A stretch of 64,000 bases of DNA from the NCBI GenBank assembly GCA_034231615.1, contig CM067306.1:32357363-32421362 (forward strand), written 5' to 3'. This DNA is from Meghimatium bilineatum (taxonomy: Eukaryota; Mollusca; Gastropoda; Stylommatophora; Philomycidae). Shown here piece after piece: positions 1-64,000 of the stretch; position 1 is the first letter of the stretch, and each line of letters begins with the position of its first letter. The notes beneath the pieces were generated by a model that saw only the letters and a program-made list of their open reading frames with translations, was not told the DNA's origin and ran no database searches. The position numbers and the translations under genes are program-made.

Positions 1-281
1 TCTTGGTTGATGAGACTGATTAGTAGTCATTTTGGCATATACTTTCACCAGCCAATGAAAATAATGGGAAAAGTTGGATCTGCAAAGATAAATGATGTTT
101 GGGATCTGCACAAAGAATTATTCTGAAAAAGACTTGGGTGAATAGTTAAGTGGAAACTAGAAACTGGTTTCGTGTAAAAATTAGTGGCAATCATGTTACT
201 GGTATGGTCAGCATCAGATCGTTACACATGAGTTCTACTCATTACATTCCTTTGTTCATCACTATCGATTATGTAAGGCTT

Positions 282-419
282 GTGAGCTAAATTGGCATTC
301 ATCCTTCTAAAGTGATGCACTTGACTTTTCTTTGGCCGTCAACATAAGACAGTGACCAATGAAAAACACAGGAAAAGTCAAATGTATCACTTTCAGTGGA
401 TGAGTCTCAATTAGCTAGC
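282..419. repeat. Foldback/MITE-like inverted repeat
   Basis: The stretches at about 282-328 and 373-419 are imperfect inverted copies of each other (TGAGCTAAATTGGCATTCAT against ATGAGTCTCAATTAGCTA). They flank a core with CCAATGAAAAACACAGGAAAA. Similar cores occur at 30840-30870 and 53925-53945. It resembles a non-autonomous DNA transposon, but I see no clear target duplication. The rest of 1-815 shows no gene; it lies downstream of the last visible exon of the membrane-protein gene, presumably in an intron. A poly(A) run sits at 721-740. Confidence 0.45.
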
Positions 420-815
420 AGGACTGTATAAATGACGAAAGACACTGTTTAATTGTCCAATTTTTATCAAAGGTTAAATCAGATATTTCAAAATGGGAGA
501 CTAGCTTTTTTTTAAATCAATTTACTACCAAGGGATAAGTGTGTGACGAGGTCAGCTATAAATTGAGAACCCGATTTTTGATCAGGTTAGGTCTATACTG
601 CGAGTTAATGTCATTGGTAAAAACTGAATAAAAATAGATGAGATGACCTTTTGAGAACTTTATCGTATAATTTTTATTTTCATGGACAGAAAATTTTCTT
701 TAGCTTGATATTCAGAACCAAAAAAAAAAAAAAAAAAAAAGAAAAAAAGGTGTACATACGGCCTATCCCTGTGTATCCCTAGGAAAAAAAGGACTGTATT
801 TAGACCAGCAAATAC

Positions 816-3800
816 CTGTTTCTGAACTACAACAGTTGATGTCTCATTAGATGACTTAAATCTGGACATCAAGTTAATAACATCCAAGACTTGTTTCATT
901 TTTGGAGTACTCAATTGCTGCCACTCTTCTTCCACAGGATGCTCCTTTCTCTTATGGTGGTTCTTGTGCCTGCTCCATGACCTGTCTCGTCTGTCTGGGC
1001 GGTTCTTATGTCTGTGTTAGATAATAACAAGACATATTAGACCAAGTGACTGACAAGCTCATACATCCAGAAGTAATTAAAGAACATCCATTTTGCAGTG
1101 ATTCTCAATTAAAAGTCATATGCACCCATAGGGGATGACATCATTTTACTCAAGAGACCATGACAATGTTTTATTTTTCCAATTGGGGGCCATGGGCTTA
1201 TCTGGGGAGGGAGGACAAGAAAGTAACCTATGGTGAGCAAATGTTTCTCCCTTAACTGGTTTAGTGTAATGCAGTCTTGCAGGATATGTATCCGCAGTCA
1301 GTGCTGCCTGCGCACATGGACACAGAGATGATGGAACCAGTTTTTTCCTAATGCAGAAGATGATAACCTGCCCAGGTCTGTCAAGATAGTGGTAGTTGTT
1401 TTTTGGGTGGAGGAGTTTCCTAATAGCTGTGATAGTCTTCTTTTCTTGGTAGGTGATTTCTTCTTATGTTGTTCCATATTTTTCCAGCATATCTGCTGAA
1501 TATATCCAGGAATTATCCATGAATATTAATTTCCTGGAGTTTACTCATTATTTGTGGTTTCAAATAAAAAATTGAATAAGTTAAAAGTTAAAAACAGGAG
1601 TTAAAATAAGTGCATGATAAAAACATGTTTAATTTCAAGTAACACTGAGTGATAGAAGAAATCTGTAACACTGAGTGATAGAAGAAATCTGTAACATTGA
1701 AGGATCAAAGGATCAGGTATCAAGCTTTTGGATGGTTGAGGAATACTGTCATCACTACTGAGCAATTATAAGTCAACACTAACTAGGCAGTTTTTGGTCA
1801 ACCATTGACTAGGCAGCTGAGCACTAATGGGAAAACCCTGTGCTATGACTCTGGTTCATAACTCCGCTGATTGTTAATTTTTTTACAGACTTTTAAACTA
1901 CTGTTGATTTAGAGTAAATCTTTCCACTTCTGCTCAGGTAGTCTTTGATATCTTGTATCCATCTTCTTCTGGGACTGCCTATTTTTCATCACTGGCATCA
2001 TCTCTTCCATAGCTACAAGCAATAATCCATAAGGATCTGAGAAATAAATCCACTTTATAAACAAGAAATTGTGAGCATGATTTGACTTTTTGAGCAAAGA
2101 GCCCACGGCTAAAACACTTCGCCTGGAAGATATCTGAGCATGACAACGATTGGCTACATATCAGTCAACAGACAGTAGCTGCACTGGAGCATCTCAAGAT
2201 GACATTTTACTGTAACTTTCATAAACAACCCTGATCTGGCACCTTGTGACATCTCCCCAAGCTGAAGCGACACTGTTACACTACTGACAATGACATGAAA
2301 CTACTCTGACATTGGCATTTGTAAGTGGGATTCATTCATTCATTTTCCTTTTGCGCTGAAGTTAGCACATAGGGCAGAGGTCAGATCTCTCCAATTCTGT
2401 CTGTTTAAAGCTATTCTGTGCAGTTCTTGAATAGTATGAATATTGGTTGTTTTACTTTCTCTAAGTATTGTTCTTCTGAGTGTTTCTTTTGGTCTACCCC
2501 TTGATCTTTTGCCTGTAGGTATCCATTCAAGAGATTGGTGGTGTATTCTGTTGGTGTCTGCGCGTAGGACATGCCTGATGTAGGACCAACTGCGTTTTCT
2601 GATAACATCTGTGATGAAATTTTGATGTGTCTCATCTCTGGTTTTATCATTTGATTTTAATTCACTCCAATGGGTGTTAGTTATCCTACGAAGACATTTG
2701 TTCTCAAAACTCAGTAATTTCTTTTCTGAAGATAAAGAGCTTTTCCAGCTCTCACATCCATATGATAGCACCATAATAACACAGGAAGTAAATAAGCGCA
2801 TTTTCGTGTGTGTGCTGATTGACTTTGACTTCCAGATATTAGACAGTCTGTTAAATGCGCTTGATGCTAGGGCAATGCGAGTTGTAATTTCTGTCATAAC
2901 ATCACCGTCGAGTGTTAATTTGCTTCCTAGATAGGAGAATTTCTGTACTTTTTCAAGTTGTTATTCAAGTGGGATGGTGACTACATTAAAAAATAATAAG
3001 CTATGTGCCAAGATATCGGACAATGTACAGTTCATGTGTGAATCTTTCATATTATTTAAACTATTGTCTTGGTTGCTGGTTCTCTAGTTTGTTGCTGATA
3101 TAGTGGTCCATTGGTTCATGCTCTTTGACACAATGCCATTGTGTGATATGCATATTTATTGTTTTGTTCCATACAGGGTGTTCCACTTATTAGGTCCTGA
3201 GAGAAAAACACTTTTCTAATGTCCACATTAAAAAATGTGGTGGTCTTGGAGATAAAAAACATGATAAAACTGATCGACACAACTTATCTAATTGCAGCCA
3301 TACATTATACCATGATAAAAATAAAACATAGAAAAGCACACACTCATGTGCTTTTCTGCCCCATTAGCCATACTCATCACCGCTGGCATCACAAAATTTT
3401 AAAAAAAGAACACTGCGAGCAATCTACAAGAGACAAAAACTGAAAGAAATATCTGGTCCTACTCAGGACTTTCTGCACTCATGCACGCACTGCAATACAT
3501 CTTTCCTGGCATGAATCGGACTCATAGAGCATCTACGAACCTCACAAACCTAAACTAAAATAGACAACCACCAATGTTTTGTTTTTTTTCATCATTTTTG
3601 TCTCCTGTTGATTGCTTTTCATACCATACTCATCTTCACTTGCAGAGGAGGAACATCATCATTACTCATACTCTTATTCTTCTGCGTTCATTCTCAAACT
3701 CCTGCAGATTAACAGGATGTAGTCCAAAGAAAGGATTGTGTTGTGCCATGATTTAAAGCTTAGCTGCGATATCTGCACCTTTCAGTCTGACACATCCAAC

Positions 3801-4653
3801 TCCAGCATGGCTTCTGGGTGACTGACCTATAAGTTGGCACAGTTAAATCCACAATAAGTCTCCTAAGGATCTGTCCATAAATTATGACAATTTGGAGGTG
3901 GGAAGAGGATCTATAGTAGGTTTGACAGTTATTGACAAAAGGAAGGGGGATTTGGTAAAAATTGTCATCAACAATACTGTTTTTTATCGTCATCATCAGG
4001 TGCCATGGCTCTCCACAGCTCTCTGTCCACAGTATTATGTTTTTATACACTAATTAAATTGCATGAATATGAACATTTTGTCTGAAAAATACAGAAATTT
4101 GAAGAAAAAAAATCAGGTAGTTTGGGTGTATTTGTTTATTCTCACAATTTTCAATTTAAATAATTAAGCATTATTCTTTACAGCTGGGGGGGGGGGGGGT
4201 GGGGGTGGGAGGAGAAGAGACATTCTTGGCAAAATAATGTTAATGTTTATTATGGACAGACCCTTAGCCACCTCTTATAACATGCATGGCAGATCACAAT
4301 GTTATTTTTTACACAACTTTTTGGTCCAAAGCAACACATTGGAATACAAGTTTGAGAAAGAGAGAGAGAGAGCAAGAGTTTGATACTTTCTGATCAGTAC
4401 ATCTCATCTAAGAGACAGTAGTTATTGAACTATGTAAGAGTTTCACTTACTCAAAGTGTCTCAAACTCTGATCTCTGTGAGGCTGCTGCGGAGCACCCTG
4501 GGGATTTTCATTCTTGTGCAAATTAGTTCTGTTTACAGAGCTGCCCGAGTACAAGTAGGTCATTAATACAAATGTGAAGGCCACAAAAACTAAAATGGCA
4601 TAGAAGCCTGAACGAGGGCTGAAGCGAAAGTAATTCATTCGCCAGCGGAACAT
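816..4653 (-). CDS. 5' exons of a type II single-pass membrane protein gene (continues off the left edge)
   Basis: Two exons can be seen. The first spans 4697-4451: acceptor TTTGCAG before 4697, donor GTAAGTG at 4450. It starts at ATG 4653, with a second in-frame ATG at 4638. The next exon spans 1011-816: acceptor CACAG, donor GTATTT at 815. The first exon ends with two bases of a codon and the next supplies the third, so the join is in frame. The protein begins with a short basic, aromatic tail (MFRWRMNYFRFSPRSG), then a ~20-residue hydrophobic segment (AILVFVAFTFVLMTYLY), then a polar stem with an N-glycosylation sequon (NRT). The second exon is very basic and His-rich (HKNHHKRKEH), then has a helical stretch around LSTPKMKQVLDVINLMSRF. 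This layout is typical of Golgi glycosyltransferases and sulfotransferases, but no catalytic domain lies in the window, so the family is unknown. The frame is also open upstream of ATG 4653 inside the exon, so an earlier start is possible. Confidence 0.7.
1592..1700. repeat. Dispersed repeat with two copies of the 26 bp satellite unit
   Basis: About 50 bp of flank (GGAGTTAAAATAAGTGCATG onward) followed by two copies of the 26 bp unit ending near 1697. The same flank precedes the ~28-copy array at 6120-6925. The rest of 1012-2339 is intron sequence in which I see nothing else. Confidence 0.75.
2340..2935 (-). pseudogene. LINE reverse transcriptase, C-terminal fragment
   Basis: Read on the minus strand this gives the thumb and tail region of a non-LTR reverse transcriptase. 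The conserved landmarks are LSYGCESW, FENKCLRRI, RKRSWSYIRHVLR, GKRSRGRPKETLRRT and a terminal LTSALCA. The frame is open for 185 codons, so this copy is fairly young, but the catalytic YADD region and everything before it are missing (5' truncation). The 3' end carries a short AATG-type tandem tail near 2331-2345. It sits inside the large intron of the membrane-protein gene, on the same strand. The same family recurs at 37890-38290 and 57895-59045. Confidence 0.85.
3420..3570 (+). pseudogene. LINE 3' end fragment with degenerate C2H2 tail
   Basis: The sequence around 3475-3545 matches, at base level, the C-terminal zinc-finger-like end of the LINE at 35370-36245 (shared stretch TTTCCTGGCATGAATCGGAC against its complement near 35485). 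It is a short 5'-truncated fragment inside the intron of the membrane-protein gene. Between 2936 and 3420 I see nothing recognisable. Confidence 0.5.
3675..3832 (-). mobile_element. SINE-B copy (partial)
   Basis: Begins, on the plus strand, with the complement of the SINE-B 3' end (TCTGCGTTCATTCTCAAACTC) and continues through the shared core to the CATGGCTTCTGGGTGACTGAC region. The distal head is missing. A run of G at 4185-4205 and an ordinary AT-rich stretch fill the rest up to the exon at 4451. Confidence 0.7.
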
Positions 4654-4872
4654 TGATGATATTGGGCATTGACATCTGTCTCTAAGTCCCCAGATATCTG
4701 CAAATACAAGAATATTGATAATGAGTTTGATGCAATTATTGTCACAAAAGTAATTTGCATGACATTTAGTGGTAGAGACAGTTGACTCTGCAGTTTGGTG
4801 CATCTGTGTTCAATTTTTTTCATTAAATTCTGCTTTTACCATAGTCTTACATCATTGTATGTAATATAACAT

Positions 4873-5030
4873 CTGCTGCTGAAGACGAATGTATCAGGCC
4901 ATTGGAACAAATAAAACGGAGACACAACATATTTTAATTCACTGGACTACATCCTGCTGGAAATCTAGGACCATTGTCCTGCTACAGGACAGATCCAGCG
5001 GAAGTTTGAGAATGAACGCTGAAAAAAAAA
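4873..5030 (+). mobile_element. SINE-A copy
   Basis: Runs from GCTGAAGACGAATGTATCAG through AAATAAAACGGAGACACAAC, GGACTACATCCTGCTGGAAA and GATCCAGCGGAAGTTTGAG to GAATGAACGCTGAAAAAAAA. This is the complete ~155 bp arrangement seen in seven other copies in the window. No pol III boxes are obvious in the head. Confidence 0.75.
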
Positions 5031-5254
5031 GAAATATCACTTTCTATTTGTTCTAGTGATCCTCCTTCCCTTGCCAGGAGATCAATCTTTTTCATTTCCA
5101 AGTATGCCACAATGACCACCAGGGATCAATTGCAGTACTGTTTCTTTGGTGGTACAGTTGAGATGTAGTAATCAGGTCATGAGTTCACTCAAGTTTGTGT
5201 TCTTTCGATCTTTCATTGCCTGCAACGCTGACTTTGCATCATCGACACTGGTAA

Positions 5255-5500
5255 AAACCTAAAATTGTACAGATTTTTTGAAGACGTTATCTAGTTGTGT
5301 TGCATGATACCATGGATGCTGGTTCACCTATCAGCCTGGTATCTCTGACTTCAACATCAGTGATTGCTTGGGTAGGACTGTGGTCCTGCTTAATGACAGG
5401 AATGGCTGAACCAATCTTAGTTTCTAGCCTCTGTTGGCCAGACAATGGGCTGTGTCATCATTTTATTTGTGCCAATGGCCAGACACACCCGTCTTTGGCA
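5255..5500. repeat. Dispersed repeat family C, copy 1
   Basis: Shares extended similarity with 30385-30600 and 43110-43290: GACGTTATCTAGTTGTGTTG, then a GATACCATGG block, then AGGACTGTGGTCCTGCT, then CAATCTTAGTTTCTAGCCTCTGTTGG. I do not recognise the family; no reading frame or terminal repeat explains it. Confidence 0.6.
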
Positions 5501-5589
5501 GCGTATAGTAGTATTCAACTGCACTTGATTATATTCTGTATAAAGTTACAGAAAATATATATTTATTGAAAGGCATAAATGTAGTGGTC

Positions 5590-6055
5590 CCAATGGAAAA
5601 AAAAAGACAAATCATAAATCCAATCTTCATATTAACATTGTGTTATCAATGTCAGACATGGGCACTAACTAAAGAACAAGAGAGAAAATAACTACATGTG
5701 AAATGTCTAAGAAAAATAACAAACAGATTAAGAGGAGATCATGTAAGGAATGAAGAGATTACAAGAACTGTTGGAACAACATCTGTGGTCAAATATATTG
5801 AAAAACAGACTTAAATAGTTTGGCCATATAGTGAGAATGAACCCTTATTGGCCAGCAGCAGGAGCATTTAACATGAAAATGGAAACATCAAGATGCAGAG
5901 AAAGACAATGAAGAAGGTGGGTTGAAGGAGTTGCCAACATTCAGAGACGTCATAATATTACTGCATATCAAGCCACCAAACGTGCCATCTCCCAGAGACT
6001 AATCATCATTCAATTTTTAGATGCCTTACAGCAAAAGAAGAGAAAAGATAATAAT
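5590..6055 (+). pseudogene. LINE 3' fragment (degenerate)
   Basis: Interrupted reading frames give LCYQCQTWALTKEQE, KCLRKITNRLRGDHVRNEE and a terminal stretch resembling SSHQTCHLP. The same pieces, in the same order, are read on the minus strand at 32628-33148 and 53320-53720, so this is a LINE C-terminal region with stops and frameshifts. Confidence 0.65.
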
Positions 6056-6174
6056 TAGATAGATAGATGGATGTAGTGTCAGAATGATAAAACATTAGTA
6101 ACAAAATGTTATTGAAGATAACAGGAGTTAAAATAAGTGCATGATAAAAATATTTTTCATTTCAAGTAATATTG

Positions 6175-6925
6175 AGTGAATGAAGAAAAAATCTGTAACA
6201 ATGAGTGATAGAAGAAATCTGTACCACTGAGTGATCGAATATATCTGTAACATTGAGTGATAGAAAAAAATATGTAATAGTGATAGAAGAAATCTGTAAC
6301 AATGAGCGATAGAAGAAATCTGTAACACTGAGCGATAGAAGAAATCTGTAACACTGAGTGATTGAATAAATCTGTAACACTGAGTGATAGAAGAAATCTG
6401 TAACACTGAGTGATAGAAGAAATCTGTAACACTGAGTGATAGAAGAAATCTGTAACACTGAGTGATAGAAGAAATCTGTAACACTGAGTGATAGAAGAAA
6501 TCTGTAACACTGAGTGATCAAATAAATCTGTAACACTGAGTGATAGAAGAAATCTGTAACACTGAGTGATAGAAGAAATCTGTAACACTGAGTGATCGAA
6601 TAAATCTGTAACACTGAGTGATAGAAGAAATCTGTAACACTGAGTGATAGAAGAAATCTGTAACACTGAGTGATAGAAGAAATCTGTAACACGGAGTGAT
6701 CGAATAAATCTGTAACACTGAGTGATAGAAGAAATCTGTAACACTGAGTGATAGAAGAAATATGTAACACTGAGTGATCGAATAAATCTGTAACACTGAA
6801 TGATAGAAGAAATCTGTAACACTGAGTGATCGAATAAATCTGTAACACTGAGTGATCGAATAAATCTGTAACACTGAGTGATAGAAAAAATCGGTAACAC
6901 AGTGATAAAAGAAATCTATCTGAAT
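6175..6925. repeat. 26 bp minisatellite, about 28 copies
   Basis: Unit TCTGTAACACTGAGTGATAG plus AAGAAA, period 26 bp (for example starts at 6423 and 6449). Two unit variants alternate irregularly: one ends AGAAGAAA, the other CGAATAAA. The unit has no stop codon in any minus-strand frame, so all three minus frames are open for 118-247 codons. These are repeat artefacts, not genes. The flank before the array (6118-6170) is shared with 1592-1640. Confidence 0.95.
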
Positions 6926-7164
6926 ATAGTCGTAATGAACTATAACAAATGAGTCACGTATGTGGAGTGCTATATAAAGGCTTGCCCTTCATGTACTGAA
7001 CCATATATACAAGGTAAATATTGAGCATTCAAGTTTATGCAGGTGACATAAGTATTCTCAAATAGGTCTATGAGATTATATTTAGTCCTGTATGACAGCA
7101 AGGCAGCTTGTAAGGCGAGGGAGAGTTCATCCCTTTCCCCCTTTTAACAAAGTGGGGCTGCACA

Positions 7165-8210
7165 TAATATACGAGGGCGAATTTTAAAAGTTTTGCCTCA
7201 TAGGCGATAATTTTATTAATATTCAAGATACACATATGAACTTTATATTTTCTGAAAGCTTGGGATGTCCTTATAAGTGAGGTGTCATTATTTTTCAACA
7301 TAGTCCGCATTCCGGTCCACACACAAACGCCAAAGTTGGGCTAGTTAATGCATCTCGTCGAGGAAGAAATCAGACGTCCCCCCCCCCCCGATCCCATGCA
7401 CGCATGGCTGCTTGCACCTCCTCGCCAGAAGCGTAACGGTGTCCCTTGAAGTGTTCCTTCAGCTTCGGAAAGAATAAAGTCACAAGGTGCCTGATCGGAG
7501 CTGTCGGACGGGTGCGGTAAAAATGTCATTAAACTTAAGACGTTCCAATGCAGCCACTTTGTGGACTCGTGTGTGGGCGATCATTCTCGTGTCGAAGAAC
7601 TAAAGATATGCCAACACGAACACGCAGCAGTCATGTTCGGAGTTTCATCAAGGTTGTCACATACAGTTCGTAGTTGATGGTATTATCGTGCTTCAAATAT
7701 TCTGTGTGGACTACGCCCTCGCAGTCCCAGAAGATGGTCATCAACACTTCTCCTGCCGAAGCGAAAACCTTGAGCGTTCTTGGTGACAGTGAGTACTTAT
7801 ACCTGTACTACATGGACTGACTTTTTGTCGGGGTCATAATAATGTGCCCATAACTCGTCGCCAGTGACAATTCTGTGGATAATTCTCCCCTCACCTTTTG
7901 AACTCATCACCTTCCTGTTCATATGGCGTCAGAAGTTCCTGATACGCCTGCTGTCGCAGCTATTTCATTTCCTGTGTCAGCATTCGAACTACCCATCTCG
8001 CACACACTTTCCTATATCCAAGCAAGGCATGGATAATGCGATTGACTCGCACAGTCGAAATCTTAAGCATTGTGGTGATATATTTCTGATTGACAAGGCG
8101 ATTGGCACGAATCAGTTCGTCCACGCGAGCTTGGTGCTTTGTATCCACGGATCCAGAATAGGGGTCCAACTCCTCCTTATGAAATCAGAGCACGACATTT
8201 AGCACTGAGC
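7165..8210 (-). pseudogene. Mariner-family transposase remnant
   Basis: Minus-strand fragments in several frames match a mariner transposase. The helix-turn-helix part (VNQKYITTMLKISTVRVNRI then LGYRKVCARWVVRML) is at 8169-7960. A central piece with DCEGVVHTE-like residues lies at 7760-7690. The C-terminal DQAPCDFIL motif, which carries a catalytic aspartate, is at 7530-7341. The sequence TTTTGCCTCATAGGCGATAA near 7191-7210 resembles a mariner 3' terminal repeat, giving an end near 7170. The 5' end is not identifiable. Frameshifts and stops make it inactive. Confidence 0.85.
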
Positions 8211-8689
8211 AGACCAGAATAGGGATAACCTACCACATTTAATTATTTTCCAAAAAGGTCCACAAACACAGTCACAAAAATGAAGAAATTACCTTTATTT
8301 TCTTATATCCCCACCTTTACAGAATACTTATCAACGGCCCAGTAGAAAATAAGACAACTCTTTCCCCATCCCAAAGAAAGATCATGATAATTCCCACAAG
8401 AACTAAATTACTATTAGCTTTTCTTGTAATACATAAGCAAACACCGCACTACCAAAGTCCCATCTATAGTTTTGTCTGTCAGTAAGCATTAGTGAAGATT
8501 AGCATTATTGTATGAACAATTTGATAACAAGATAATTTTCACACATAAACCTCTACATCAAATCGAAATTATCTGTAATGAAATTGAAAATGTTAAAAAA
8601 TGTACATTTAAAAAGACCGTCAAAGTAGGATGTGCTGGGCTATTGATGAAAAGAAAACAGTGACAACACATCTCTATTCTCTAAACTGC

Positions 8690-9147
8690 ATCCTTCTAGA
8701 AGTCTAGTAGGGACATTATGGTGCTAGAAATGTAGTAGGGACATTATGGTGCTAGAAATGTAGTAGGGACATTATGGTGCTAGAAATGTAGTAGGGACAT
8801 TATGGTGCTAGAAATGTAGTAGGGCCATTATGGTGCTAGAAATGTAGTAGGGACATTATGGTGCTAGAAATGTAGTAGGGACATTATGGTGCTAGAAATG
8901 TAGTAGGGACATTATGGTGCTAGAAATGTAGTAGGGACATTATGGTGCTAGAAATCTAGTAGGGACATTATGGTGCTAGAAATGTAGTAGGGACATTATG
9001 GTGCTAGAAATCTAGTAGGGAAATTATCATGTTAGAAATTTAGTAGGGACATTATCCTGTTAGAAATACAGTAGGGACATTATCCTGTTAGAAATGCAGT
9101 AGGGACATTATCCTGATAGAAATCTAATAAAGACATTATCATGCTAC
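8690..9147. repeat. 28 bp minisatellite, about 16 copies
   Basis: Unit TAGTAGGGACATTATGGTGC followed by TAGAAATG, period 28 bp (starts 8705, 8733). Copies after 9000 diverge progressively (TTATCATGTTAG, TTATCCTGTTAG), typical of decay toward one edge of an array. Between 8211 and 8690 I see no gene or recognised repeat. Confidence 0.95.
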
Positions 9148-10142
9148 ATGAGAGATCTAGGGAATTTCAACAATTGTATTTTACAGATCACGCCACTGCA
9201 TGACACTGTAGTTTTCAGCATTGACTGTGGACTATTTTGCTTCAGTTCAGTGGCTTCGACTTTCGCCTCACATTTGAGTCAGCGTGTTTCCCTAGTTCTA
9301 ATCACAGACATCTAGATGCAATGGCCAGAAAGGCATCACGCTTAATGGATATTTTCTATGAAAATCACGAGAAATGTCAAATAGCATAACTATAGAAGGA
9401 TGATTTACGATGAGTACAAGGGACTATATTTCACCGACGGACTCTACTTATTCGCCCAGAGAAATTCAGGCTTATATAACAGCTGACTTGGAGGCTATTT
9501 CACTAACCGCCACCTGTGGACGCGTCTGATAGGAGAGATTGAGTGGCAGTGAGAGTTTGAGAACAGACGTTAAAACATATTTAAAATCTGGAAACAGTTA
9601 ATAATTAGTTAATAATAGTTGGTATCTTGTCATATGCGACTTTTACCGTGTTTTTCATTGGCTGGAAACATACAATATGATACAGTATACGCAAAGCAAT
9701 CATTTATATGTCTCAGCAGCCTATATGAGTGACGCTGTGATAGCATGTAGGATTATTTTGGAGAATGACGACTTTGGTAAAATCTGTAAGGGAAATATCA
9801 GCTATTTTTTTTTGGGGGGGGGGGGGGGTAACAATGACCCTTTCTGTGACATCCGTGCTTTCACCTTATGTAAATCTAAAAGGCTACGCATAAAATAACA
9901 ATTTCTGATCGTGGTACTGAACTACCAGAACTGTGACCTCTGCTATATTTTTGATGGTTAAAAGTTTCGATATAACCAACGTGGACTAGTCTGCGGTAGA
10001 AAGAAATGTACCTTAGCCTAAGAGGACTTTTAACTGAACTAATACAAAATAATTATGTCAGCAAATGTAAACTAGCTGACGTCTTAAACGAAGATTCGTT
10101 TACGGTAGAACGTTCCGCTAAAATAAATATTATAATTAATAT
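9148..10142. other. Intergenic stretch without a recognised gene
   Basis: AT-rich sequence with no convincing coding frame. The features seen are a T8/G12-type homopolymer run at about 9806-9828 and a short piece (GTTTTTCATTGGCTGG at about 9650-9665) resembling the core of the foldback family at 282-419. Confidence 0.6.
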
Positions 10143-10665
10143 GAGGTTGTTCAAATAAAAAACCAGTGTTGCGTTCACCTATGCGAGGAACATGAGGATG
10201 TGTCACTGATGTAATAAGTATAGGCCCTACATCACTGAATAAATGGTCACGTGGTCATTCTTTTCGTATGATTAGTGCTATATGCAGGCAGTCAACAGCA
10301 TGACTGGTGCGATAATAAATCCGTCCAAATTTGACCAACGAGCAGTGATTTAGCTTCTTACAAAGTCGAAGGATGTAGACAACAAACATGCATAAAAGAA
10401 TGCAGGCGGTGTATGGTGGAAAATGTGTTTCGAAGACAACAGTGCAGGAATGGGCAAGAATGTTTCGGAAAGTGCGACAGATAATAACTCTTTCGAGTCC
10501 GAGTCAGGCACGTATTGTCAGAGAAGTAATCACAAAGATGAATGCAGTAATACGTTTTGACCGTCGCCGTGTCATTAGGACCAGTTCAAATGATTTTTCA
10601 GAAAATAAACCTGAAGAATCGGAAGGTGTTTTCTCAGAGGGTATCATGGTTTATTGACTGAACGT
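10143..10665 (+). pseudogene. Mariner-family transposase, N-terminal fragment
   Basis: The start GAGGTTGTTCAAATAAAAAA resembles a mariner terminal repeat. It is followed about 200 bp later by an N-terminal transposase frame: FDQRAVI, a stop, then HKRMQAVYGGKCVSKTTVQE and WARMFRKVRQ. A piece resembling the second helix-turn-helix region follows (VREVITKMNAVIRFDRRR). Stops and loss of everything after ~110 residues make it a fossil. It belongs to a different mariner lineage from the remnant at 7165-8210. Confidence 0.7.
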
Positions 10666-10855
10666 CATAAGAAAGAACGAATGATGTGGAGCGTGAGCAC
10701 ACACAATTTTGGATCAGTGTAAATTTTAGAAAAAGTAAGAATGTTAAAACATGAACATGTTTCTAGAACAATAAGAAAACAATGTTCTTATGTTGGACAT
10801 GTACTTAGATCGAATAAAAATAGACGGACACTATTTAAACAATAAATTAATTGGT

Positions 10856-11420
10856 AGCGTATCCTATTCAGGACGAAGTTATCAACCCAGCATTTTTGGC
10901 TGTAGTGATTTTTCTAGACCAGGGGTGGGCAAACTTTTTGTGCAGTGGGCCGCATTGAAAATTGTAAAGCTATTGGAGGGCCGCATATAATAGTATTTAT
11001 GTTTTTGTTTAAAATTCTCGGTAAGTAATCAATTAAATATTTTTATTGTAAAGAAAGGTAGTTTTACATAATGCAGATAACTTCTGAAATAAATTACATT
11101 TCTAACAGACTTACACTATAACAGTATATTTTCTAATATGGATAAAAGGTTTTGCAAATATTTAACAATGTTCGTGTATTTAAAAATGTGTTTGAGGGCC
11201 GCAAAATATCCAATGGCGGGCCGCATGCGACCCGTAGTTTGCCCACCCCTGTTCTAGACAATAAAAATACGTTCAGTAGTTTGTCATTTTCTTTCTGAAC
11301 GGTCCGGATACACAATTGCCTGTGGCGGGGATCAAACTCGGTACCTTTTCCGTCATAGAGGCGCTCTGTACCACTCCGCCACAGAGGCGCTCTGTACCAC
11401 TCCGCCACAGAGCCGGTATA
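10856..11420 (-). mobile_element. tRNA-derived SINE (SINE-C) interrupted by a hAT element
   Basis: On the minus strand the tRNA-like head (TGTGGCGGAGTGGTACAGAG for box A, GAGTTTGATCCCCGCC for box B) is at 11413-11320. The start of the head is duplicated in tandem. The body continues through CCGGACCGTTCAGAAAG to 11260, and resumes at 10911 with CACTACAGCCAAAAATGCTG and TCCTGAATAGGATACG. The gap 10920-11251 is a hAT insertion. Uninterrupted relatives lie at 44640-44790 and 59220-59300. Confidence 0.75.
10920..11251. mobile_element. Non-autonomous hAT element (332 bp) with intact 8 bp target duplication
   Basis: It begins CAGGGGTGGGCAAACT and ends AGTTTGCCCACCCCTG, a perfect 16 bp terminal inverted repeat. 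It is flanked on both sides by TTCTAGAC (10912-10919 and 11252-11259), the 8 bp duplication expected of hAT transposases. Internal GGGCCGCAT motifs lie near both ends. There is no transposase frame. The host sequence rejoins across it exactly as in the related repeat at 44640-44790. Confidence 0.92.
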
Positions 11421-11425
11421 AAATA

Positions 11426-11495
11426 TGTTCCCATGTCGGGAATCGAACCCACGCCGCCTGTGTGAAAGTCAGGACCACTAGACTGCCACTACAAG
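11426..11495 (-). pseudogene. tRNA-Glu(UUC)-derived sequence
   Basis: On the minus strand: box A region GGCAGTCTAGTGGTCCTGA, an anticodon arm CCTGACTTTCACACAGG with anticodon TTC, and box B GGGTTCGATTCCCG, ending ACATGGGAAC. The anticodon stem keeps four pairs and the T stem four (one G-T). The 5' acceptor strand does not pair with the 3' strand, so this is a pseudogene or SINE head rather than a working tRNA. It lies directly upstream, in the same orientation, of the SINE-C head. Confidence 0.7.
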
Positions 11496-11502
11496 CATTA
11501 AA

Positions 11503-11615
11503 ATGAGTATCAGATGGCAAAAGAGAGAGAGAAGACCCAGAAAAACTCTTCGCAGAACAACCGCCAACGAGGGTATGACTATGGGTCTTGACAAAAAACA
11601 AATAGCTACATACAT
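11503..11615 (+). pseudogene. LINE C-terminal fragment
   Basis: The frame reads RPRKTLRRTTANEGMTMGLD, the same C-terminal LINE motif as on the minus strand at 37985-38040 and (as GRPKETLRRT) near 2490. Only this short piece is present; at about 11620 the sequence changes to a different LINE. Confidence 0.55.
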
Positions 11616-11619
11616 CAGC

Positions 11620-11882
11620 ATCACATCCCATGTATATAAAGTTCAAGATTGTCAACATGGCCATGTGTACATGTGGACAGGCAGCACAGAGTGCCAAACA
11701 TATACTTCAAGAGTGTTCTGAGCATGAAACGCTGAGGCAGACATATTGGCCAGAGGAAACAACACTGGAATCAAAGCTCTATGGGACACTGTATGAACTA
11801 CAAAAGACAGTGAGTTTTATTAAGGAGACAGAATTACAAATATAGACATGTTTCAAGTGAACGAAAGAAGAAGAAGAAGAAG
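11620..11882 (+). pseudogene. 3' end of a LINE whose tail matches the SINE-A/SINE-B tails
   Basis: The 71-codon frame from 11630 ends in a C-C-H-C finger-like segment (MCTCG ... AKHILQEC), then TYWPEETTLESKLYGTLYEL and a stop at 11843. The 3' untranslated part is only ~35 bases and ends GTGAACGAAAGAAGAAGAAG. This C-terminal design, a finger after an RNase H domain, is found in LINEs of the I/Jockey-related groups. A second copy of the same 3' end is at 45592-45756. Confidence 0.75.
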
Positions 11883-12017
11883 CATCACATCCAGGGAAGT
11901 AGATGTGATATTCCAAGGGTAGGAGGTTACCTAAAAAACCATTCGTGCGTCTTCATGTGTCAGATAATCTTTCTGATGAAAAATGTGAAGACCTTTTGTG
12001 AAAAATCAATAAGAGTG

Positions 12018-12300
12018 TGGTTTTTTAAAGGGGGGGGGGGTTTGCCCACCTTTTGGTCAAGTTACTAAAAAAAAGTCAAGTTCTGATTGGATTTCAGGGG
12101 GGGGGGTTGGGTTGAAACACCCTCCCTCCCAATGTACGGACCTGATCCCATCGCTCAAAACTGAGGAACACTGATTTCTGTCCTATGTACCGTACCTGGC
12201 GATGAAGGAATGATGGTTAGATAGATATATTGATGGATGGATGGATGGATGGACGGACAGACAGAGACAGATTGATAGATAGATATATAGAAAAATAATC
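12018..12300. repeat. Low-complexity stretch: G-runs and GGAT/GACA microsatellites
   Basis: Holds G10 and G9 runs at about 12030-12041 and 12099-12107. An ATGG-type array with decayed ACAG/ATAG copies follows at 12232-12290. I see no gene here. Confidence 0.7.
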
Positions 12301-12657
12301 ATCTTAAGTGTCTTATGTCCACATGGGATAATATTTTCTACTTCTGAGAAACTTTGATTTGAAGCAAACCGGTGAGTGGTCTGTTGTGCCCTTGCTCGGT
12401 GGCGGGCTGTCTCCTTACGACACTGAACCATTAAACATATTTAAAAAATAATAATGTGGGTATCTACAGCTATGGTGATAGCGACGCAAGACATCGGCAT
12501 AAGACTAGCATGCGTGACCGTGGTTAGCTTTGAGGTTGGTGAAGAATCGTGCAAGTATGGTAACCAGTTCTCACGTACTGCTAGCCCTACTAGCGATATG
12601 GTTACATACGTCCACCCTCCAGTGGAAGTGGTAAAAAAAATGAACGTATTAGTTACC

Positions 12658-12812
12658 ACCACCGAAATTGAATGTGTCGGGCTAGTGACGCAAATAAAAC
12701 GACTATTTAACGCATTTCAGTTCTCTGTACTACATCCTGCTAGAAATTTAGTAAAACCATTGCCCTGCTCTAAGAGAGATCCGGTGGGAGTTTGAAAAAT
12801 AACGCTCAAGAA
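12658..12812 (+). mobile_element. SINE-A copy
   Basis: ACCGAAATTGAATGTGTCGG, GCAAATAAAACGACTATTTA, CTACATCCTGCTAGAAATTT and GATCCGGTGGGAGTTTGA follow in SINE-A order, ending AACGCTCAAGAAATAAA. It accounts for the end of a 113-codon plus-strand frame at 12454-12795, which I do not treat as a gene. Confidence 0.7.
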
Positions 12813-13069
12813 ATAAAATTGAAGAAATATATAAAATACAATCTTTTAAGACAAATGTTACAGAAGAACTATTATAAATCATTGATATAAAAATGTAGGA
12901 AATCAGAGAACTGAATGGATAGTCTTTCAGGCAACTACCACATGAGAGACATTCAGTTATGGACAAGAAACATGATAACAACCTTTAATAACACCCTTAA
13001 AGCGATAACAACCTTTAATAACACCATTAACGCGAGACCGTCGACAATATAGAAGACCAGTTAGCAGAA

Positions 13070-13450
13070 TTAATTGGGCCTTCATTCGTTGCTTTTCTCG
13101 ATTATTCTCGCGTTTTCCGTTGGTCACTATTATATACTTGGAATCGCATGTCAAAAATTGTATAATATAGAAGCATCGAGGTTTTAATAGTTAAGAAAAA
13201 TTATGTAGCAAACATAATTCGAACCAGGTCCGTTCAGATGGCACCCAATCGCCTCGAACCTTGAGTCACCATGGCGAAGACGTGGTGACTCAAGGTGTGA
13301 GGCGATTTGGTGCCATCTGAACGAACCTGGTTCGAATTATGTTTGCTAGATGATTTTTTTATCCTGCCAAATATAGCCAAGGATGTTCCAAATATATAAA
13401 TAGTGACCAATCGAAAAAACGGCAATAATAAAAGACGTTACTAATAAAGG
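13070..13450. repeat. Foldback element with a ~65 bp near-perfect inner hairpin
   Basis: The inner arms (about 13207-13274 and 13286-13347) are almost exact inverted copies (GCAAACATAATTCGAACCAG at each outer edge, TTGAGTCACCA at the inner edge) around an 11-base loop. The outer flanks are also inverted relatives: CCGTTGGTCACTATTATATA near 13118-13138 against the complement of 13395-13412. This is a foldback MITE; pieces of the outer sequence recur at 32161-32270, 35115-35175 and 36940-36990. It abuts the 3' end of the ORF at 13456-14346. A 27 bp tandem duplication lies just upstream at about 12978-13030. Confidence 0.75.
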
Positions 13451-13455
13451 CATAC

Positions 13456-14346
13456 TTAATTCTGTTGAAAGGTCTTCAAATGGACGGTCATGCTTAAAGT
13501 CTCACCTTGATCAATTCGTGCCCAGGAAAACCTGACCTCACTGGCTGATTCATTCAAAGACTCCAAGCCACACACTTTTTTTGATTGGGTTCCTGCTTCA
13601 CCTAATTGCCTGCACACGCATCCAGTGATCGCAACGTACAGCCGCACAACAAGCATCCACAATTTGCGCAGACACGCCACTGCGCTGCGACCAATATTAT
13701 CAAAGGCGTATCTAAGATATCTAACACTAGATGACCGGATAATTGTTGTAACGAAATGAGATAAAATGGAGGTAACTGTCGGGCAATATGCTCGAGACCT
13801 GACAACGCAAACTTGGTACACTCGATTAAAACTATGTGTAGTTCTTGCATGCAGACGATGGTAGAAGCTTGTGCACAAACAATGCTGACGTATCCAGGTT
13901 ACACAAATGACGCCAGTTTTGCTGAGCTCATCACAAAGATCATCTCTCTGAAGCGATAATGAGTTACATATTATGAAACAGTTATTGACGGCGCCACTGA
14001 TAATTTTATACGGCGTGCAGACGATAAGCAAACTTAATCTTGGTATGCGTGCTAGCACAGACTTCATATTTAAGAAGCAGGTCAGGATATATGGCGATAT
14101 TTCCTGTATCCTCCATCTTATTCCCTGGTTTAATACTCGTCTTAATCCCGAGCAGCAGATAAGCAAATTGTCAATAAACCAAGAGATTATTAGTCTGACG
14201 GTGGACAGAGTTATCAGAAACCACAACACAGCGTTCTCTGCTGCATAAATCAAAACATTTAGCAGTTCGGTCTTCTCAGGACTTCTGGTATCGACAACAC
14301 ATTCTTTATCCACTCTCTCACCATCACTATTATGCAAATCTGCCAT
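13456..14346 (-). CDS. Uncharacterised 296-residue protein, hydrophobic and Cys-rich, single exon
   Basis: I do not recognise this protein. The frame runs unbroken for 296 codons in AT-rich DNA, far longer than expected by chance, and its ATG has a good start context (A at -3, G at +4). A polar N-terminus (MADLHNSDGERVDKE) is followed by hydrophobic stretches at about residues 30-66 (LNVLIYAAENAVLWFLITL, then LIISWFIDNLLICC) and 105-130 (RLSLLIVCTPYKII). The C-terminal third has amphipathic stretches rich in Leu, Val and Arg (SAVACLRKLWMLVVRLYVAI). About 15 cysteines are scattered through it. The tail from ~245 on is polar. No signal peptide, catalytic motif or repeat is evident. It may be a membrane- or lipid-surface-associated protein, or a lineage-specific gene. 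There is no visible splice signal within it and no clear TATA box upstream. A foldback element ends a few bases beyond the stop and a 42 bp minisatellite begins ~150 bp upstream of the start. Confidence 0.6.
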   Translation of the reverse strand: MADLHNSDGERVDKECVVDTRSPEKTELLNVLIYAAENAVLWFLITLSTVRLIISWFIDNLLICCSGLRRVLNQGIRWRIQEISPYILTCFLNMKSVLARIPRLSLLIVCTPYKIISGAVNNCFIICNSLSLQRDDLCDELSKTGVICVTWIRQHCLCTSFYHRLHARTTHSFNRVYQVCVVRSRAYCPTVTSILSHFVTTIIRSSSVRYLRYAFDNIGRSAVACLRKLWMLVVRLYVAITGCVCRQLGEAGTQSKKVCGLESLNESASEVRFSWARIDQGETLSMTVHLKTFQQN

Positions 14347-14499
14347 ATTGTATTGTCCAGGTCTACTTAAGTGTTACACTACCCAAAAGACGGATACAAT
14401 GTCTGTTTCACTTTCCAGACGTTTCCCAAAGACTACGTTGATGACAGTAAATGATTCATTATTGTCTCCAATAGTATCTTAAATAAACTGAACAGAATA

Positions 14500-15210
14500 T
14501 AATAACTTCTAACAGGTACATGTCGCTTGATAGTTTCAGCATATAATAACTTCTAACAGCTACATCTGGTTTGGTAGTTTCAATATATAATACTTCTAAC
14601 AGTTAGGCTACATCTGGTTTGGTACTGTCAATAAAAATACTTCTAACAGCTACATCTGGTTTGGTAATGTCAATAAAAATACTTCTAACTGCTACATCTG
14701 GTTTGGTACTGTCAATAAAAATACTCCTAACAGTTACATCTGGTTTGGTGTTGTCAATAAAAAATACTTCTAACAGCTACATCTGGTTTGGTAATGTCAA
14801 TAAAAATACTTCTAACAGTTACATCTGGTTTGGTAATGTCAATAAAAATACTTCTAACAGTTACATCTGGTTTGGTAATGTCAATAAAAATACTTCTAAC
14901 AGTTACATCTGGTTTGGTAATGTCAATAAAAATACTTCTAACAGCTACATCTGGTTTGGTAATGTCAATAAAAATACTTCTAACAGCTACATCTGGTTTG
15001 GTAATTGCACCATATAATACTTCTAACAGCTACATCTGGTTTGGTAATGTCAATAAAAATACTTCTAACAGCTACATCTGGTTTGGTAATGTCAATAAAA
15101 ATACTTCTAACAGTTACATCTGGTTTGGTAATTGCACCCTATAATACTTCTAATAGTTACATCTGATTTGGTAATTGCAACATGCAATACTTCCAATAGC
15201 TAAATCTCGC
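14500..15210. repeat. 42 bp minisatellite, about 16 copies
   Basis: Unit ACTTCTAACAGTTACATCTG followed by GTTTGGTAATGTCAATAAAAAT (starts of ACATCTGG at 14821 and 14863). Variants lack the AATGTCAATAAAA block or carry ATTGCACCATATAA instead. Because 42 is a multiple of three, plus-strand frames of 118 and 132 codons arise from it; these are not genes. Each standard unit contains AATAAA. Confidence 0.95.
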
Positions 15211-15404
15211 TTGGTGGAGCATTTTCCAGAATTTATTTAATGCTAGTATTTAACTGCCAGCATACAAGTAAATAAAGGACATCGTTGCCAGAGAGTTGGT
15301 ACAATTAATGATCAAATTGGCAGCCCTGATAAAGGAATACAATAATTTATTGAACATTTGAAATAGTTCGCTCGTCTCCTATTTGTCATATGCTAACTTG
15401 ATGT

Positions 15405-15410
15405 CACACG
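15405..15410. repeat. Target site duplication, left copy (CACACG)
   Basis: Six bases identical to 28599-28604 and directly outside the terminus AGTAGTATATAAGG. A six-base duplication is the length known for Polinton/Maverick integration. Confidence 0.8.
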
Positions 15411-15440
15411 AGTAGTATATAAGGTGCATTTGGATGTATA

Positions 15441-15497
15441 TTTTCCTGGCACCAATGACAAAGAAGGAAAAACCTGGCACCAAAGACAAAGAAGAAT
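15441..15497. repeat. Subterminal 28 bp direct repeat in the Polinton-like terminus
   Basis: CCTGGCACCAATGACAAAGA then, 28 bases on, CCTGGCACCAAAGACAAAGA. The pair occurs 30 bp inside each end of the element (complement at 28510-28568). It recurs at the inner unit ends (19007-19059 and its complement at 24950-25002), where the first copy reads CCTGACACC. It could be a binding site for integrase or terminal protein; that is inference. Confidence 0.6.
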
Positions 15498-16670
15498 TAA
15501 TTCCAAGGATAACAAGGCTTAGCTGAGTTTTTCTGGGGGTTTCTGGGGTTTTCGTGAGATATTTAAAAAAAAAAATATTTTGAAATATTTTATTTTGAGC
15601 TTAGTTTATTGTTAATTTTATTTATTGTCTAGAGTTTTCGTGTATTGTTTCGTTTTGAGATTTTCCAATGTTTACTATTTAATGTAGTACCGTAGGATGT
15701 CTCCGGCCTTTACTTGTTGTTATTGTTGTGATATCTTGTTATATAAATAAACTGTCAAAAGGGTAATGGCGAGTCGTCTCTACATACACAAATGATTCTC
15801 AAAAACCGTCTACCTCTTCTGTAATGTAGGTGTTGGTAGAATACACATGTCGGTTATTGCCAGGTCGGGTGATAAGTCTCCTTGGTATTATAGATAAAAG
15901 GGGAATACATAATGGTCACATATATACAAACAACCATAGATAAAACATGAAGCTTTTTGAGTTGTGTTGAATAGGTTTTTTATTCAGGTTTCCATTGTTT
16001 TAAATGAACATACATATATAATTAGCATGAAAATTGGCTTTATGTATACTTTATTTGTAACATACATTCATATAGGTATAACACTCGTTAGTAGTCACAT
16101 AGTTCAGGGAAATACCCGTTGTTTACATATATACATACAAAGCTTAGATAAAACATGAAGATTTGAATAGTTTATTTCATGTTATGACAGTGGCATCCAC
16201 CTAAGTTAACATAAAAACGCTTTGATGGTAGTCATAAATTTCAGGGAAATATATAATTTATACATATATACAGACAAACATAGTACCCTTTTAGTCCTCT
16301 ATTCGTCGTTTTACACAAATATACAAAAAGTTAATATGCAAAGTGTGGTTATGTAGGTTTTATTAGTAGCATACATTCATATATACATGAAATAACACCA
16401 GTTGGTAGGCACATAACTTAGGGAAATACATTATGCTTACACATATACATTAAAAACATAGATAAAATATGAAGAGTTTGAGTGGTGTACTTCATATTTT
16501 CGTCTTGGGACGGAGTCCCATAGCATGAAAATATGTTTTATTAATAATAGAGTGGTGGTTTAAATACATAAAAAGGGCTTACAGAGGTTGGCCATGCCTC
16601 ATATAATGCTATATATGTTATTATAGACATGAAATAAGAATTAATAACTGTCGTAGAATTAGATTTTGTG

Positions 16671-18003
16671 TCAGATATTCAGGGGAATAGTCGAGATGTC
16701 ATCGGTCTGTACCTGTCGCTTTATGTAGAAATAGGACAGGGCGGCTCTATCTTGTTCGTATGTGTAAATGGCTGACTTGTGAACTTTGAAACCTACATTT
16801 TTACCGCCGTGTGCCTTTTGTGTGCTTAAAACAGCTAAAAACATGTTTCTGTCAAATGTGTTATGTTGATGACTCAACCCTTTAGTCGATATCTTATTAT
16901 AGTCACAAAAGCAAAAATAAGTTTACTACAAAGAGCTATAATACCCTTTCCTGAATATTCGAGTTTGAATAAGCCTGGACATCTTTTATCAAAGACTCTA
17001 GCTTCGATGCAGTGTGGACACTCTTTCGGAGGACTGAGGAGCCTTTCTGTATGCATCTGGCAGCATTCTCAGGGAAACCACGGGTCATAAACTCGGAGAA
17101 ATTCAGCTTTCATGTCTGGTTTAATGACATCGTCGAGATTGAGAGCTGATAAGGCTAAATATAAGGAATTAGTATCTATCTCCGTTAATTTAAAGCCAGC
17201 CCTATCGACAAATCTGTCCAGGAAATCGTAGTAAAATTCCAACATTCTCATCTTGGCATACTGGTAGACGAAAAACCCTATCTGTAATGGGAGGGCCCAA
17301 TTAATTTTCTTTTTACTCATCTCTACTTCAAAAATGTCATCAGCGATCGCCGTCATGTTTTTAAAGCGTGGGGAATTTATTAATTTGATGTTTCATCACC
17401 TCTAACATAGGATACATCGGCGTGTCTGGCCTTATTAGTCAAAGTTTTCCCATAGGCCGAAGTGCCCAACAACTTCATAGTGTCACTCGTGATTGAATCG
17501 CCGGGTGAAAGGTCACCATTACGTCTAGCTGCTGTGACAGTATCTCCAAACTGTTTGAAACAAGCTACAGGTTGATACTCAATCACTTGATAAATTTCGG
17601 TTACCACCAAACCATGATTAAGATACCATTTTTACAATGGTGTAGCTAGTAGAATTTTTTTACCGAAATAGCTACCGATTAATGTACGTCTAGGCGTCGT
17701 TAATAGATTATGCTCTTCTGCATATCTCTGCATTAGAGGACCAATGTCTGCTCTAGTAACATCTATATTTTTGAATATAGGTGTCATTTCAGCAAAGTGA
17801 GCCTTCAGGGGTTCTGGTACGTGGATATCGCACGCGACTAATCCAAATAAGGTCTCGTCAGTGACAGAAACCAGAATCTGCTGAACCGATAACGGGTATT
17901 TTTCAATAAAATAGTCCCCCGAGCGGAAGGTTCCGAAGTGGTGAACACCGAACAAGTCTAGACAAGTTCTAATACCATTGAGAAAAATAACTTGAGACAA
18001 CAC
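16671..18003 (-). pseudogene. Protein-primed family B DNA polymerase fragment, copy A (left outer)
   Basis: C-terminal half of a DNA_pol_B_2-type polymerase in five minus-strand pieces: 18003-17632, 17610-17380, 17356-17069, 17056-16874, 16877-16671. Recognisable parts are a motif-A-like segment (LFGLVACDIHVPEPL), motif B (normally KxxGNSxYG, here LLGTSAYGKT with N changed to T) and motif C (DTDS in the other copies, here DTNSLY). Breaks: an in-frame TAA near 17633, a one-base loss after DETSN near 17381, a TGA after DPWFP near 17067, and a one-base loss near 16915. The two changed catalytic motifs make it inactive even apart from the breaks. N-terminal exonuclease and priming regions are absent. 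Confidence 0.88.
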
Positions 18004-20250
18004 AGTGGAACTAATTCTGTGCTAACGCGAATAGATAACAACATAGCCCAAAAATAAACAGCAAGGGTAACAAACAACACGAAAACGATAGAAAATAAAC
18101 AAAATTAACTATAAAACTAAGATTAAAATAAAGAATTTTAATGGAACCGGGTTAAAAGGGTTTATCTAGTTGTGAAAAGTATTAGCATGTGAGGAAACAC
18201 ATCTAAAACACTTCAAATGTTTATATGAGAACCAGGCTTGGAGACAGAGAGAGATTGCTACTCATCACGACAATTTGGTTTATATAGCAAGACATGACAG
18301 CACGTAATAAACACAGAATTTAGGTACTTGTAACAGCAAAATAGAAGATGTAGAGAACTTTCGTTGTAGGCGGAGAGTGCCCCTCAGCACATAGGGCAAT
18401 TCACTTATTTAACAAGACATCACAACCCAAATTAAACACAGAATTTAGGCGCATGACAATATAAGAAAAGATATATAGGGATTTTGAGAAAAATTGTTGT
18501 TGGCGGCCTTTCATGACAACAAACTTATATAACAGAACGCAAAGAACGGAGACACCAGATGGTACCACATTAAACAAACACAAAACAATCAAAAATATGA
18601 CAATGGTAGATACGTCACTCTTAACCACAACCTATGGTTAAAAGGTAACATACACCAGTATAAATAAATTATAGCTGTAATTAACATTACAGACATTAAC
18701 TAAACATCTTTTATTTCACTAGTAGTAGCCAACAGCAAAGTTATAAATCCGGTTCAACTCATTTAGTAGGACATAATAAGATCGCTATTTTGTATTATAT
18801 TAAGAAGACCATCGAATTATATTATAGTAGAGCTTGTAGAGAAATACACCCTGTATACAAAACACGCATTTAAATCAGTAAATAAATATAAATGAAATTG
18901 ATTTATGTCATATACCCGTGAAGTTGGTGAAAAATGTTATTATTTCCCTTTACTAGCACTACTTATATTTTTGGGCAAGGGGATATAATCACATTTTTGG
19001 TATTTTCCTGACACCAATGACAAAGAAGGAAAAACCTGGCACCAAAGACAAAGAAGAATTAATTCCAAGGATAACAAGGCTTAGCTGAGTTTTTCTGGGG
19101 GTTTCTGGGGTTTTCGTGAGGTATTTAAAAAAAATATTTTGAAATATTTTATTTTGAGCTTAGTTTATTGTTAATTTTATTTATTGTCTAGAGTTTTCGT
19201 GTATTGTTTCTTTTTGAGCTTTTCCAATGTTTACTATTTAATGTAGTACCGTAGGATGTCTCCGGCCTTTACTTGTTGTTATTGTTGTGATATCTTGTTA
19301 TATAAATAAACTGTCAAAAGGGTAATGGCGAGTCGTCTCTACATACACAAATGAGTCTCAAAAACCGTCTACCTCTTCTGTAATGTAGGTGTTGGTAGAA
19401 TACACATGTCGGTTATTGCCAGGTCGGGTGTTACATGTGATAAGTCTCCTTGGTATTATAGATAAAAGGGGAATAAATAATGGTCACATATATACAAACA
19501 ACCATAGATAAAACATGAAGCTTTTTGAGTTGTGTTGAATAGGTTTTTATTCAGGTTTCCATTGTTTCAAATGAACATACATATATAATTAACATGAAAA
19601 TTGGATTTATGTATACTTTATTTGTAACAAACATTCATATAGGCATAACACTCGTTAGTAGTCACATAGTTCAGGGAAATACCCGTTGTTTACATATATA
19701 CATACAAAGCTTAGATAAAACATGAAGATTTGAATAGTTTATTTCATGTTATGACAGAGTCGTCCACCTGTACCTAAGTTAACATAAAAAAAAAAAACGC
19801 TTTGATGGTAGTCATAAATTTCAGGGAAATATATAATTTATACATATATACAGACAAACATAGTACCCTTTTAGTCCTCTATTCGTCGTTTTACACAAAT
19901 ATACAAAAAGTTAATATGCAAATTGTGCTTATGTAGGTTTTATTAGTAGCATACATTCATATATACATGAAATAACACCAGTTGGTAGGCACATAACTTA
20001 GGGAAATACATTATGCTTACACATATACATTAAAAACATAGATAAAATATGAAGAGTTTGAGTGGTATAATTCATATTTTCGTCTTGGGACGGAGTCCCA
20101 TAGCATGAAAATATGTTTTATTAATAATAGAGTGGTGGTTTAAATACATAAAAAAGGCTTACAGAGGTTGACCATGCCTCATATAATGCTATATATGTTA
20201 TTATATACATGAAATAAGAATTAATAACTGTCGTAGAATTAGATTTTGTG

Positions 20251-21540
20251 TCAGATATTCAGGGGAATAGTCGAGATGTCATCGGTCTGTACCTGTCGCT
20301 TTATGTAGAAATAGGACAGGGCGGCTCTATCTTGTTCGTATGTGTAAATGGCTGACTTGTGAACTTTGAAACCTACATTTTTACCGCCGTGTGCCTTTTG
20401 TGTGCTTAAAACAGCTAAAAATATGTTTCTGTCAAATGTGTTATGTTGATGACTCAACCCTTTAGTCGATATCTTATTATAGTCACCAAAGCAAAAATAA
20501 GTTTACTACAAAGAGCTATAATACCCTTTCCTGAATATTCGAGTTTGAATAAGCCTGGACATCTTTTATCAAAGACTCTAGCTTCGATGCAGTGTGGACA
20601 CTCTTTCGGAGGACTGAGGAGCCTTTCTGTATGCATCTGGCAGCATTCTCGGGGAAACCACCGGGCATAAACTCGGAGAAATTCAGCTTTCATGTCTGGT
20701 TTAATGACATCGTCGAGATTGAGAGCTGATAAGGCTAAATATAAGGAATCAGTATCTATCTCCGTTAATTTAAAGCCAGCCCTATCGACAAATCTGTCCA
20801 GGATATGGTAGTAAAATTCCAACATTCTCATCTTGGCATACTGGTAGACGAAAAACCCTATCTGTAATGGGAGGTCCCAATTAATTTTCTTTTTACTCAT
20901 CACTACTTCAAAAGTGTCATCAGCGATCGCCGTCATGTTTTTAAAGCGTGGGGAATTTATTAATTTGATGTTTCATCACCTCTAACATAGGATACATCGG
21001 CGTGTCTGGCCTTATTAGTCAAAGTTTTCCCATAGGCCGAATTGCCCAACAACTTCATAGTGTCACTCGTGATTGAATCGCCGGGTGAAAGGTCACCATT
21101 ACGTCTAGCTGCTGTGACAATATCTCCAAACTGTTTGAACCAAGCTACAGGTTGATACTCAATCACTTGATAAATTTCGGTTACCACCAAACCATGATTA
21201 AGATACCATTTTAACAATGGTGTAGCTAGTAGAATTTTTACCGAAATAGCTACCGATCAATGTACGTCTAGGCGTCTTTAATAGATTATGCTCTTCTGCA
21301 TATCTCTGCATTAGAGGACCAATGTCTGCTCTAGTAACATCTATATTTTTGAATATAGGTGTCATTTCAGCAAAGTGAGCCTTCAGGGGTTCTGGTACGT
21401 GGATATCGCACGCGACTAATCCAAATAAGGTCTCGTCAGTGACAGAAACCAGAATCTGCTGAACCGATAACGGGTATTTTTCAATAAAATAGTCCCCCGA
21501 GCGGAAGGTTCCGAAGTGGTGAACACCGAACAAGTCTAGA
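20251..21540 (-). pseudogene. Protein-primed family B DNA polymerase fragment, copy B (left inner, truncated)
   Basis: Same protein as the other three copies, in pieces 21540-21198, 21217-20960, 20936-20454 and 20457-20251. Motif B is LLGNSAYGKT and motif C is TEIDTDSLY, both canonical. The piece corresponding to the two separate C-terminal fragments of the A copies is one frame here (160 codons), because the TGA is absent. Breaks: a two-base loss in the A-run near 21233 and the two one-base losses common to all copies. The reading frame upstream of 21540 runs into non-homologous spacer, because the inverted junction cuts the gene there. Confidence 0.88.
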
Positions 21541-22468
21541 TGCGTGTTTTTACTGTAAATGCGTGTTTTGTATACAGGGTATATTTCTCTACAAGATCTA
21601 CTATAATATAATTCGATGGTCTTCTTAATATAATACAAAATATCGATCTTATTATGTCCTACTAAATGAGTTGAACCGGCTTTATAACTTTGCTGTTGGC
21701 TACTACTAGTGAAATAAAAGATGTTTAGTTAATGTCTGTAATGTTAATTACAGCTATAATTTATTTATACTGGTGTATGTTACCTTTTAACCATAGGTTG
21801 TGGTTAAGAGTGACGTATCTACCATTGTCATATTTTTTATTGTTTTGTGTTTGTTTAATGTGGTACCATCTGGTGTCTCCGTTCTTTGCGTTCTGTTATA
21901 TAAGTTTGTTGTCATGAAAGGCCGCCAACAACAATTTTTCTCAAAATCCCTATATATCTTTTCTTATATTGCTACATGCGCCTAAATTCTGTGTTTATTT
22001 TGGGTTGTGATGTCTTGTTAAATAAGTGAATTGCCCTATGTGCTGAGGGGCACTCTCCGCCTACAACGAAAGTTCTCTAAATCTTCTATTTTGCTGTTAC
22101 AAGTACCTAAATTCTGTGTTTATTATGTACTGTCATGTCTTGCTATATAAACCAAATTGTCGTGATGGGTAGCAATCTCTCTCTGTCTCCAAGCCTGGTT
22201 CTCATATAAACATTTGAAGTGTTTTAGATGTGTTTCCTCACATGCTAATACTTTTCACAACTAGATAAACCCTTTTAACCCGGTTCCATTAAAAATTCTT
22301 TATTTTAATCTTAGTTTTATAGTTAATTTTGTTTATTTTCTATCGTTTTCGTGTTGTTTGTTACCCTTGCTGTTTATTTTTGGGCTATGTTGTTATCTAT
22401 TCGCGTTAGCACAGAATTAGTTCCACTGTGTTGTCTCAAGTTATTTTTCTCAATGGTATTAGAACTTG
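21541..22468 (+). other. Central spacer (loop) of the palindrome: upstream region of unit B'
   Basis: Single-copy within the palindrome axis but homologous, in plus orientation, to 25139-26046 of unit A' and in minus orientation to 17962-18870 of unit A. It begins with a 10-base direct repeat, TGCGTGTTTT at 21541-21550 and 21560-21569, consistent with templated filler at the inversion breakpoint. It carries the TATA modules that precede the polymerase fragment. Confidence 0.8.
21860..22170 (+). promoter_or_regulatory. Three related TATA-box modules upstream of polymerase copy B'
   Basis: Three ~120 bp modules share a pattern ending in TGTTATATAA (TATATAA at 21897), GATGTCTTGTTAAATAAG (22010-22027) and CATGTCTTGCTATATAAA (22135-22152), followed by GCC- or GTC-rich starts. 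Equivalent sets lie at 25450-25740 (plus) and 18260-18560 (minus). A fourth module faces the other way near the far end of each unit (complement at 24695-24720 and 28255-28280; plus-strand orientation at 15720-15750 and 19285-19320). I infer a promoter role from the TATA boxes and the position. A 61-75 codon frame overlapping them (18628-18401, 21800-21985, 25381-25608) is probably fortuitous. Confidence 0.5.
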
Positions 22469-23758
22469 TCTAGACTTGTTCGGTGTTCACCACTTCGGAA
22501 CCTTCCGCTCGGGGGACTATTTTATTGAAAAATACCCGTTATCGGTTCAGCAGATTCTGGTTTCTGTCACTGACGAGACCTTATTTGGATTAGTCGCGTG
22601 CGATATACACGTACCAGAACCCCTGAAGGCTCACTTTGCTGAAATGACACCTATATTCAAAAATATAGATGTTACTAGAGCAGACATTGGTCCTCTAATG
22701 CAGAGATATGCAGAAGAGCATAATCTATTAAAGACGCCTAGACGTACATTGATCGGTAGCTATTTCGGTAAAAATTCTACTAGCTACACCATTGTTAAAA
22801 TGGTATCTTAATCATGGTTTGGTGGTAACCGAAATTTATCAAGTGATTGAGTATCAACCTGTAGCTTGGTTCAAACAGTTTGGAGATATTGTCACAGCAG
22901 CTAGACGTAATGGTGACCTTTCACCCGGCGATTCAATCACGAGTGACACTATGAAGTTGTTGGGCAATTCGGCCTATGGGAAAACTTTGACTAATAAGGC
23001 CAGACACGCCGATGTATCCTATGTTAGAGGTGATGAAACATCAAATTAATAAATTCCCCACGCTTTAAAAACATGACGGCGATCGCTGATGACACTTTTG
23101 AAGTAGTGATGAGTAAAAAGAAAATTAATTGGGACCTCCCATTACAGATAGGGTTTTTCGTCTACCAGTATGCCAAGATGAGAATGTTGGAATTTTACTA
23201 CGATTTCCTGGACAGATTTGTCGATAGGGCTGGCTTTAAATTAACGGAGATAGATACTGATTCCTTATATTTAGCCTTATCAGCTCTCAATCTCGACGAT
23301 GTCATTAAACCAGACATGAAAGCTGAATTTCTCCGAGTTTATGCCCGGTGGTTTCCCCGAGAATGCTGCCAGATGCATACAGAAAGGCTCCTCAGTCCTC
23401 CGAAAGAGTGTCCACACTGCATCGAAGCTAGAGTCTTTGATAAAAGATGTCCAGGCTTATTCAAACTCGAATATTCAGGAAAGGGTATTATAGCTCTTTG
23501 TAGTAAACTTATTTTTGCTTTGGTGACTATAATAAGATATCGACTAAAGGGTTGAGTCATCAACATAACACATTTGACAGAAACATATTTTTAGCTGTTT
23601 TAAGCACACAAAAGGCACACGGCGGTAAAAATGTAGGTTTCAAAGTTCACAAGTCAGCCATTTACACATACGAACAAGATAGAGCCGCCCTGTCCTATTT
23701 CTACATAAAGCGACAGGTACAGACCGATGACATCTCGACTATTCCCCTGAATATCTGA
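22428..23758 (+). pseudogene. Protein-primed family B DNA polymerase fragment, copy B' (right inner)
   Basis: The best preserved copy, in four plus-strand pieces: 22428-22811, 22792-23049, 23073-23555, 23552-23758. Motif A-like LFGLVACDIHVPEPL, motif B LLGNSAYGKT and motif C TEIDTDSLY are all intact. A Cys-rich insert (ECPHC) follows motif C, then LFKLEYSGKGIIALCSK. Breaks: two bases missing from the A-run near 22773 relative to the A copies; one base missing near 23044, where DETSN meets a stop; one base missing near 23505. The last two are in all four copies. Family B polymerases of Polintons are ~1000 residues or more; only ~440 residues are represented here. Confidence 0.9.
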
Positions 23759-23859
23759 CACAAAATCTAATTCTACGACAGTTATTAATTCTTATTTCAT
23801 GTATATAATAACATATATAGCATTATATGAGGCATGGTCAACCTCTGTAAGCCTTTTTT

Positions 23860-24560
23860 ATGTATTTAAACCACCACTCTATTATTAATAAAACATATTT
23901 TCATGCTATGGGACTCCGTCCCAAGACGAAAATATGAATTATACCACTCAAACTCTTCATATTTTATCTATGTTTTTAATGTATATGTGTAAGCATAATG
24001 TATTTCCCTAAGTTATGTGCCTACCAACTGGTGTTATTTCATGTATATATGAATGTATGCTACTAATAAAACCTACATAAGCACAATTTGCATATTAACT
24101 TTTTGTATATTTGTGTAAAACGACGAATAGAGGACTAAAAGGGTACTATGTTTGTCTGTATATATGTATAAATTATATATTTCCCTGAAATTTATGACTA
24201 CCATCAAAGCGTTTTTTTTTTTTATGTTAACTTAGGTACAGGTGGACGACTCTGTCATAACATGAAATAAACTATTCAAATCTTCATGTTTTATCTAAGC
24301 TTTGTATGTATATATGTAAACAACGGGTATTTCCCTGAACTATGTGACTACTAACGAGTGTTATGCCTATATGAATGTTTGTTACAAATAAAGTATACAT
24401 AAATCCAATTTTCATGTTAATTATATATGTATGTTCATTTGAAACAATGGAAACCTGAATAAAAACCTATTCAACACAACTCAAAAAGCTTCATGTTTTA
24501 TCTATGGTTGTTTGTATATATGTGACCATTATTTATTCCCCTTTTATCTATAATACCAAG
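23860..24560 (+). repeat. Degenerate ~150-180 bp tandem repeats with AATAAA signals downstream of polymerase copy B'
   Basis: Recurring blocks: TATTTCCCTAAGTTATGTGC (24000), TATTTCCCTGAAATTTATGA (24178), TATTTCCCTGAACTATGTGA (24328), and TTCATGTTTTATCTA-type blocks near 23957, 24285 and 24490. Each is associated with AATAAA on the polymerase strand (near 23889, 24065, 24386 and 24460). The same series lies at 27440-28110 (plus) and inverted at 15900-16570 and 19450-20150. It is non-coding and could serve as redundant polyadenylation sites. Confidence 0.6.
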
Positions 24561-26005
24561 GAGACTTATCACATGTAACACCCGACCTGGCAATAACCGA
24601 CATGTGTATTCTACCAACACCTACATTACAGAAGAGGTAGACGGTTTTTGAGACTCATTTGTGTATGTAGAGACGACTCGCCATTACCCTTTTGACAGTT
24701 TATTTATATAACAAGATATCACAACAATAACAACAAGTAAAGGCCGGAGACATCCTACGGTACTACATTAAATAGTAAACATTGGAAAAGCTCAAAAAGA
24801 AACAATACACGAAAACTCTAGACAATAAATAAAATTAACAATAAACTAAGCTCAAAATAAAATATTTCAAAATATTTTTTTTAAATACCTCACGAAAACC
24901 CCAGAAACCCCCAGAAAAACTCAGCTAAGCCTTGTTATCCTTGGAATTAATTCTTCTTTGTCTTTGGTGCCAGGTTTTTCCTTCTTTGTCATTGGTGTCA
25001 GGAAAATACCAAAAATGTGATTATATCCCCTTGCCCAAAAATATAAGTAGTGCTAGTAAAGGGAAATAATAACATTTTTCACCAACTTCACGGGTATATG
25101 ACATAAATCAATTTCATTTATATTTATTTACTGATTTAAATGCGTGTTTTGTATACAGGGTGTATTTCTCTACAAGCTCTACTATAATATAATTCGATGG
25201 TCTTCTTAATATAATACAAAATAGCGATCTTATTATGTCCTACTAAATGAGTTGAACCGGATTTATAACTTTGCTGTTGGCTACTACTAGTGAAATAAAA
25301 GATGTTTAGTTAATGTCTGTAATGTTAATTACAGCTATAATTTATTTATACTGGTGTATGTTACCTTTTAACCATAGGTTGTGGTTAAGAGTGACGTATC
25401 TACCATTGTCATATTTTTGATTGTTTTGTGTTTGTTTAATGTGGTACCATCTGGTGTCTCCGTTCTTTGCGTTCTGTTATATAAGTTTGTTGTCATGAAA
25501 GGCCGCCAACAACAATTTTTCTCAAAATCCCTATATATCTTTTCTTATATTGTCATGCGCCTAAATTCTGTGTTTAATTTGGGTTGTGATGTCTTGTTAA
25601 ATAAGTGAATTGCCCTATGTGCTGAGGGGCACTCTCCGCCTACAACGAAAGTTCTCTACATCTTCTATTTTGCTGTTACAAGTACCTAAATTCTGTGTTT
25701 ATTACGTGCTGTCATGTCTTGCTATATAAACCAAATTGTCGTGATGAGTAGCAATCTCTCTCTGTCTCCAAGCCTGGTTCTCATATAAACATTTGAAGTG
25801 TTTTAGATGTGTTTCCTCACATGCTAATACTTTTCACAACTAGATAAACCCTTTTAACCCGGTTCCATTAAAATTCTTTATTTTAATCTTAGTTTTATAG
25901 TTAATTTTGTTTATTTTCTATCGTTTTCGTGTTGTTTGTTACCCTTGCTGTTTATTTTTGGGCTATGTTGTTATCTATTCGCGTTAGCACAGAATTAGTT
26001 CCACT

Positions 26006-27338
26006 GTGTTGTCTCAAGTTATTTTTCTCAATGGTATTAGAACTTGTCTAGACTTGTTCGGTGTTCACCACTTCGGAACCTTCCGCTCGGGGGACTATTT
26101 TATTGAAAAATACCCGTTATCGGTTCAGCAGATTCTGGTTTCTGTCACTGACGAGACCTTATTTGGATTAGTCGCGTGCGATATCCACGTACCAGAACCC
26201 CTGAAGGCTCACTTTGCTGAAATGACACCTATATTCAAAAATATAGATGTTACTAGAGCAGACATTGGTCCTCTAATGCAGAGATATGCAGAAGAGCATA
26301 ATCTATTAACGACGCCTAGACGTACATTAATCGGTAGCTATTTCGGTAAAAAAATTCTACTAGCTACACCATTGTAAAAATGGTATCTTAATCATGGTTT
26401 GGTGGTAACCGAAATTTATCAAGTGATTGAGTATCAACCTGTAGCTTGTTTCAAACAGTTTGGAGATACTGTCACAGCAGCTAGACGTAATGGTGACCTT
26501 TCACCCGGCGATTCAATCACGAGTGACACTATGAAGTTGTTGGGCACTTCGGCCTATGGGAAAACTTTGACTAATAAGGCCAGACACGCCGATGTATCCT
26601 ATGTTAGAGGTGATGAAACATCAAATTAATAAATTCCCCACGCTTTAAAAACATGACGGCGATCGCTGATGACATTTTTGAAGTAGAGATGAGTAAAAAG
26701 AAAATTAATTGGGCCCTCCCATTACAGATAGGGTTTTTCGTCTACCAGTATGCCAAGATGAGAATGTTGGAATTTTACTACGATTTCCTGGACAGATTTG
26801 TCGATAGGGCTGGCTTTAAATTAACGGAGATAGATACTGATTCCTTATATTTAGCCTTATCAGCTCTCAATCTCGACGATGTCATTAAACCAGACATGAA
26901 AGCTGAATTTCTCCGAGTTTATGACCTGTGGTTTCCCTGAGAATGCTGCCAGATGCATACAGAAAGGCTCCTCAGTCCTCCGAAAGAGTGTCCACACTGC
27001 ATCGAAGCTAGAGTCTTTGATAAAAGATGTCCAGGCTTATTCAAACTCGAATATTCAGGAAAGGGTATTATAGCTCTTTGTAGTAAACTTATTTTTGCTT
27101 TTGTGACTATAATAAGATATCGACTAAAGGGTTGAGTCATCAACATAACACATTTGACAGAAACATGTTTTTAGCTGTTTTAAGCACACAAAAGGCACAC
27201 GGCGGTAAAAATGTAGGTTTCAAAGTTCACAAGTCAGCCATTTACACATACGAACAAGATAGAGCCGCCGTGTCCTATTTCTACATAAAGCGACAGGTAC
27301 AGACCGATGACATCTCGACTATTCCCCTGAATATCTGA
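26006..27338 (+). pseudogene. Protein-primed family B DNA polymerase fragment, copy A' (right outer)
   Basis: Pieces 26006-26377, 26399-26629, 26653-26940, 26953-27135 and 27132-27338. Like copy A, motif B reads LLGTSAYGKT, an in-frame stop follows LLATPL near 26376, and another follows DLWFP near 26938. Unlike copy A, motif C is the canonical DTDSLY, so the D-to-N change in copy A arose after the inverted duplication. The two one-base losses shared by all copies are present (near 26624 and 27085). Confidence 0.9.
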
Positions 27339-28598
27339 CACAAAATCTAATTCTACGACAGTTATTAATTCTTATTTCATGTCTATAATAACATATATAG
27401 CATTATATGAGGCATGGCCAACCTCTGTAAGCCCTTTTTATGTATTTAAACCACCACTCTATTATTAATAAAACATATTTTCATGCTATGGGACTCCGTC
27501 CCAAGACGAAAATATGAAGTACACCACTCAAACTCTTCATATTTTATCTATGTTTTTAATGTATATGTGTAAGCATAATGTATTTCCCTAAGTTATGTGC
27601 CTACCAACTGGTGTTATTTCATGTATATATGAATGTATGCTACTAATAAAACCTACATAACCACACTTTGCATATTAACTTTTTGTATATTTGTGTAAAA
27701 CGACGAATAGAGGACTAAAAGGGTACTATGTTTGTCTGTATATATGTATAAATTATATATTTCCCTGAAATTTATGACTACCATCAAAGCGTTTTTATGT
27801 TAACTTAGGTGGATGCCACTGTCATAACATGAAATAAACTATTCAAATCTTCATGTTTTATCTAAGCTTTGTATGTATATATGTAAACAACGGGTATTTC
27901 CCTGAACTATGTGACTACTAACGAGTGTTATACCTATATGAATGTATGTTACAAATAAAGTATACATAAAGCCAATTTTCATGCTAATTATATATGTATG
28001 TTCATTTAAAACAATGGAAACCTGAATAAAAAACCTATTCAACACAACTCAAAAAGCTTCATGTTTTATCTATGGTTGTTTGTATATATGTGACCATTAT
28101 GTATTCCCCTTTTATCTATAATACCAAGGAGACTTATCACCCGACCTGGCAATAACCGACATGTGTATTCTACCAACACCTACATTACAGAAGAGGTAGA
28201 CGGTTTTTGAGAATCATTTGTGTATGTAGAGACGACTCGCCATTACCCTTTTGACAGTTTATTTATATAACAAGATATCACAACAATAACAACAAGTAAA
28301 GGCCGGAGACATCCTACGGTACTACATTAAATAGTAAACATTGGAAAATCTCAAAACGAAACAATACACGAAAACTCTAGACAATAAATAAAATTAACAA
28401 TAAACTAAGCTCAAAATAAAATATTTCAAAATATTTTTTTTTTTAAATATCTCACGAAAACCCCAGAAACCCCCAGAAAAACTCAGCTAAGCCTTGTTAT
28501 CCTTGGAATTAATTCTTCTTTGTCTTTGGTGCCAGGTTTTTCCTTCTTTGTCATTGGTGCCAGGAAAATATACATCCAAATGCACCTTATATACTACT

Positions 28599-28604
28599 CA
28601 CACG
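28599..28604. repeat. Target site duplication, right copy (CACACG)
   Basis: Identical to 15405-15410 and directly outside the right terminus CCTTATATACTACT. Confidence 0.8.
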
Positions 28605-28630
28605 ACTCAATAAACCTGAACCTCATAATG

Positions 28631-28905
28631 GTCTACGCCTGTGTATCGCATGGTCCGAAAGCGGAGCATATAATAGCAGCACTGTTTACCTTCAATACAT
28701 GTCGTAAGAGACGACTACGAAGGTTTTGCGGTGGAGTTGGCTGTTTTATCCCTTATAGGGTCAAAATGACATATAAGCCATGCTGAAGTTGGATGTATCA
28801 GGCCTAAAGTCGCAGATATCGCAGCAAATCTGTATATTATCACAATGCATTCCGCTCTCTAGGTTAAATCCTGCTTATTTTTTCAGGAGTATGAGAACAA
28901 ACCGC
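28631..28905 (+). mobile_element. SINE-B copy
   Basis: Diverged full-length copy: head TGTGTATCGCATGGTCCGAA, CATGTCGTAAGAGACGACTA, CAAGCCATGCTGAAGTTGGA-like core and a 3' end AGTATGAGAACAAACCGCAG. It lies just outside the right end of the Polinton-like element. From 28906 to 29220 I see nothing recognisable. Confidence 0.7.
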
Positions 28906-29219
28906 AGATGAATGGTCTAAAACCACACAAGTTAATCAGTGATTAATTATAAACACAGGTCTTAGGTTGAAATAGGCGTGCCTCGTCTCACACAGGCATG
29001 AATAACTCACTAAACAATACTAACAAAGTTAATTAGACACAGTCAACGCTATTGTTCCTATAATTTACACAAAAATGGTATGAACCAAATATGTAGCACA
29101 TCTACAAGACAATTGGATGCTTTCGTGTACGATTATTGTGCAGTCACATGATCATGAAATCGTTCGATGACACATTCAGATATTTTTGAAACTGCGCAAT
29201 GTCAAATATTGAACAGTTA

Positions 29220-29630
29220 ACCGTAGCTGTTCTCGAAGCTAATCCTATGTTCTGATTGATACGTCATTTACATACAATACAAGCTGTTCTCGAAGCTAAT
29301 CCTATGTTCTGATTGATACGTCATTTACATACAATCCTAGCTGTTCTCAAAGCTAATCTTATGTTCTAATTGATACGTCATTTACATACAATCCTAGCTG
29401 TTCTAAGAAACTAATCCTATGTTCTGAATGATATGCCAAGCACACCAATCCTAGCTGTTCTAGAAGCACATCCTGTTCTAAGTGATATATAAAAATACAT
29501 CAATCCTATCTGTTCTAGAAGCTAATCCTACGTTCTGATTGATATATCAAATACAGCAATCCTAACTGTTCTAGAAGTTAATCCTATGTTCTGATTGATA
29601 TGTCAGATACAAGAACATCAATCCAAACCA
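29220..29630. repeat. Degenerate ~57 bp tandem repeats, about 7 copies
   Basis: Unit built around AGCTGTTCTCGAAGCTAATC, CTATGTTCTGATTGATACGT and CATTTACATACAATCC. Copies diverge to TGATATATCAAATACAGCAA toward the right. Confidence 0.85.
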
Positions 29631-29812
29631 TTCAAAAAATTTCTTATGCCGTTTGTTATAATCCAACAAAAAATTTCTTATGCCGTTTGTTATAATCCTA
29701 CAAAAAATTTCTTATGCCGTTTGTTATAATCCTACAAAAAATTTCTTATGCCGTTTGTTATAATCCTACAAAAAAATTCCTTATGACGTCTGTTATAATC
29801 CTACAAAAACTA
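29630..29812. repeat. 34 bp minisatellite, about 5 copies
   Basis: Unit AAAAAATTTCTTATGCCGTT followed by TGTTATAATCCTAC; the last copy is altered (TCCTTATGACGTCTG). It directly follows the 57 bp array. From 29813 to 30055 I see nothing recognisable. Confidence 0.9.
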
Positions 29813-30055
29813 CACACACACGAAGTGGCGGCATGTAGCGAGATATCTCTATACATTTGCTAACACGATCCTCTCAACAATGAGATGAGGCAACTAACGG
29901 GAATGTTATGCCTAAGGGCTGCACCTGGTGATACAGTACGCTAAATCTTAAGAAGTTACACGGTAAACAATACCATTTATTAGTAACTAGAAAGATGTTC
30001 ATGGATTCTCACAATATGCAGTCAACAGCCATGTTTTTCAAACACGACATATAGT

Positions 30056-30335
30056 CTTCTTCTGCGTTCGTTCTCAAATCCTGCAGATTAGTAGGATGTA
30101 GTCCGGAGAACGGAATGAGTTGTGTCATGGTTTACATCATTGCTGCGATATCTGTGCCTTTCGGACTGACACATCCGACTTCGGCATGGCTTTGAGTCAC
30201 TTACCCTATATGGGATAGGATAGCCAACTCCATCCCATAACCTCCTTAGTCGCCTCTTACGACATGCGTGGAAGGTAAATAGTGGTGCTATTATTTGCTC
30301 CCATTTCGGGCCCCGGCAACACACGGGCGACGACA
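30056..30335 (-). mobile_element. SINE-B copy (near full length)
   Basis: Complement of TCTTCTTCTGCGTTCGTTCT at the left and of GCCCCGGCAACACACGGGCG at the right. It covers the entire ~280 bp repeat with few differences from 43826-44105. Confidence 0.85.
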
Positions 30336-30384
30336 TACATGATCATAACATCATCCACAGACATTTAGATACAAAAGGACACGG

Positions 30385-30600
30385 TTTTTGTTGTGATGTT
30401 ATCTAGTATTGCGTGATACCATGGTTACTAGTATAGCTTTCGGTCTGGTATCTCCGAATTGAGCAGCAGTGATTGCTTCGTCAGGACTGTGGTCCTGCTC
30501 GATGTCAGGGATGACAGTATCAATCCTAGTTTTCAGCCTCTGTTGGTTGGACTAAGTCCCGTCTCCACTTCAAGAAGTTGGCATTGATGATATAACATAC
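30385..30600. repeat. Dispersed repeat family C, copy 2
   Basis: Same block order as 5255-5500: GATGTTATCTAGTATTGCGT, GATACCATGG, AGGACTGTGGTCCTGCTCGA, CAATCCTAGTTTTCAGCCTC, then AGTCCCGTCTCCACTT shared with 43245-43262. Confidence 0.6.
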
Positions 30601-30778
30601 ATTGTCGGGATTTCCCTTACAGTAAATTACAAAATATTCCTGCGTGTTGTTCCACGGACATCTAGATTACAAAAGAACTATCTATGAAGTAACATATGGC
30701 TTGGTTATTATAAAAAAAGCGCCAAGATCTCCTACACAATATTCAGCAAGTTCTTCTCCAGAATTGTCTTGCGTACTG

Positions 30779-30925
30779 ATCTCACACAGCATCACTCATC
30801 TTGGCTGATGTGCCTGATCATTGGTCGTTTTATGTGTACTGTGTGTCTCGAGCCAATGAAAAACAGGGAAAATGCCGTGCAAGTCACTAAAAATGACATT
30901 GCGTGAGATCAGCACAGATGAATAA
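30779..30925. repeat. Foldback/MITE-like inverted repeat
   Basis: ACTGATCTCACACAGCATCA at the left is an imperfect inverted copy of GACATTGCGTGAGATCAGCA at the right. The core AGCCAATGAAAAACAGGGAA matches the cores at 282-419 and 53880-53990. Confidence 0.5.
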
Positions 30926-31039
30926 AGGACATGAATACTGCGGAGAAGGACGTGCTATATACTAGGCTCGCGAATTTTCTAGTGAGCTAGCTAAAATTGG
31001 GCTGGAAATTCCGACAATTCTATCAACATGTCCCTATCT

Positions 31040-31330
31040 GCAATTTGCTTTTTGTTGATGATATTAATATTATGGCTGACACAGAACAAGAACTGCGAGA
31101 ACTAACAGCAAAGTCGGAAAAAAGGTACTAGCAAGTACGGAATGGCAATCAACACCGAAAAGAGCAAGATCTTGGTTACCAACAAAGACATAGTGGTACA
31201 GACACCAACATTATGATGATGGACATACACTTGAAGTAGTGTATACTTTCAAATACATAGGATCCTGTATATGTAGTAATGGAACATTTAAAACTGAATG
31301 AAAGATAACGTTGGAGATGACTTTGGTTGC
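31040..31330 (+). pseudogene. LINE reverse transcriptase fragment around the catalytic box
   Basis: LLFVDDINIMADTEQELREL gives the FVDD version of the polymerase YxDD box; downstream frames are broken. The neighbouring fragment on the other strand (31380-31660) is a different piece. Confidence 0.65.
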
Positions 31331-31379
31331 TATGGCAAGACTATATCTAATGTGTGCTTGTATATAAATAAAAAAATTA

Positions 31380-31660
31380 TATATATATCAGATGACATTC
31401 TTTCCAGAACGTAGTCCTCTTTATTGGTCTTCTGAACTCAAGATTCTGGGCGAGTTGACCTATCGCAGCCAGGGGCGTGCTAATCAATCTGAGATGTCTC
31501 TTATCCATCGTCGCCCTGCTTCCAGGAATCGTACCTTCCATTTTTAATTGCTCCATGATGTTATTTCTCTTTATATGGCCCAAAAATATTAGTTTTCTTA
31601 AAATAATGTTGCTTAAAAACCACCCCTTTTCAATGTTTAATGTTCTTATCACTTCTTGAT
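31380..31660 (-). pseudogene. LINE C-terminal fragment
   Basis: A 91-codon minus-strand frame reads LRKLIFLGHIKRNN, then KMEGTIPGSRATMDKRH, and ends RRPIKRTTFWKECH. The last segment resembles KTTFWKEYVT at the end of the LINE fragments at 38933-39059 and 61505-61750. Confidence 0.65.
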
Positions 31661-31849
31661 TATTTTATGCTCAACATCCCCATCTCCTCATGTTGAAGCT
31701 AAATACGTAGACAGAAAGCCGGAGATATCACAGACACGATGTAAACCACAACATAGCATTTTGTTCACCAGACTGTATCCTGAAAACCGCAAGAAGTTTG
31801 AGAAGGAAGACAGACCACTTTTTAAACGTAGAATGACGGGTATTGTTGT

Positions 31850-32005
31850 CCGTTTATTCTCTCTCTCTCTCTCTCTTTCATAGAATCTCTCTTGTAGCAG
31901 GACAATGATCCTACTAGATGTAGGACGTAGTTGAGAGAAATGAAATGAGTTGTCTCTTTTTTTTTTAATTGTGTCACTGACCGACACATCCAACTACGAC
32001 GATGG
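31850..32005 (-). mobile_element. SINE-A copy with a CT-rich tail
   Basis: TCTCTCTTGTAGCAGGACAA, GATCCTACTAGATGTAGGAC and GACACATCCAACTACGACGA are the complements of the SINE-A order. The usual TTC-type tail is replaced by a CT run at 31858-31880. Confidence 0.6.
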
Positions 32006-32009
32006 TAAC

Positions 32010-32300
32010 AATACATTGAGTAATTTTACCACTTTCACTGAACGGTATGTGTCTGTAACCCTATCGCAAGTAGGCCAGCCGCACGTGGTTTCCGTACTAC
32101 ACGATGGCGACTACGAGACTCCAGTAAAGACCTGTGTACAGAAAGTAAACATGACCTGAAAGGCTGATTTTTGAGTATTTCCGTGTATTTTTTGTTTATC
32201 GGCCGTGACATTTTATTTTGGCATGTATATAGTACATGCGTCAATTATATAAATAGTGAGTGACCAACGAAAACACGACATTAATCAAAAACGTCGCAAA
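32010..32300. repeat. Dispersed repeat family D (with relatives at 35040-35180 and 36850-37040)
   Basis: Shares CTGTACAGAAAGTAAACA with 35096-35115, and a TTTTTGTTTATCGG/AGTGACCAACGAAAACACGA segment related to the outer arms of the foldback element at 13070-13450. No coding content. The region 32300-32628 holds nothing else I recognise. Confidence 0.4.
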
Positions 32301-32627
32301 TGAAGTCTTATTTATTTTCTGTACAAAGATCTTTACTCCCGATGGTTTCACCCTGACTACCAACCTCAAAGCTATAAAAGGATAAATCCTTAGTGTTTGG
32401 AAACAACCTAACCGTAACCTCAAAGCTAACCTAAGTCAAACGCTAACCACATATCTACAGAAGCCTATGAACAACAGAATGTTATACAATACATGAAGGT
32501 TTAACATAAATAAAAATGGGGACACGAAGACAAGGAAGTAAGAAAAAAGAGACGAAAATATCGTATCACCCCAGCGCATATTAACAACACTCTGTGACCG
32601 AAGGGCTAGCGTATTTATGTATCTACG

Positions 32628-33148
32628 GTCTTTTTTTTGCTTTTGCTATGAGACGTCGTCGGGTTAAATGACGATATGTTTTAGGGCTATGACAAGTTTG
32701 GTCGTTTGATATGCAGTAATATTTTCGACAAAGGAGAACGTTGGTAACTCCTTCAATCCACCTTCTTCTTGGTCTTCCTCTACATCTTGCTATTTCCATT
32801 TTCTTGTTGTATGCTCTTGCCGGTGGTCAATAAGGGTTTATTCTCATTAGGTGGCCGAACAATTTCAGTCTCTTTCAATATATTTGACCACAGATGTTGC
32901 TCCAACAGTTCTCGTAATCTCTTCATTTCCTCACATGATCTCTTCTGTTTGCTGCTTTTCTTAGACATCTCATTTCACATGTAGTAAGCTTTCTCTCGTT
33001 CTTTTGTTAGTGTCAATGTCTGACATTGATAACACAATATTGGTATGAAGATTGAATTTATTATTTGCCTTTTGGTTTCCATCAAGATAGATTTGTGTTT
33101 CACAAATGGTGTAAGTTCATAATTTACTTTATTGAATTTTTGAATTAT
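32628..33148 (-). pseudogene. LINE C-terminal fragment
   Basis: Minus-strand frames read SIFIPILCYQCQTLTLTKE, a segment beginning MRCLRKAANRRDHVRK, and GRPRRRWIEGVTNV. A SINE-A copy follows immediately at 33149, so the LINE appears cut by it. Confidence 0.7.
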
Positions 33149-33308
33149 AATTGCCACCGAAGACGAATGTGTCGGGCCATTGGTGCTAATAAAACGGCGA
33201 CACAACGCATTTCCATTCTTTGGACTACATCTTTCTGGAACTCTAGTAGGACCACTGTGCTGTGACAAGAGAGATCCAGTAGAAGTTTGAGAATGAACGA
33301 TGAAGAAT
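33149..33308 (+). mobile_element. SINE-A copy
   Basis: GCCACCGAAGACGAATGTGT through AATAAAACGGCGACACAACG, GATCCAGTAGAAGTTTGAGA to GAATGAACGATGAAG. Similar AATT-rich strings at both sides (AATTATAATTGCC and GAATTGCAATTTTCC) could be a decayed target duplication. Confidence 0.75.
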
Positions 33309-33309
33309 T

Positions 33310-34680
33310 GCAATTTTCCAAAGGCTAGTGAGACAGTACAATAGTCTTAGCTCGCGCGAACTTCATGGTGATGTAACACGCAGACTAGGCTGTGTAGTTT
33401 TAAATAGTTCTGCCAAAATTACCAAGATGCATAAAAGATTGTTGAAAAAAATTCAACAAAAGTTGAAAAGCGACATTTGTACATGGTCTCAAAGCAGGAA
33501 TTTTATTTAATTATCTCCCCTTACCTATTCACTGTTTCTTCTTCTTCATTGACTTTCAGACTTCCACATTGATGACTGACAAAGGTAGCAGGTAATCCCG
33601 GGCTCCAAGCAGTGAAGTATTTCATGAAAGGAGACAGGACATGACAAAGTGTTTTTCCGTTCTTCGTCGTATTCTTGGCATGTCTGCAACAAGTGTTAGG
33701 ATGTCATAGAGCTGGTGCCACATGTGTGCATAAGTCTGTTGTGCCGATTGCGTATTTGTAATGCATGTGACGACGCAGACTATTATGTTCTTAGACGTAA
33801 AATGATTACATGCCCCGTCTAAAGAGCTAATGATAACTTAATTTGTAAAAAAAAATTATTCATATGGGAACTCTGGTTCCTACTGTGATTTGAAAGTGTG
33901 TTTAATTATTGCTTTGGCTACCTCATACGTACTTCAAATGTCACTCTGCAATGTTCCGTCTTCTTTGTCGAGTTTGTTTGTCTGCGGCAATTTTGTATAT
34001 TGAATACACTGTACTTCCATATCATAAGCAATGGATATATGCAAATATGTATATAGCGAACAAGGACGACATTTTCTTACAAATATATTCTATACATAGA
34101 TAACTATAAAGACCTCCTTGTGTTGACACCGATAGAAAAGAGAGTGAATATTAGCGATATTGTGACCTGCCATGCATGTTGCATGAGATGACTAAGGACC
34201 TTTTGGGGGGGGGGGTGGAGTTGGCTACGGGGTTGTATATTAATTATGTCAACAATTTTTTTAAAAATTTTAATGTTTGTTCCGACTCCCACCCCACCAT
34301 GTCAAGAAATGTCAGGGCCATTCTTTGCTTATGTTACAACCCCCCCCCCCCCCCCCGAATTTTGTGTTTGCTGTGCGAAAAAAAAACGACATGGCTTTAA
34401 AAGATAATTCGCAATTTTGTTTTAATTCAAACAATAGAATTGAACAATAATTGTGCTGTTGAAGTCAACATTTCTCAAACCACTCCCTCTCTCTTGTCTC
34501 TTGTGAACAGCTGGCAAAACGTTTTTAGACATCCCCCTCCCCCAATGATTTTTGAAGTGTTTTTTGGCCAGTCCCTTATGTGGGAACCTGGCGTTATCCA
34601 AATAATACCTATTTCTTGTGGTTCTATTTAAGACAGGGTTTACTGTAAAATGTTTCTATATAAGTAATGTTCGTACCATT
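33310..34680. other. Intergenic stretch without a recognised gene
   Basis: Only short frames (60-74 codons) with no recognisable motif. Contains homopolymer runs (G10 at about 34205-34214, C17 at about 34339-34356) and no identifiable transposon. Confidence 0.5.
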
Positions 34681-34800
34681 GTCTGACCAGACAATAAGCA
34701 AGTCTTGCTATTGACGAGAAAATAAGCAAGTCGTGTTACTAACTGACCAGACAATAAGCAAGTAGTGTTACTAACTGACCAGACAATAAGCAAGTAAAGT
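34681..34800. repeat. ~33 bp minisatellite, about 4 copies
   Basis: Unit CTGACCAGACAATAAGCAAG followed by TCGTGTTACTAA or a close variant, at 34681, 34712 (altered), 34742 and 34775. Confidence 0.8.
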
Positions 34801-34805
34801 TACTA

Positions 34806-34985
34806 GCAGTGGATGGTAGTTCTTCTTCTGTGTTCGTTCTCAAACTCCTGTAGATTAGCAGGATGTAGTCCAAAGAACGGAGTGCGATGTATCATTGTTT
34901 ACAGATTTATTGCGATATGTGTGCCTTTCGGCTTGATACATCACACTTCAGCATGGCTTCTGGGTCACTTTGATCCTGTTCGTCC
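34806..34985 (-). mobile_element. SINE-B copy (partial)
   Basis: Complement of the SINE-B 3' end (TCTGTGTTCGTTCTCAAACT) through CATCACACTTCAGCATGGCT and GTCACTTTGATCCTG. The head is missing. Confidence 0.75.
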
Positions 34986-35369
34986 ATCACAAGTGATGAT
35001 AAACATTTGTTACATTCACTTTTGAAATTCACTAAGTTATGTCCGTGATTATGAGTTCGTTGATGTTAATACGAAACCGTCAGGGATGAAGACATCTGTA
35101 CAGAAAGTAAACAAGACTTCGCTATGTTTTTGATTATTATCGTGATTTTTGTTGGTCAATATTTATATACTATTTGAATCTTGAAAAAGACAGATAAGAC
35201 TGGCGTCGCAGAATCAGATAACCTGACACATTGATGCGCAATAAAAACGCACTAGGAGAAAGGCAAGAGCTGCTCAGTGGCTCACATACTCCTTCCACAC
35301 ATACCCAGAGTGTGGTAGACATATCCAAACACGAATATGACTCATTGATGCTGTTTCTCCTTCGCAAGC

Positions 35370-36245
35370 GAAGATGAGCATGGCATGAAAAATAATAAAT
35401 GTGATGAACAAGAAGAAAAACAACAAAACATTTGTGGTTGTCTAATTTGGTTTGTGAGCTCGTAGATGCCCGATGAGTCCGATTCGTGCCAGGAAAGTTC
35501 TATTGCAGTGCATGTAGAAGGTTTGGGGTAGGAGAGTTTTCGGATTTGTCCTTCCACTTTCGTCGCTTGTAAATTTCCCACAGTGTTCTTTCTTTTTTTC
35601 AAATTTGGTGATGCCAGCAGTGATCTGGGTGTGCCAAGCTGAGCGATCAAGGGATGTAGTCTCCCAGAAGCTAGGATCGATGCTGCAGTGCTTGAGAGAG
35701 TTTTTTTAGGTGATCCTTGGAGCGATTTTTCTGCCCGCCGCCTGAACGTTTACCATCGCACAGCTCCCCATAAGCTAATCTCTTTGGAAGACGCTTGTCT
35801 GGCATACGGACGATGTCGCCAGTTCAGCAGAGTTGGGACCTAATCAGAAGGGCATGGATGCTTTGCATACGAGACTTTTGAAGGATTTCCGTATCTGGTA
35901 CACGATCCTGTCAACATACTCCCATAAGGTTTCTTAGGCACCGAAGGTGGAAAAAGTTAAGCTATCGAGCGTTTCTCGCATAGACAGTCCAGGATGACAC
36001 AGCATAAAGCAGTGTTGGTAGAACCACTGTGCGTTACACGTCCAACGTAAATGTCAAATTGAGACCACGCCTGATCCAGACGTTGACAAGACTCCCAAAT
36101 GTCGCACTGGTACGAGCAATACGCAGGGCAATATCCTCCTAATTGCAGCAGTTTGCGATAGGGTGCAGCCGAGATATACATATGTCTCGAGATATGACTC
36201 ATTAGTCATAGTTGGGCACACAGCAGACATCATCATCATTCCAGT
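35370..36245 (-). pseudogene. LINE C-terminal region with degenerate C2H2 tail
   Basis: Minus-strand pieces read LYAAETWTVYARHARKLNFF, VPDTEILQKSRMQSIHALL, RMPDKRLPKRLAYGELCDG and GGQKNRSKDHLKKL, ending in a segment corresponding to a C2H2 finger (SWHESDSSG). Stops and frameshifts throughout. Related 3' ends lie at 3420-3570 and 52589-53010. Confidence 0.75.
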
Positions 36246-36454
36246 TGAGCTGAATGGTCAGCGTCAACGAAATACACAGAAATTACCCAAAAAATACTTT
36301 CTGAACACGTCTTTACGTGATCCCGGTACGGCTAATAAGGCCTATTCTGGTCGCAAATGTCCTGGGATAGTTTGGACATAGGATGACCGTTGTAGATGGT
36401 TTTGGTCTACCCGTGACTTTCTTGCTACTCTCTGCTGTTGAGCTGCTGCATTTT

Positions 36455-36588
36455 TAACCCTATTTAGTATGGGCAGCCAGTCTACCCCATTATAGCCTCA
36501 TTAGTCGCCTCCTACGACACGCATGGAAGATAGACCATGTTGATATTCTTTGCTCCTCTTTCGGACCCCAACAACACAAGAGTGGAAT
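36455..36588 (-). mobile_element. SINE-B head fragment
   Basis: Complement of the SINE-B 5' part only: CATTAGTCGCCTCCTACGAC, GCATGGAAGATAGACC, TTTGCTCCTCTTTCGGACCC, CAACAACACAAG. Confidence 0.7.
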
Positions 36589-36670
36589 GATAGCTAATTT
36601 ACCATTGGCGGTAGGAGGATTGGTGTGTTCGTATGATTGCGCTCGCTCTCATGAAACAGCACGTGTGATT

Positions 36671-36830
36671 TTCTTCTACTTCAGCGTTCATTCTCAAACT
36701 CCCGCTGGATACCTCTTGTATCATGATTTCCTACTAGATTTCCAGCAGGATGTAGCCCAGAGAATAGAAATGCGTTGTATCGCAGTTTTATTCGCGCCAG
36801 TGGCCCGACACATCCGTCTTCGGCGGGATG
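36671..36830 (-). mobile_element. SINE-A copy
   Basis: Complement order complete: TTCTTCTACTTCAGCGTTCA tail, GGATGTAGCCCAGAGAATAG, TTATTCGCGCCAGTGGCCCG, CACATCCGTCTTCGGCGG. Confidence 0.8.
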
Positions 36831-37364
36831 TGATTTTAATACGGAAGCGTGAAGTACGTCATGCTACTGTTTAGATTGCGCCATATACCGCGATCTTCAA
36901 CAGTAAAGGAGACATGTGCACATAATTAATTAGGACTACATTTGTTACGTTTTTGATTATCGTCGTGCTTTCCGTTCTCCAGTTTTGTTTATGCAAAACG
37001 CAGTATATACTGTCACTGAATGCATCCAAGTGAACATAAACAGGAATACTTGTTACCAATATTAGACAATACAGCACACTAGCAGCGAGACACAGCTGAG
37101 ACTAAACATGCATCTATAAACCCCTCTTACACAATCATGCCTTTGAGAAATAAATGTTTCAGTGTTGGGTAACGACCCTAAACAGGAAATACATGGCTGG
37201 GGTAACATATGGTCTGGGTGTAGTTGTTAGGTTGATGACTCATCTTGGTAGCACTTATAACTATTTTTGTTAATTTTGACATGTCCTTGAGATCATATAT
37301 GAGTCTGGGTATTGCCTCAGTTACACAACTAAGTTGAACCTGTGATTTTGCCAGACAGGCTACG

Positions 37365-37540
37365 GGCTGTCAAGAGCGACCTGCTCAAAGACAAAAGGAT
37401 TATTTCATCACCATCATTATGTATCAAGAGCTACCTGCTCACAGATAAGGGGATTATTTCAACATCATCATGCGTCAAACGCTACTTGCACAAAGATAAA
37501 ATATTTCTTTCATTATTATCATCACTTAGAAGTGATATCA
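37365..37540. repeat. ~57 bp tandem repeat, 3 copies
   Basis: Repeated block: GTCAAGAGCGACCTGCTCAA, AGACAAAAGGATTATTTCAT, CACCATCAT, at about 37369, 37427 and 37484 with divergence. The surrounding 37041-37890 shows no gene. Confidence 0.65.
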
Positions 37541-37889
37541 CGTAGAAATCACTTTGAATGACAAATATTGCCCTAATGAAATGTTCTGTGTGCATTGGTT
37601 TGAACAGTCTGAGAAGCTTCGGTGAGCGTGTGGTGATATCTCATAAAGTGTTATCGATTGTTTTAGCTCGACATAAACTTCAGTAACTAACTTCGACAAA
37701 ACGATGTATGCACATCTACTAAAAATTAGATTTACAGACACAACAGATGTGTCAATGATCGTTGTGAAGATACACGGAAAGGCAACTTGTGATATGCAGG
37801 GAATAATGTTCCATGTACAGGAAGAAAAGAAAAACAGCGGTGGATTGAGAGAGTCCAAACGTTTCTGGGTGGTTCGAACAAAATACTCC

Positions 37890-38290
37890 GACTACAGTGC
37901 ATAGGGTAGAAACTAGAGATCTCCAGTTCGAGCAATGTGATGATGCTGTGTGTAATTCTTGTATGTTGTTGAGACCCATAGTCATACCATTCTTTGATGG
38001 TTGTTCTGCGGGGTTTTTCTCTGGGTCTTCCCTTTTTTTTAATTTTGCCATCGGGTACACATTTTAATGCTTGTAGATTGGAAGTCTGTTTTCATTCATT
38101 CTAAGTACTTGTCCGATATAAGTCCATCGTTTTCGTCTTATTGTTGTAGAAACATATTGTTGTTTCGTGTCTTCCCTTACTTGCTTGTTTGACTTGGATT
38201 CTTCCCAACCAATTTTTAAGAGATTTCTAAGACATTTATTTTCAAATGAATTTCATTTATTCTCCAGTGCTTTTATTTTCCTAATTTCGC
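37890..38290 (-). pseudogene. LINE C-terminal fragment
   Basis: Minus-strand pieces read FENKCLRNLLKIGWEESKSN, RRKRWTYIGQVLRMNENRL, KNGMTMGLNNIQELH and WRSLVSTLCT, the same family as 2340-2935. Confidence 0.75.
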
Positions 38291-38479
38291 AACAGAAATT
38301 GACGGATATATAAGGGATACATTTTGCAATTGCTTGACAAGCCATTTATGAATGCAGACACTATTATGGAATGATGCAACTGATAATATGGAAGAATTTG
38401 ATATTCAGTGTGACACTATTTGGACTGGGCATCGGAGAGGAGTGAGGAATGTGTCCAACTAGCGAGTCACGTTAACCAT

Positions 38480-40720
38480 CAGTATACATACACTTATGCT
38501 CCAGGCACGGGCAGGATCAGGTACAGCTTACTCAAGGACATTGGGTGAGAATATGCTAGTTAAGATGACAGACGATTATAATGCGAGTCTGAACACAGGA
38601 GTAGTACCAGAGGAGTGGCTACATAACTATCTTATACCTGTGCCAAAACCAGGCAAAGATTCTACAGACATAAAAGGTTATCGCATCATCACACTGCAGA
38701 ATGTGTACGGTAAGATTCTGGAAAGAATTGTTGCTAGGCGCATAACCAGCGAACTAGAGATCAAAGGCGTTCTCCCAAATAATCTAGGTGCATACAGAAC
38801 CAGAAGAGACACATTTACAAATTCAGCAGTTTTTGCATATGAAGTCTATGAAGGTTTTCAGAATAAAGAGGAATCTGTAGTTGCAGCGATAGACCTGGAA
38901 GATTCGTACAATAGAGTTAGTTACACCAATCTGTAACTGACGACATTAAAGATAACATGAATACATCGCTAGAAAATGCAAGCCACATCGCCCAAGACAG
39001 AGAGAGGTTCAGAGAGTTCATTGGGAAGACAACGTTCTGGAAGGAATACGTCACATGACACACCCATCTTATCGACATGCTAAGGGAACAAGATATCAAC
39101 CCCTGGATCATACACTGGATAGCAAATATGCTAATCTGTAGAAAAGTTGCTCTGATGTATGGATCATGGACGTCTGAGATCAGAACAATAGCACCTGGTC
39201 TGCCACAAGGGTCTTCTCTGTCCCTAGTGCTGTTTAATGTGTATACGTTGAGAATTGCTCAATAACAAACCTCAGGCAATTGTAGAGTTCTAACATAACA
39301 TGCGCTGATGATATTCTACTATACAACATGGACAGGAACGTAACAGATATCGTTGACAATGTACAGAATGGACTAGATCGAACGTCGATATGGTGAATAT
39401 AACATATAACGTTGTGATCAATCCCTCGAAAGCAAAGGTCGTATGGTACTCCTTAAATAATAATCTGGTCAGTGATACAGTCAGCTGTCAGTTTTATGGG
39501 TTCATGTATTGAAAGAGAACAAGACCTTAAATATCTGGAATAACCTTTGATAGCAGTCTCTCATTCAACAAACACAACTATGATTCAGAAGGTTAAAAGA
39601 GGGATCAGTGTTGTCAAGGTAATGGCGACCTTCGACATGCAGCAATGGGTAAAGTTTCTGCTTCTACAAGTGATGGTGCTATCTGTCATAGATTATAGCC
39701 TCGACCTACTAACACTGTCACAGACACAAGTCGATACATTGCAAAAAGTCCAGAACGAGGCAATGAGAGCTGTACTGGGGTGTACTAGAGATATACCCAT
39801 CTCTGCTATGAGATTTCTGCTTGATCTCCCCAGCATTAGAATGCGACATCAGGTATCACAAGTTAGGTTGTACCTTAAAGTGACAGAATACAACCACCAC
39901 ACATTACACCAGCGTCTAGATGAGTCAAAGGGAAAACGAATCAAGTATGGCAGATCATGGATGGCAAAGGCTGAAGACACATTGCGAAGAGCATGTGAAT
40001 TTGAAGAAATAGGAATGGACAGTGAATTGATGGAGGCAGACACTGAAAAGAAATCATTGACTAAAGTAATAATACAACTAGATAAAGCGTGTCGAAAATG
40101 GACGGGTGTCAGGGCCCAGGTTACAGTGCATGAACTCGCCCAGATACACTCGAAATCACAAGACATAATTATATACACAGATGGCTCCGTTAACAGAAAC
40201 ATAAATAAAAGCGGTTGGGGGTTTTGTTTCCTACACAAACGGCGTGAAGTTGGTTGAGAAATCTTCAGCATATTTAACTGTCACATCGAGCATAAGGATG
40301 GAGATATAGGGAGTTACAGCAGTACTTAATTGGCTGATAACTGATACATCAATGCATTCGGTAATACTCACAGACTCCCAAAGCATGCTGCGCAAGATAG
40401 AAAAGTTCATGCTGAGAAAAGAATGGTGGGACTTATTGAACAACTCAATTGTCCAGAGCATTACATGGAAATACTGCCCTGGTCATGCTGGGGTCAGAGG
40501 AAATGAGACTTATTGGCAGAAAATACGACGATCCACTGCACATTTCTGAGAAGAGATAAAGCAGACTTAATGAAGGCAGTAATAAATTTATTCCAGATGA
40601 TGTCAATGTGGCTGATAACGCAAACATACAGAAAATGTTAGAAATTGGAGTATTTAGAGGTGAAGAAAGGAAAAGTAAATTTTTAGAAAGTCGCGAAGAT
40701 CACACAATCAACACCTGACT
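38480..40720 (+). pseudogene. LINE with reverse transcriptase and RNase H domains (5'-truncated)
   Basis: Reverse transcriptase parts in order: VPKPGKDSTDIKGYRIITLQ, a motif-A segment AIDLEDSYNRV, then after an insertion LIDMLREQDINPWIIHWIAN, GLPQGSSLSLVLFNVYT (38496-39265), and ADDIL at about 39306. A further 236-codon frame (39547-40257) leads into an RNase H domain. That domain shows IIIYTDGSVN at its start, ILTDSQSML at 40358-40384 and CPGHAGVRGNE at 40475-40505. In active RNase H the GNE is followed by a catalytic aspartate; here it reads GNETYWQ, so that residue is missing. A LINE of the I/Jockey-related type with terminal RNase H is the best fit. Frameshifts and an internal 127 bp insertion make it a fossil. 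Confidence 0.85.
38933..39059 (+). mobile_element. 127 bp LINE 3'-end insertion inside the RNase H LINE
   Basis: It encodes the C-terminus of a different LINE (ENASHIAQDRERFREFIGKT, then TFWKEYVT and a stop). It is bounded by ACACCAATCT (38923-38932) and ACACCCATCT (39060-39069), a 10 bp direct repeat with one mismatch. Removing the insert and one repeat copy puts the host reverse transcriptase back in frame. An inverted relative is at 42676-42806. Confidence 0.8.
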
Positions 40721-41160
40721 GGGACTCTGATTCTACATAAACTGGGATGGCTTCTGGAACGGAGGGCGGAGCACTTATGGGAATGCCCCACCTGCTGAGA
40801 AGCAGTTTATAATCAAGAATGCATACACTTCGAAATGTGCTTTGTGAGACTGAGAGCCTTTACGTTAACCTTGAGTGCAGTGACGTCGACTTATAATCAA
40901 TAAGTAATTGATACGTATATTTTTCGAATTTTTGACTTAGCTTCTACCCTTGTAAATACCTGTCAAGAATTCAGGGACCCTACCTACTAAACTCAATTCC
41001 CCGTCTCCCCTCTCAATTAAATTAACTATAACACACTATTGTTGACGTAAACATTTATCAAAAGCTCCCTTCTCCCCTCTTGTAAACAACTGTCACACTT
41101 TTTGACCTCTTCCACGTATTGTTGATGTATTTATGAAAAGGTCATTAGTCGAGAAAACAT
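40721..41160. other. Stretch without a recognised gene
   Basis: Probably the 3' untranslated part of the RNase H LINE at its left (frame remnants up to about 40860), then unassigned sequence before the 33 bp array. Confidence 0.4.
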
Positions 41161-41164
41161 TGAA

Positions 41165-42012
41165 CCACATACACTAATGCCTGTCCCATACGATAAACGA
41201 AGCACACTAATGCCTGTCCCATACGATAAACGAAGCACACTAATGTCTGTTCTATACGATAAACAAAACACATTAATGTATATCCTATACGATAAACAAA
41301 ACACATTAATGTCTGTCCTATACGATAAACAAAACACATTAATGTCTGTCCTATACGATAAACAAAACACACTAATGCCTGTCCCATATGATGAAACAAA
41401 CACACTAATGCCTGTCCCATAAGAAGAACCAAAACACACTAATGCCTGTTCCATAAGATGAACCAAACACACTAATGAATGTCCCATAAGTTGAACCAAA
41501 CACACTAATGCCTGTCCCATAAGTTGAACCAAACACACTAATGCCTGTCTCATAAGTTGAACCAAACACACTAATGCCTGTCCCATAAGATGAACCAAAC
41601 ACACTAATGCCTGTCCCATAAGATGAACCAAACACACTAATGAATGTCCCATAAGTTGAACCAAACACATTAATGCCTGTCCCATAAGATGAACCAAACA
41701 CACTAATGCCTGTCCCATAAGTTGAACCAAACACACTAATGCCTGTCCCATAAGTTGAACCAAACACACGAATGCCTGTCCCATAAGTTGAACCAAACAC
41801 ACTAATGCCTGTCCCATAAGTTGAACCAAACACACTAATGAATGTCCCATAAGTTGAACCAAACACACTAATGAATGTCCCATAAGTTGAACCAAACACA
41901 CTAATGAATGTCCCATAAGTTGAACCAAACACACTAATGAATGTCCCATAAGTTGAACCAAACACATTAATGCCTGTCCCATAAGATGAACCAAATACAT
42001 TAATGCCTGTCC
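41165..42012. repeat. 33 bp minisatellite, about 26 copies in two sub-arrays
   Basis: The right sub-array has unit CATAAGTTGAACCAAACACA plus CTAATGCCTGTCC. The left sub-array (41165-41400) has CATACGATAAACGAAGCACA or CGATAAACAAAACACATTAA with the same CTAATGCCTGTCC end. Since 33 is a multiple of three, long frames in several phases are produced (up to 289 codons on the minus strand); their 11-residue periodicity shows they are repeat artefacts. Confidence 0.95.
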
Positions 42013-42459
42013 CGATGAACTATCAACTGAAATTAACTTCTAACTGAAACATTTTGAGTTTTATCAATGCACAATCTATATCAACAGTTCAAAACTCAAT
42101 CTTCGTAAAAATGCACATACTGTGTTTGATCAATTTTTGTACAGTGAAATATCGACAGAACCAGGACACCTGCACAAGGTAAGTAACTACACATTGTACA
42201 TTCTCACTCACACCTGTACTATGTGGGGTGGAATACGGTTGCTAGAAGGTATTTTGTGAACCTACAGATCATCTTGACTTCAGCTTCGATGACCACCACA
42301 AGAAAGTAGCCACCGAGTCAAGGGGGTATTTTAGAACTGTTCAACTGACCTCCTGCGAGCCAAAGTGAGTAATTATTATAATAACGTCGCCTGTGGTTCG
42401 GTTTCAATATAAAACACGTCAATATGTCTGTGTAGTGTGTTCTACTGCTATATTCTATT
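42013..42459. other. Stretch without a recognised gene
   Basis: Ordinary AT-rich sequence; no coding frame, repeat or motif that I can support. Confidence 0.5.
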
Positions 42460-42675
42460 GCGTTTGTTATCAAAGTCCTGCAGATTCGAGACATGTAGTC
42501 CAGAGAACGGAATGCTTTGCGTTATTGTCTACAACATAGTTGTGATATCTGCACCTTTAAGACACATACCGACACATGTACGACACATCCGACTTCAGGT
42601 CACTTGACCCTCCATGAGATGGGGGGGGGGGGCAACCAACTTCACCTGGAAAAACCTCCGTAGTCGCCTCTTACG
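42460..42675 (-). mobile_element. SINE-B copy (diverged)
   Basis: Complement of GTTTGTTATCAAAGTCCTGC at the 3' end, then AGACATGTAGTCCAGAGAAC, CGACACATCCGACTTCAGGT, a G12-type run and CCTCCGTAGTCGCCTCTTAC. Confidence 0.7.
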
Positions 42676-42806
42676 TGTGTGTGTCACGTGAGGTATTCTC
42701 TTCAGAACATTGACTTCCCAATGAACTCACTGAACCTCTCTCTGTTTTGGGCCACGCGGCTTGCATTTTCTAACGACGTAGTCATGTTATCTTTAATGTC
42801 GTCAGT
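42676..42806 (-). mobile_element. LINE 3'-end fragment, inverted relative of the insertion at 38933-39059
   Basis: The complement aligns over ~125 bp with 38933-39059 (GACGACATTAAAGATAACAT shared exactly at one end, GTGACACACAC at the other). It follows directly after the SINE-B head. Confidence 0.75.
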
Positions 42807-43109
42807 TCATCTTCTTCTTGTCTTCCCTTCTCCTCCTTCCTGGTGCTATGCCCTCCATAATTTGTCTTTATTAGCAGTCGTGTCTATTTATGTCTACACA
42901 GGTGTAGTTTTCTATTTGCTATTGTGTTTAGTAACCAACATTCTGCTACCTTCAATGTGTTTATAATATCTGAGATTAATATATGTACATGGCAGGTAAT
43001 AGTGTATTCTTTGCTCCAATTTTGGACTCCCATCAATGCACAGGCCTGTTGTTCCTCTCATCTCCCCCAAACCGGTAAAACAGCGACTCAATGAGACCAT
43101 TCCGACAGT

Positions 43110-43290
43110 AGGTAAATGTTGTTGTGAAGACGTTATCCAGTCGTATTGCGTGATATCAGAGCTCATGGTACGTCTCTCGGCTTGGGATGTGACGATTGGC
43201 CTGACCAATCTTAGTTTCCAGCCTCTGCTGGCTGAACTAAGTCCCATCTCCACTTTAAGGAGTTGGTGTTACGTAGATAACACTTCCATT
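43110..43290. repeat. Dispersed repeat family C, copy 3
   Basis: TGTGAAGACGTTATCCAGTC, ATTGCGTGATATCAGAGCTC, CAATCTTAGTTTCCAGCCTC, AAGTCCCATCTCCACTTTAA in the order of copies 1 and 2. Confidence 0.6.
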
Positions 43291-43550
43291 CATATAGTTA
43301 CTTCTAAATGCATTTCGACAGGGCAGGAAAACCTTACTGGGGGTACAGAGTTAATATGAGTGTGACATATCACACAAGCGCAAGCCTGCAATTAATAGCG
43401 CAGTTGAAGTCAATGGCATTCTTTAATAACTACGAGGTTGTTACATCTCTCCCATTACTAAATGTACATAATTATCTCAGAAGATACATAATTACCACAA
43501 GCGGTGGTATGCAGTTATTGAGGGCAGGACTCCTCATTCATTTTTAGTAT

Positions 43551-43815
43551 TTTAGTCGCCCTTGTGTTGGCGGAGCCCGAAAGGGTAGCAAAGAATAGCA
43601 ATACTGTTTACATTCCACGCATGTCGTAAGATGCGACTAAGGAGTTGTATGGGGCAGAGTTTGCTGCACCATCTCGTTAAAGTGACTGGTAGCCATGCTG
43701 AAATCAATGACACCCAATATCACAGCAAAGCTGTAAAACATTACAACGCAAACTTGTCTCCAGACGATATCTTGTTAGTCTGCAAGAGTTTGAAAACGAA
43801 CGCAGAAGTATTTTA
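43551..43815 (+). mobile_element. SINE-B copy
   Basis: TAGTCGCCCTTGTGTTGGCG head through CATGTCGTAAGATGCGACTA and GTAGCCATGCTGAAATCAAT to GAGTTTGAAAACGAACGCAG. It lies head-to-tail with the next copy, 10 bp away. Confidence 0.8.
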
Positions 43816-43825
43816 GTTATCACCG

Positions 43826-44105
43826 TCCGTGTGTTGCCGGGGCCCGAAAGGGGAGCAAAGAATAGCAACACTGTTTACCTTCCACGCATGTCGTAAAAGG
43901 CGACTAAGGAGGTTATGGGATGGAGTTGACTGTCCCATCCCATATAGGGCCAGTGACCCAAAGCCATGCTGAAGTCGGATGTGTCAGGCCGAAAGGGGCG
44001 GATATCGCAGCAATGCTGTAAACCATGACAAAACACATTCCGTTCTCCGGACTAATCCTATTAATCTGCAGGAGTTTGAGAACAAACGCAGAAGAAGAAG
44101 AAGTT
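43826..44105 (+). mobile_element. SINE-B reference copy (full length)
   Basis: The clearest copy. Head CCGTGTGTTGCCGGGGCCCG, AAAGGGGAGCAAAGAATAGC, CATGTCGTAAAAGGCGACTA, CCCATATAGGGCCAGTGACC, GCTGAAGTCGGATGTGTCAG, CCGTTCTCCGGACTAATCC, GAGTTTGAGAACAAACGC, then a GAA tail. No tRNA-type A or B box is evident in the head, so its pol III origin is unproven. The region after it (44106-44480) holds nothing I recognise. Confidence 0.85.
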
Positions 44106-44484
44106 ATGTCATTTTGAGTTTAATTAGTTTTCCCCATAATATTTAGTAGCTCTCACTTAGTGACATCACACTGGTATCGGAAGGGATAGCGATTTATTAT
44201 CAGTCTATTTTGACTAGCCTTTGATACGCTAGTCCCTTTATGATGTAGAAATTATACTTGGTGTGAACTCAATAACAAATGTAAACTGCCAATTACTTGT
44301 TATTTGCATCAGTGCTCAGATCATTAATGATAATGTTATTGTTCCTATTAGTGAACTAGATCTTGTGAAAGTTAAATTGTTTGTTTTCAATGTAATTTGA
44401 GTGTTCTATTGAGATATGTATATGGGTTCACCCCATCCCCCCCCTCCCCCGACCAAAAAATAATTGGCAGTGTATTTTATATTA

Positions 44485-44640
44485 TCACTTTTTGCGTTCA
44501 TTCTCAAACTCCCACGTGATCTCTCTTGTAGCAGGATAGTGGTCATAATAGTTTTCCAGCAGGATGTAGCACTGAGAACAGAAATGCATTATGTCACAGT
44601 TTTATTTGCACCAATAATCTAACACATGTTCATGACGTAG
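44485..44640 (-). mobile_element. SINE-A copy
   Basis: Complement order: TGCGTTCATTCTCAAACTCC, GATCTCTCTTGTAGCAGGAT, TTTCCAGCAGGATGTAGCAC, TTTTATTTGCACCAATAATC. Confidence 0.75.
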
Positions 44641-44790
44641 CCATCAACCCAGCATTTTTTGGCTATAGTAATTTTCTAGGCAATATGAATATGTTCAGTA
44701 GTTTACCATTGCTTTCTGAACGGTCCGGATGATCAAATGCTTGTGGCGGAGATCGAATTGGTACCAGTCACAGACAGGATCTGTACCACA
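44641..44790 (-). mobile_element. SINE-C copy lacking the hAT element (paralogous empty site)
   Basis: Plus-strand GTAGCCATCAACCCAGCATT, GGCTATAGTAATTTTCTAGG, CAATATGAATATGTTCAGTA and GAACGGTCCGGATGATCAAA follow continuously. In the copy at 10856-11340 the same order is split by the 332 bp hAT element and its duplicated 8 bp. The tRNA-like head lies at 44736-44790. Confidence 0.8.
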
Positions 44791-45059
44791 GAACCAGACA
44801 CAACTAATATGTTGTGCATTTTATAGATCTACTGAACTGTTGACGTCTGACTCCTTGATCTTTTGCCTCAGTTATGGTTACTATCAACTTGGCTACAGAG
44901 CATACACTAAGGATGTTGTTGGCAGAAATCATTACAATGAGGTTAGATCAAACACAAGTGAGATGCACAATGGGGCATAAAATAATGTAACATTTCATAC
45001 AACAAGCAGCAGTAACCTGCTAAAAAAAAAGAAGAAGATTTGTCTACATGATAAGAAAA

Positions 45060-45140
45060 TAGGTGGAGCATGCCAAGAGGATAGAGCTTTGATCTCATAC
45101 TCATGAGATTCAGAGTTCGATCCCCGGTAAGGACTGGGTT
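45060..45140 (+). pseudogene. tRNA-derived SINE head (Met-CAT-like)
   Basis: GCATGCCAAGAGGATAGAGC resembles a D arm/box A, CTCATACTCATGAGA an anticodon arm with CAT, and GAGTTCGATCCCCGG is a box B. The following ~100 bp (GACTGGGTTTTTCTTTCTGA onward) is probably SINE body. It is not a functional tRNA because the acceptor strands do not pair. Confidence 0.55.
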
Positions 45141-45435
45141 TTTCTTTCTGAGTCACCCTCCGACTCATTGCAAACACACCCTGAACATAATGTGGCAACA
45201 GCAAGAGCATGCAGCCTTTATCACACAAGCCACTCTTAACCTCTCTGCAAAACTTTAATGGGAAAAATGCAGTATTGACATTTTTTATATAAGAAAATAG
45301 AGAACACAGAAAGATCAGTAGATACTCATATATCCACGAGAGTATGGAAAGATGAGTAGATACTTACACAACTATGAGAGTATAATCTCCCTGTGGCATG
45401 TCCATCGGGTCTGCCCCCTCTATTATGTGGCAGAA

Positions 45436-45850
45436 CGCCCGTGTGTTGCCGTGGCCCGAAAGGGGAGACAAGAAAAGCAACACTGTTTACTTTCCATGCA
45501 TGTCGTAAAAGTCCATATAGGGCCAGTGACCCAAAGCCATGCTGAAGTCGGATATGTCAGGCCAAAAGGCGTAGATATCACAGCAATGCTGTTCTTCTTC
45601 TGCGTTCAGCATGTGGTCATGCTATACAGTCAGACCTGTCGTCAAGATGAAGTCCACTGTCTTCTCCAGGTCAGATCGGCTGCCCCATAGCTTTTGCCTC
45701 AAGTCTGTATCCTCTGGCCAGGTCTGCTGTCTCTGCTCTTTGTATGTGTTCTGGACCACAGCAATGCTGTAAACCATGACACAACGCATTCCGTTCTCCA
45801 GACTACATCCTGCTAATCTGCAGGAGTTTGAGAACGAACACAGAAGAAGA
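45436..45850 (+). mobile_element. SINE-B copy split by a nested LINE fragment
   Basis: The head (GCCCGTGTGTTGCCGTGGCC) to the core (CAGCAATGCTG) lies at 45436-45591. The rest resumes at 45757 and runs to GAGAACGAACACAGAAGAAG. The interruption is a LINE 3' end with a 13 bp target duplication. Confidence 0.88.
45592..45756 (-). mobile_element. Nested LINE 3' end (165 bp), with 13 bp target duplication
   Basis: CACAGCAATGCTG occurs at 45579-45591 and again at 45757-45769. Between them, on the minus strand, is a LINE C-terminus (QQTWPEDTDLRQKLWGSRSD, then LEKTVDFILTTGLTV and a stop) with a ~25-base 3' untranslated end. That end finishes GAACGCAGAAGAAGAA. The protein is the same kind as at 11620-11882. 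This is a 5'-truncated target-primed insertion. Confidence 0.9.
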
Positions 45851-46234
45851 AGGTGGCCGAATACTGATTCTGTCCATCAGAGGCCAAACTAGAAGACAAT
45901 CTTTGGATTACAAAACAAGATCTCCAAGAGACAGCAAGCTTTCTTTATGAAATGAATATTGCTGCCTTAAATAATTAAAATGCAAAAGATGATCACCATA
46001 GGGTGGGCGTTCTGGATATCATGCGTCATTTCATTGTTACTGTCAATTAAATTATGTAGAAGCTAAGAAGAGACTTTAAGAGGTTGTAGAGACCTTAAGA
46101 AGTTGTGTCTGGACCTGAAGATGGAAGCATGTTTTATTAAGACCACACTTAATGATTGAGCATGACCACTGACCTGAATGCACAAGAAAATAACCTATAT
46201 CAGTAATATTAAATGCTGATTTGTTGTTACATAT

Positions 46235-46400
46235 AGTCAAATCTTGATATAACAACTTGGTACCGACCGGTGAAGTGTGTATGTAATAACAGAAATTATT
46301 TATATATACAGCACAAACAACAAAGAATAAATAAAATTGAGAATTTTGAAAAATGTTGTTAAATTGGGAAATATGTTATAAAAGGATTTGCTATAGAGGG
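46235..46400. mobile_element. Pogo/Tigger-like MITE (diverged)
   Basis: AATCTTGATATAACAACTTG at the left and CTATAGAGGGATTCCAATGT at the right are the inverted ends seen in the better copy at 48301-48475. Interior is AT-rich, without coding content. The preceding 45851-46235 shows nothing recognisable. Confidence 0.55.
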
Positions 46401-46497
46401 ATTCCAATGTAGTTCTTCAAAGATCCTTGTGATAAAATTGTATATACTACAACCTCCAATATTTTTTATGGTAAAAAACTATCATATAACAACTAGA

Positions 46498-46712
46498 TTG
46501 AACTAATGTCAGTGTTTGAAAGAGGTGTACAGATTGAACTAATGTCAGTGGTTGAAAGAGGTGTACAGATTGAACTAATGTCAGTGGTTGAAAGCAGTGT
46601 ACAGATTGAACTAATGTCAGTAGTTGAAAGCAGTGTACAGATTGAACTAATGTCAGTAGTTGAAAGCAGTGTACAGATTGAACAATGTCAGTGATTGAAA
46701 TCAGTGTACTTC
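46498..46712. repeat. 36 bp minisatellite, about 6 copies
   Basis: Unit TGAACTAATGTCAGTGGTTG plus AAAGAGGTGTACAGAT. The 62-codon frame across it is a 12-residue repeat, not a gene. The stretch 46713-47185 contains a 92-codon plus-strand frame (46844-47122) that I cannot connect to any family. Confidence 0.9.
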
Positions 46713-47184
46713 ATGAAATACCGGTAAGAAATGTACACAAATTTTTTTTAAAGTTACACAACTGCACAAGAACATTGTGACACAAAGTATTTGGAAATAT
46801 CCGCTGTACAAGCAGAATGGGGCGCTTGAGGGCTGATTAAGGAGTGTGCAGCATGTCAGCTACGGGAATCATCAGTAAGCATACTATTAAATGTGCTGGG
46901 AGAAATGGAGAAACTATTATTCTGCGAAGAGTGCGTCACCATCAATTCATAAAACTAAATTTGTTGACGTTTGTTGCCTGGTCGATAGTGCTGATTAAGG
47001 TCAAGAACATTGATGAGAGTATTCTGTCTGGGGAAAGAGACCAGTTTGCAGTGCGATCAATACTGATACGAAGGATGCGACATTTGGATGGTCTACTAAA
47101 GATATGGATACTGACGTCATAGGTTCAATGGAATTGGTAAAGTCCCTGACCTTATTAGATACCAGCACCAAAGTCTATTGTGTC

Positions 47185-47312
47185 TGACCATCTGCGGAAA
47201 TAATGACACAACGCATCTCCTTTCTCCGGACTACAACCTGATAAAAATCTGGTAGGACCATATGTCCTGTTACATAAAATAACCAGATAAGTTTGAGAAT
47301 GAATGCTAAAAA
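47185..47312 (+). mobile_element. SINE-A copy (diverged)
   Basis: ATGACACAACGCATCTCCTT, CTCCGGACTACAACCTGATA, AAATCTGGTAGGACCATATG and AGTTTGAGAATGAATGC in order. Confidence 0.65.
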
Positions 47313-47484
47313 GATACCTAAACTAGACTAAACCAGTGTAACCTATATTATTTATGTGTGCATGCAGTTGTGAGCAGTTCCCAACTGTACTGACTGCTTC
47401 ACTGCTCTTTGTAGCAGAGAAGTTAGTGAGTTATGCTTGCAAACTCATCTCGATCATTCAGCATTCTTATTAAACCGCAATGTG

Positions 47485-47735
47485 TTGATGTGGTCCAAAA
47501 GAGGAGCAAAACAAAATAATAGCAACACTGTCTACCTTCCGTGCATGTCGCAAAGGAGACTAAGGAGATTATGGGATGGGGTTGACTGTCCTCTCCCATA
47601 TAGGGTCAAAGTGATCAAGAAACCATGCTGACATCGGATGCACCAGGCTAAAAGGTACACATATCACAGCAAAGCTGTAAACCATGACACAGTGCATTCC
47701 TTTCTCCAGACTACATCCTGATAATATGCACGATC
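47485..47735 (+). mobile_element. SINE-B copy
   Basis: TGTGTTGATGTGGTCCAAAA head, CATGTCGCAAAGGAGACTAA, CTCCCATATAGGGTCAAAGT, CATGCTGACATCGGATGCAC, CCATGACACAGTGCATTCC in order. Confidence 0.8.
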
Positions 47736-47884
47736 TTGAGAAGAAAATTAAACCAGTGCCCCATACAGAATATGATTCTAGTATGATATGTATATATTTC
47801 ATGGTTGACTGAAATAAAACCAATGGAGTTGAAAATCTAGGACAATGTCCAACATTGCAAGTGCAGTTTATTATTTAGATCAAT

Positions 47885-48165
47885 CGTTCTTAACTTTTTT
47901 TGGCCAGTGGCCCCTTGTTGGACCACTTTTTTGGTCTCTTTTTTTGCACTGATACCTAAATAAAGGATATTTACATTTTTAATGTCACCAAGCCATTAAA
48001 AAATTTATCAATATAATTATTGTTGCTTATCATTCAAGCAGTTACCTTCCTGTGGCAGCCATGGATAGGTCTATGGTCCCCAAAATCTCAAACGTTTTCT
48101 CTGTGGCCCTCTGCACATCTCTGTGGCTCCCAAGGGCAACATCTGGCATGTTGAGAACCACTGCC
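47885..48165. mobile_element. Non-autonomous hAT element (diverged)
   Basis: CAATCGTTCTTAACTTTTTT at the left and GTTGAGAACCACTG at the right are imperfect inverted ends of the common CAGTGGTTCTCAAC type. Possible 8 bp target duplication ATTTAGAT/CCCTAGAT, two mismatches. No transposase. Confidence 0.6.
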
Positions 48166-48300
48166 CTAGATGAATCCTTCACATTTTTTCTCTGTGCCCC
48201 CCCTCCCTTTCAAGTCTCTCTGGCCCCTTAGTGATGCCATAAGGCCTACATTAGAACCGCTTAGTTTAACAAAATAAAAACTAGACCTTTGCTTTTACTA

Positions 48301-48475
48301 CAGTAGAATCCCTCTATAGCGCATTCTTTTATCACAAATTTCCCTATACAACAACACTTCAAAATTCCCAAATAGGGGCCTATATTTATTCTATATTATT
48401 TGTACTGTACATAGGGAATTTATGTTATTACATACATAATTTGTCTGGACCACGCTGTTATAACAGATTCTACTG
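48301..48475. mobile_element. Pogo/Tigger-like MITE (175 bp) with TA duplication
   Basis: Ends CAGTAGAATC and GATTCTACTG are perfect 10 bp inverted repeats with TA directly outside both. The interior has CCTCTATAGCGCATTC and GACCACGCTGTTATAACA near the ends, as in pogo-type elements. Related copies at 46235-46400, 54860-55015 and 59525-59705. Confidence 0.75.
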
Positions 48476-48591
48476 TACTTTATTCACTATACCACTGTTA
48501 AGACTTAGTATCATTTCCAGAAATGAAGTCCATAATCAAATGCTCAATAAACATAAAATGGAACTCCTATACTGCCAATCAGTCACGGATA

Positions 48592-48795
48592 CAATGTAGT
48601 GAGAGAGCAGCGTAGAGCAGTGGTTTGCGTATGATTGGCCCTGGGTTCATTCCCCAGTTGAGGCAGAAATGTTTTTCAGATTGCAACGGCTCCCAGGTCG
48701 ACCCAACCTTAAATGGGTACCGGATTAATCCGGGAAGTAAAGACTGCGAGGGAGAGGAGATGGCTACCGCCCTCATTTACAGAGCTCTGAAATGT
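48592..48795 (+). mobile_element. tRNA-derived SINE with a conserved-looking body
   Basis: Box A-like AGCGTAGAGCAGTGG and box B GGGTTCATTCCCC within ~60 bp, followed by GGTCGACCCAACCTTAAATG, GGTACCGGATTAATCCGG and GAGGAGATGGCTACCGCC. This is the only copy in the window. Confidence 0.6.
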
Positions 48796-49805
48796 CACAA
48801 ACATCAATATCATAGTACTGAGTTAGTATATTCACTATATGAGGAGTAGCATAATGTACGTACTGCAGTGTAAAAGAGTAGACTAGTGAGTAGAAGTTAC
48901 TAAGTTCTGTTAGAGTGAGGTCTAGGGATGGGGAGTAGGTCTACATATTTCTATTTCAAAACATTTCGATATATATTTTATATAATATGATGTAAATGTA
49001 AGTAAGAATTTGCTCGAAAACTGTTAGTTGATTAGTAAGAATAGCAAAAATTGTTAAAGTTAAATGTAAAGTGATCTTACCTTATCATATGCAACGATAG
49101 ATATGTATAAACTAATAAACTGTCACTGACGTGATGACTGGATCTACTTCAGTTATTTTATTACCCCCACGTCTGGCACTGGATTCTCATCGCGACTCAA
49201 ATCCGTAAAGTCATGTGTTTCCTAGCTGTGCTCTAATTGCACTAACAGCGTCAAATGTCTACTTCGGCTCAAACTGTACGTCAAATGATACTTCTGTTGA
49301 ATGAATAATTAACAGTTAGAGTTAAGATGACTGAAACGTATTTATTTGTTCTTCCTCTGCTGAAACTGATTTTTCTGCCTACTATACAATTATAAGCTAA
49401 TCCGCCGGAAATTTGTGATAATTATTTCCCCTGCAAGAACTGTCCATTTTGTTGCTTTTTAATTACTATGGGTAATAGTTTATTATAATTTCGCTGAAAC
49501 ATTAGATTCCTGGATTAAATATAAATTAAGAACTATTATTGAAACTTTTATAGCTCTATAGCGTGTAGAATGATATATTTAATAGTTGTTTTAGTTTACT
49601 CCTTTTAAGGTAAAAATTAACATTGTAACGTATTACACCTATTTTTGTGTTATGGATGAATCACTTGTGCTTGACATAGTTCAACATTCTTCACGTCTGC
49701 TACTTGTTCTCATGTTCACGGAAGATAAGACGGCAATAATTTACAAACTGTTATAGTTGGCATGATCCTTATGTGAGATAATCATGTACCACATGTATGT
49801 TCATA
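48796..49805 (+). other. Upstream region of the myristoylated-protein gene
   Basis: AT-rich, no recognised repeats after 48800 and no clear TATA box. It presumably holds the promoter and 5' untranslated sequence. ATG at 49797 (TTC ATA ATG) is in frame but has T at -3. Confidence 0.4.
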
Positions 49806-52800
49806 ATGGGATCTGGATCAAGCAAAGCTAAGAATATCACAGTTAAAGATACTTCAAGTTCGCATCAGAGTGCCGTGGTTGCTAATGTAAATAAACAGGA
49901 GGAATCTCCGGCCTCCATAGTTAATGTAGAAAATAACAATATCCTTATACCGGATAGACTGGTGCATGATATCAACAGGGAGAAAAATGAAACATTTCAG
50001 GTCAATGAAAGTAATAAAGATACAAATAAAAACAAGGAAATAATTATAAATGACGTTGGTAGTGGATTTAACAATGATCCCAGCGCGCTCCTATTTGAAG
50101 AAGATTCGGATTTAAACGAAGACATTGACGAAGTGTTGAAAATTCCGGTTTCTGTGAGTAATTCAAAGCAAAATGAAGGTAAACATAATAAAGGAATACA
50201 TGAAATAAATAAAGAAAATAAGGAGTTGATTGGAGTGCATGAATTTAGCACAAATGAAAGTGTCACAAAAATATCCACAGTTACACAAGACCAACTACCA
50301 GAAACATATGTTCAACGGTTACAGCGACAACAGTACAAGTTTCAGCACAACTTGATACTTCATGACAATGACGTGCTTAGAAAACCAAGAGAATGGCAAC
50401 AGGGTAGTTATGATGACGGTAATGACATTGTAAGTATATTTTACTCGTTAATGTTTTAATTTTTTACCAAATTCAATATGTCAGGCTATATGCCTACAAC
50501 GGAAAGTGAAACACATAACAAATTAGCAATAAAGATTATATAACAATTGAATTCTTAGTGGTGCCACTGGGGGTTGCAGACCTTGTGAGTCGTACCATCA
50601 CAGAGGGTGCCGTTGAGTGGTAGGCCTTACCATCACAGTGATACCAAAATACAAAATATGGCTGAAAAATTAAAAATAAACAGAGGTATTAAGTATGTAT
50701 GTTTATTAAATAAAAATCTTCTCTAGTGTTAGCCTATTACTTCTGACAATTGTCTTTTAAAAGTCCTCAAGTTCCAAAATGGGGCACTTCCATCATAAGC
50801 TTCTGCACCATGTATCGCAAAACTTAATGACGTCCTTATACAGCTTTCTCTCTTACTCTGTTTATGAACATCCAACATTTCATCTTTTAGTCTTTATGGA
50901 TCTTTTGTAGTGTCAGTTTTCTACTATTCTATGACATAGATCACATCTACAAAGTAGCTAAGACAACGGAAGATAGAGGATAATTTAAACGAATTGCTAT
51001 TTGCAGACGACCATGTACTAGTAGCATCATCAGAAGAACAACTACAAAGACAAATAGACAGATTACATTAAACATGCCAAACCTTTAACATGAAGTTAAA
51101 TATATATATTGGAAACAACAGACTTAAACATAACAAGTGACAGAATTCACATAGCCTACCTAGGAAGCAATATAACAACAGACGACAAGAGCAGCAAAGA
51201 AATACACAATAGATGTAGTAAAGCATACCAAGCACTAGGGCAAATGACACCGATCTTTAGAAACCAAAATGTAGATTTAAACACCAAAATAACATTATTC
51301 AAAACGATTGTTATGTCGTCGCTGTGCCACCAAAGCCAAACATGGACAACAACAGCACAAGACAAACGTAAACTTGTGACAGCCGAAATAGCATGCTTAG
51401 GCAGAATCCTAGGAAAATTGCTGAGACAGTGAGGAATGAGAACATTAGACAAAGAACCGGCACCACTCCAATCTTGGAATATATTAATAGACAACAGATC
51501 AAATGGTTTGCACACATGAGCAGACTACCATCAGACAACATACCACAGCAAGCTCATTTTCTACAGATATGGTAGCTATGCACAATGATGTACCATAAAC
51601 ATTTGTAAATTCCCTGAAGAATATAAATGTATTTCTTCATACGACCAATATGCAGAGAGTGATAATAAGATCTGTGACATGTTGTGGTTTCCAAATGACA
51701 ATATGTAACTCCCTGTCTCTGACAAACCACTAAAACAGCCCATAATATAAACACCTTCTGCCAGAAAGCCATTAAAACTTCGATTTTGTAGTTACTTTTA
51801 AATACATTTTGTCAGGTTAGGAAAAACCGTACAGAGATAAAGAAATAAAGGTCTTGCCATAATGTCCTTCTATCACAAAAAAAGTTTTTCTTCCTCATTC
51901 TCCAGTCAATAAGACGCTGATATGGATTTCATCAATGAATTGTACTGTGGTCACAGGTCCATACAACTTGTCCGTCAGAGCTATTTTAAATGACCATAGT
52001 TTTCTTCTTCCATCACTAGTGACGATGATCATTTGTTACATTCACTTCATGATATTCAGTTAGAGTTATGTCCTTGTCTATAAGTTTGTAGCAGCATGTG
52101 CCAACTGGAGCCTGGACTTCTAATTCAGGGTACAAAGAATAGGGACATTGTTATCTTTCCAGACATGTCGTTGGAGGCAATTAAGGAAAGTTGGGAGATA
52201 GGCTGACAGTCTGTTACCTGTGAAGAAATCATTATCATCACATTTTGTCTCAATTTCTTACTTTTGTTTTTTATCAAGTAATCACCATGCATGGATAATA
52301 AAGAGATGCAGACCAGCGACATTGCATGCTACCAGTATGTCCTTTTGTTGCAAACTCCTTGATGATAGGGAATGCAAGATGTGCCATCACTGTAAATGGG
52401 ACAACAAATCTGACATAAGAATTTGATAGTTGGTCCAGAAGTGTGTGTTGTGTCTCTAGCAGGAATTAGTAATCCTGGGATACTGACATACTGGAATGCC
52501 TCTCTTCTTACTTGAGTGTGGAGACGAGCAGGAGGTAGGCAGAGATACAAGTTGGAGAGTAACATCACAAGATGGAACAGGTTACAATCTAGCAGAATGC
52601 ACCACCAAAACAAGAGACAGTGGATGTTGGAGGTCTGTTGTGCCCAACCTTCGTTGTGGAGACGGCATTTGATGATGATGAGATGGTTAATATGTAAGCC
52701 TCAAAGATCCTTGGAGATGTTGGGCATGGTGTGTTCACTTTAGATGATGTTTGATCAGCTCTTGTTTGTCTAACCAGTCTCCACTGTTGAGCTACTGCTT

Positions 52801-53725
52801 TTACCTTTTCTTCACAAGATGCTGCACATTTTTTAAATTGCAATGCTCCATGCAGCTCTGTGTCATGCATTGTCTTCCAATGCATCATGATTTATGCAAA
52901 TGCTTTTCAGTGAGGCCTTAAATGAGTACTTATAGGGCTTCTTTTGGCCACCTTGATATTGTATTCTTGCATCTTTTCATAGAGGAGTGTCTTTAGTAGA
53001 CAGCGATCTGGCAGACTACTACATTACCCACCCAATGAATGTATGACTGCATGGATCAGAACTGTATTAAAATGTACTAGCTCTGTCAAGGAAAGTAGTG
53101 TCTAAATCTTATTTTGCCATCTGATGACATAAAATTCATGAAACTGCCATACTTTAATTTATTGAATGGAATCTCAAAGGCATGAATGGGTTTTTGACCA
53201 TTCCAGAATAACATGAGCAATAGATGTAATCTGTAAGTCACAGCAACTATCACATCTGGAAAGTCTCACCAGTGAACCATCACACCAACCACCATGCTTA
53301 GTATACCCCTAATAGCTCTATCTATCTATCTACTGTCTTTTCTCAGCTTTTGCTGTAAGGCATCGTAGCATTGAATGAAGATTTGTTTTTGGGCCATGGC
53401 ATGTTTGATCACTTGATATGCAGTAATATTGTGATGTTTCATAATGTTGGTAACTCCTTCAATCCACCTTCTTCTAGTTAATTCTCTGTATTACCATTTT
53501 TATGTTGTATGCTCTTGATGCTGGCCAAACCATTTCAGTCTCATTTTAGTTCTTGTAATCTTTTCATTCCTTACATAATCTCTTCTTTTTCTGTTTGTGC
53601 CTGTCTTAGACATCTCATTTCACACGTAGTAAGCTTTCTCTTTTTTCTTTAGTTAGTGTCCACGCCTGACATTGATAACACAATGCTGATATGAAGATTA
53701 CATTTATGATTTGCATTTTGGTTTT

Positions 53726-53796
<71 letters not shown>

Positions 53797-56700
53797 TGCC
53801 TATTCAATGCAGTACATTTCTAGCCATTATAAGGATTGGACATGCAAGCCCTTTCGCTCCAAAATATATTTGTCCTGCATGCTGATCTCGTCAGTAGCTT
53901 GGCTAATATGACTTTCTCCATGCTTTTCATTGACTGGAATCACAAAATATAGGCAAAGCGACTGATGATGAATTGAATCAGCCTAATGAATGGCAGCATG
54001 CTGGATATATAATCTAAAGGAATTGCTATATCTCATATTAGTACATTGTTATTACTTACTGATGCAGTCATGTTATGAAGAATTGGGATCTTTATATATT
54101 ACCAACAGAATTCACAGCAAATGAAATTTGATGCCACAAAATTTCGAGCAGCTAACAGAGGAAAGGTAGGTTTCATTTTAAATTTGACAGTATTAAATAG
54201 TTTTCACGTATGTTTCCCTGGTTAGCATATGTTAGACAAACTACATTTTTTTGCAAAAGGCCAAACAAAGTAAATGATGTTTTATTTCAACAATTATTTC
54301 CCTTGACTATAATTACCCATCAGTAGGTGAAGGTGAGATATTTATTTAGGAGAGTTGTATAGGTAGGAAAAAACTGGGAAAGGGGTTAGAGCTAGGGTTA
54401 GGGTACTATATCTCTATCAGTCACAGGTAAGCTCAACAAACATATGATCATGTTTAACTACTTTGTATCTAGGACTCAGCCAGCCATCAGTGATGTCACA
54501 AAATTCTGACAGGTGCAGATTTTATAGAAAGTTAGATTGTAGTACCATCTAATGGTATTGTACAGTTTTCATTGTTTTAGTACATGGTCAAGAGATCAAC
54601 TCTGAAGTTTCTTATCAAGCACCTATTAGATGCGATACTGTAATAGCTGACACATCTAGGATTATGGTTAAGATAATTTGGTATTAAGTGTGACATGAGT
54701 AGTGAGCATCGGAAGATCACAATAATTCATGTGTTTAGCCAGCAAACCATGTGAGACACAATATGTGTACATTTCATCAACTGTTGGTGGAGACTAAACC
54801 CCTATGGGTTGATCCGGTATTCAATGCCATTGGTTCATAACCAATAAATACATGGAGTATGTGAACACAGTGAAATCCTTGTATAACAAATTTGGTCTGA
54901 ACCAATTAAGTATTTATTACATGGAGTGTATGAATACCCTTAAGTTAAATTCTTGTATAACAAATGTGGTCTGGACTAATGATATATTTATGTAATAACC
55001 CAAAATTTGCTATGTACAATTATATGTATGACCTTTTGCATCTTGTAGATGGTCATTAAGCAAAAGGTAGCAATTAATTGAGCATTTTATAAAAAATAGA
55101 GACTTTTCAAGTGATCATGTCACAGCAACATAAGAAGAGTGTTTGTGTCCTTCTCTTCTTCCACAGTTATATAGAATTAAGATTAATTAGAGGGTTTTAA
55201 AAAGTGTTAAGAGAAAATTTCTATAACAAACATAGACACTAAAAAGGGGATTGTGTTACGTTACCTTCTTCTGACTTCTTGTTGAGTAACCTTTTCTGAA
55301 AAATGCAATTTTTACAGTTATGCACTCTTGATTTTTCAGGATTGTTTATATTTAGTGTCTTCTGCAAACATAATGTGCACTGCTCTGCCACCATTTGTTG
55401 CCTTGATTGCTGATCTGTCTGTGTACACACAGGTCCAGATGTTTTGTTGTCTCAATTGCTGATCCATCTGTGTACACAGGTCCAATTATTTTGTAGCAAT
55501 TAAGTTAAAACACCCAATAATCTTACTAAGTTGGTGTTTGTTTAAAAAAAAATAGTTAAAAAATATATAATTTGTTGCCCCTGCCCAAAAGGGGAGAAAA
55601 GAAAGCAAAACTGTTTACCTTCTGTGCATGTCATAAGAAGTAACTAAGGAGGTTTGGGGGAAGAGTTGTCTGCCCTATCCTATATAGAGTCAAAGTGATC
55701 CAGAAGCCATGCAAAGTCAAATGTTGTGTGTCAAGCTGAAAAGAGTAGATATCGCAGATAAGCTGTAAACCATGACAATGCATCTGTTCTCTGGACTACA
55801 TCCTGCTAATCTGTAGGAGTTTGAGAATGAACACAGAAGAAGTTGAAAAATTTAATCACACAATTCAGTGAAGCTATTGGTTCTTTGATGTGAAGTGACT
55901 GAAGTGAATCACATAATTAAATGAAACTATTGGTACTGTGATCTGAAGACTACATTGAATCACACAATTTAATGAAGTTATTGGTCCTGTGATCTGATGA
56001 CAAACTGAAATAATGACAAATAAATCATGCATATATATGAACTATTTCCTTTTGGAATAATTACATTTTTGTTAAATGTAGGATACCAAGAAAGATCTGT
56101 TCAGCACTGAATCCAAGGGTAGGTTTTCAGTATCTGTTTTACAATGTTAATCAGTGTACATATTACAAGGTCTTTGTTATTTAAGATTGATGTGCAGATT
56201 GTGATTTATAATTTTCCTTGCTGAGATCTTAACTAGAGAATATGTGTGGGATACTAGCTAGGGAACATAAGTGGGGGTCATAGCTAGGGAGTATGTGTTG
56301 GATATCAGATAGGGAACATAGGATGGAGTCATAGATAGGGAGTATGTGTTGGATATTAGCTAGGGAACATAGGAGGGAGTCATAGCTAGGGAGTATGTGT
56401 TGGATATTAGCTAGGGAACATAGGTGAGGGTCATAATGGGAATATTTGCTGGATCCTAGCTAGGGAACATAGGAGGGAGTCATAGCTAGGGAGTATGTGT
56501 TGGATATTAGCTAGGGAACATAGGATGGAGTCATAGATAGGGAGTATGTGTTGGATATTAGCTAGGGAACATAGGAGGGAGTCATAGCTAGGGAGTATGT
56601 GTTGGATATTAGCTAGGGAACATAGGTGAGGGTCATAGCTAGGGAATATGTGTGGGATACTAGCTAGGGAACATAGGTGGGGGTCATAATGGGAATATTT

Positions 56701-59700
56701 GCTGGATCCTAGCTAGGGAACATAGGAGGGAGTCATAGCTAGGGAGTATGTGTTGGATATTAGCTAGGGAATATAGGTGGAGGTCATAGCTAGGGAATAT
56801 GTATGGGATATAAACTAGGGAGCATGAGCAGGAGTCATACCTAGAGAATATTTGCTGGATCCTAGCTAGGGAACATAGGTAAAGTCATAGATAAGGAATA
56901 TGTGTGGAATACTAGCTAGGGAACATAGGTGGGAGTCATAGAGAATATGTGTGGGATACTAGCTAATGAATATATGTGAGGTATAAGGAATATATGTAGG
57001 ATTCTAGCTGTGTGGGATTATGATATGTGTGAGGGAAGGGGGGAAATGGCTCAGAGCACAGAAGATTTGTGAGTCCTTGGTAGGAGAGCCAAATTTCATG
57101 TAATCTTAAGAGACTTTGTGGGATCATGTCAAAATATTATTGGTTAAAACCTTGGTAACATGATCTGATAGTAATGGGAGTTACTATATTTTGAGTGAGA
57201 AAACTATCTCTAGTTTGAGTGAGGGGAAACTGTCTAATTTAACTGTGAGAAATTAATGTTAGACCTACATGTTTGATTGTGGCTAACTACTATGTCCAGT
57301 TTTAGTGTGGGCAACTATGTTGTCAAGGTAACTATATCCAGTTTGAATTGAGACAAGCTATATCTACTTTGAATGAGAAAAGTTGTGTCTAGTTTGAATG
57401 AGAGAAGCTATGTCAAGTTTTAATTGAGACAAGCTATGTCTAGTTTGAATGAGAACAACTATATCTAGTTTGAATGAAGGAAGATATTATCTGCCTATGG
57501 GGTACAAGAAAAGGTGCAATATAAACGTACCGTATGTCCAATTTGAGTGTAGTTTCTTATTCATTTTCAAACTCCTGCAAATTAGCAGGATGTAGTTCTA
57601 AGAACAGAAAGCATTATGTGATAATTTACAACTTGATTGTGATATCTTTCCCCCCCCCCCAGCCTGACACATTTGACATCATGGTTTCTGTGTCACTTAT
57701 GTCACTGTGTCACTTACCTCTATGGGTTGGGACAACCAACTCCACCCTCAAAACCTCCTTAGTTGCCACTTACGTGGAGATAAAAGTCTTACTATTCCTT
57801 GCTCCCCTTTCAGATCCTGGCAAAATAGAGTGAATGAGTGTAGCTATGTATAGATGTGATTGCATGCATATTCCCAGAATACAATATTGTTATGTTATGT
57901 TCCTCCAGGGCCATAGGCGGCGCATAGGGCAGAAACCATAGCTTTCCATTTCTGTCTTTGTGTTGCCAGGTCTTTCAATTGTTGCGTGTTGTTTAGGTTC
58001 ATTGACATGCCTTCTCTATTAATGGTTCTTCATAGAGTTTCTCTAGGTCTCCCTCTTCTTCTTACTCCAGATGGCACACAATATAGTGACTACTGGGGAA
58101 TTCTTAGGCTGTTCAATCTGAGAACATGGCAGATATAAGTTCAACTTCTTTGTCTAATGAAGGAAGATATATAGGTTTGTTTGCTTTCCTCTCTTATACT
58201 GAGTAGTGCTAGATTTAAATTCACTCCACTTAACATTCAGAATGGTACATAGGCATTTGTTTTCAAAGGAGTCGAGTCTCTTATCTGTGGCTTTTCTGGC
58301 TTTCCAACTTTCGCATCCATATGATAGAATAGGGATGATGTCGGAGTTAAACAACCTGAGTTTTGTGGTGTTTCTTAGTGTGTCTGACATCCAGATGTTA
58401 CGTAGTTTATTGAAAGCACCCGCTGCAAGGGCAATACGGTGTAAAATTTCTTTTGATGAGTCTCCATCCAATGCTTGATTGGTGACTAAATATGTAGAAT
58501 TGTTGACTTTTAATAATGGAACATATTGAATTTCTATGTTGTCGTTGGATCTCGTAAAATCTAGTATATGAGTTTTTGATGTGTTGATTTTCAACCCTAT
58601 CTGATTTGAGTAGTGTTGGAGATTGTCAAGCTTAGATTGAGCATCTGTGTGGTTTGCGCTCAAAAGGGCCAGGTCATCTGCGTAGTCAAGATCTTTGAGA
58701 ACTGTATTATTAATCCATTTTATTCCTGTCAGCTCATTTTCAGTGCTCTTTCTCATGACCCAATCAATAGCGATGCAGAAAAGTAATGGGGACATGATGC
58801 ATCCCTGTTTAACACCCGTAACAACTTGGAACCATTCTGACTTCTCAGTGTTTGTTTGAACACAATATTGTGAGTTGGTGTAAAATGCCTTTATAACATT
58901 GATTATTTTAGTAGGAAAACCGTATTGTTATAGAATATTCCATAATGTAGGCAGACGAAGACTATCAAATGCTTTTTCAAAGTCAACAAAGTTGATTATG
59001 AGCGGGGATTGAAATTCGAGTGATTCAATATTAATGAGAATATATTGCACCTTGTTACACTAATATCAGATGAAACTGTTTCAGGACAAGAGACATTAAT
59101 CTATCACCAGTCATCACAAGCGGACTTGGATGACTTTGAGCTGCCCAGCAGAGATGATCATTCTGGGTAAGTATTAGCTAGTGCAGGCAATTTTGTATCT
59201 GGACAGTTTAGAAATTGATGGTAAACTACTAAATATAAACACTGCAAAGAAAATGACTACAGCCAAAAAAATGCTGGGTTGATGGCTACTTCCTGAATAG
59301 GATATGCTACACATTTGTTTGTTTTTTATTAGCTAGTGATGTGTATTGAAGATAGTACAGTCAAGTTCCATTATACCCCCCCCCCCCCTCTGAGTAGAGG
59401 ACTTCTTCTATAGACATTGCATTAAGTCAAAAGGTGAAGTATCTTGGGTATGAAAGAAAGCTAAGAGAAATCACCCACTTCACATGGGAAGTAAGAGAAA
59501 GTTGCTCCCAGTTTCTGGGAATAGTGACAAATGAACAATCTTGTAATAACAACTTGGTTCAGACCAATGAAATGTGTATATAATAACATACATTTTCTAT
59601 ATACAGTACAATAATACATGTAATTGTATTCTGAATGGATTGTGAAAAATGTTGCTAAAGAGGAAAGTTTTTTATAAAAGAATGCACTACAGAGTGATTT

Positions 59701-62307
59701 CACTGAGGGGAGGGGAGTAGTCAACATTAGAGACATTCCTCGATGACAAGAGATGTTCTCTAAGGTACAGTGGAAGGTGGAAGAAGATGAGGTGGCCAGA
59801 AGAAGGCATGGTTGGATAATATCAAGGACAGGACAGGGTGTGAAGTTTCCAAATGCATCAGGTTGGTAGAGGATAGAGATACATGAAGATCTTTCTGCAC
59901 CAAATGTGACACCTCTACAACCCTAAAAGAATATGAGTTTTATTATTATTAATATTATTATTAAAGCCATCAGATCATCATCATGGCATCCTGGACACCT
60001 CCATAAGTGCTCTATTCAGTATGTCCGGCAGCACATTGTTCCAATTCTGTGTTGGTTGATAACACTTCTTTTGATTCCTAATTCTGCTGGATTCTGGCAA
60101 CTCTACACATTGCTCCCCTGTTCAACACTCTGAACACTCATCCATCAATAAACCAATAACTCACCAGGGTTGTAAAGGACCTACATTGCATAAACACACA
60201 AAATGTCCAGTGATTTCCCGTTTCACCAATGTGGATGAGTGTGTACAAAGATCTTAATAAGTCCAGTTTTTAATGTTGTCTGCTCATATTTTTCTTTGGC
60301 CTTCTCTTCTTTTTCAACCCTTAACTGTTCCTAGCTGTATTGTTTCTGGCAGGGAATCATGTCGGCTTACATGACCAAACCTTACGCGTTTTCAACGGTT
60401 GAAGATATTGATTTTTCTTAACATAGACACAGAACAAGAAACACTCTATATTCTTCATATGGCATAACTCTATGTATGCATTCAGAATACCAGCTCGCCC
60501 ATGTCAGGGCTCGAAAGGGGAGCAAAGAATAATGGCAATGTTATCTGCCATGCTCTGCGTTAGGAGGTGACTAAGGAATTATTGGAGGCGGAGTTGACTG
60601 TCTCATCTTATATAGGCTCAAAGAAACCTAGAAAACATGCTAAGTCAAATGTGTCCGGATGAAAGGCACAGTTATCACACGGTTAAGCTGTAAACCATGA
60701 CAGAAAGCATGTAGTTCTGCAGACCAGATATCGTTGATCTACACAAGTTTGAGAAGGAATGTAGAAAAAAAGAAGAAAAATATCAGTTTGGTCCATTGAA
60801 CTAATCTTGTCACTGTGGGCATACTAGCAAGTCTGTCTGCTCTATTAATACTCCTAACACCTGCATGTTCATTTAATACTGTTGAATGATATATAAAACA
60901 TAGGTAGCAGGACAAGATAAGAAATTTGGAGATGAACAGACCAAAATCTGGTGGACATCAAGGTAAAGGAGATAAACATGGAAATGGACTGAGCACATGC
61001 TCAGAGAACCAGTAATTCATATAGCTAAAATAGCAATGGCAGTATGATAATGATGATAATAATAATGATGATGAATTAATCCCTTCCGTTGTGAGAAAAT
61101 AGCTCTTGACAACCCATACCCTCTCTGACAAAAGCATGTTCTTCTCAGTTGTGTAACTGAGGTGACACCTTGACTCATATAAGATTTCTCAAAATCATGG
61201 ATGTGTAAAGAGAGGGGAGGGGTTATGGATATATTTTTAGTACCCCACGGGGAGACAATCCAGTGTGCCAGTATCCCAGAATTACCATGTCCTTCCAGGA
61301 GCAAAGGACACACTTCTGGATCAACTATCTTACCATTGTTCTGTCAGATTTGTTGTCCCATTTGCAATGATGGCACATCTAGCATTCTTCACCAGACTGC
61401 CACAGAAGGACAAAGTGCAATGTCTGAATTTCTATTGTCCATGGGGATTATTAAATGTTAAGAACAATTAACATCCAGGAAGGCTGACTTCTACACATCA
61501 TATTTTTAAAAAAAAGAGTTTTTTCAGTCACATTAAGAGACATGACAGCATGGAGAGAGTGTTACGGAGGGGATGATAGAAGGCAACAGGGGCAAAAGCT
61601 GCTCAAGACACCATTGGACAAAAGACTTTCAAAAATGCTTACGCATGTCACTAAAAGAGTCAAGACAACTTGCTCAAGACCGTGGAAAATTCAAGACATC
61701 CATAGGGAAGACTACGTTATAGAAAGAATATGTCACCTGATGATGATGAAGATTATTTTATAGAAGACAAAAGTAAGAAATTGAGACAAGATGTGATGAT
61801 GATTTTTGTACAGGTGACAGGTTGTCAGACTATCAACCAACTTTCCTTAGCCACCTTCACTGGCATGCCTAGAAAGAAAATGGTATCTCTATTCTTTACA
61901 TCCAGAACTAGAAGTACAGGTTCCAGCTGCCACACAGGCACATCAGTGACATGGACCTCACAGGGAAAAGGAAACATTGAAAACCTAAAAGCACTTGGAG
62001 AAGAGAGACCATGAAGGAATTGGCAGAAATGGGAATTACATAAAAGGAGGTGAGAACATATCCAAGGGTGGAGAGAATTGGGAAAATTCTTGTCTGTGTA
62101 AACACTTTAATGCTCAAGAGCTTCATTTATTGTTTTATAAAAAAACGGATAATTTTCTTTCTCTAGTATAATCCATATATACAAGATATATTATCTAGTA
62201 TTATCCATATAATATTCAACTTTCAATATTTCAGTGGCAGTCGTCTCCCACACTATGACCAGGCAGAGCTAGATCTGATGAAAGACTTGGAGAATGAGAT
62301 GTTGTGA
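49806..62307 (+). CDS. N-myristoylated acidic protein, five exons, cystin-like termini (290 residues)
   Basis: Exons: 49806-50429, 54109-54165, 56082-56118, 59085-59166 and 62235-62307. Donors are GTAAGT, GTAGGT, GTAGGT and GTAAGT; acceptors are CCAACAG, AATGTAG, GTTTCAG and ATTTCAG. Phases 0, 0, 1 and 2 join correctly to a TGA. The start at 49806 (A at -3, G at +4) gives MGSGSSKAK: Gly2, Ser6 and Lys7 are a textbook N-myristoylation signal. Residues 10-160 are Asn/Asp/Glu/Lys-rich and probably disordered. Residues ~163-205 (LPETYVQRLQRQQYKF ...) look helical. The last exon ends SRLPHYDQAELDLMKDLENE. Cystin, a myristoylated ciliary membrane protein, also begins MGSGSS and ends with a Tyr-Asp...Leu-Met...Glu helix, so a cystin-like role at the ciliary membrane is plausible but rests on the two ends only. 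Vertebrate cystins are ~150 residues, about half this length. Confidence 0.85.
50430..50945. other. Start of intron 1, no recognised element
   Basis: Contains a short internal duplication around CGTACCATCACAGAGGGTGC and CTTACCATCACAGTG (50590-50645). Otherwise nothing I can identify. Confidence 0.4.
50950..51580 (+). pseudogene. LINE reverse transcriptase C-terminal half
   Basis: LLFADDHVLVASSEEQLQRQ gives the catalytic FADD box. It is followed by IHIAYLGSNITTDDKSSKEI, RCSKAYQALGQMTPIFRNQN and SSLCHQSQTWTTTAQDKRKL. Further pieces follow, up to KWFAHMSRLPSDNIPQQA. Frameshifts near 51105 and 51430. In intron 1, sense to the host gene; a different lineage from 57895-59045. Confidence 0.8.
52097..52500 (-). 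repeat. Dispersed repeats E and F (LINE 3' region), inverted relatives of 61255-61960
   Basis: The complement of 52097-52290 aligns with 61750-61950 (AAAAGTAAGAAATTGAGACA, CTGTCAGCCTATCTCCCAAC). The complement of 52350-52500 aligns with 61265-61400 (CAAATCTGTCCCATTTACAG region, and related translated text HTSGPTIKFLCQICCPI against HTSGSTILPLFCQICCPI). These may be parts of the same LINE's 3' region. Confidence 0.55.
52500..52690 (+). pseudogene. LINE C-terminal fragment
   Basis: GGRQRYKLESNITRWNRLQS, then WMLEVCCAQPSLWRR, the same text as at 63075-63230 (AEIQVGEKRHEMDRLQS ... RLDVGGPFQPTVV in shifted frames), with ~75% similar DNA. Confidence 0.55.
52589..53010 (-). pseudogene. LINE C-terminal region with C2H2-like tail
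   Basis: Minus-strand pieces read QGGQKKPYKYSFKASLKSIC, CAASCEEKVKAVAQQWRLVR and TPCPTSPRIFEAYI. This is the arrangement of LINEs whose C-terminus carries a C2H2 finger, as at 35370-36245, here degenerate (second Cys and the His pair lost). It overlaps the fragment on the other strand near 52600-52690; the exact boundary is unclear. Confidence 0.6.
53320..53720 (-). pseudogene. LINE C-terminal fragment
   Basis: Base-level similarity to 32628-33070: CTTTTGCTGTAAGGCATCGT, GATATGCAGTAATATT, TAACTCCTTCAATCCACCTTC, AAGCTTTCTC. Many stops. Confidence 0.65.
53727..53797. repeat. (CTA)n trinucleotide array, about 23 units
   Basis: Uninterrupted CTA repeats in intron 1. Frames reading poly-Thr or poly-Tyr across it are artefacts. 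Confidence 0.98.
54860..55015. mobile_element. Pogo/Tigger-like MITE remnants (two overlapping pieces)
   Basis: AATCCTTGTATAACAAATTT GGTCTGAACC at 54871 and AATTCTTGTATAACAAATGT GGTCTGGACT at 54950 resemble the end of the MITE at 46235. Located in intron 2 of the myristoylated-protein gene. Confidence 0.5.
55577..55845 (+). mobile_element. SINE-B copy in intron 2
   Basis: TTGCCCCTGCCCAAAAGGGG head, CATGTCATAAGAAGTAACTA, CTATATAGAGTCAAAGTGAT, CCATGACAATGCATCTGTTC, GAGTTTGAGAATGAACACAG and a GAAGAAG tail. Confidence 0.8.
55855..55995. repeat. ~57 bp tandem repeat, about 2.5 copies
   Basis: Block AATCACACAATTCAGTGAAG CTATTGG, then GTGATCTGAAG, repeated at about 55863, 55908 and 55956 with divergence. 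Confidence 0.6.
56225..57020. repeat. ~51 bp minisatellite in intron 3, about 15 copies
   Basis: Unit TAGCTAGGGAACATAGGAGG GAGTCATAGCTAGGGAGTAT GTGTTGGATAT with many variants. It begins ~105 bp after the 37 bp third exon (56082-56118). Confidence 0.9.
57200..57480. repeat. Degenerate ~28 bp tandem repeat
   Basis: Recurring CTATGTCTAGTTTGAATGAG AAA... blocks from about 57325 to 57480, with decayed versions back to 57200. Confidence 0.7.
57545..57830 (-). mobile_element. SINE-B copy in intron 3
   Basis: Complement of the 3' end TTCATTTTCAAACTCCTGCA, then GGATGTAGTTCTAAGAACAG, AACCTCCTTAGTTGCCACTT and TTGCTCCCCTTTCAGATCC. Confidence 0.75.
57895..59045 (-). pseudogene. LINE reverse transcriptase, large 3' fragment in intron 3
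   Basis: On the minus strand: FVDFEKAFDSLRLP (motif A) near 58990, GVKQGCIMSPLLFCIAIDWV near 58800, DLDYADDLALLSANHTDAQS (catalytic YADD) near 58690, then ILSYGCESW, FENKCLCTILNVKWSEFKS. The frame is open for 213 codons (58795-58154), then shifts. C-terminal GRPRETL and MVSALCA follow, to the end at about 57900. It ends near CATAGGCGGCGCATAGGGCA, comparable with the 3' end of the copy at 2340. It lies antisense to the host gene. Confidence 0.88.
59220..59300 (+). mobile_element. SINE-C body fragment
   Basis: TGGTAAACTACTAAATATAA, GACTACAGCCAAAAAAATGC, TGGGTTGATGGCTACTTCCT and GAATAGGATATGCT align with the SINE-C bodies at 10856-10919 and 44641-44710. No hAT insertion is present. Confidence 0.7.
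59525..59705. mobile_element. Pogo/Tigger-like MITE in intron 4
   Basis: CAATCTTGTAATAACAACTT GGTTCAGACC at the left and CACTACAGAGTGATTTCACT at the right match the family ends; interior GTGTATATAATAACATACAT as in 46235-46400. Confidence 0.55.
59745..59965 (+). pseudogene. LINE 3' fragment with ATT-type tail
   Basis: Broken frames resembling RWKKMRWPEEGMVG, then EDRDTWR-like and CDTSTTLKEYEF-like text, as in C-termini of CR1/L2-like LINEs. It ends in a TTATTATTAATATTATTATT array at 59940-59963. Confidence 0.5.
60494..60775 (+). mobile_element. SINE-B copy in intron 4
   Basis: GCTCGCCCATGTCAGGGCTC head, GAAAGGGGAGCAAAGAATAA, TCTTATATAGGCTCAAAGAA, GAAAACATGCTAAGTCAAAT, GTAAACCATGACAGAAAGCA, AAGTTTGAGAAGGAATGTAG in order, with a GAA-type tail. 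Confidence 0.75.
61255..61960 (+). pseudogene. LINE C-terminal pieces and associated 3' repeats E and F
   Basis: At 61505-61745 broken frames give HVTKRVKTTCSRPWK-like text and, in another frame, LAQDRGKFKTSIGKTTL and KEYVT followed by stops. This is the LINE C-terminus also seen at 38933-39059. Downstream, 61750-61950 matches the complement of 52097-52290; upstream, 61265-61400 matches the complement of 52350-52500. It lies in intron 4 of the myristoylated-protein gene. Confidence 0.6.
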
Positions 62308-62527
62308 CAAGTGATAATAGAGCAAAGAAAACAGTAGGATGTCACATTTGGAGATTTTATTGGTTGTGATACACACATGTGCCTCAAATTTTAGTGTATT
62401 GACTGCAGAACTTCTATTTTTCTGTGTTTACTGTAGTATGAAAAATTAGATTTGTTTTTAAATGTTATATGTGTAATAACATTAGTAAATGAATAATATT
62501 AGAAGTTATTATGATATTTTCTGTAAT

Positions 62528-62533
62528 AATAAA
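62528..62533 (+). terminator. Polyadenylation signal AATAAA of the myristoylated-protein gene
   Basis: First AATAAA after the TGA at 62305-62307, giving a 3' untranslated region of ~240 bases. It precedes a CTTCATTGCTTCTGAATT stretch. No repeats intervene. Confidence 0.6.
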
Positions 62534-62589
62534 TCTTCATTGCTTCTGAATTATATTATTTATTTACCCATTACCAATATCTTTTAAAT

Positions 62590-63240
62590 ATAATCACAAA
62601 TGATGGTAGATGTGAAACTGAAGTTAAAAGGAGAATAGGAATGGCTAAAAGTACTTTCTTAAATATGAGAAAAATATTGACATCTAAACAAATTACAAAC
62701 AAGCAAACAATGAGAATTATAAAATGCTATATGTATTCTGTATTAATGTATGGCTCAGAAATATGAAAAGTTAAGAAAAAAAAAAACTAAGAGGTTCTAA
62801 CAACACTTTGTATGAAAAAGGAACTATTAAAATAAATAAAGATCCAGCCGAAGACGGATGTGTTGGACCATTGTTGCAAATAAAACGGCGACAACGCATT
62901 TCCATTTTCTGGACTACATCCTGCTGGAAATCTAGTAGGACAGAGATCCAGCGGGAGTTTGAGAATGAACACAGTAGAAGAAGAAGAAAGAAATAAAAAT
63001 CAAACAAATAAAATGTTTTGGTCATATTTAAAAAAGCAAGACACCTTGTTAAGACCTTACTTGTGGGTAAAGTTCAGGGAAGATGAGCAAGAGGTAAGCA
63101 GAGATACAAGTGGGAGAGAAACGTCATGAGATGGACAGGTTACAGTCCAACAGAGTGCACCACCAAAGCTAAAGACTGGATGTTGGAGGTCCGTTCCAGC
63201 CAACCGTCGTTGCGGAGATGGCAATGTTGATGATTTACCC
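62590..63240 (+). pseudogene. LINE C-terminal region interrupted by SINE-A
   Basis: TEVKRRIGMAKSTFLNMRKI and LTSKQITNKQTMRIIKCYMY with SVLMYGSE lie before 62790. After 62995 the frame text resumes with IKQIKCFGHI and, further on, EIQVGEKRHEMDRLQSNRVH. A SINE-A copy lies between the halves. Confidence 0.75.
62842..62992 (+). mobile_element. SINE-A reference copy inserted in a LINE
   Basis: GCCGAAGACGGATGTGTTGG, CAAATAAAACGGCGACAACG, CTGGACTACATCCTGCTGGA, GAGATCCAGCGGGAGTTTGA, GAATGAACACAGTAGAAGAA and a GAAGAAAG tail. Short AAATAAA strings on both sides may be the target duplication. Confidence 0.8.
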
Positions 63241-63369
63241 ATGCTGCATCTGAAGCAACTTTGTTTATGTTTATGTGTTGTGTATGTTTACAAGTAGGCT
63301 TAACTAGTCCTTGCAGTACTAAAGCCTGATCACATGTACTAATGTTAGATGTTTGTGGTTCTCAAGGAA

Positions 63370-63800
63370 TTTATATAAGGTAGCTTCAAAAAGTTCCTGG
63401 AATTATTGCATTATATAGAAATAAGTAACAATAGAATTATCTACACTAAATTTCCTTCAAAGTAATTCCCTTTGGCAACTACACAATTTTACCAATGTGC
63501 ATATAGCTGCTGGAAACATTTGTGGAAACAATACTTTGACTCCTCTTTCAGCAGTCTTGTTGCATTGGTGATAATGTCATCAGCATCCTTGAAACTCTGT
63601 CCTTTCTGTAATGATTTCAGTTGGGGAACATGAAAAAAAAAATCTGCTTTTGCAAAGTTGAGAGAATATGGAGGCGGTTCCAAGGTAATAATGTTCTGCT
63701 TTGCGAGTTGCTGCTTTACTAATAGGGATTAATGTGCTGTGGCATTGTCATATGGCATAATCACAGATGAGATGTGGTGTTTTTGTACAATCTTGTCATC
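63370..63800 (-). pseudogene. Mariner-family transposase, C-terminal fragment
   Basis: Minus-strand frame 63683-63489: EPPPYSLNFAKADFFFHVPQ carries the last catalytic Asp context, then LKSLQKGQSFKDADDIITNA and KCFQQLYAHW. The terminal sequence GGTAGCTTCAAAAAGTTCCT at 63379-63398 looks like the 3' terminal repeat. Upstream DNATAH-like residues lie near 63745. Truncated N-terminally. The last 200 bases of the window hold nothing recognised. Confidence 0.8.
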
Positions 63801-64000
63801 TGAATGAAAATCTCCTGCATCTCCCCGAGCACAGAAATAATTTAATTGGAAAGGCAAAACAAAGGAAAGGTTATATTGAAAGTTTTTTTTTATTCCCACA
63901 GTATTGTATTGTCTACCATGATTTCATTCCTGAAAACGGAATGGTTAACAAGAAAATTTAAATATACGTTTATATCTTCTGTCATCTAAGATATGCAATC

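Follow-up and report, generated by a model that had tools for sequence, protein, structure and literature searches.

How does a transposon come to be almost wholly its own mirror image, and is that form an accident of one copy or the rule of a family? Long perfect palindromes are generally regarded as unstable in genomes. Nevertheless, the window analysed here (the whole 64,000-nt stretch of Meghimatium bilineatum DNA) contains an element, at 15411-28598, that is a near-perfect palindrome, as the original prediction had it: two arms of 6131 nt each (15410-21540 and 22469-28599), identical at 99.90% (6 mismatched positions in 6131 nt), with 928 nt between them. A chance origin is ruled out by the length of the arms and by the recurrence of this sequence, in inverted copies, at further sites. 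The parts of the locus are as follows.

15405..15410, no strand: left target-site duplication, CACACG
15411..28598, no strand: whole palindromic element, 13188 bp
15411..15438, plus strand: outer 28 bp, first letters AGTAGTATATAAGG, absent before the inner units of this element
15439..18872, minus strand: unit U1, outer, full, with broken polymerase remains in minus-strand frames between 16671 and 18021
18873..19000, no strand: junction j, 128 bp, joining the tandem units U1 and U2
19001..21540, minus strand: unit U2, inner, truncated, with polymerase remains from 20251
21541..22468, no strand: central spacer, 928 bp, made of 15 bp of junction and the inward part of U3
21556..25008, plus strand: unit U3, inner, full, with polymerase remains in frames 22410-23758
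25009..25136, no strand: mirror of junction j, its position taken from the U3-U4 gap
25137..28570, plus strand: unit U4, outer, full, with polymerase remains in frames 25988-27338
28571..28598, minus strand: mirror of the outer 28 bp
28599..28604, no strand: right target-site duplication, CACACG, an exact copy of the left

U4 mirrors U1 at 99.91%, and the four units carry their polymerase remains in the order that had been predicted: minus, minus, plus, plus. The predicted spacer length also stands, but the spacer is not unique sequence, being the inward part of U3 whose mirror in U2 is missing. Junction j opens with an ATTTA-AATCAG-TAAAT repeat region and closes with the tip sequence found at the centres of 12.9-kb copies elsewhere in the genome. 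The polymerase is present only as broken pieces. The view of this element as a non-autonomous derivative is supported; it is a decayed family member, an internally deleted and tandemly doubled derivative that has lost part of one inner unit.

The proposed search of the host genome for more palindromic copies did find them. Both ends were read at 23 insertions, chosen by window-type ends. A 6-bp target duplication is present at all 23 (21 exact, two with one extra end triplet), the duplicated sequences mostly differ from site to site, and the window element and family copies share the Maverick-type ends AGTAGT...ACTACT. Two of these insertions are left out of the symmetry count and one more is a larger plus/minus array; the 20 tested for symmetry are all palindromic, some of them asymmetric in unit number. 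Counted in units, they make up a size ladder of 1+1, 1+2, 2+2 and 3+3. In addition, a probe with the polymerase gene scored 40 places. At 38 of them an inverted partner lies no more than 12 kb away, copies at 86-89% identity among them, while two have no listed inverted partner; subfamilies 11-14% apart likewise sit as inverted pairs. The window copy belongs to a mobile family that is inserted as palindromes spanning the whole element, with ends of the Maverick type and 6-bp target duplications.

The coding form of the family measures 12.9 kb and is again a palindrome: each of its two 6.46-kb units holds a single family-B DNA polymerase gene that reads outward from the centre. In the half-element listed, the left half of copy C10, all four stop-to-stop frames of at least 90 aa are polymerase pieces on inspection, and the right half is its mirror. 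That half holds no other frame of this length; among its frames of at least 90 aa there is no integrase of the element's own and no ATPase, protease or capsid gene. In the window, frames of at least 50 aa were listed and the domain scan covered the polymerase ones. The DNA_pol_B_2 domain is found on 8 of 18 aligned polymerase homologues, which gives an assignment by homology at the family level; the frame of copy C7 and the window frames by themselves fall below the model. Between two decayed copies dN/dS is 0.64, a weak value. The C7 frame also holds a DNLCFFRCLAL stretch that, by eye alone, is suggestive of an OTU-like domain. A search of IMG/VR with the polymerase alignment gave 25 stretches that fit a pattern, of which two loci passed (L063 and L064), both matching only residues about 852-937; by eye, L063 resembles a tailed-phage contig. 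Among solved structures, the polymerase profile drew 137 sequences, the 60 listed being zinc-finger proteins, and a 123-aa stretch had no match.

Several known systems share parts of this design. Foldback elements (FB, Galileo) are built largely from long inverted repeats and have tandem repeats inside, and in both respects they are like the palindromic family; however, they are relatives of the P transposase with other, longer target duplications, whereas the family has 6-bp duplications and a polymerase gene, and the duplication length argues against membership. Palindromic derivatives of protein-primed replicons, in yeast linear plasmids and adenovirus variants, are inverted dimers of one replicon end, like the palindromic family, but are familiar as defective or laboratory products and not as genomic transposon families. 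The replication enzyme of parvoviruses such as adeno-associated virus (AAV) differs from the family-B polymerase system. AAV snapback genomes, as portrayed in PMC8235507, are self-complementary molecules derived from a single end of the genome, may be symmetric or asymmetric and have dimeric configurations, and in this working they are alike; they are parvovirus subgenomes in particles, whereas the palindromic family consists of inserted transposons. The account of Bidnaviridae in PMC4061559 gives a DNA unit of ~6-6.5 kb with inverted terminal repeats and a PolB of the Polinton type, all matched in the family, but these viruses also have genes for a superfamily 3 helicase and for jelly-roll capsid proteins, and the C10 left half has no such frame of at least 90 aa. 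Likewise, adintoviruses as defined in PMC11071296 have a hexon and an rve integrase, neither of which is among the C10 left-half frames of at least 90 aa, and a PolB with an N-terminal OTU-like domain.

The closest comparison is with Mavericks (Polintons). In the vertebrate elements described in PMC8097293, AGTAGT//ACTACT ends and a 6-bp target duplication accompany a core set of eight genes, or of seven in one frog, and unique interiors lie between terminal repeats that range from 46 to 1447 bp and average 402 bp. The palindromic family has the ends, the duplication and, by homology at the family level, apparently the protein-primed type of family-B polymerase in common with them. In contrast to the elements of that account, its arms are nearly the entire element and the polymerase is the sole long frame seen in the half listed; a unique interior with terminal repeats of ~0.05-1.4 kb is not found in the family copies examined. 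What stands of the original assignment as Polinton/Maverick-like is the ends, the duplication and polymerase remains assigned to DNA_pol_B_2 through homologues, but not the gene content: the sequences indicate that the family is related to Maverick transposons, yet is not a Polinton by gene content. Among titles and abstract openings we found no description of a palindromic Maverick family; the subscription literature is mostly outside that coverage, and absence from print is unproven.

How, then, does the palindrome arise? The reading we favour, with somewhat more confidence than doubt as a whole explanation, is a palindromic mobile family replicating through snap-back inverted dimers with a borrowed integrase. 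The replicating unit would have a single recognised terminus, H, and a single turn-around tip, T. Protein-primed synthesis would begin at H; at T the strand would fold back on itself and be copied, so that an inverted dimer results, T central and H at both ends. This dimer would be the only form offering two termini to a Maverick-type integrase, and therefore palindromes would be what gets inserted. The integrase, lacking in the element, would be borrowed from a putative donor, predicted to be an integrase-bearing element with AGTAGTATA ends. Displaced single strands may form long hairpins, the arms may be kept alike through stem correction or renewed snap-back, and T-to-H joins would produce tandem units and thereby the ladder that runs from 1+1 through 1+2 and 2+2 to 3+3. 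The window copy would have arisen by internal deletion and doubling before the partial loss of one inner unit. More tentatively, as a possibility we do not quite lean towards, we propose that these elements make up a transposon class of their own. Its members would be obliged to move as self-complementary inverted dimers, which protein-primed snap-back replication would make and a borrowed Maverick integrase would insert. The hairpin or inverted-dimer replication suggested at the outset is consistent with the centres and the unit ladder; beyond these we still infer it.

In favour of snap-back replication we count the palindromes (20/20), inverted partners (38/40), target duplications (23/23) and Maverick ends, together with details of arms and centres. 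Mirror units differ by only 0-0.43%, tandem neighbours in U forms by 1.5-1.95% and separate elements by up to 3.4%. The small inverted repeat opening junction j and the U-type centre, ATTTA-6 nt-TAAAT, are alike in form, which matches a prediction of snap-back priming. Central loops vary among nearly identical 12.9-kb copies. Moreover, a second polymerase group, mostly not in inverted pairs and otherwise asymmetric, includes in C15 an inverted polymerase pair between the group's ends, its other copies having one scored polymerase; the midpoint of that C15 copy (3047270-3059190), tried as its centre, proved wrong. Counted against are an integrase source that is still a prediction, the two unpartnered places, the dN/dS value, the higher arm divergence of C11 (0.61%) and C17 (0.98%), whose arms are more divergent because their units are outer/inner hybrids, and arm differences common to separate insertions (C24a and C16a; C24b, C16a and C15), with C24a uniting arms from two sublineages. 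Since such differences are shared and sublineages mixed, a single template does not always supply both arms anew, and a model in which every cycle renews the two arms from one template is unsupported.

These last observations favour an alternative that we consider unlikely but deserving of weight, in which the palindrome originated once, whole palindromes moved by ordinary means and chromosomal gene conversion kept the arms alike without snap-back in each cycle: the shared differences show that both arms are transmissible, and the outer units and the inner units fall into two clades with parallel splits, from which it follows that the 2+2 form is inherited. However, it fits poorly with the variable loops of nearly identical copies, with the distinct units and centres of the U, C25, C7 and 12.9-kb palindromes, and with the inverted pair within the second group, the latter two suggesting repeated new formation.

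Far less probable is that the window copy was inserted as an ordinary Polinton and that recombination or conversion then extended its terminal repeats inward. Maverick-type ends and the duplication would suit it, but the same architecture at independent sites and in coding copies contradicts it, and the lack of an integrase, capsid, protease or ATPase frame in the C10 left half speaks against it; the idea of a terminal repeat 'expanded' in this copy gives way to symmetry as the family rule, which extends to the 12.9-kb copies, where both arms carry the polymerase gene. Assemblers are known to stumble on near-identical palindromes, so fold-back of reads was an early worry. This explanation, the least credible of all, is answered by independent target duplications: symmetry stops exactly at transposon ends with direct 6-bp duplications at 23/23 sites, mostly of differing sequence. 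In addition, the arms carry differences and the second polymerase group mostly lacks inverted pairing. On the target duplications we reject both an artefact and inversion after insertion.

In summary, a mobile family retains its palindromic form across subfamilies 11-14% apart, with a polymerase gene in both arms. The snap-back model is testable by sequence in other mollusc genomes through central loops, arm differences and the unit ladder. If it is true, the palindrome would be a life cycle rather than an accident, one replicon end being doubled for use by the integrase, and would show a way for an element without its own integrase to remain mobile. Snap-back replication by a protein-primed polymerase would then have left a natural record in these chromosomes, and the family would link Mavericks with hairpin-replicating viruses and linear plasmids.

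The transposon in the window occupies 15411-28598 (13188 bp), starts with AGTAGTATATAAGG, finishes with CCTTATATACTACT and has CACACG on either flank. Its description as a palindrome of inverted arms around a 928-bp spacer is borne out by a base-by-base comparison, in which the arms (15410-21540 and 22469-28599, 6131 nt each, 928 nt intervening) differ at 6 positions, that is 99.90% identity, and the symmetry ends where the transposon ends. The spacer has the length given to it in the original prediction but is not a separate entity, as emerges when a unit with polymerase remains, U, defined as 15439-18872 (3434 bp), is mapped on the window in four placements:

U1, 15439-18872, reference unit
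U2, 19001-21540, truncated
U3, 21556-25008, inverted relative to U1
U4, 25137-28570, inverted relative to U1

Adjacent units of an arm are connected by a 128-bp segment, the junction j. The element is truncated on one side; since U2 is cut short, the mirror of the inward part of U3 is lost, and this part of U3 makes up most of the spacer. U1 shares 99.91% identity with its mirror U4 and 97.4% with its neighbour U2. Among the surroundings, a 42-bp tandem array (14505-15215) stops ~200 bp left of the element, and further long tandem arrays lie at 6177-6917, 8696-9146, 29224-29605, 41161-42013 and 56233-56965; spurious open frames in the window come from such arrays. Reverse-transcriptase fragments (PF00078) are found at 58154-58927, 38463-38936 and 39544-40257, the last with an additional sub-threshold RNase H match.

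The element belongs to a family, which was searched for across the 32 contigs (1.61 Gb) of the host genome. At least 49 matches came from a 1.59-kb end probe (40 of 413 candidates scored). The terminal 42-mer, allowed up to 3 mismatches, matched 33 times in forward and 28 times in reverse orientation, against 0 for the control. The exact terminal 15-mer gave 33 and 32 matches, and because its control itself gives 7 and 9, a few of its unpaired ones are probably chance. All 23 sites read at both ends have a 6-bp duplication, exact at 21 and with one extra end triplet at two (contig C24, 69.19 Mb, and an array on C4 at 28.15 Mb). In this count C7a and C7b, which have common flanks, stand as one site. 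These copies (69996080-70013137 and 70240365-70257422; host loci L027-L030) lie 244 kb apart with the same flanks and target duplication, and thus one is a segmental duplicate of the other. A single further family end lies at C8 62.77 Mb, and at C4 19309229-19323870 one member of a diverged subfamily shows the ends AGTAGTATAATAGG and the duplication GGCGTC.

The palindromic anatomy of the family is a matter of direct observation, being present at 20 of the 20 sites tested. At thirteen sites (14 copies) one arm was compared with the other, and seven more sites were judged by their central 600 bp, all seven stretches being self-inverted (596-601 aligned columns, 98.2-99.8%); C3, C9b and the C4 array stand outside this count. 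The U-type forms make a ladder of unit numbers:

Unit numbers of U-type copies (copy, units per arm, length)
C11, 1+1, 6936 bp
C17, 1+2, 10513 bp
C2, C24a, C24b, C12 and C16a, 2+2, about 14.09 kb
C15, 3+3, 21217 bp

In addition, the 1+1 palindrome C25 has an array of about 217-bp repeats at its centre, and a reading of C7 as three units of a 6.1-kb form is possible. Unit number is unequal between the arms in C17 and C7. In C14 just the outer 3.3 kb are paired; the middle holds some 0.7 kb of other sequence, and one side is truncated. The 25-kb C4 array (28151947-28176898; L033-L035) consists of six partial units in plus orientation followed by four in minus, inside one TGCGTA duplication, and many of these units have their own AGTAGT terminus.

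A coding form of this palindrome is about 12.9 kb long. C10 is a palindrome of 12919 bp made of two 6.46-kb units, 99.98% identical over 6221 columns, and five other copies nearly match it in length; U corresponds to the 6.46-kb unit minus about 3 kb internally. The C10 copy itself is broken, since the sole stop-to-stop frames of at least 90 aa in its left half are four polymerase pieces. A 2.8-kb probe inside the polymerase gene found an inverted partner within 12 kb at 38 of 40 places (40 of 269 candidates scored), including copies of 86-89% identity. A homologous protein as query (34 of 1642 candidates scored) yielded 11 close pairs in inverted orientation, every one divergent, along with 2 direct pairs and 8 matches that stood alone; for two of these eight, C24 69.19 Mb and C16 27.28 Mb, the 2.8-kb probe does show partners. 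Eight of the 11 inverted pairs have no internal stop in either match, and in seven of them each frame has about 1450 aa; the eighth, on C15, belongs to a related group of elements (group 2) and has one partial match.

The frames within U look like the C-terminal region of a family-B polymerase, broken into short frames in every window copy. Aligned with a Pomacea homologue, one piece is identical at 50 of 84 columns and another at 85 of 178, and the motifs NSAYG and DTDS are present in window frames; a Pfam scan of four window pieces gave no match at E up to 1. A C7 frame of 1043 codons matched 364 proteins among 6286 candidates, and the named homologues in the best 120 of these come from Bradybaena, Pomacea, Elysia and Littorina, which makes a gastropod host of the family likely. 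DNA_pol_B_2 was recognized in 8 of 18 aligned homologous proteins (E up to 0.01) and was not reached by the C7 frames themselves. Perhaps a nuclease domain is lodged in the polymerase at residues about 850-940 (frame at L027 6567-9695); a solved-structure search with this stretch gave no match. The same residues are the sole part of the polymerase matched by two IMG/VR contigs. One homologue, P0003, is labelled a very-short-patch-repair endonuclease by a source.

In group 2 the polymerase frames are about 1560-1567 aa long, and several of these polymerases lie in elements with ends AGTAGTATAGCAACGAGG; two such elements are 12481 bp and one is 15976 bp long, with one scored polymerase apiece. 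The copy on C1, with target duplication AATGTA, carries a PC4-like gene (L085 719-1279, equal to C1 11785518-11786078; PF02229, E 4e-8) convergent to its 1567-aa-frame polymerase. This element is apparently asymmetric, and its two sides, read over 5.6 kb and 2.6 kb, gave no inverted match with each other. On C15, the interval 3047270-3059190 has AGTAGTATAGCAACGAGG ends, the duplication CACAAC and, inside, two polymerase matches in inverted orientation; it looks like a putative inverted duplicate derived from an asymmetric element.

The history of the arms was followed in 48 units over a 1.39-kb segment. Mirror units are 0-0.43% apart and tandem neighbours of U forms 1.5-1.95% (except the inner two units of C15, 0, and C7, 0-0.07%); between the outermost units of separate elements the difference reaches 3.4%. 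In the unit tree, inner units make one group and outer units another, the two groups splitting in parallel, and most mirror units are sisters; hence the doubled unit is older than the split, and the two arms stay together. Whole-arm differences range from 4/6458 (C10) to 34/3463 (C17), and the 6 in the window element are all unique to it within the set of 14 copies. Some differences are common to separate insertions, such as C24a and C16a, seemingly at the same two sites, and so the arms are not always renewed from one template. The arms of C24a (C24 10834707-10848787; L013, L014) fall in two different sublineages of the tree, and C11 and C17 probably hold outer/inner hybrid units.

How does this family relate to known Mavericks? 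In vertebrate Mavericks, (AGT)2//(ACT)2 is the commonest end motif; they make duplications of 6 bp, have eight core genes, and their terminal repeats average 402 bp within a range of 46-1447 bp (PMC8097293). Measured against these, the palindromic family has matching ends and the 6-bp duplication but departs in gene content and architecture. The Polinton/Maverick likeness first proposed stands for ends and duplication, and the family is classed here as a Maverick-derived, polymerase-only, palindromic one rather than as Maverick proper.

The centres bear on how such elements might arise. In the eight U-type centres read, the turn-around lies at ATTTA-6 nt-TAAAT, the six central bases being CGGATT in five, its complement AATCCG in two and AATCAG in one (C2). 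In the window, ATTTA-AATCAG-TAAAT also opens j, away from any centre, as would be predicted if a small inverted repeat primed the snap-back; the end of j resembles the tip at the centre of the 12.9-kb copies, in which the central loop varies and the rest is nearly identical. Palindromic variants of yeast linear plasmids and of adenovirus exist. In the papers compared, the closest working analogy is the AAV snapback genome (PMC8235507). Replication of the family would be protein-primed, snap-back would lead to dimer formation, hairpins would be intermediates, and the integrase would be supplied in trans.
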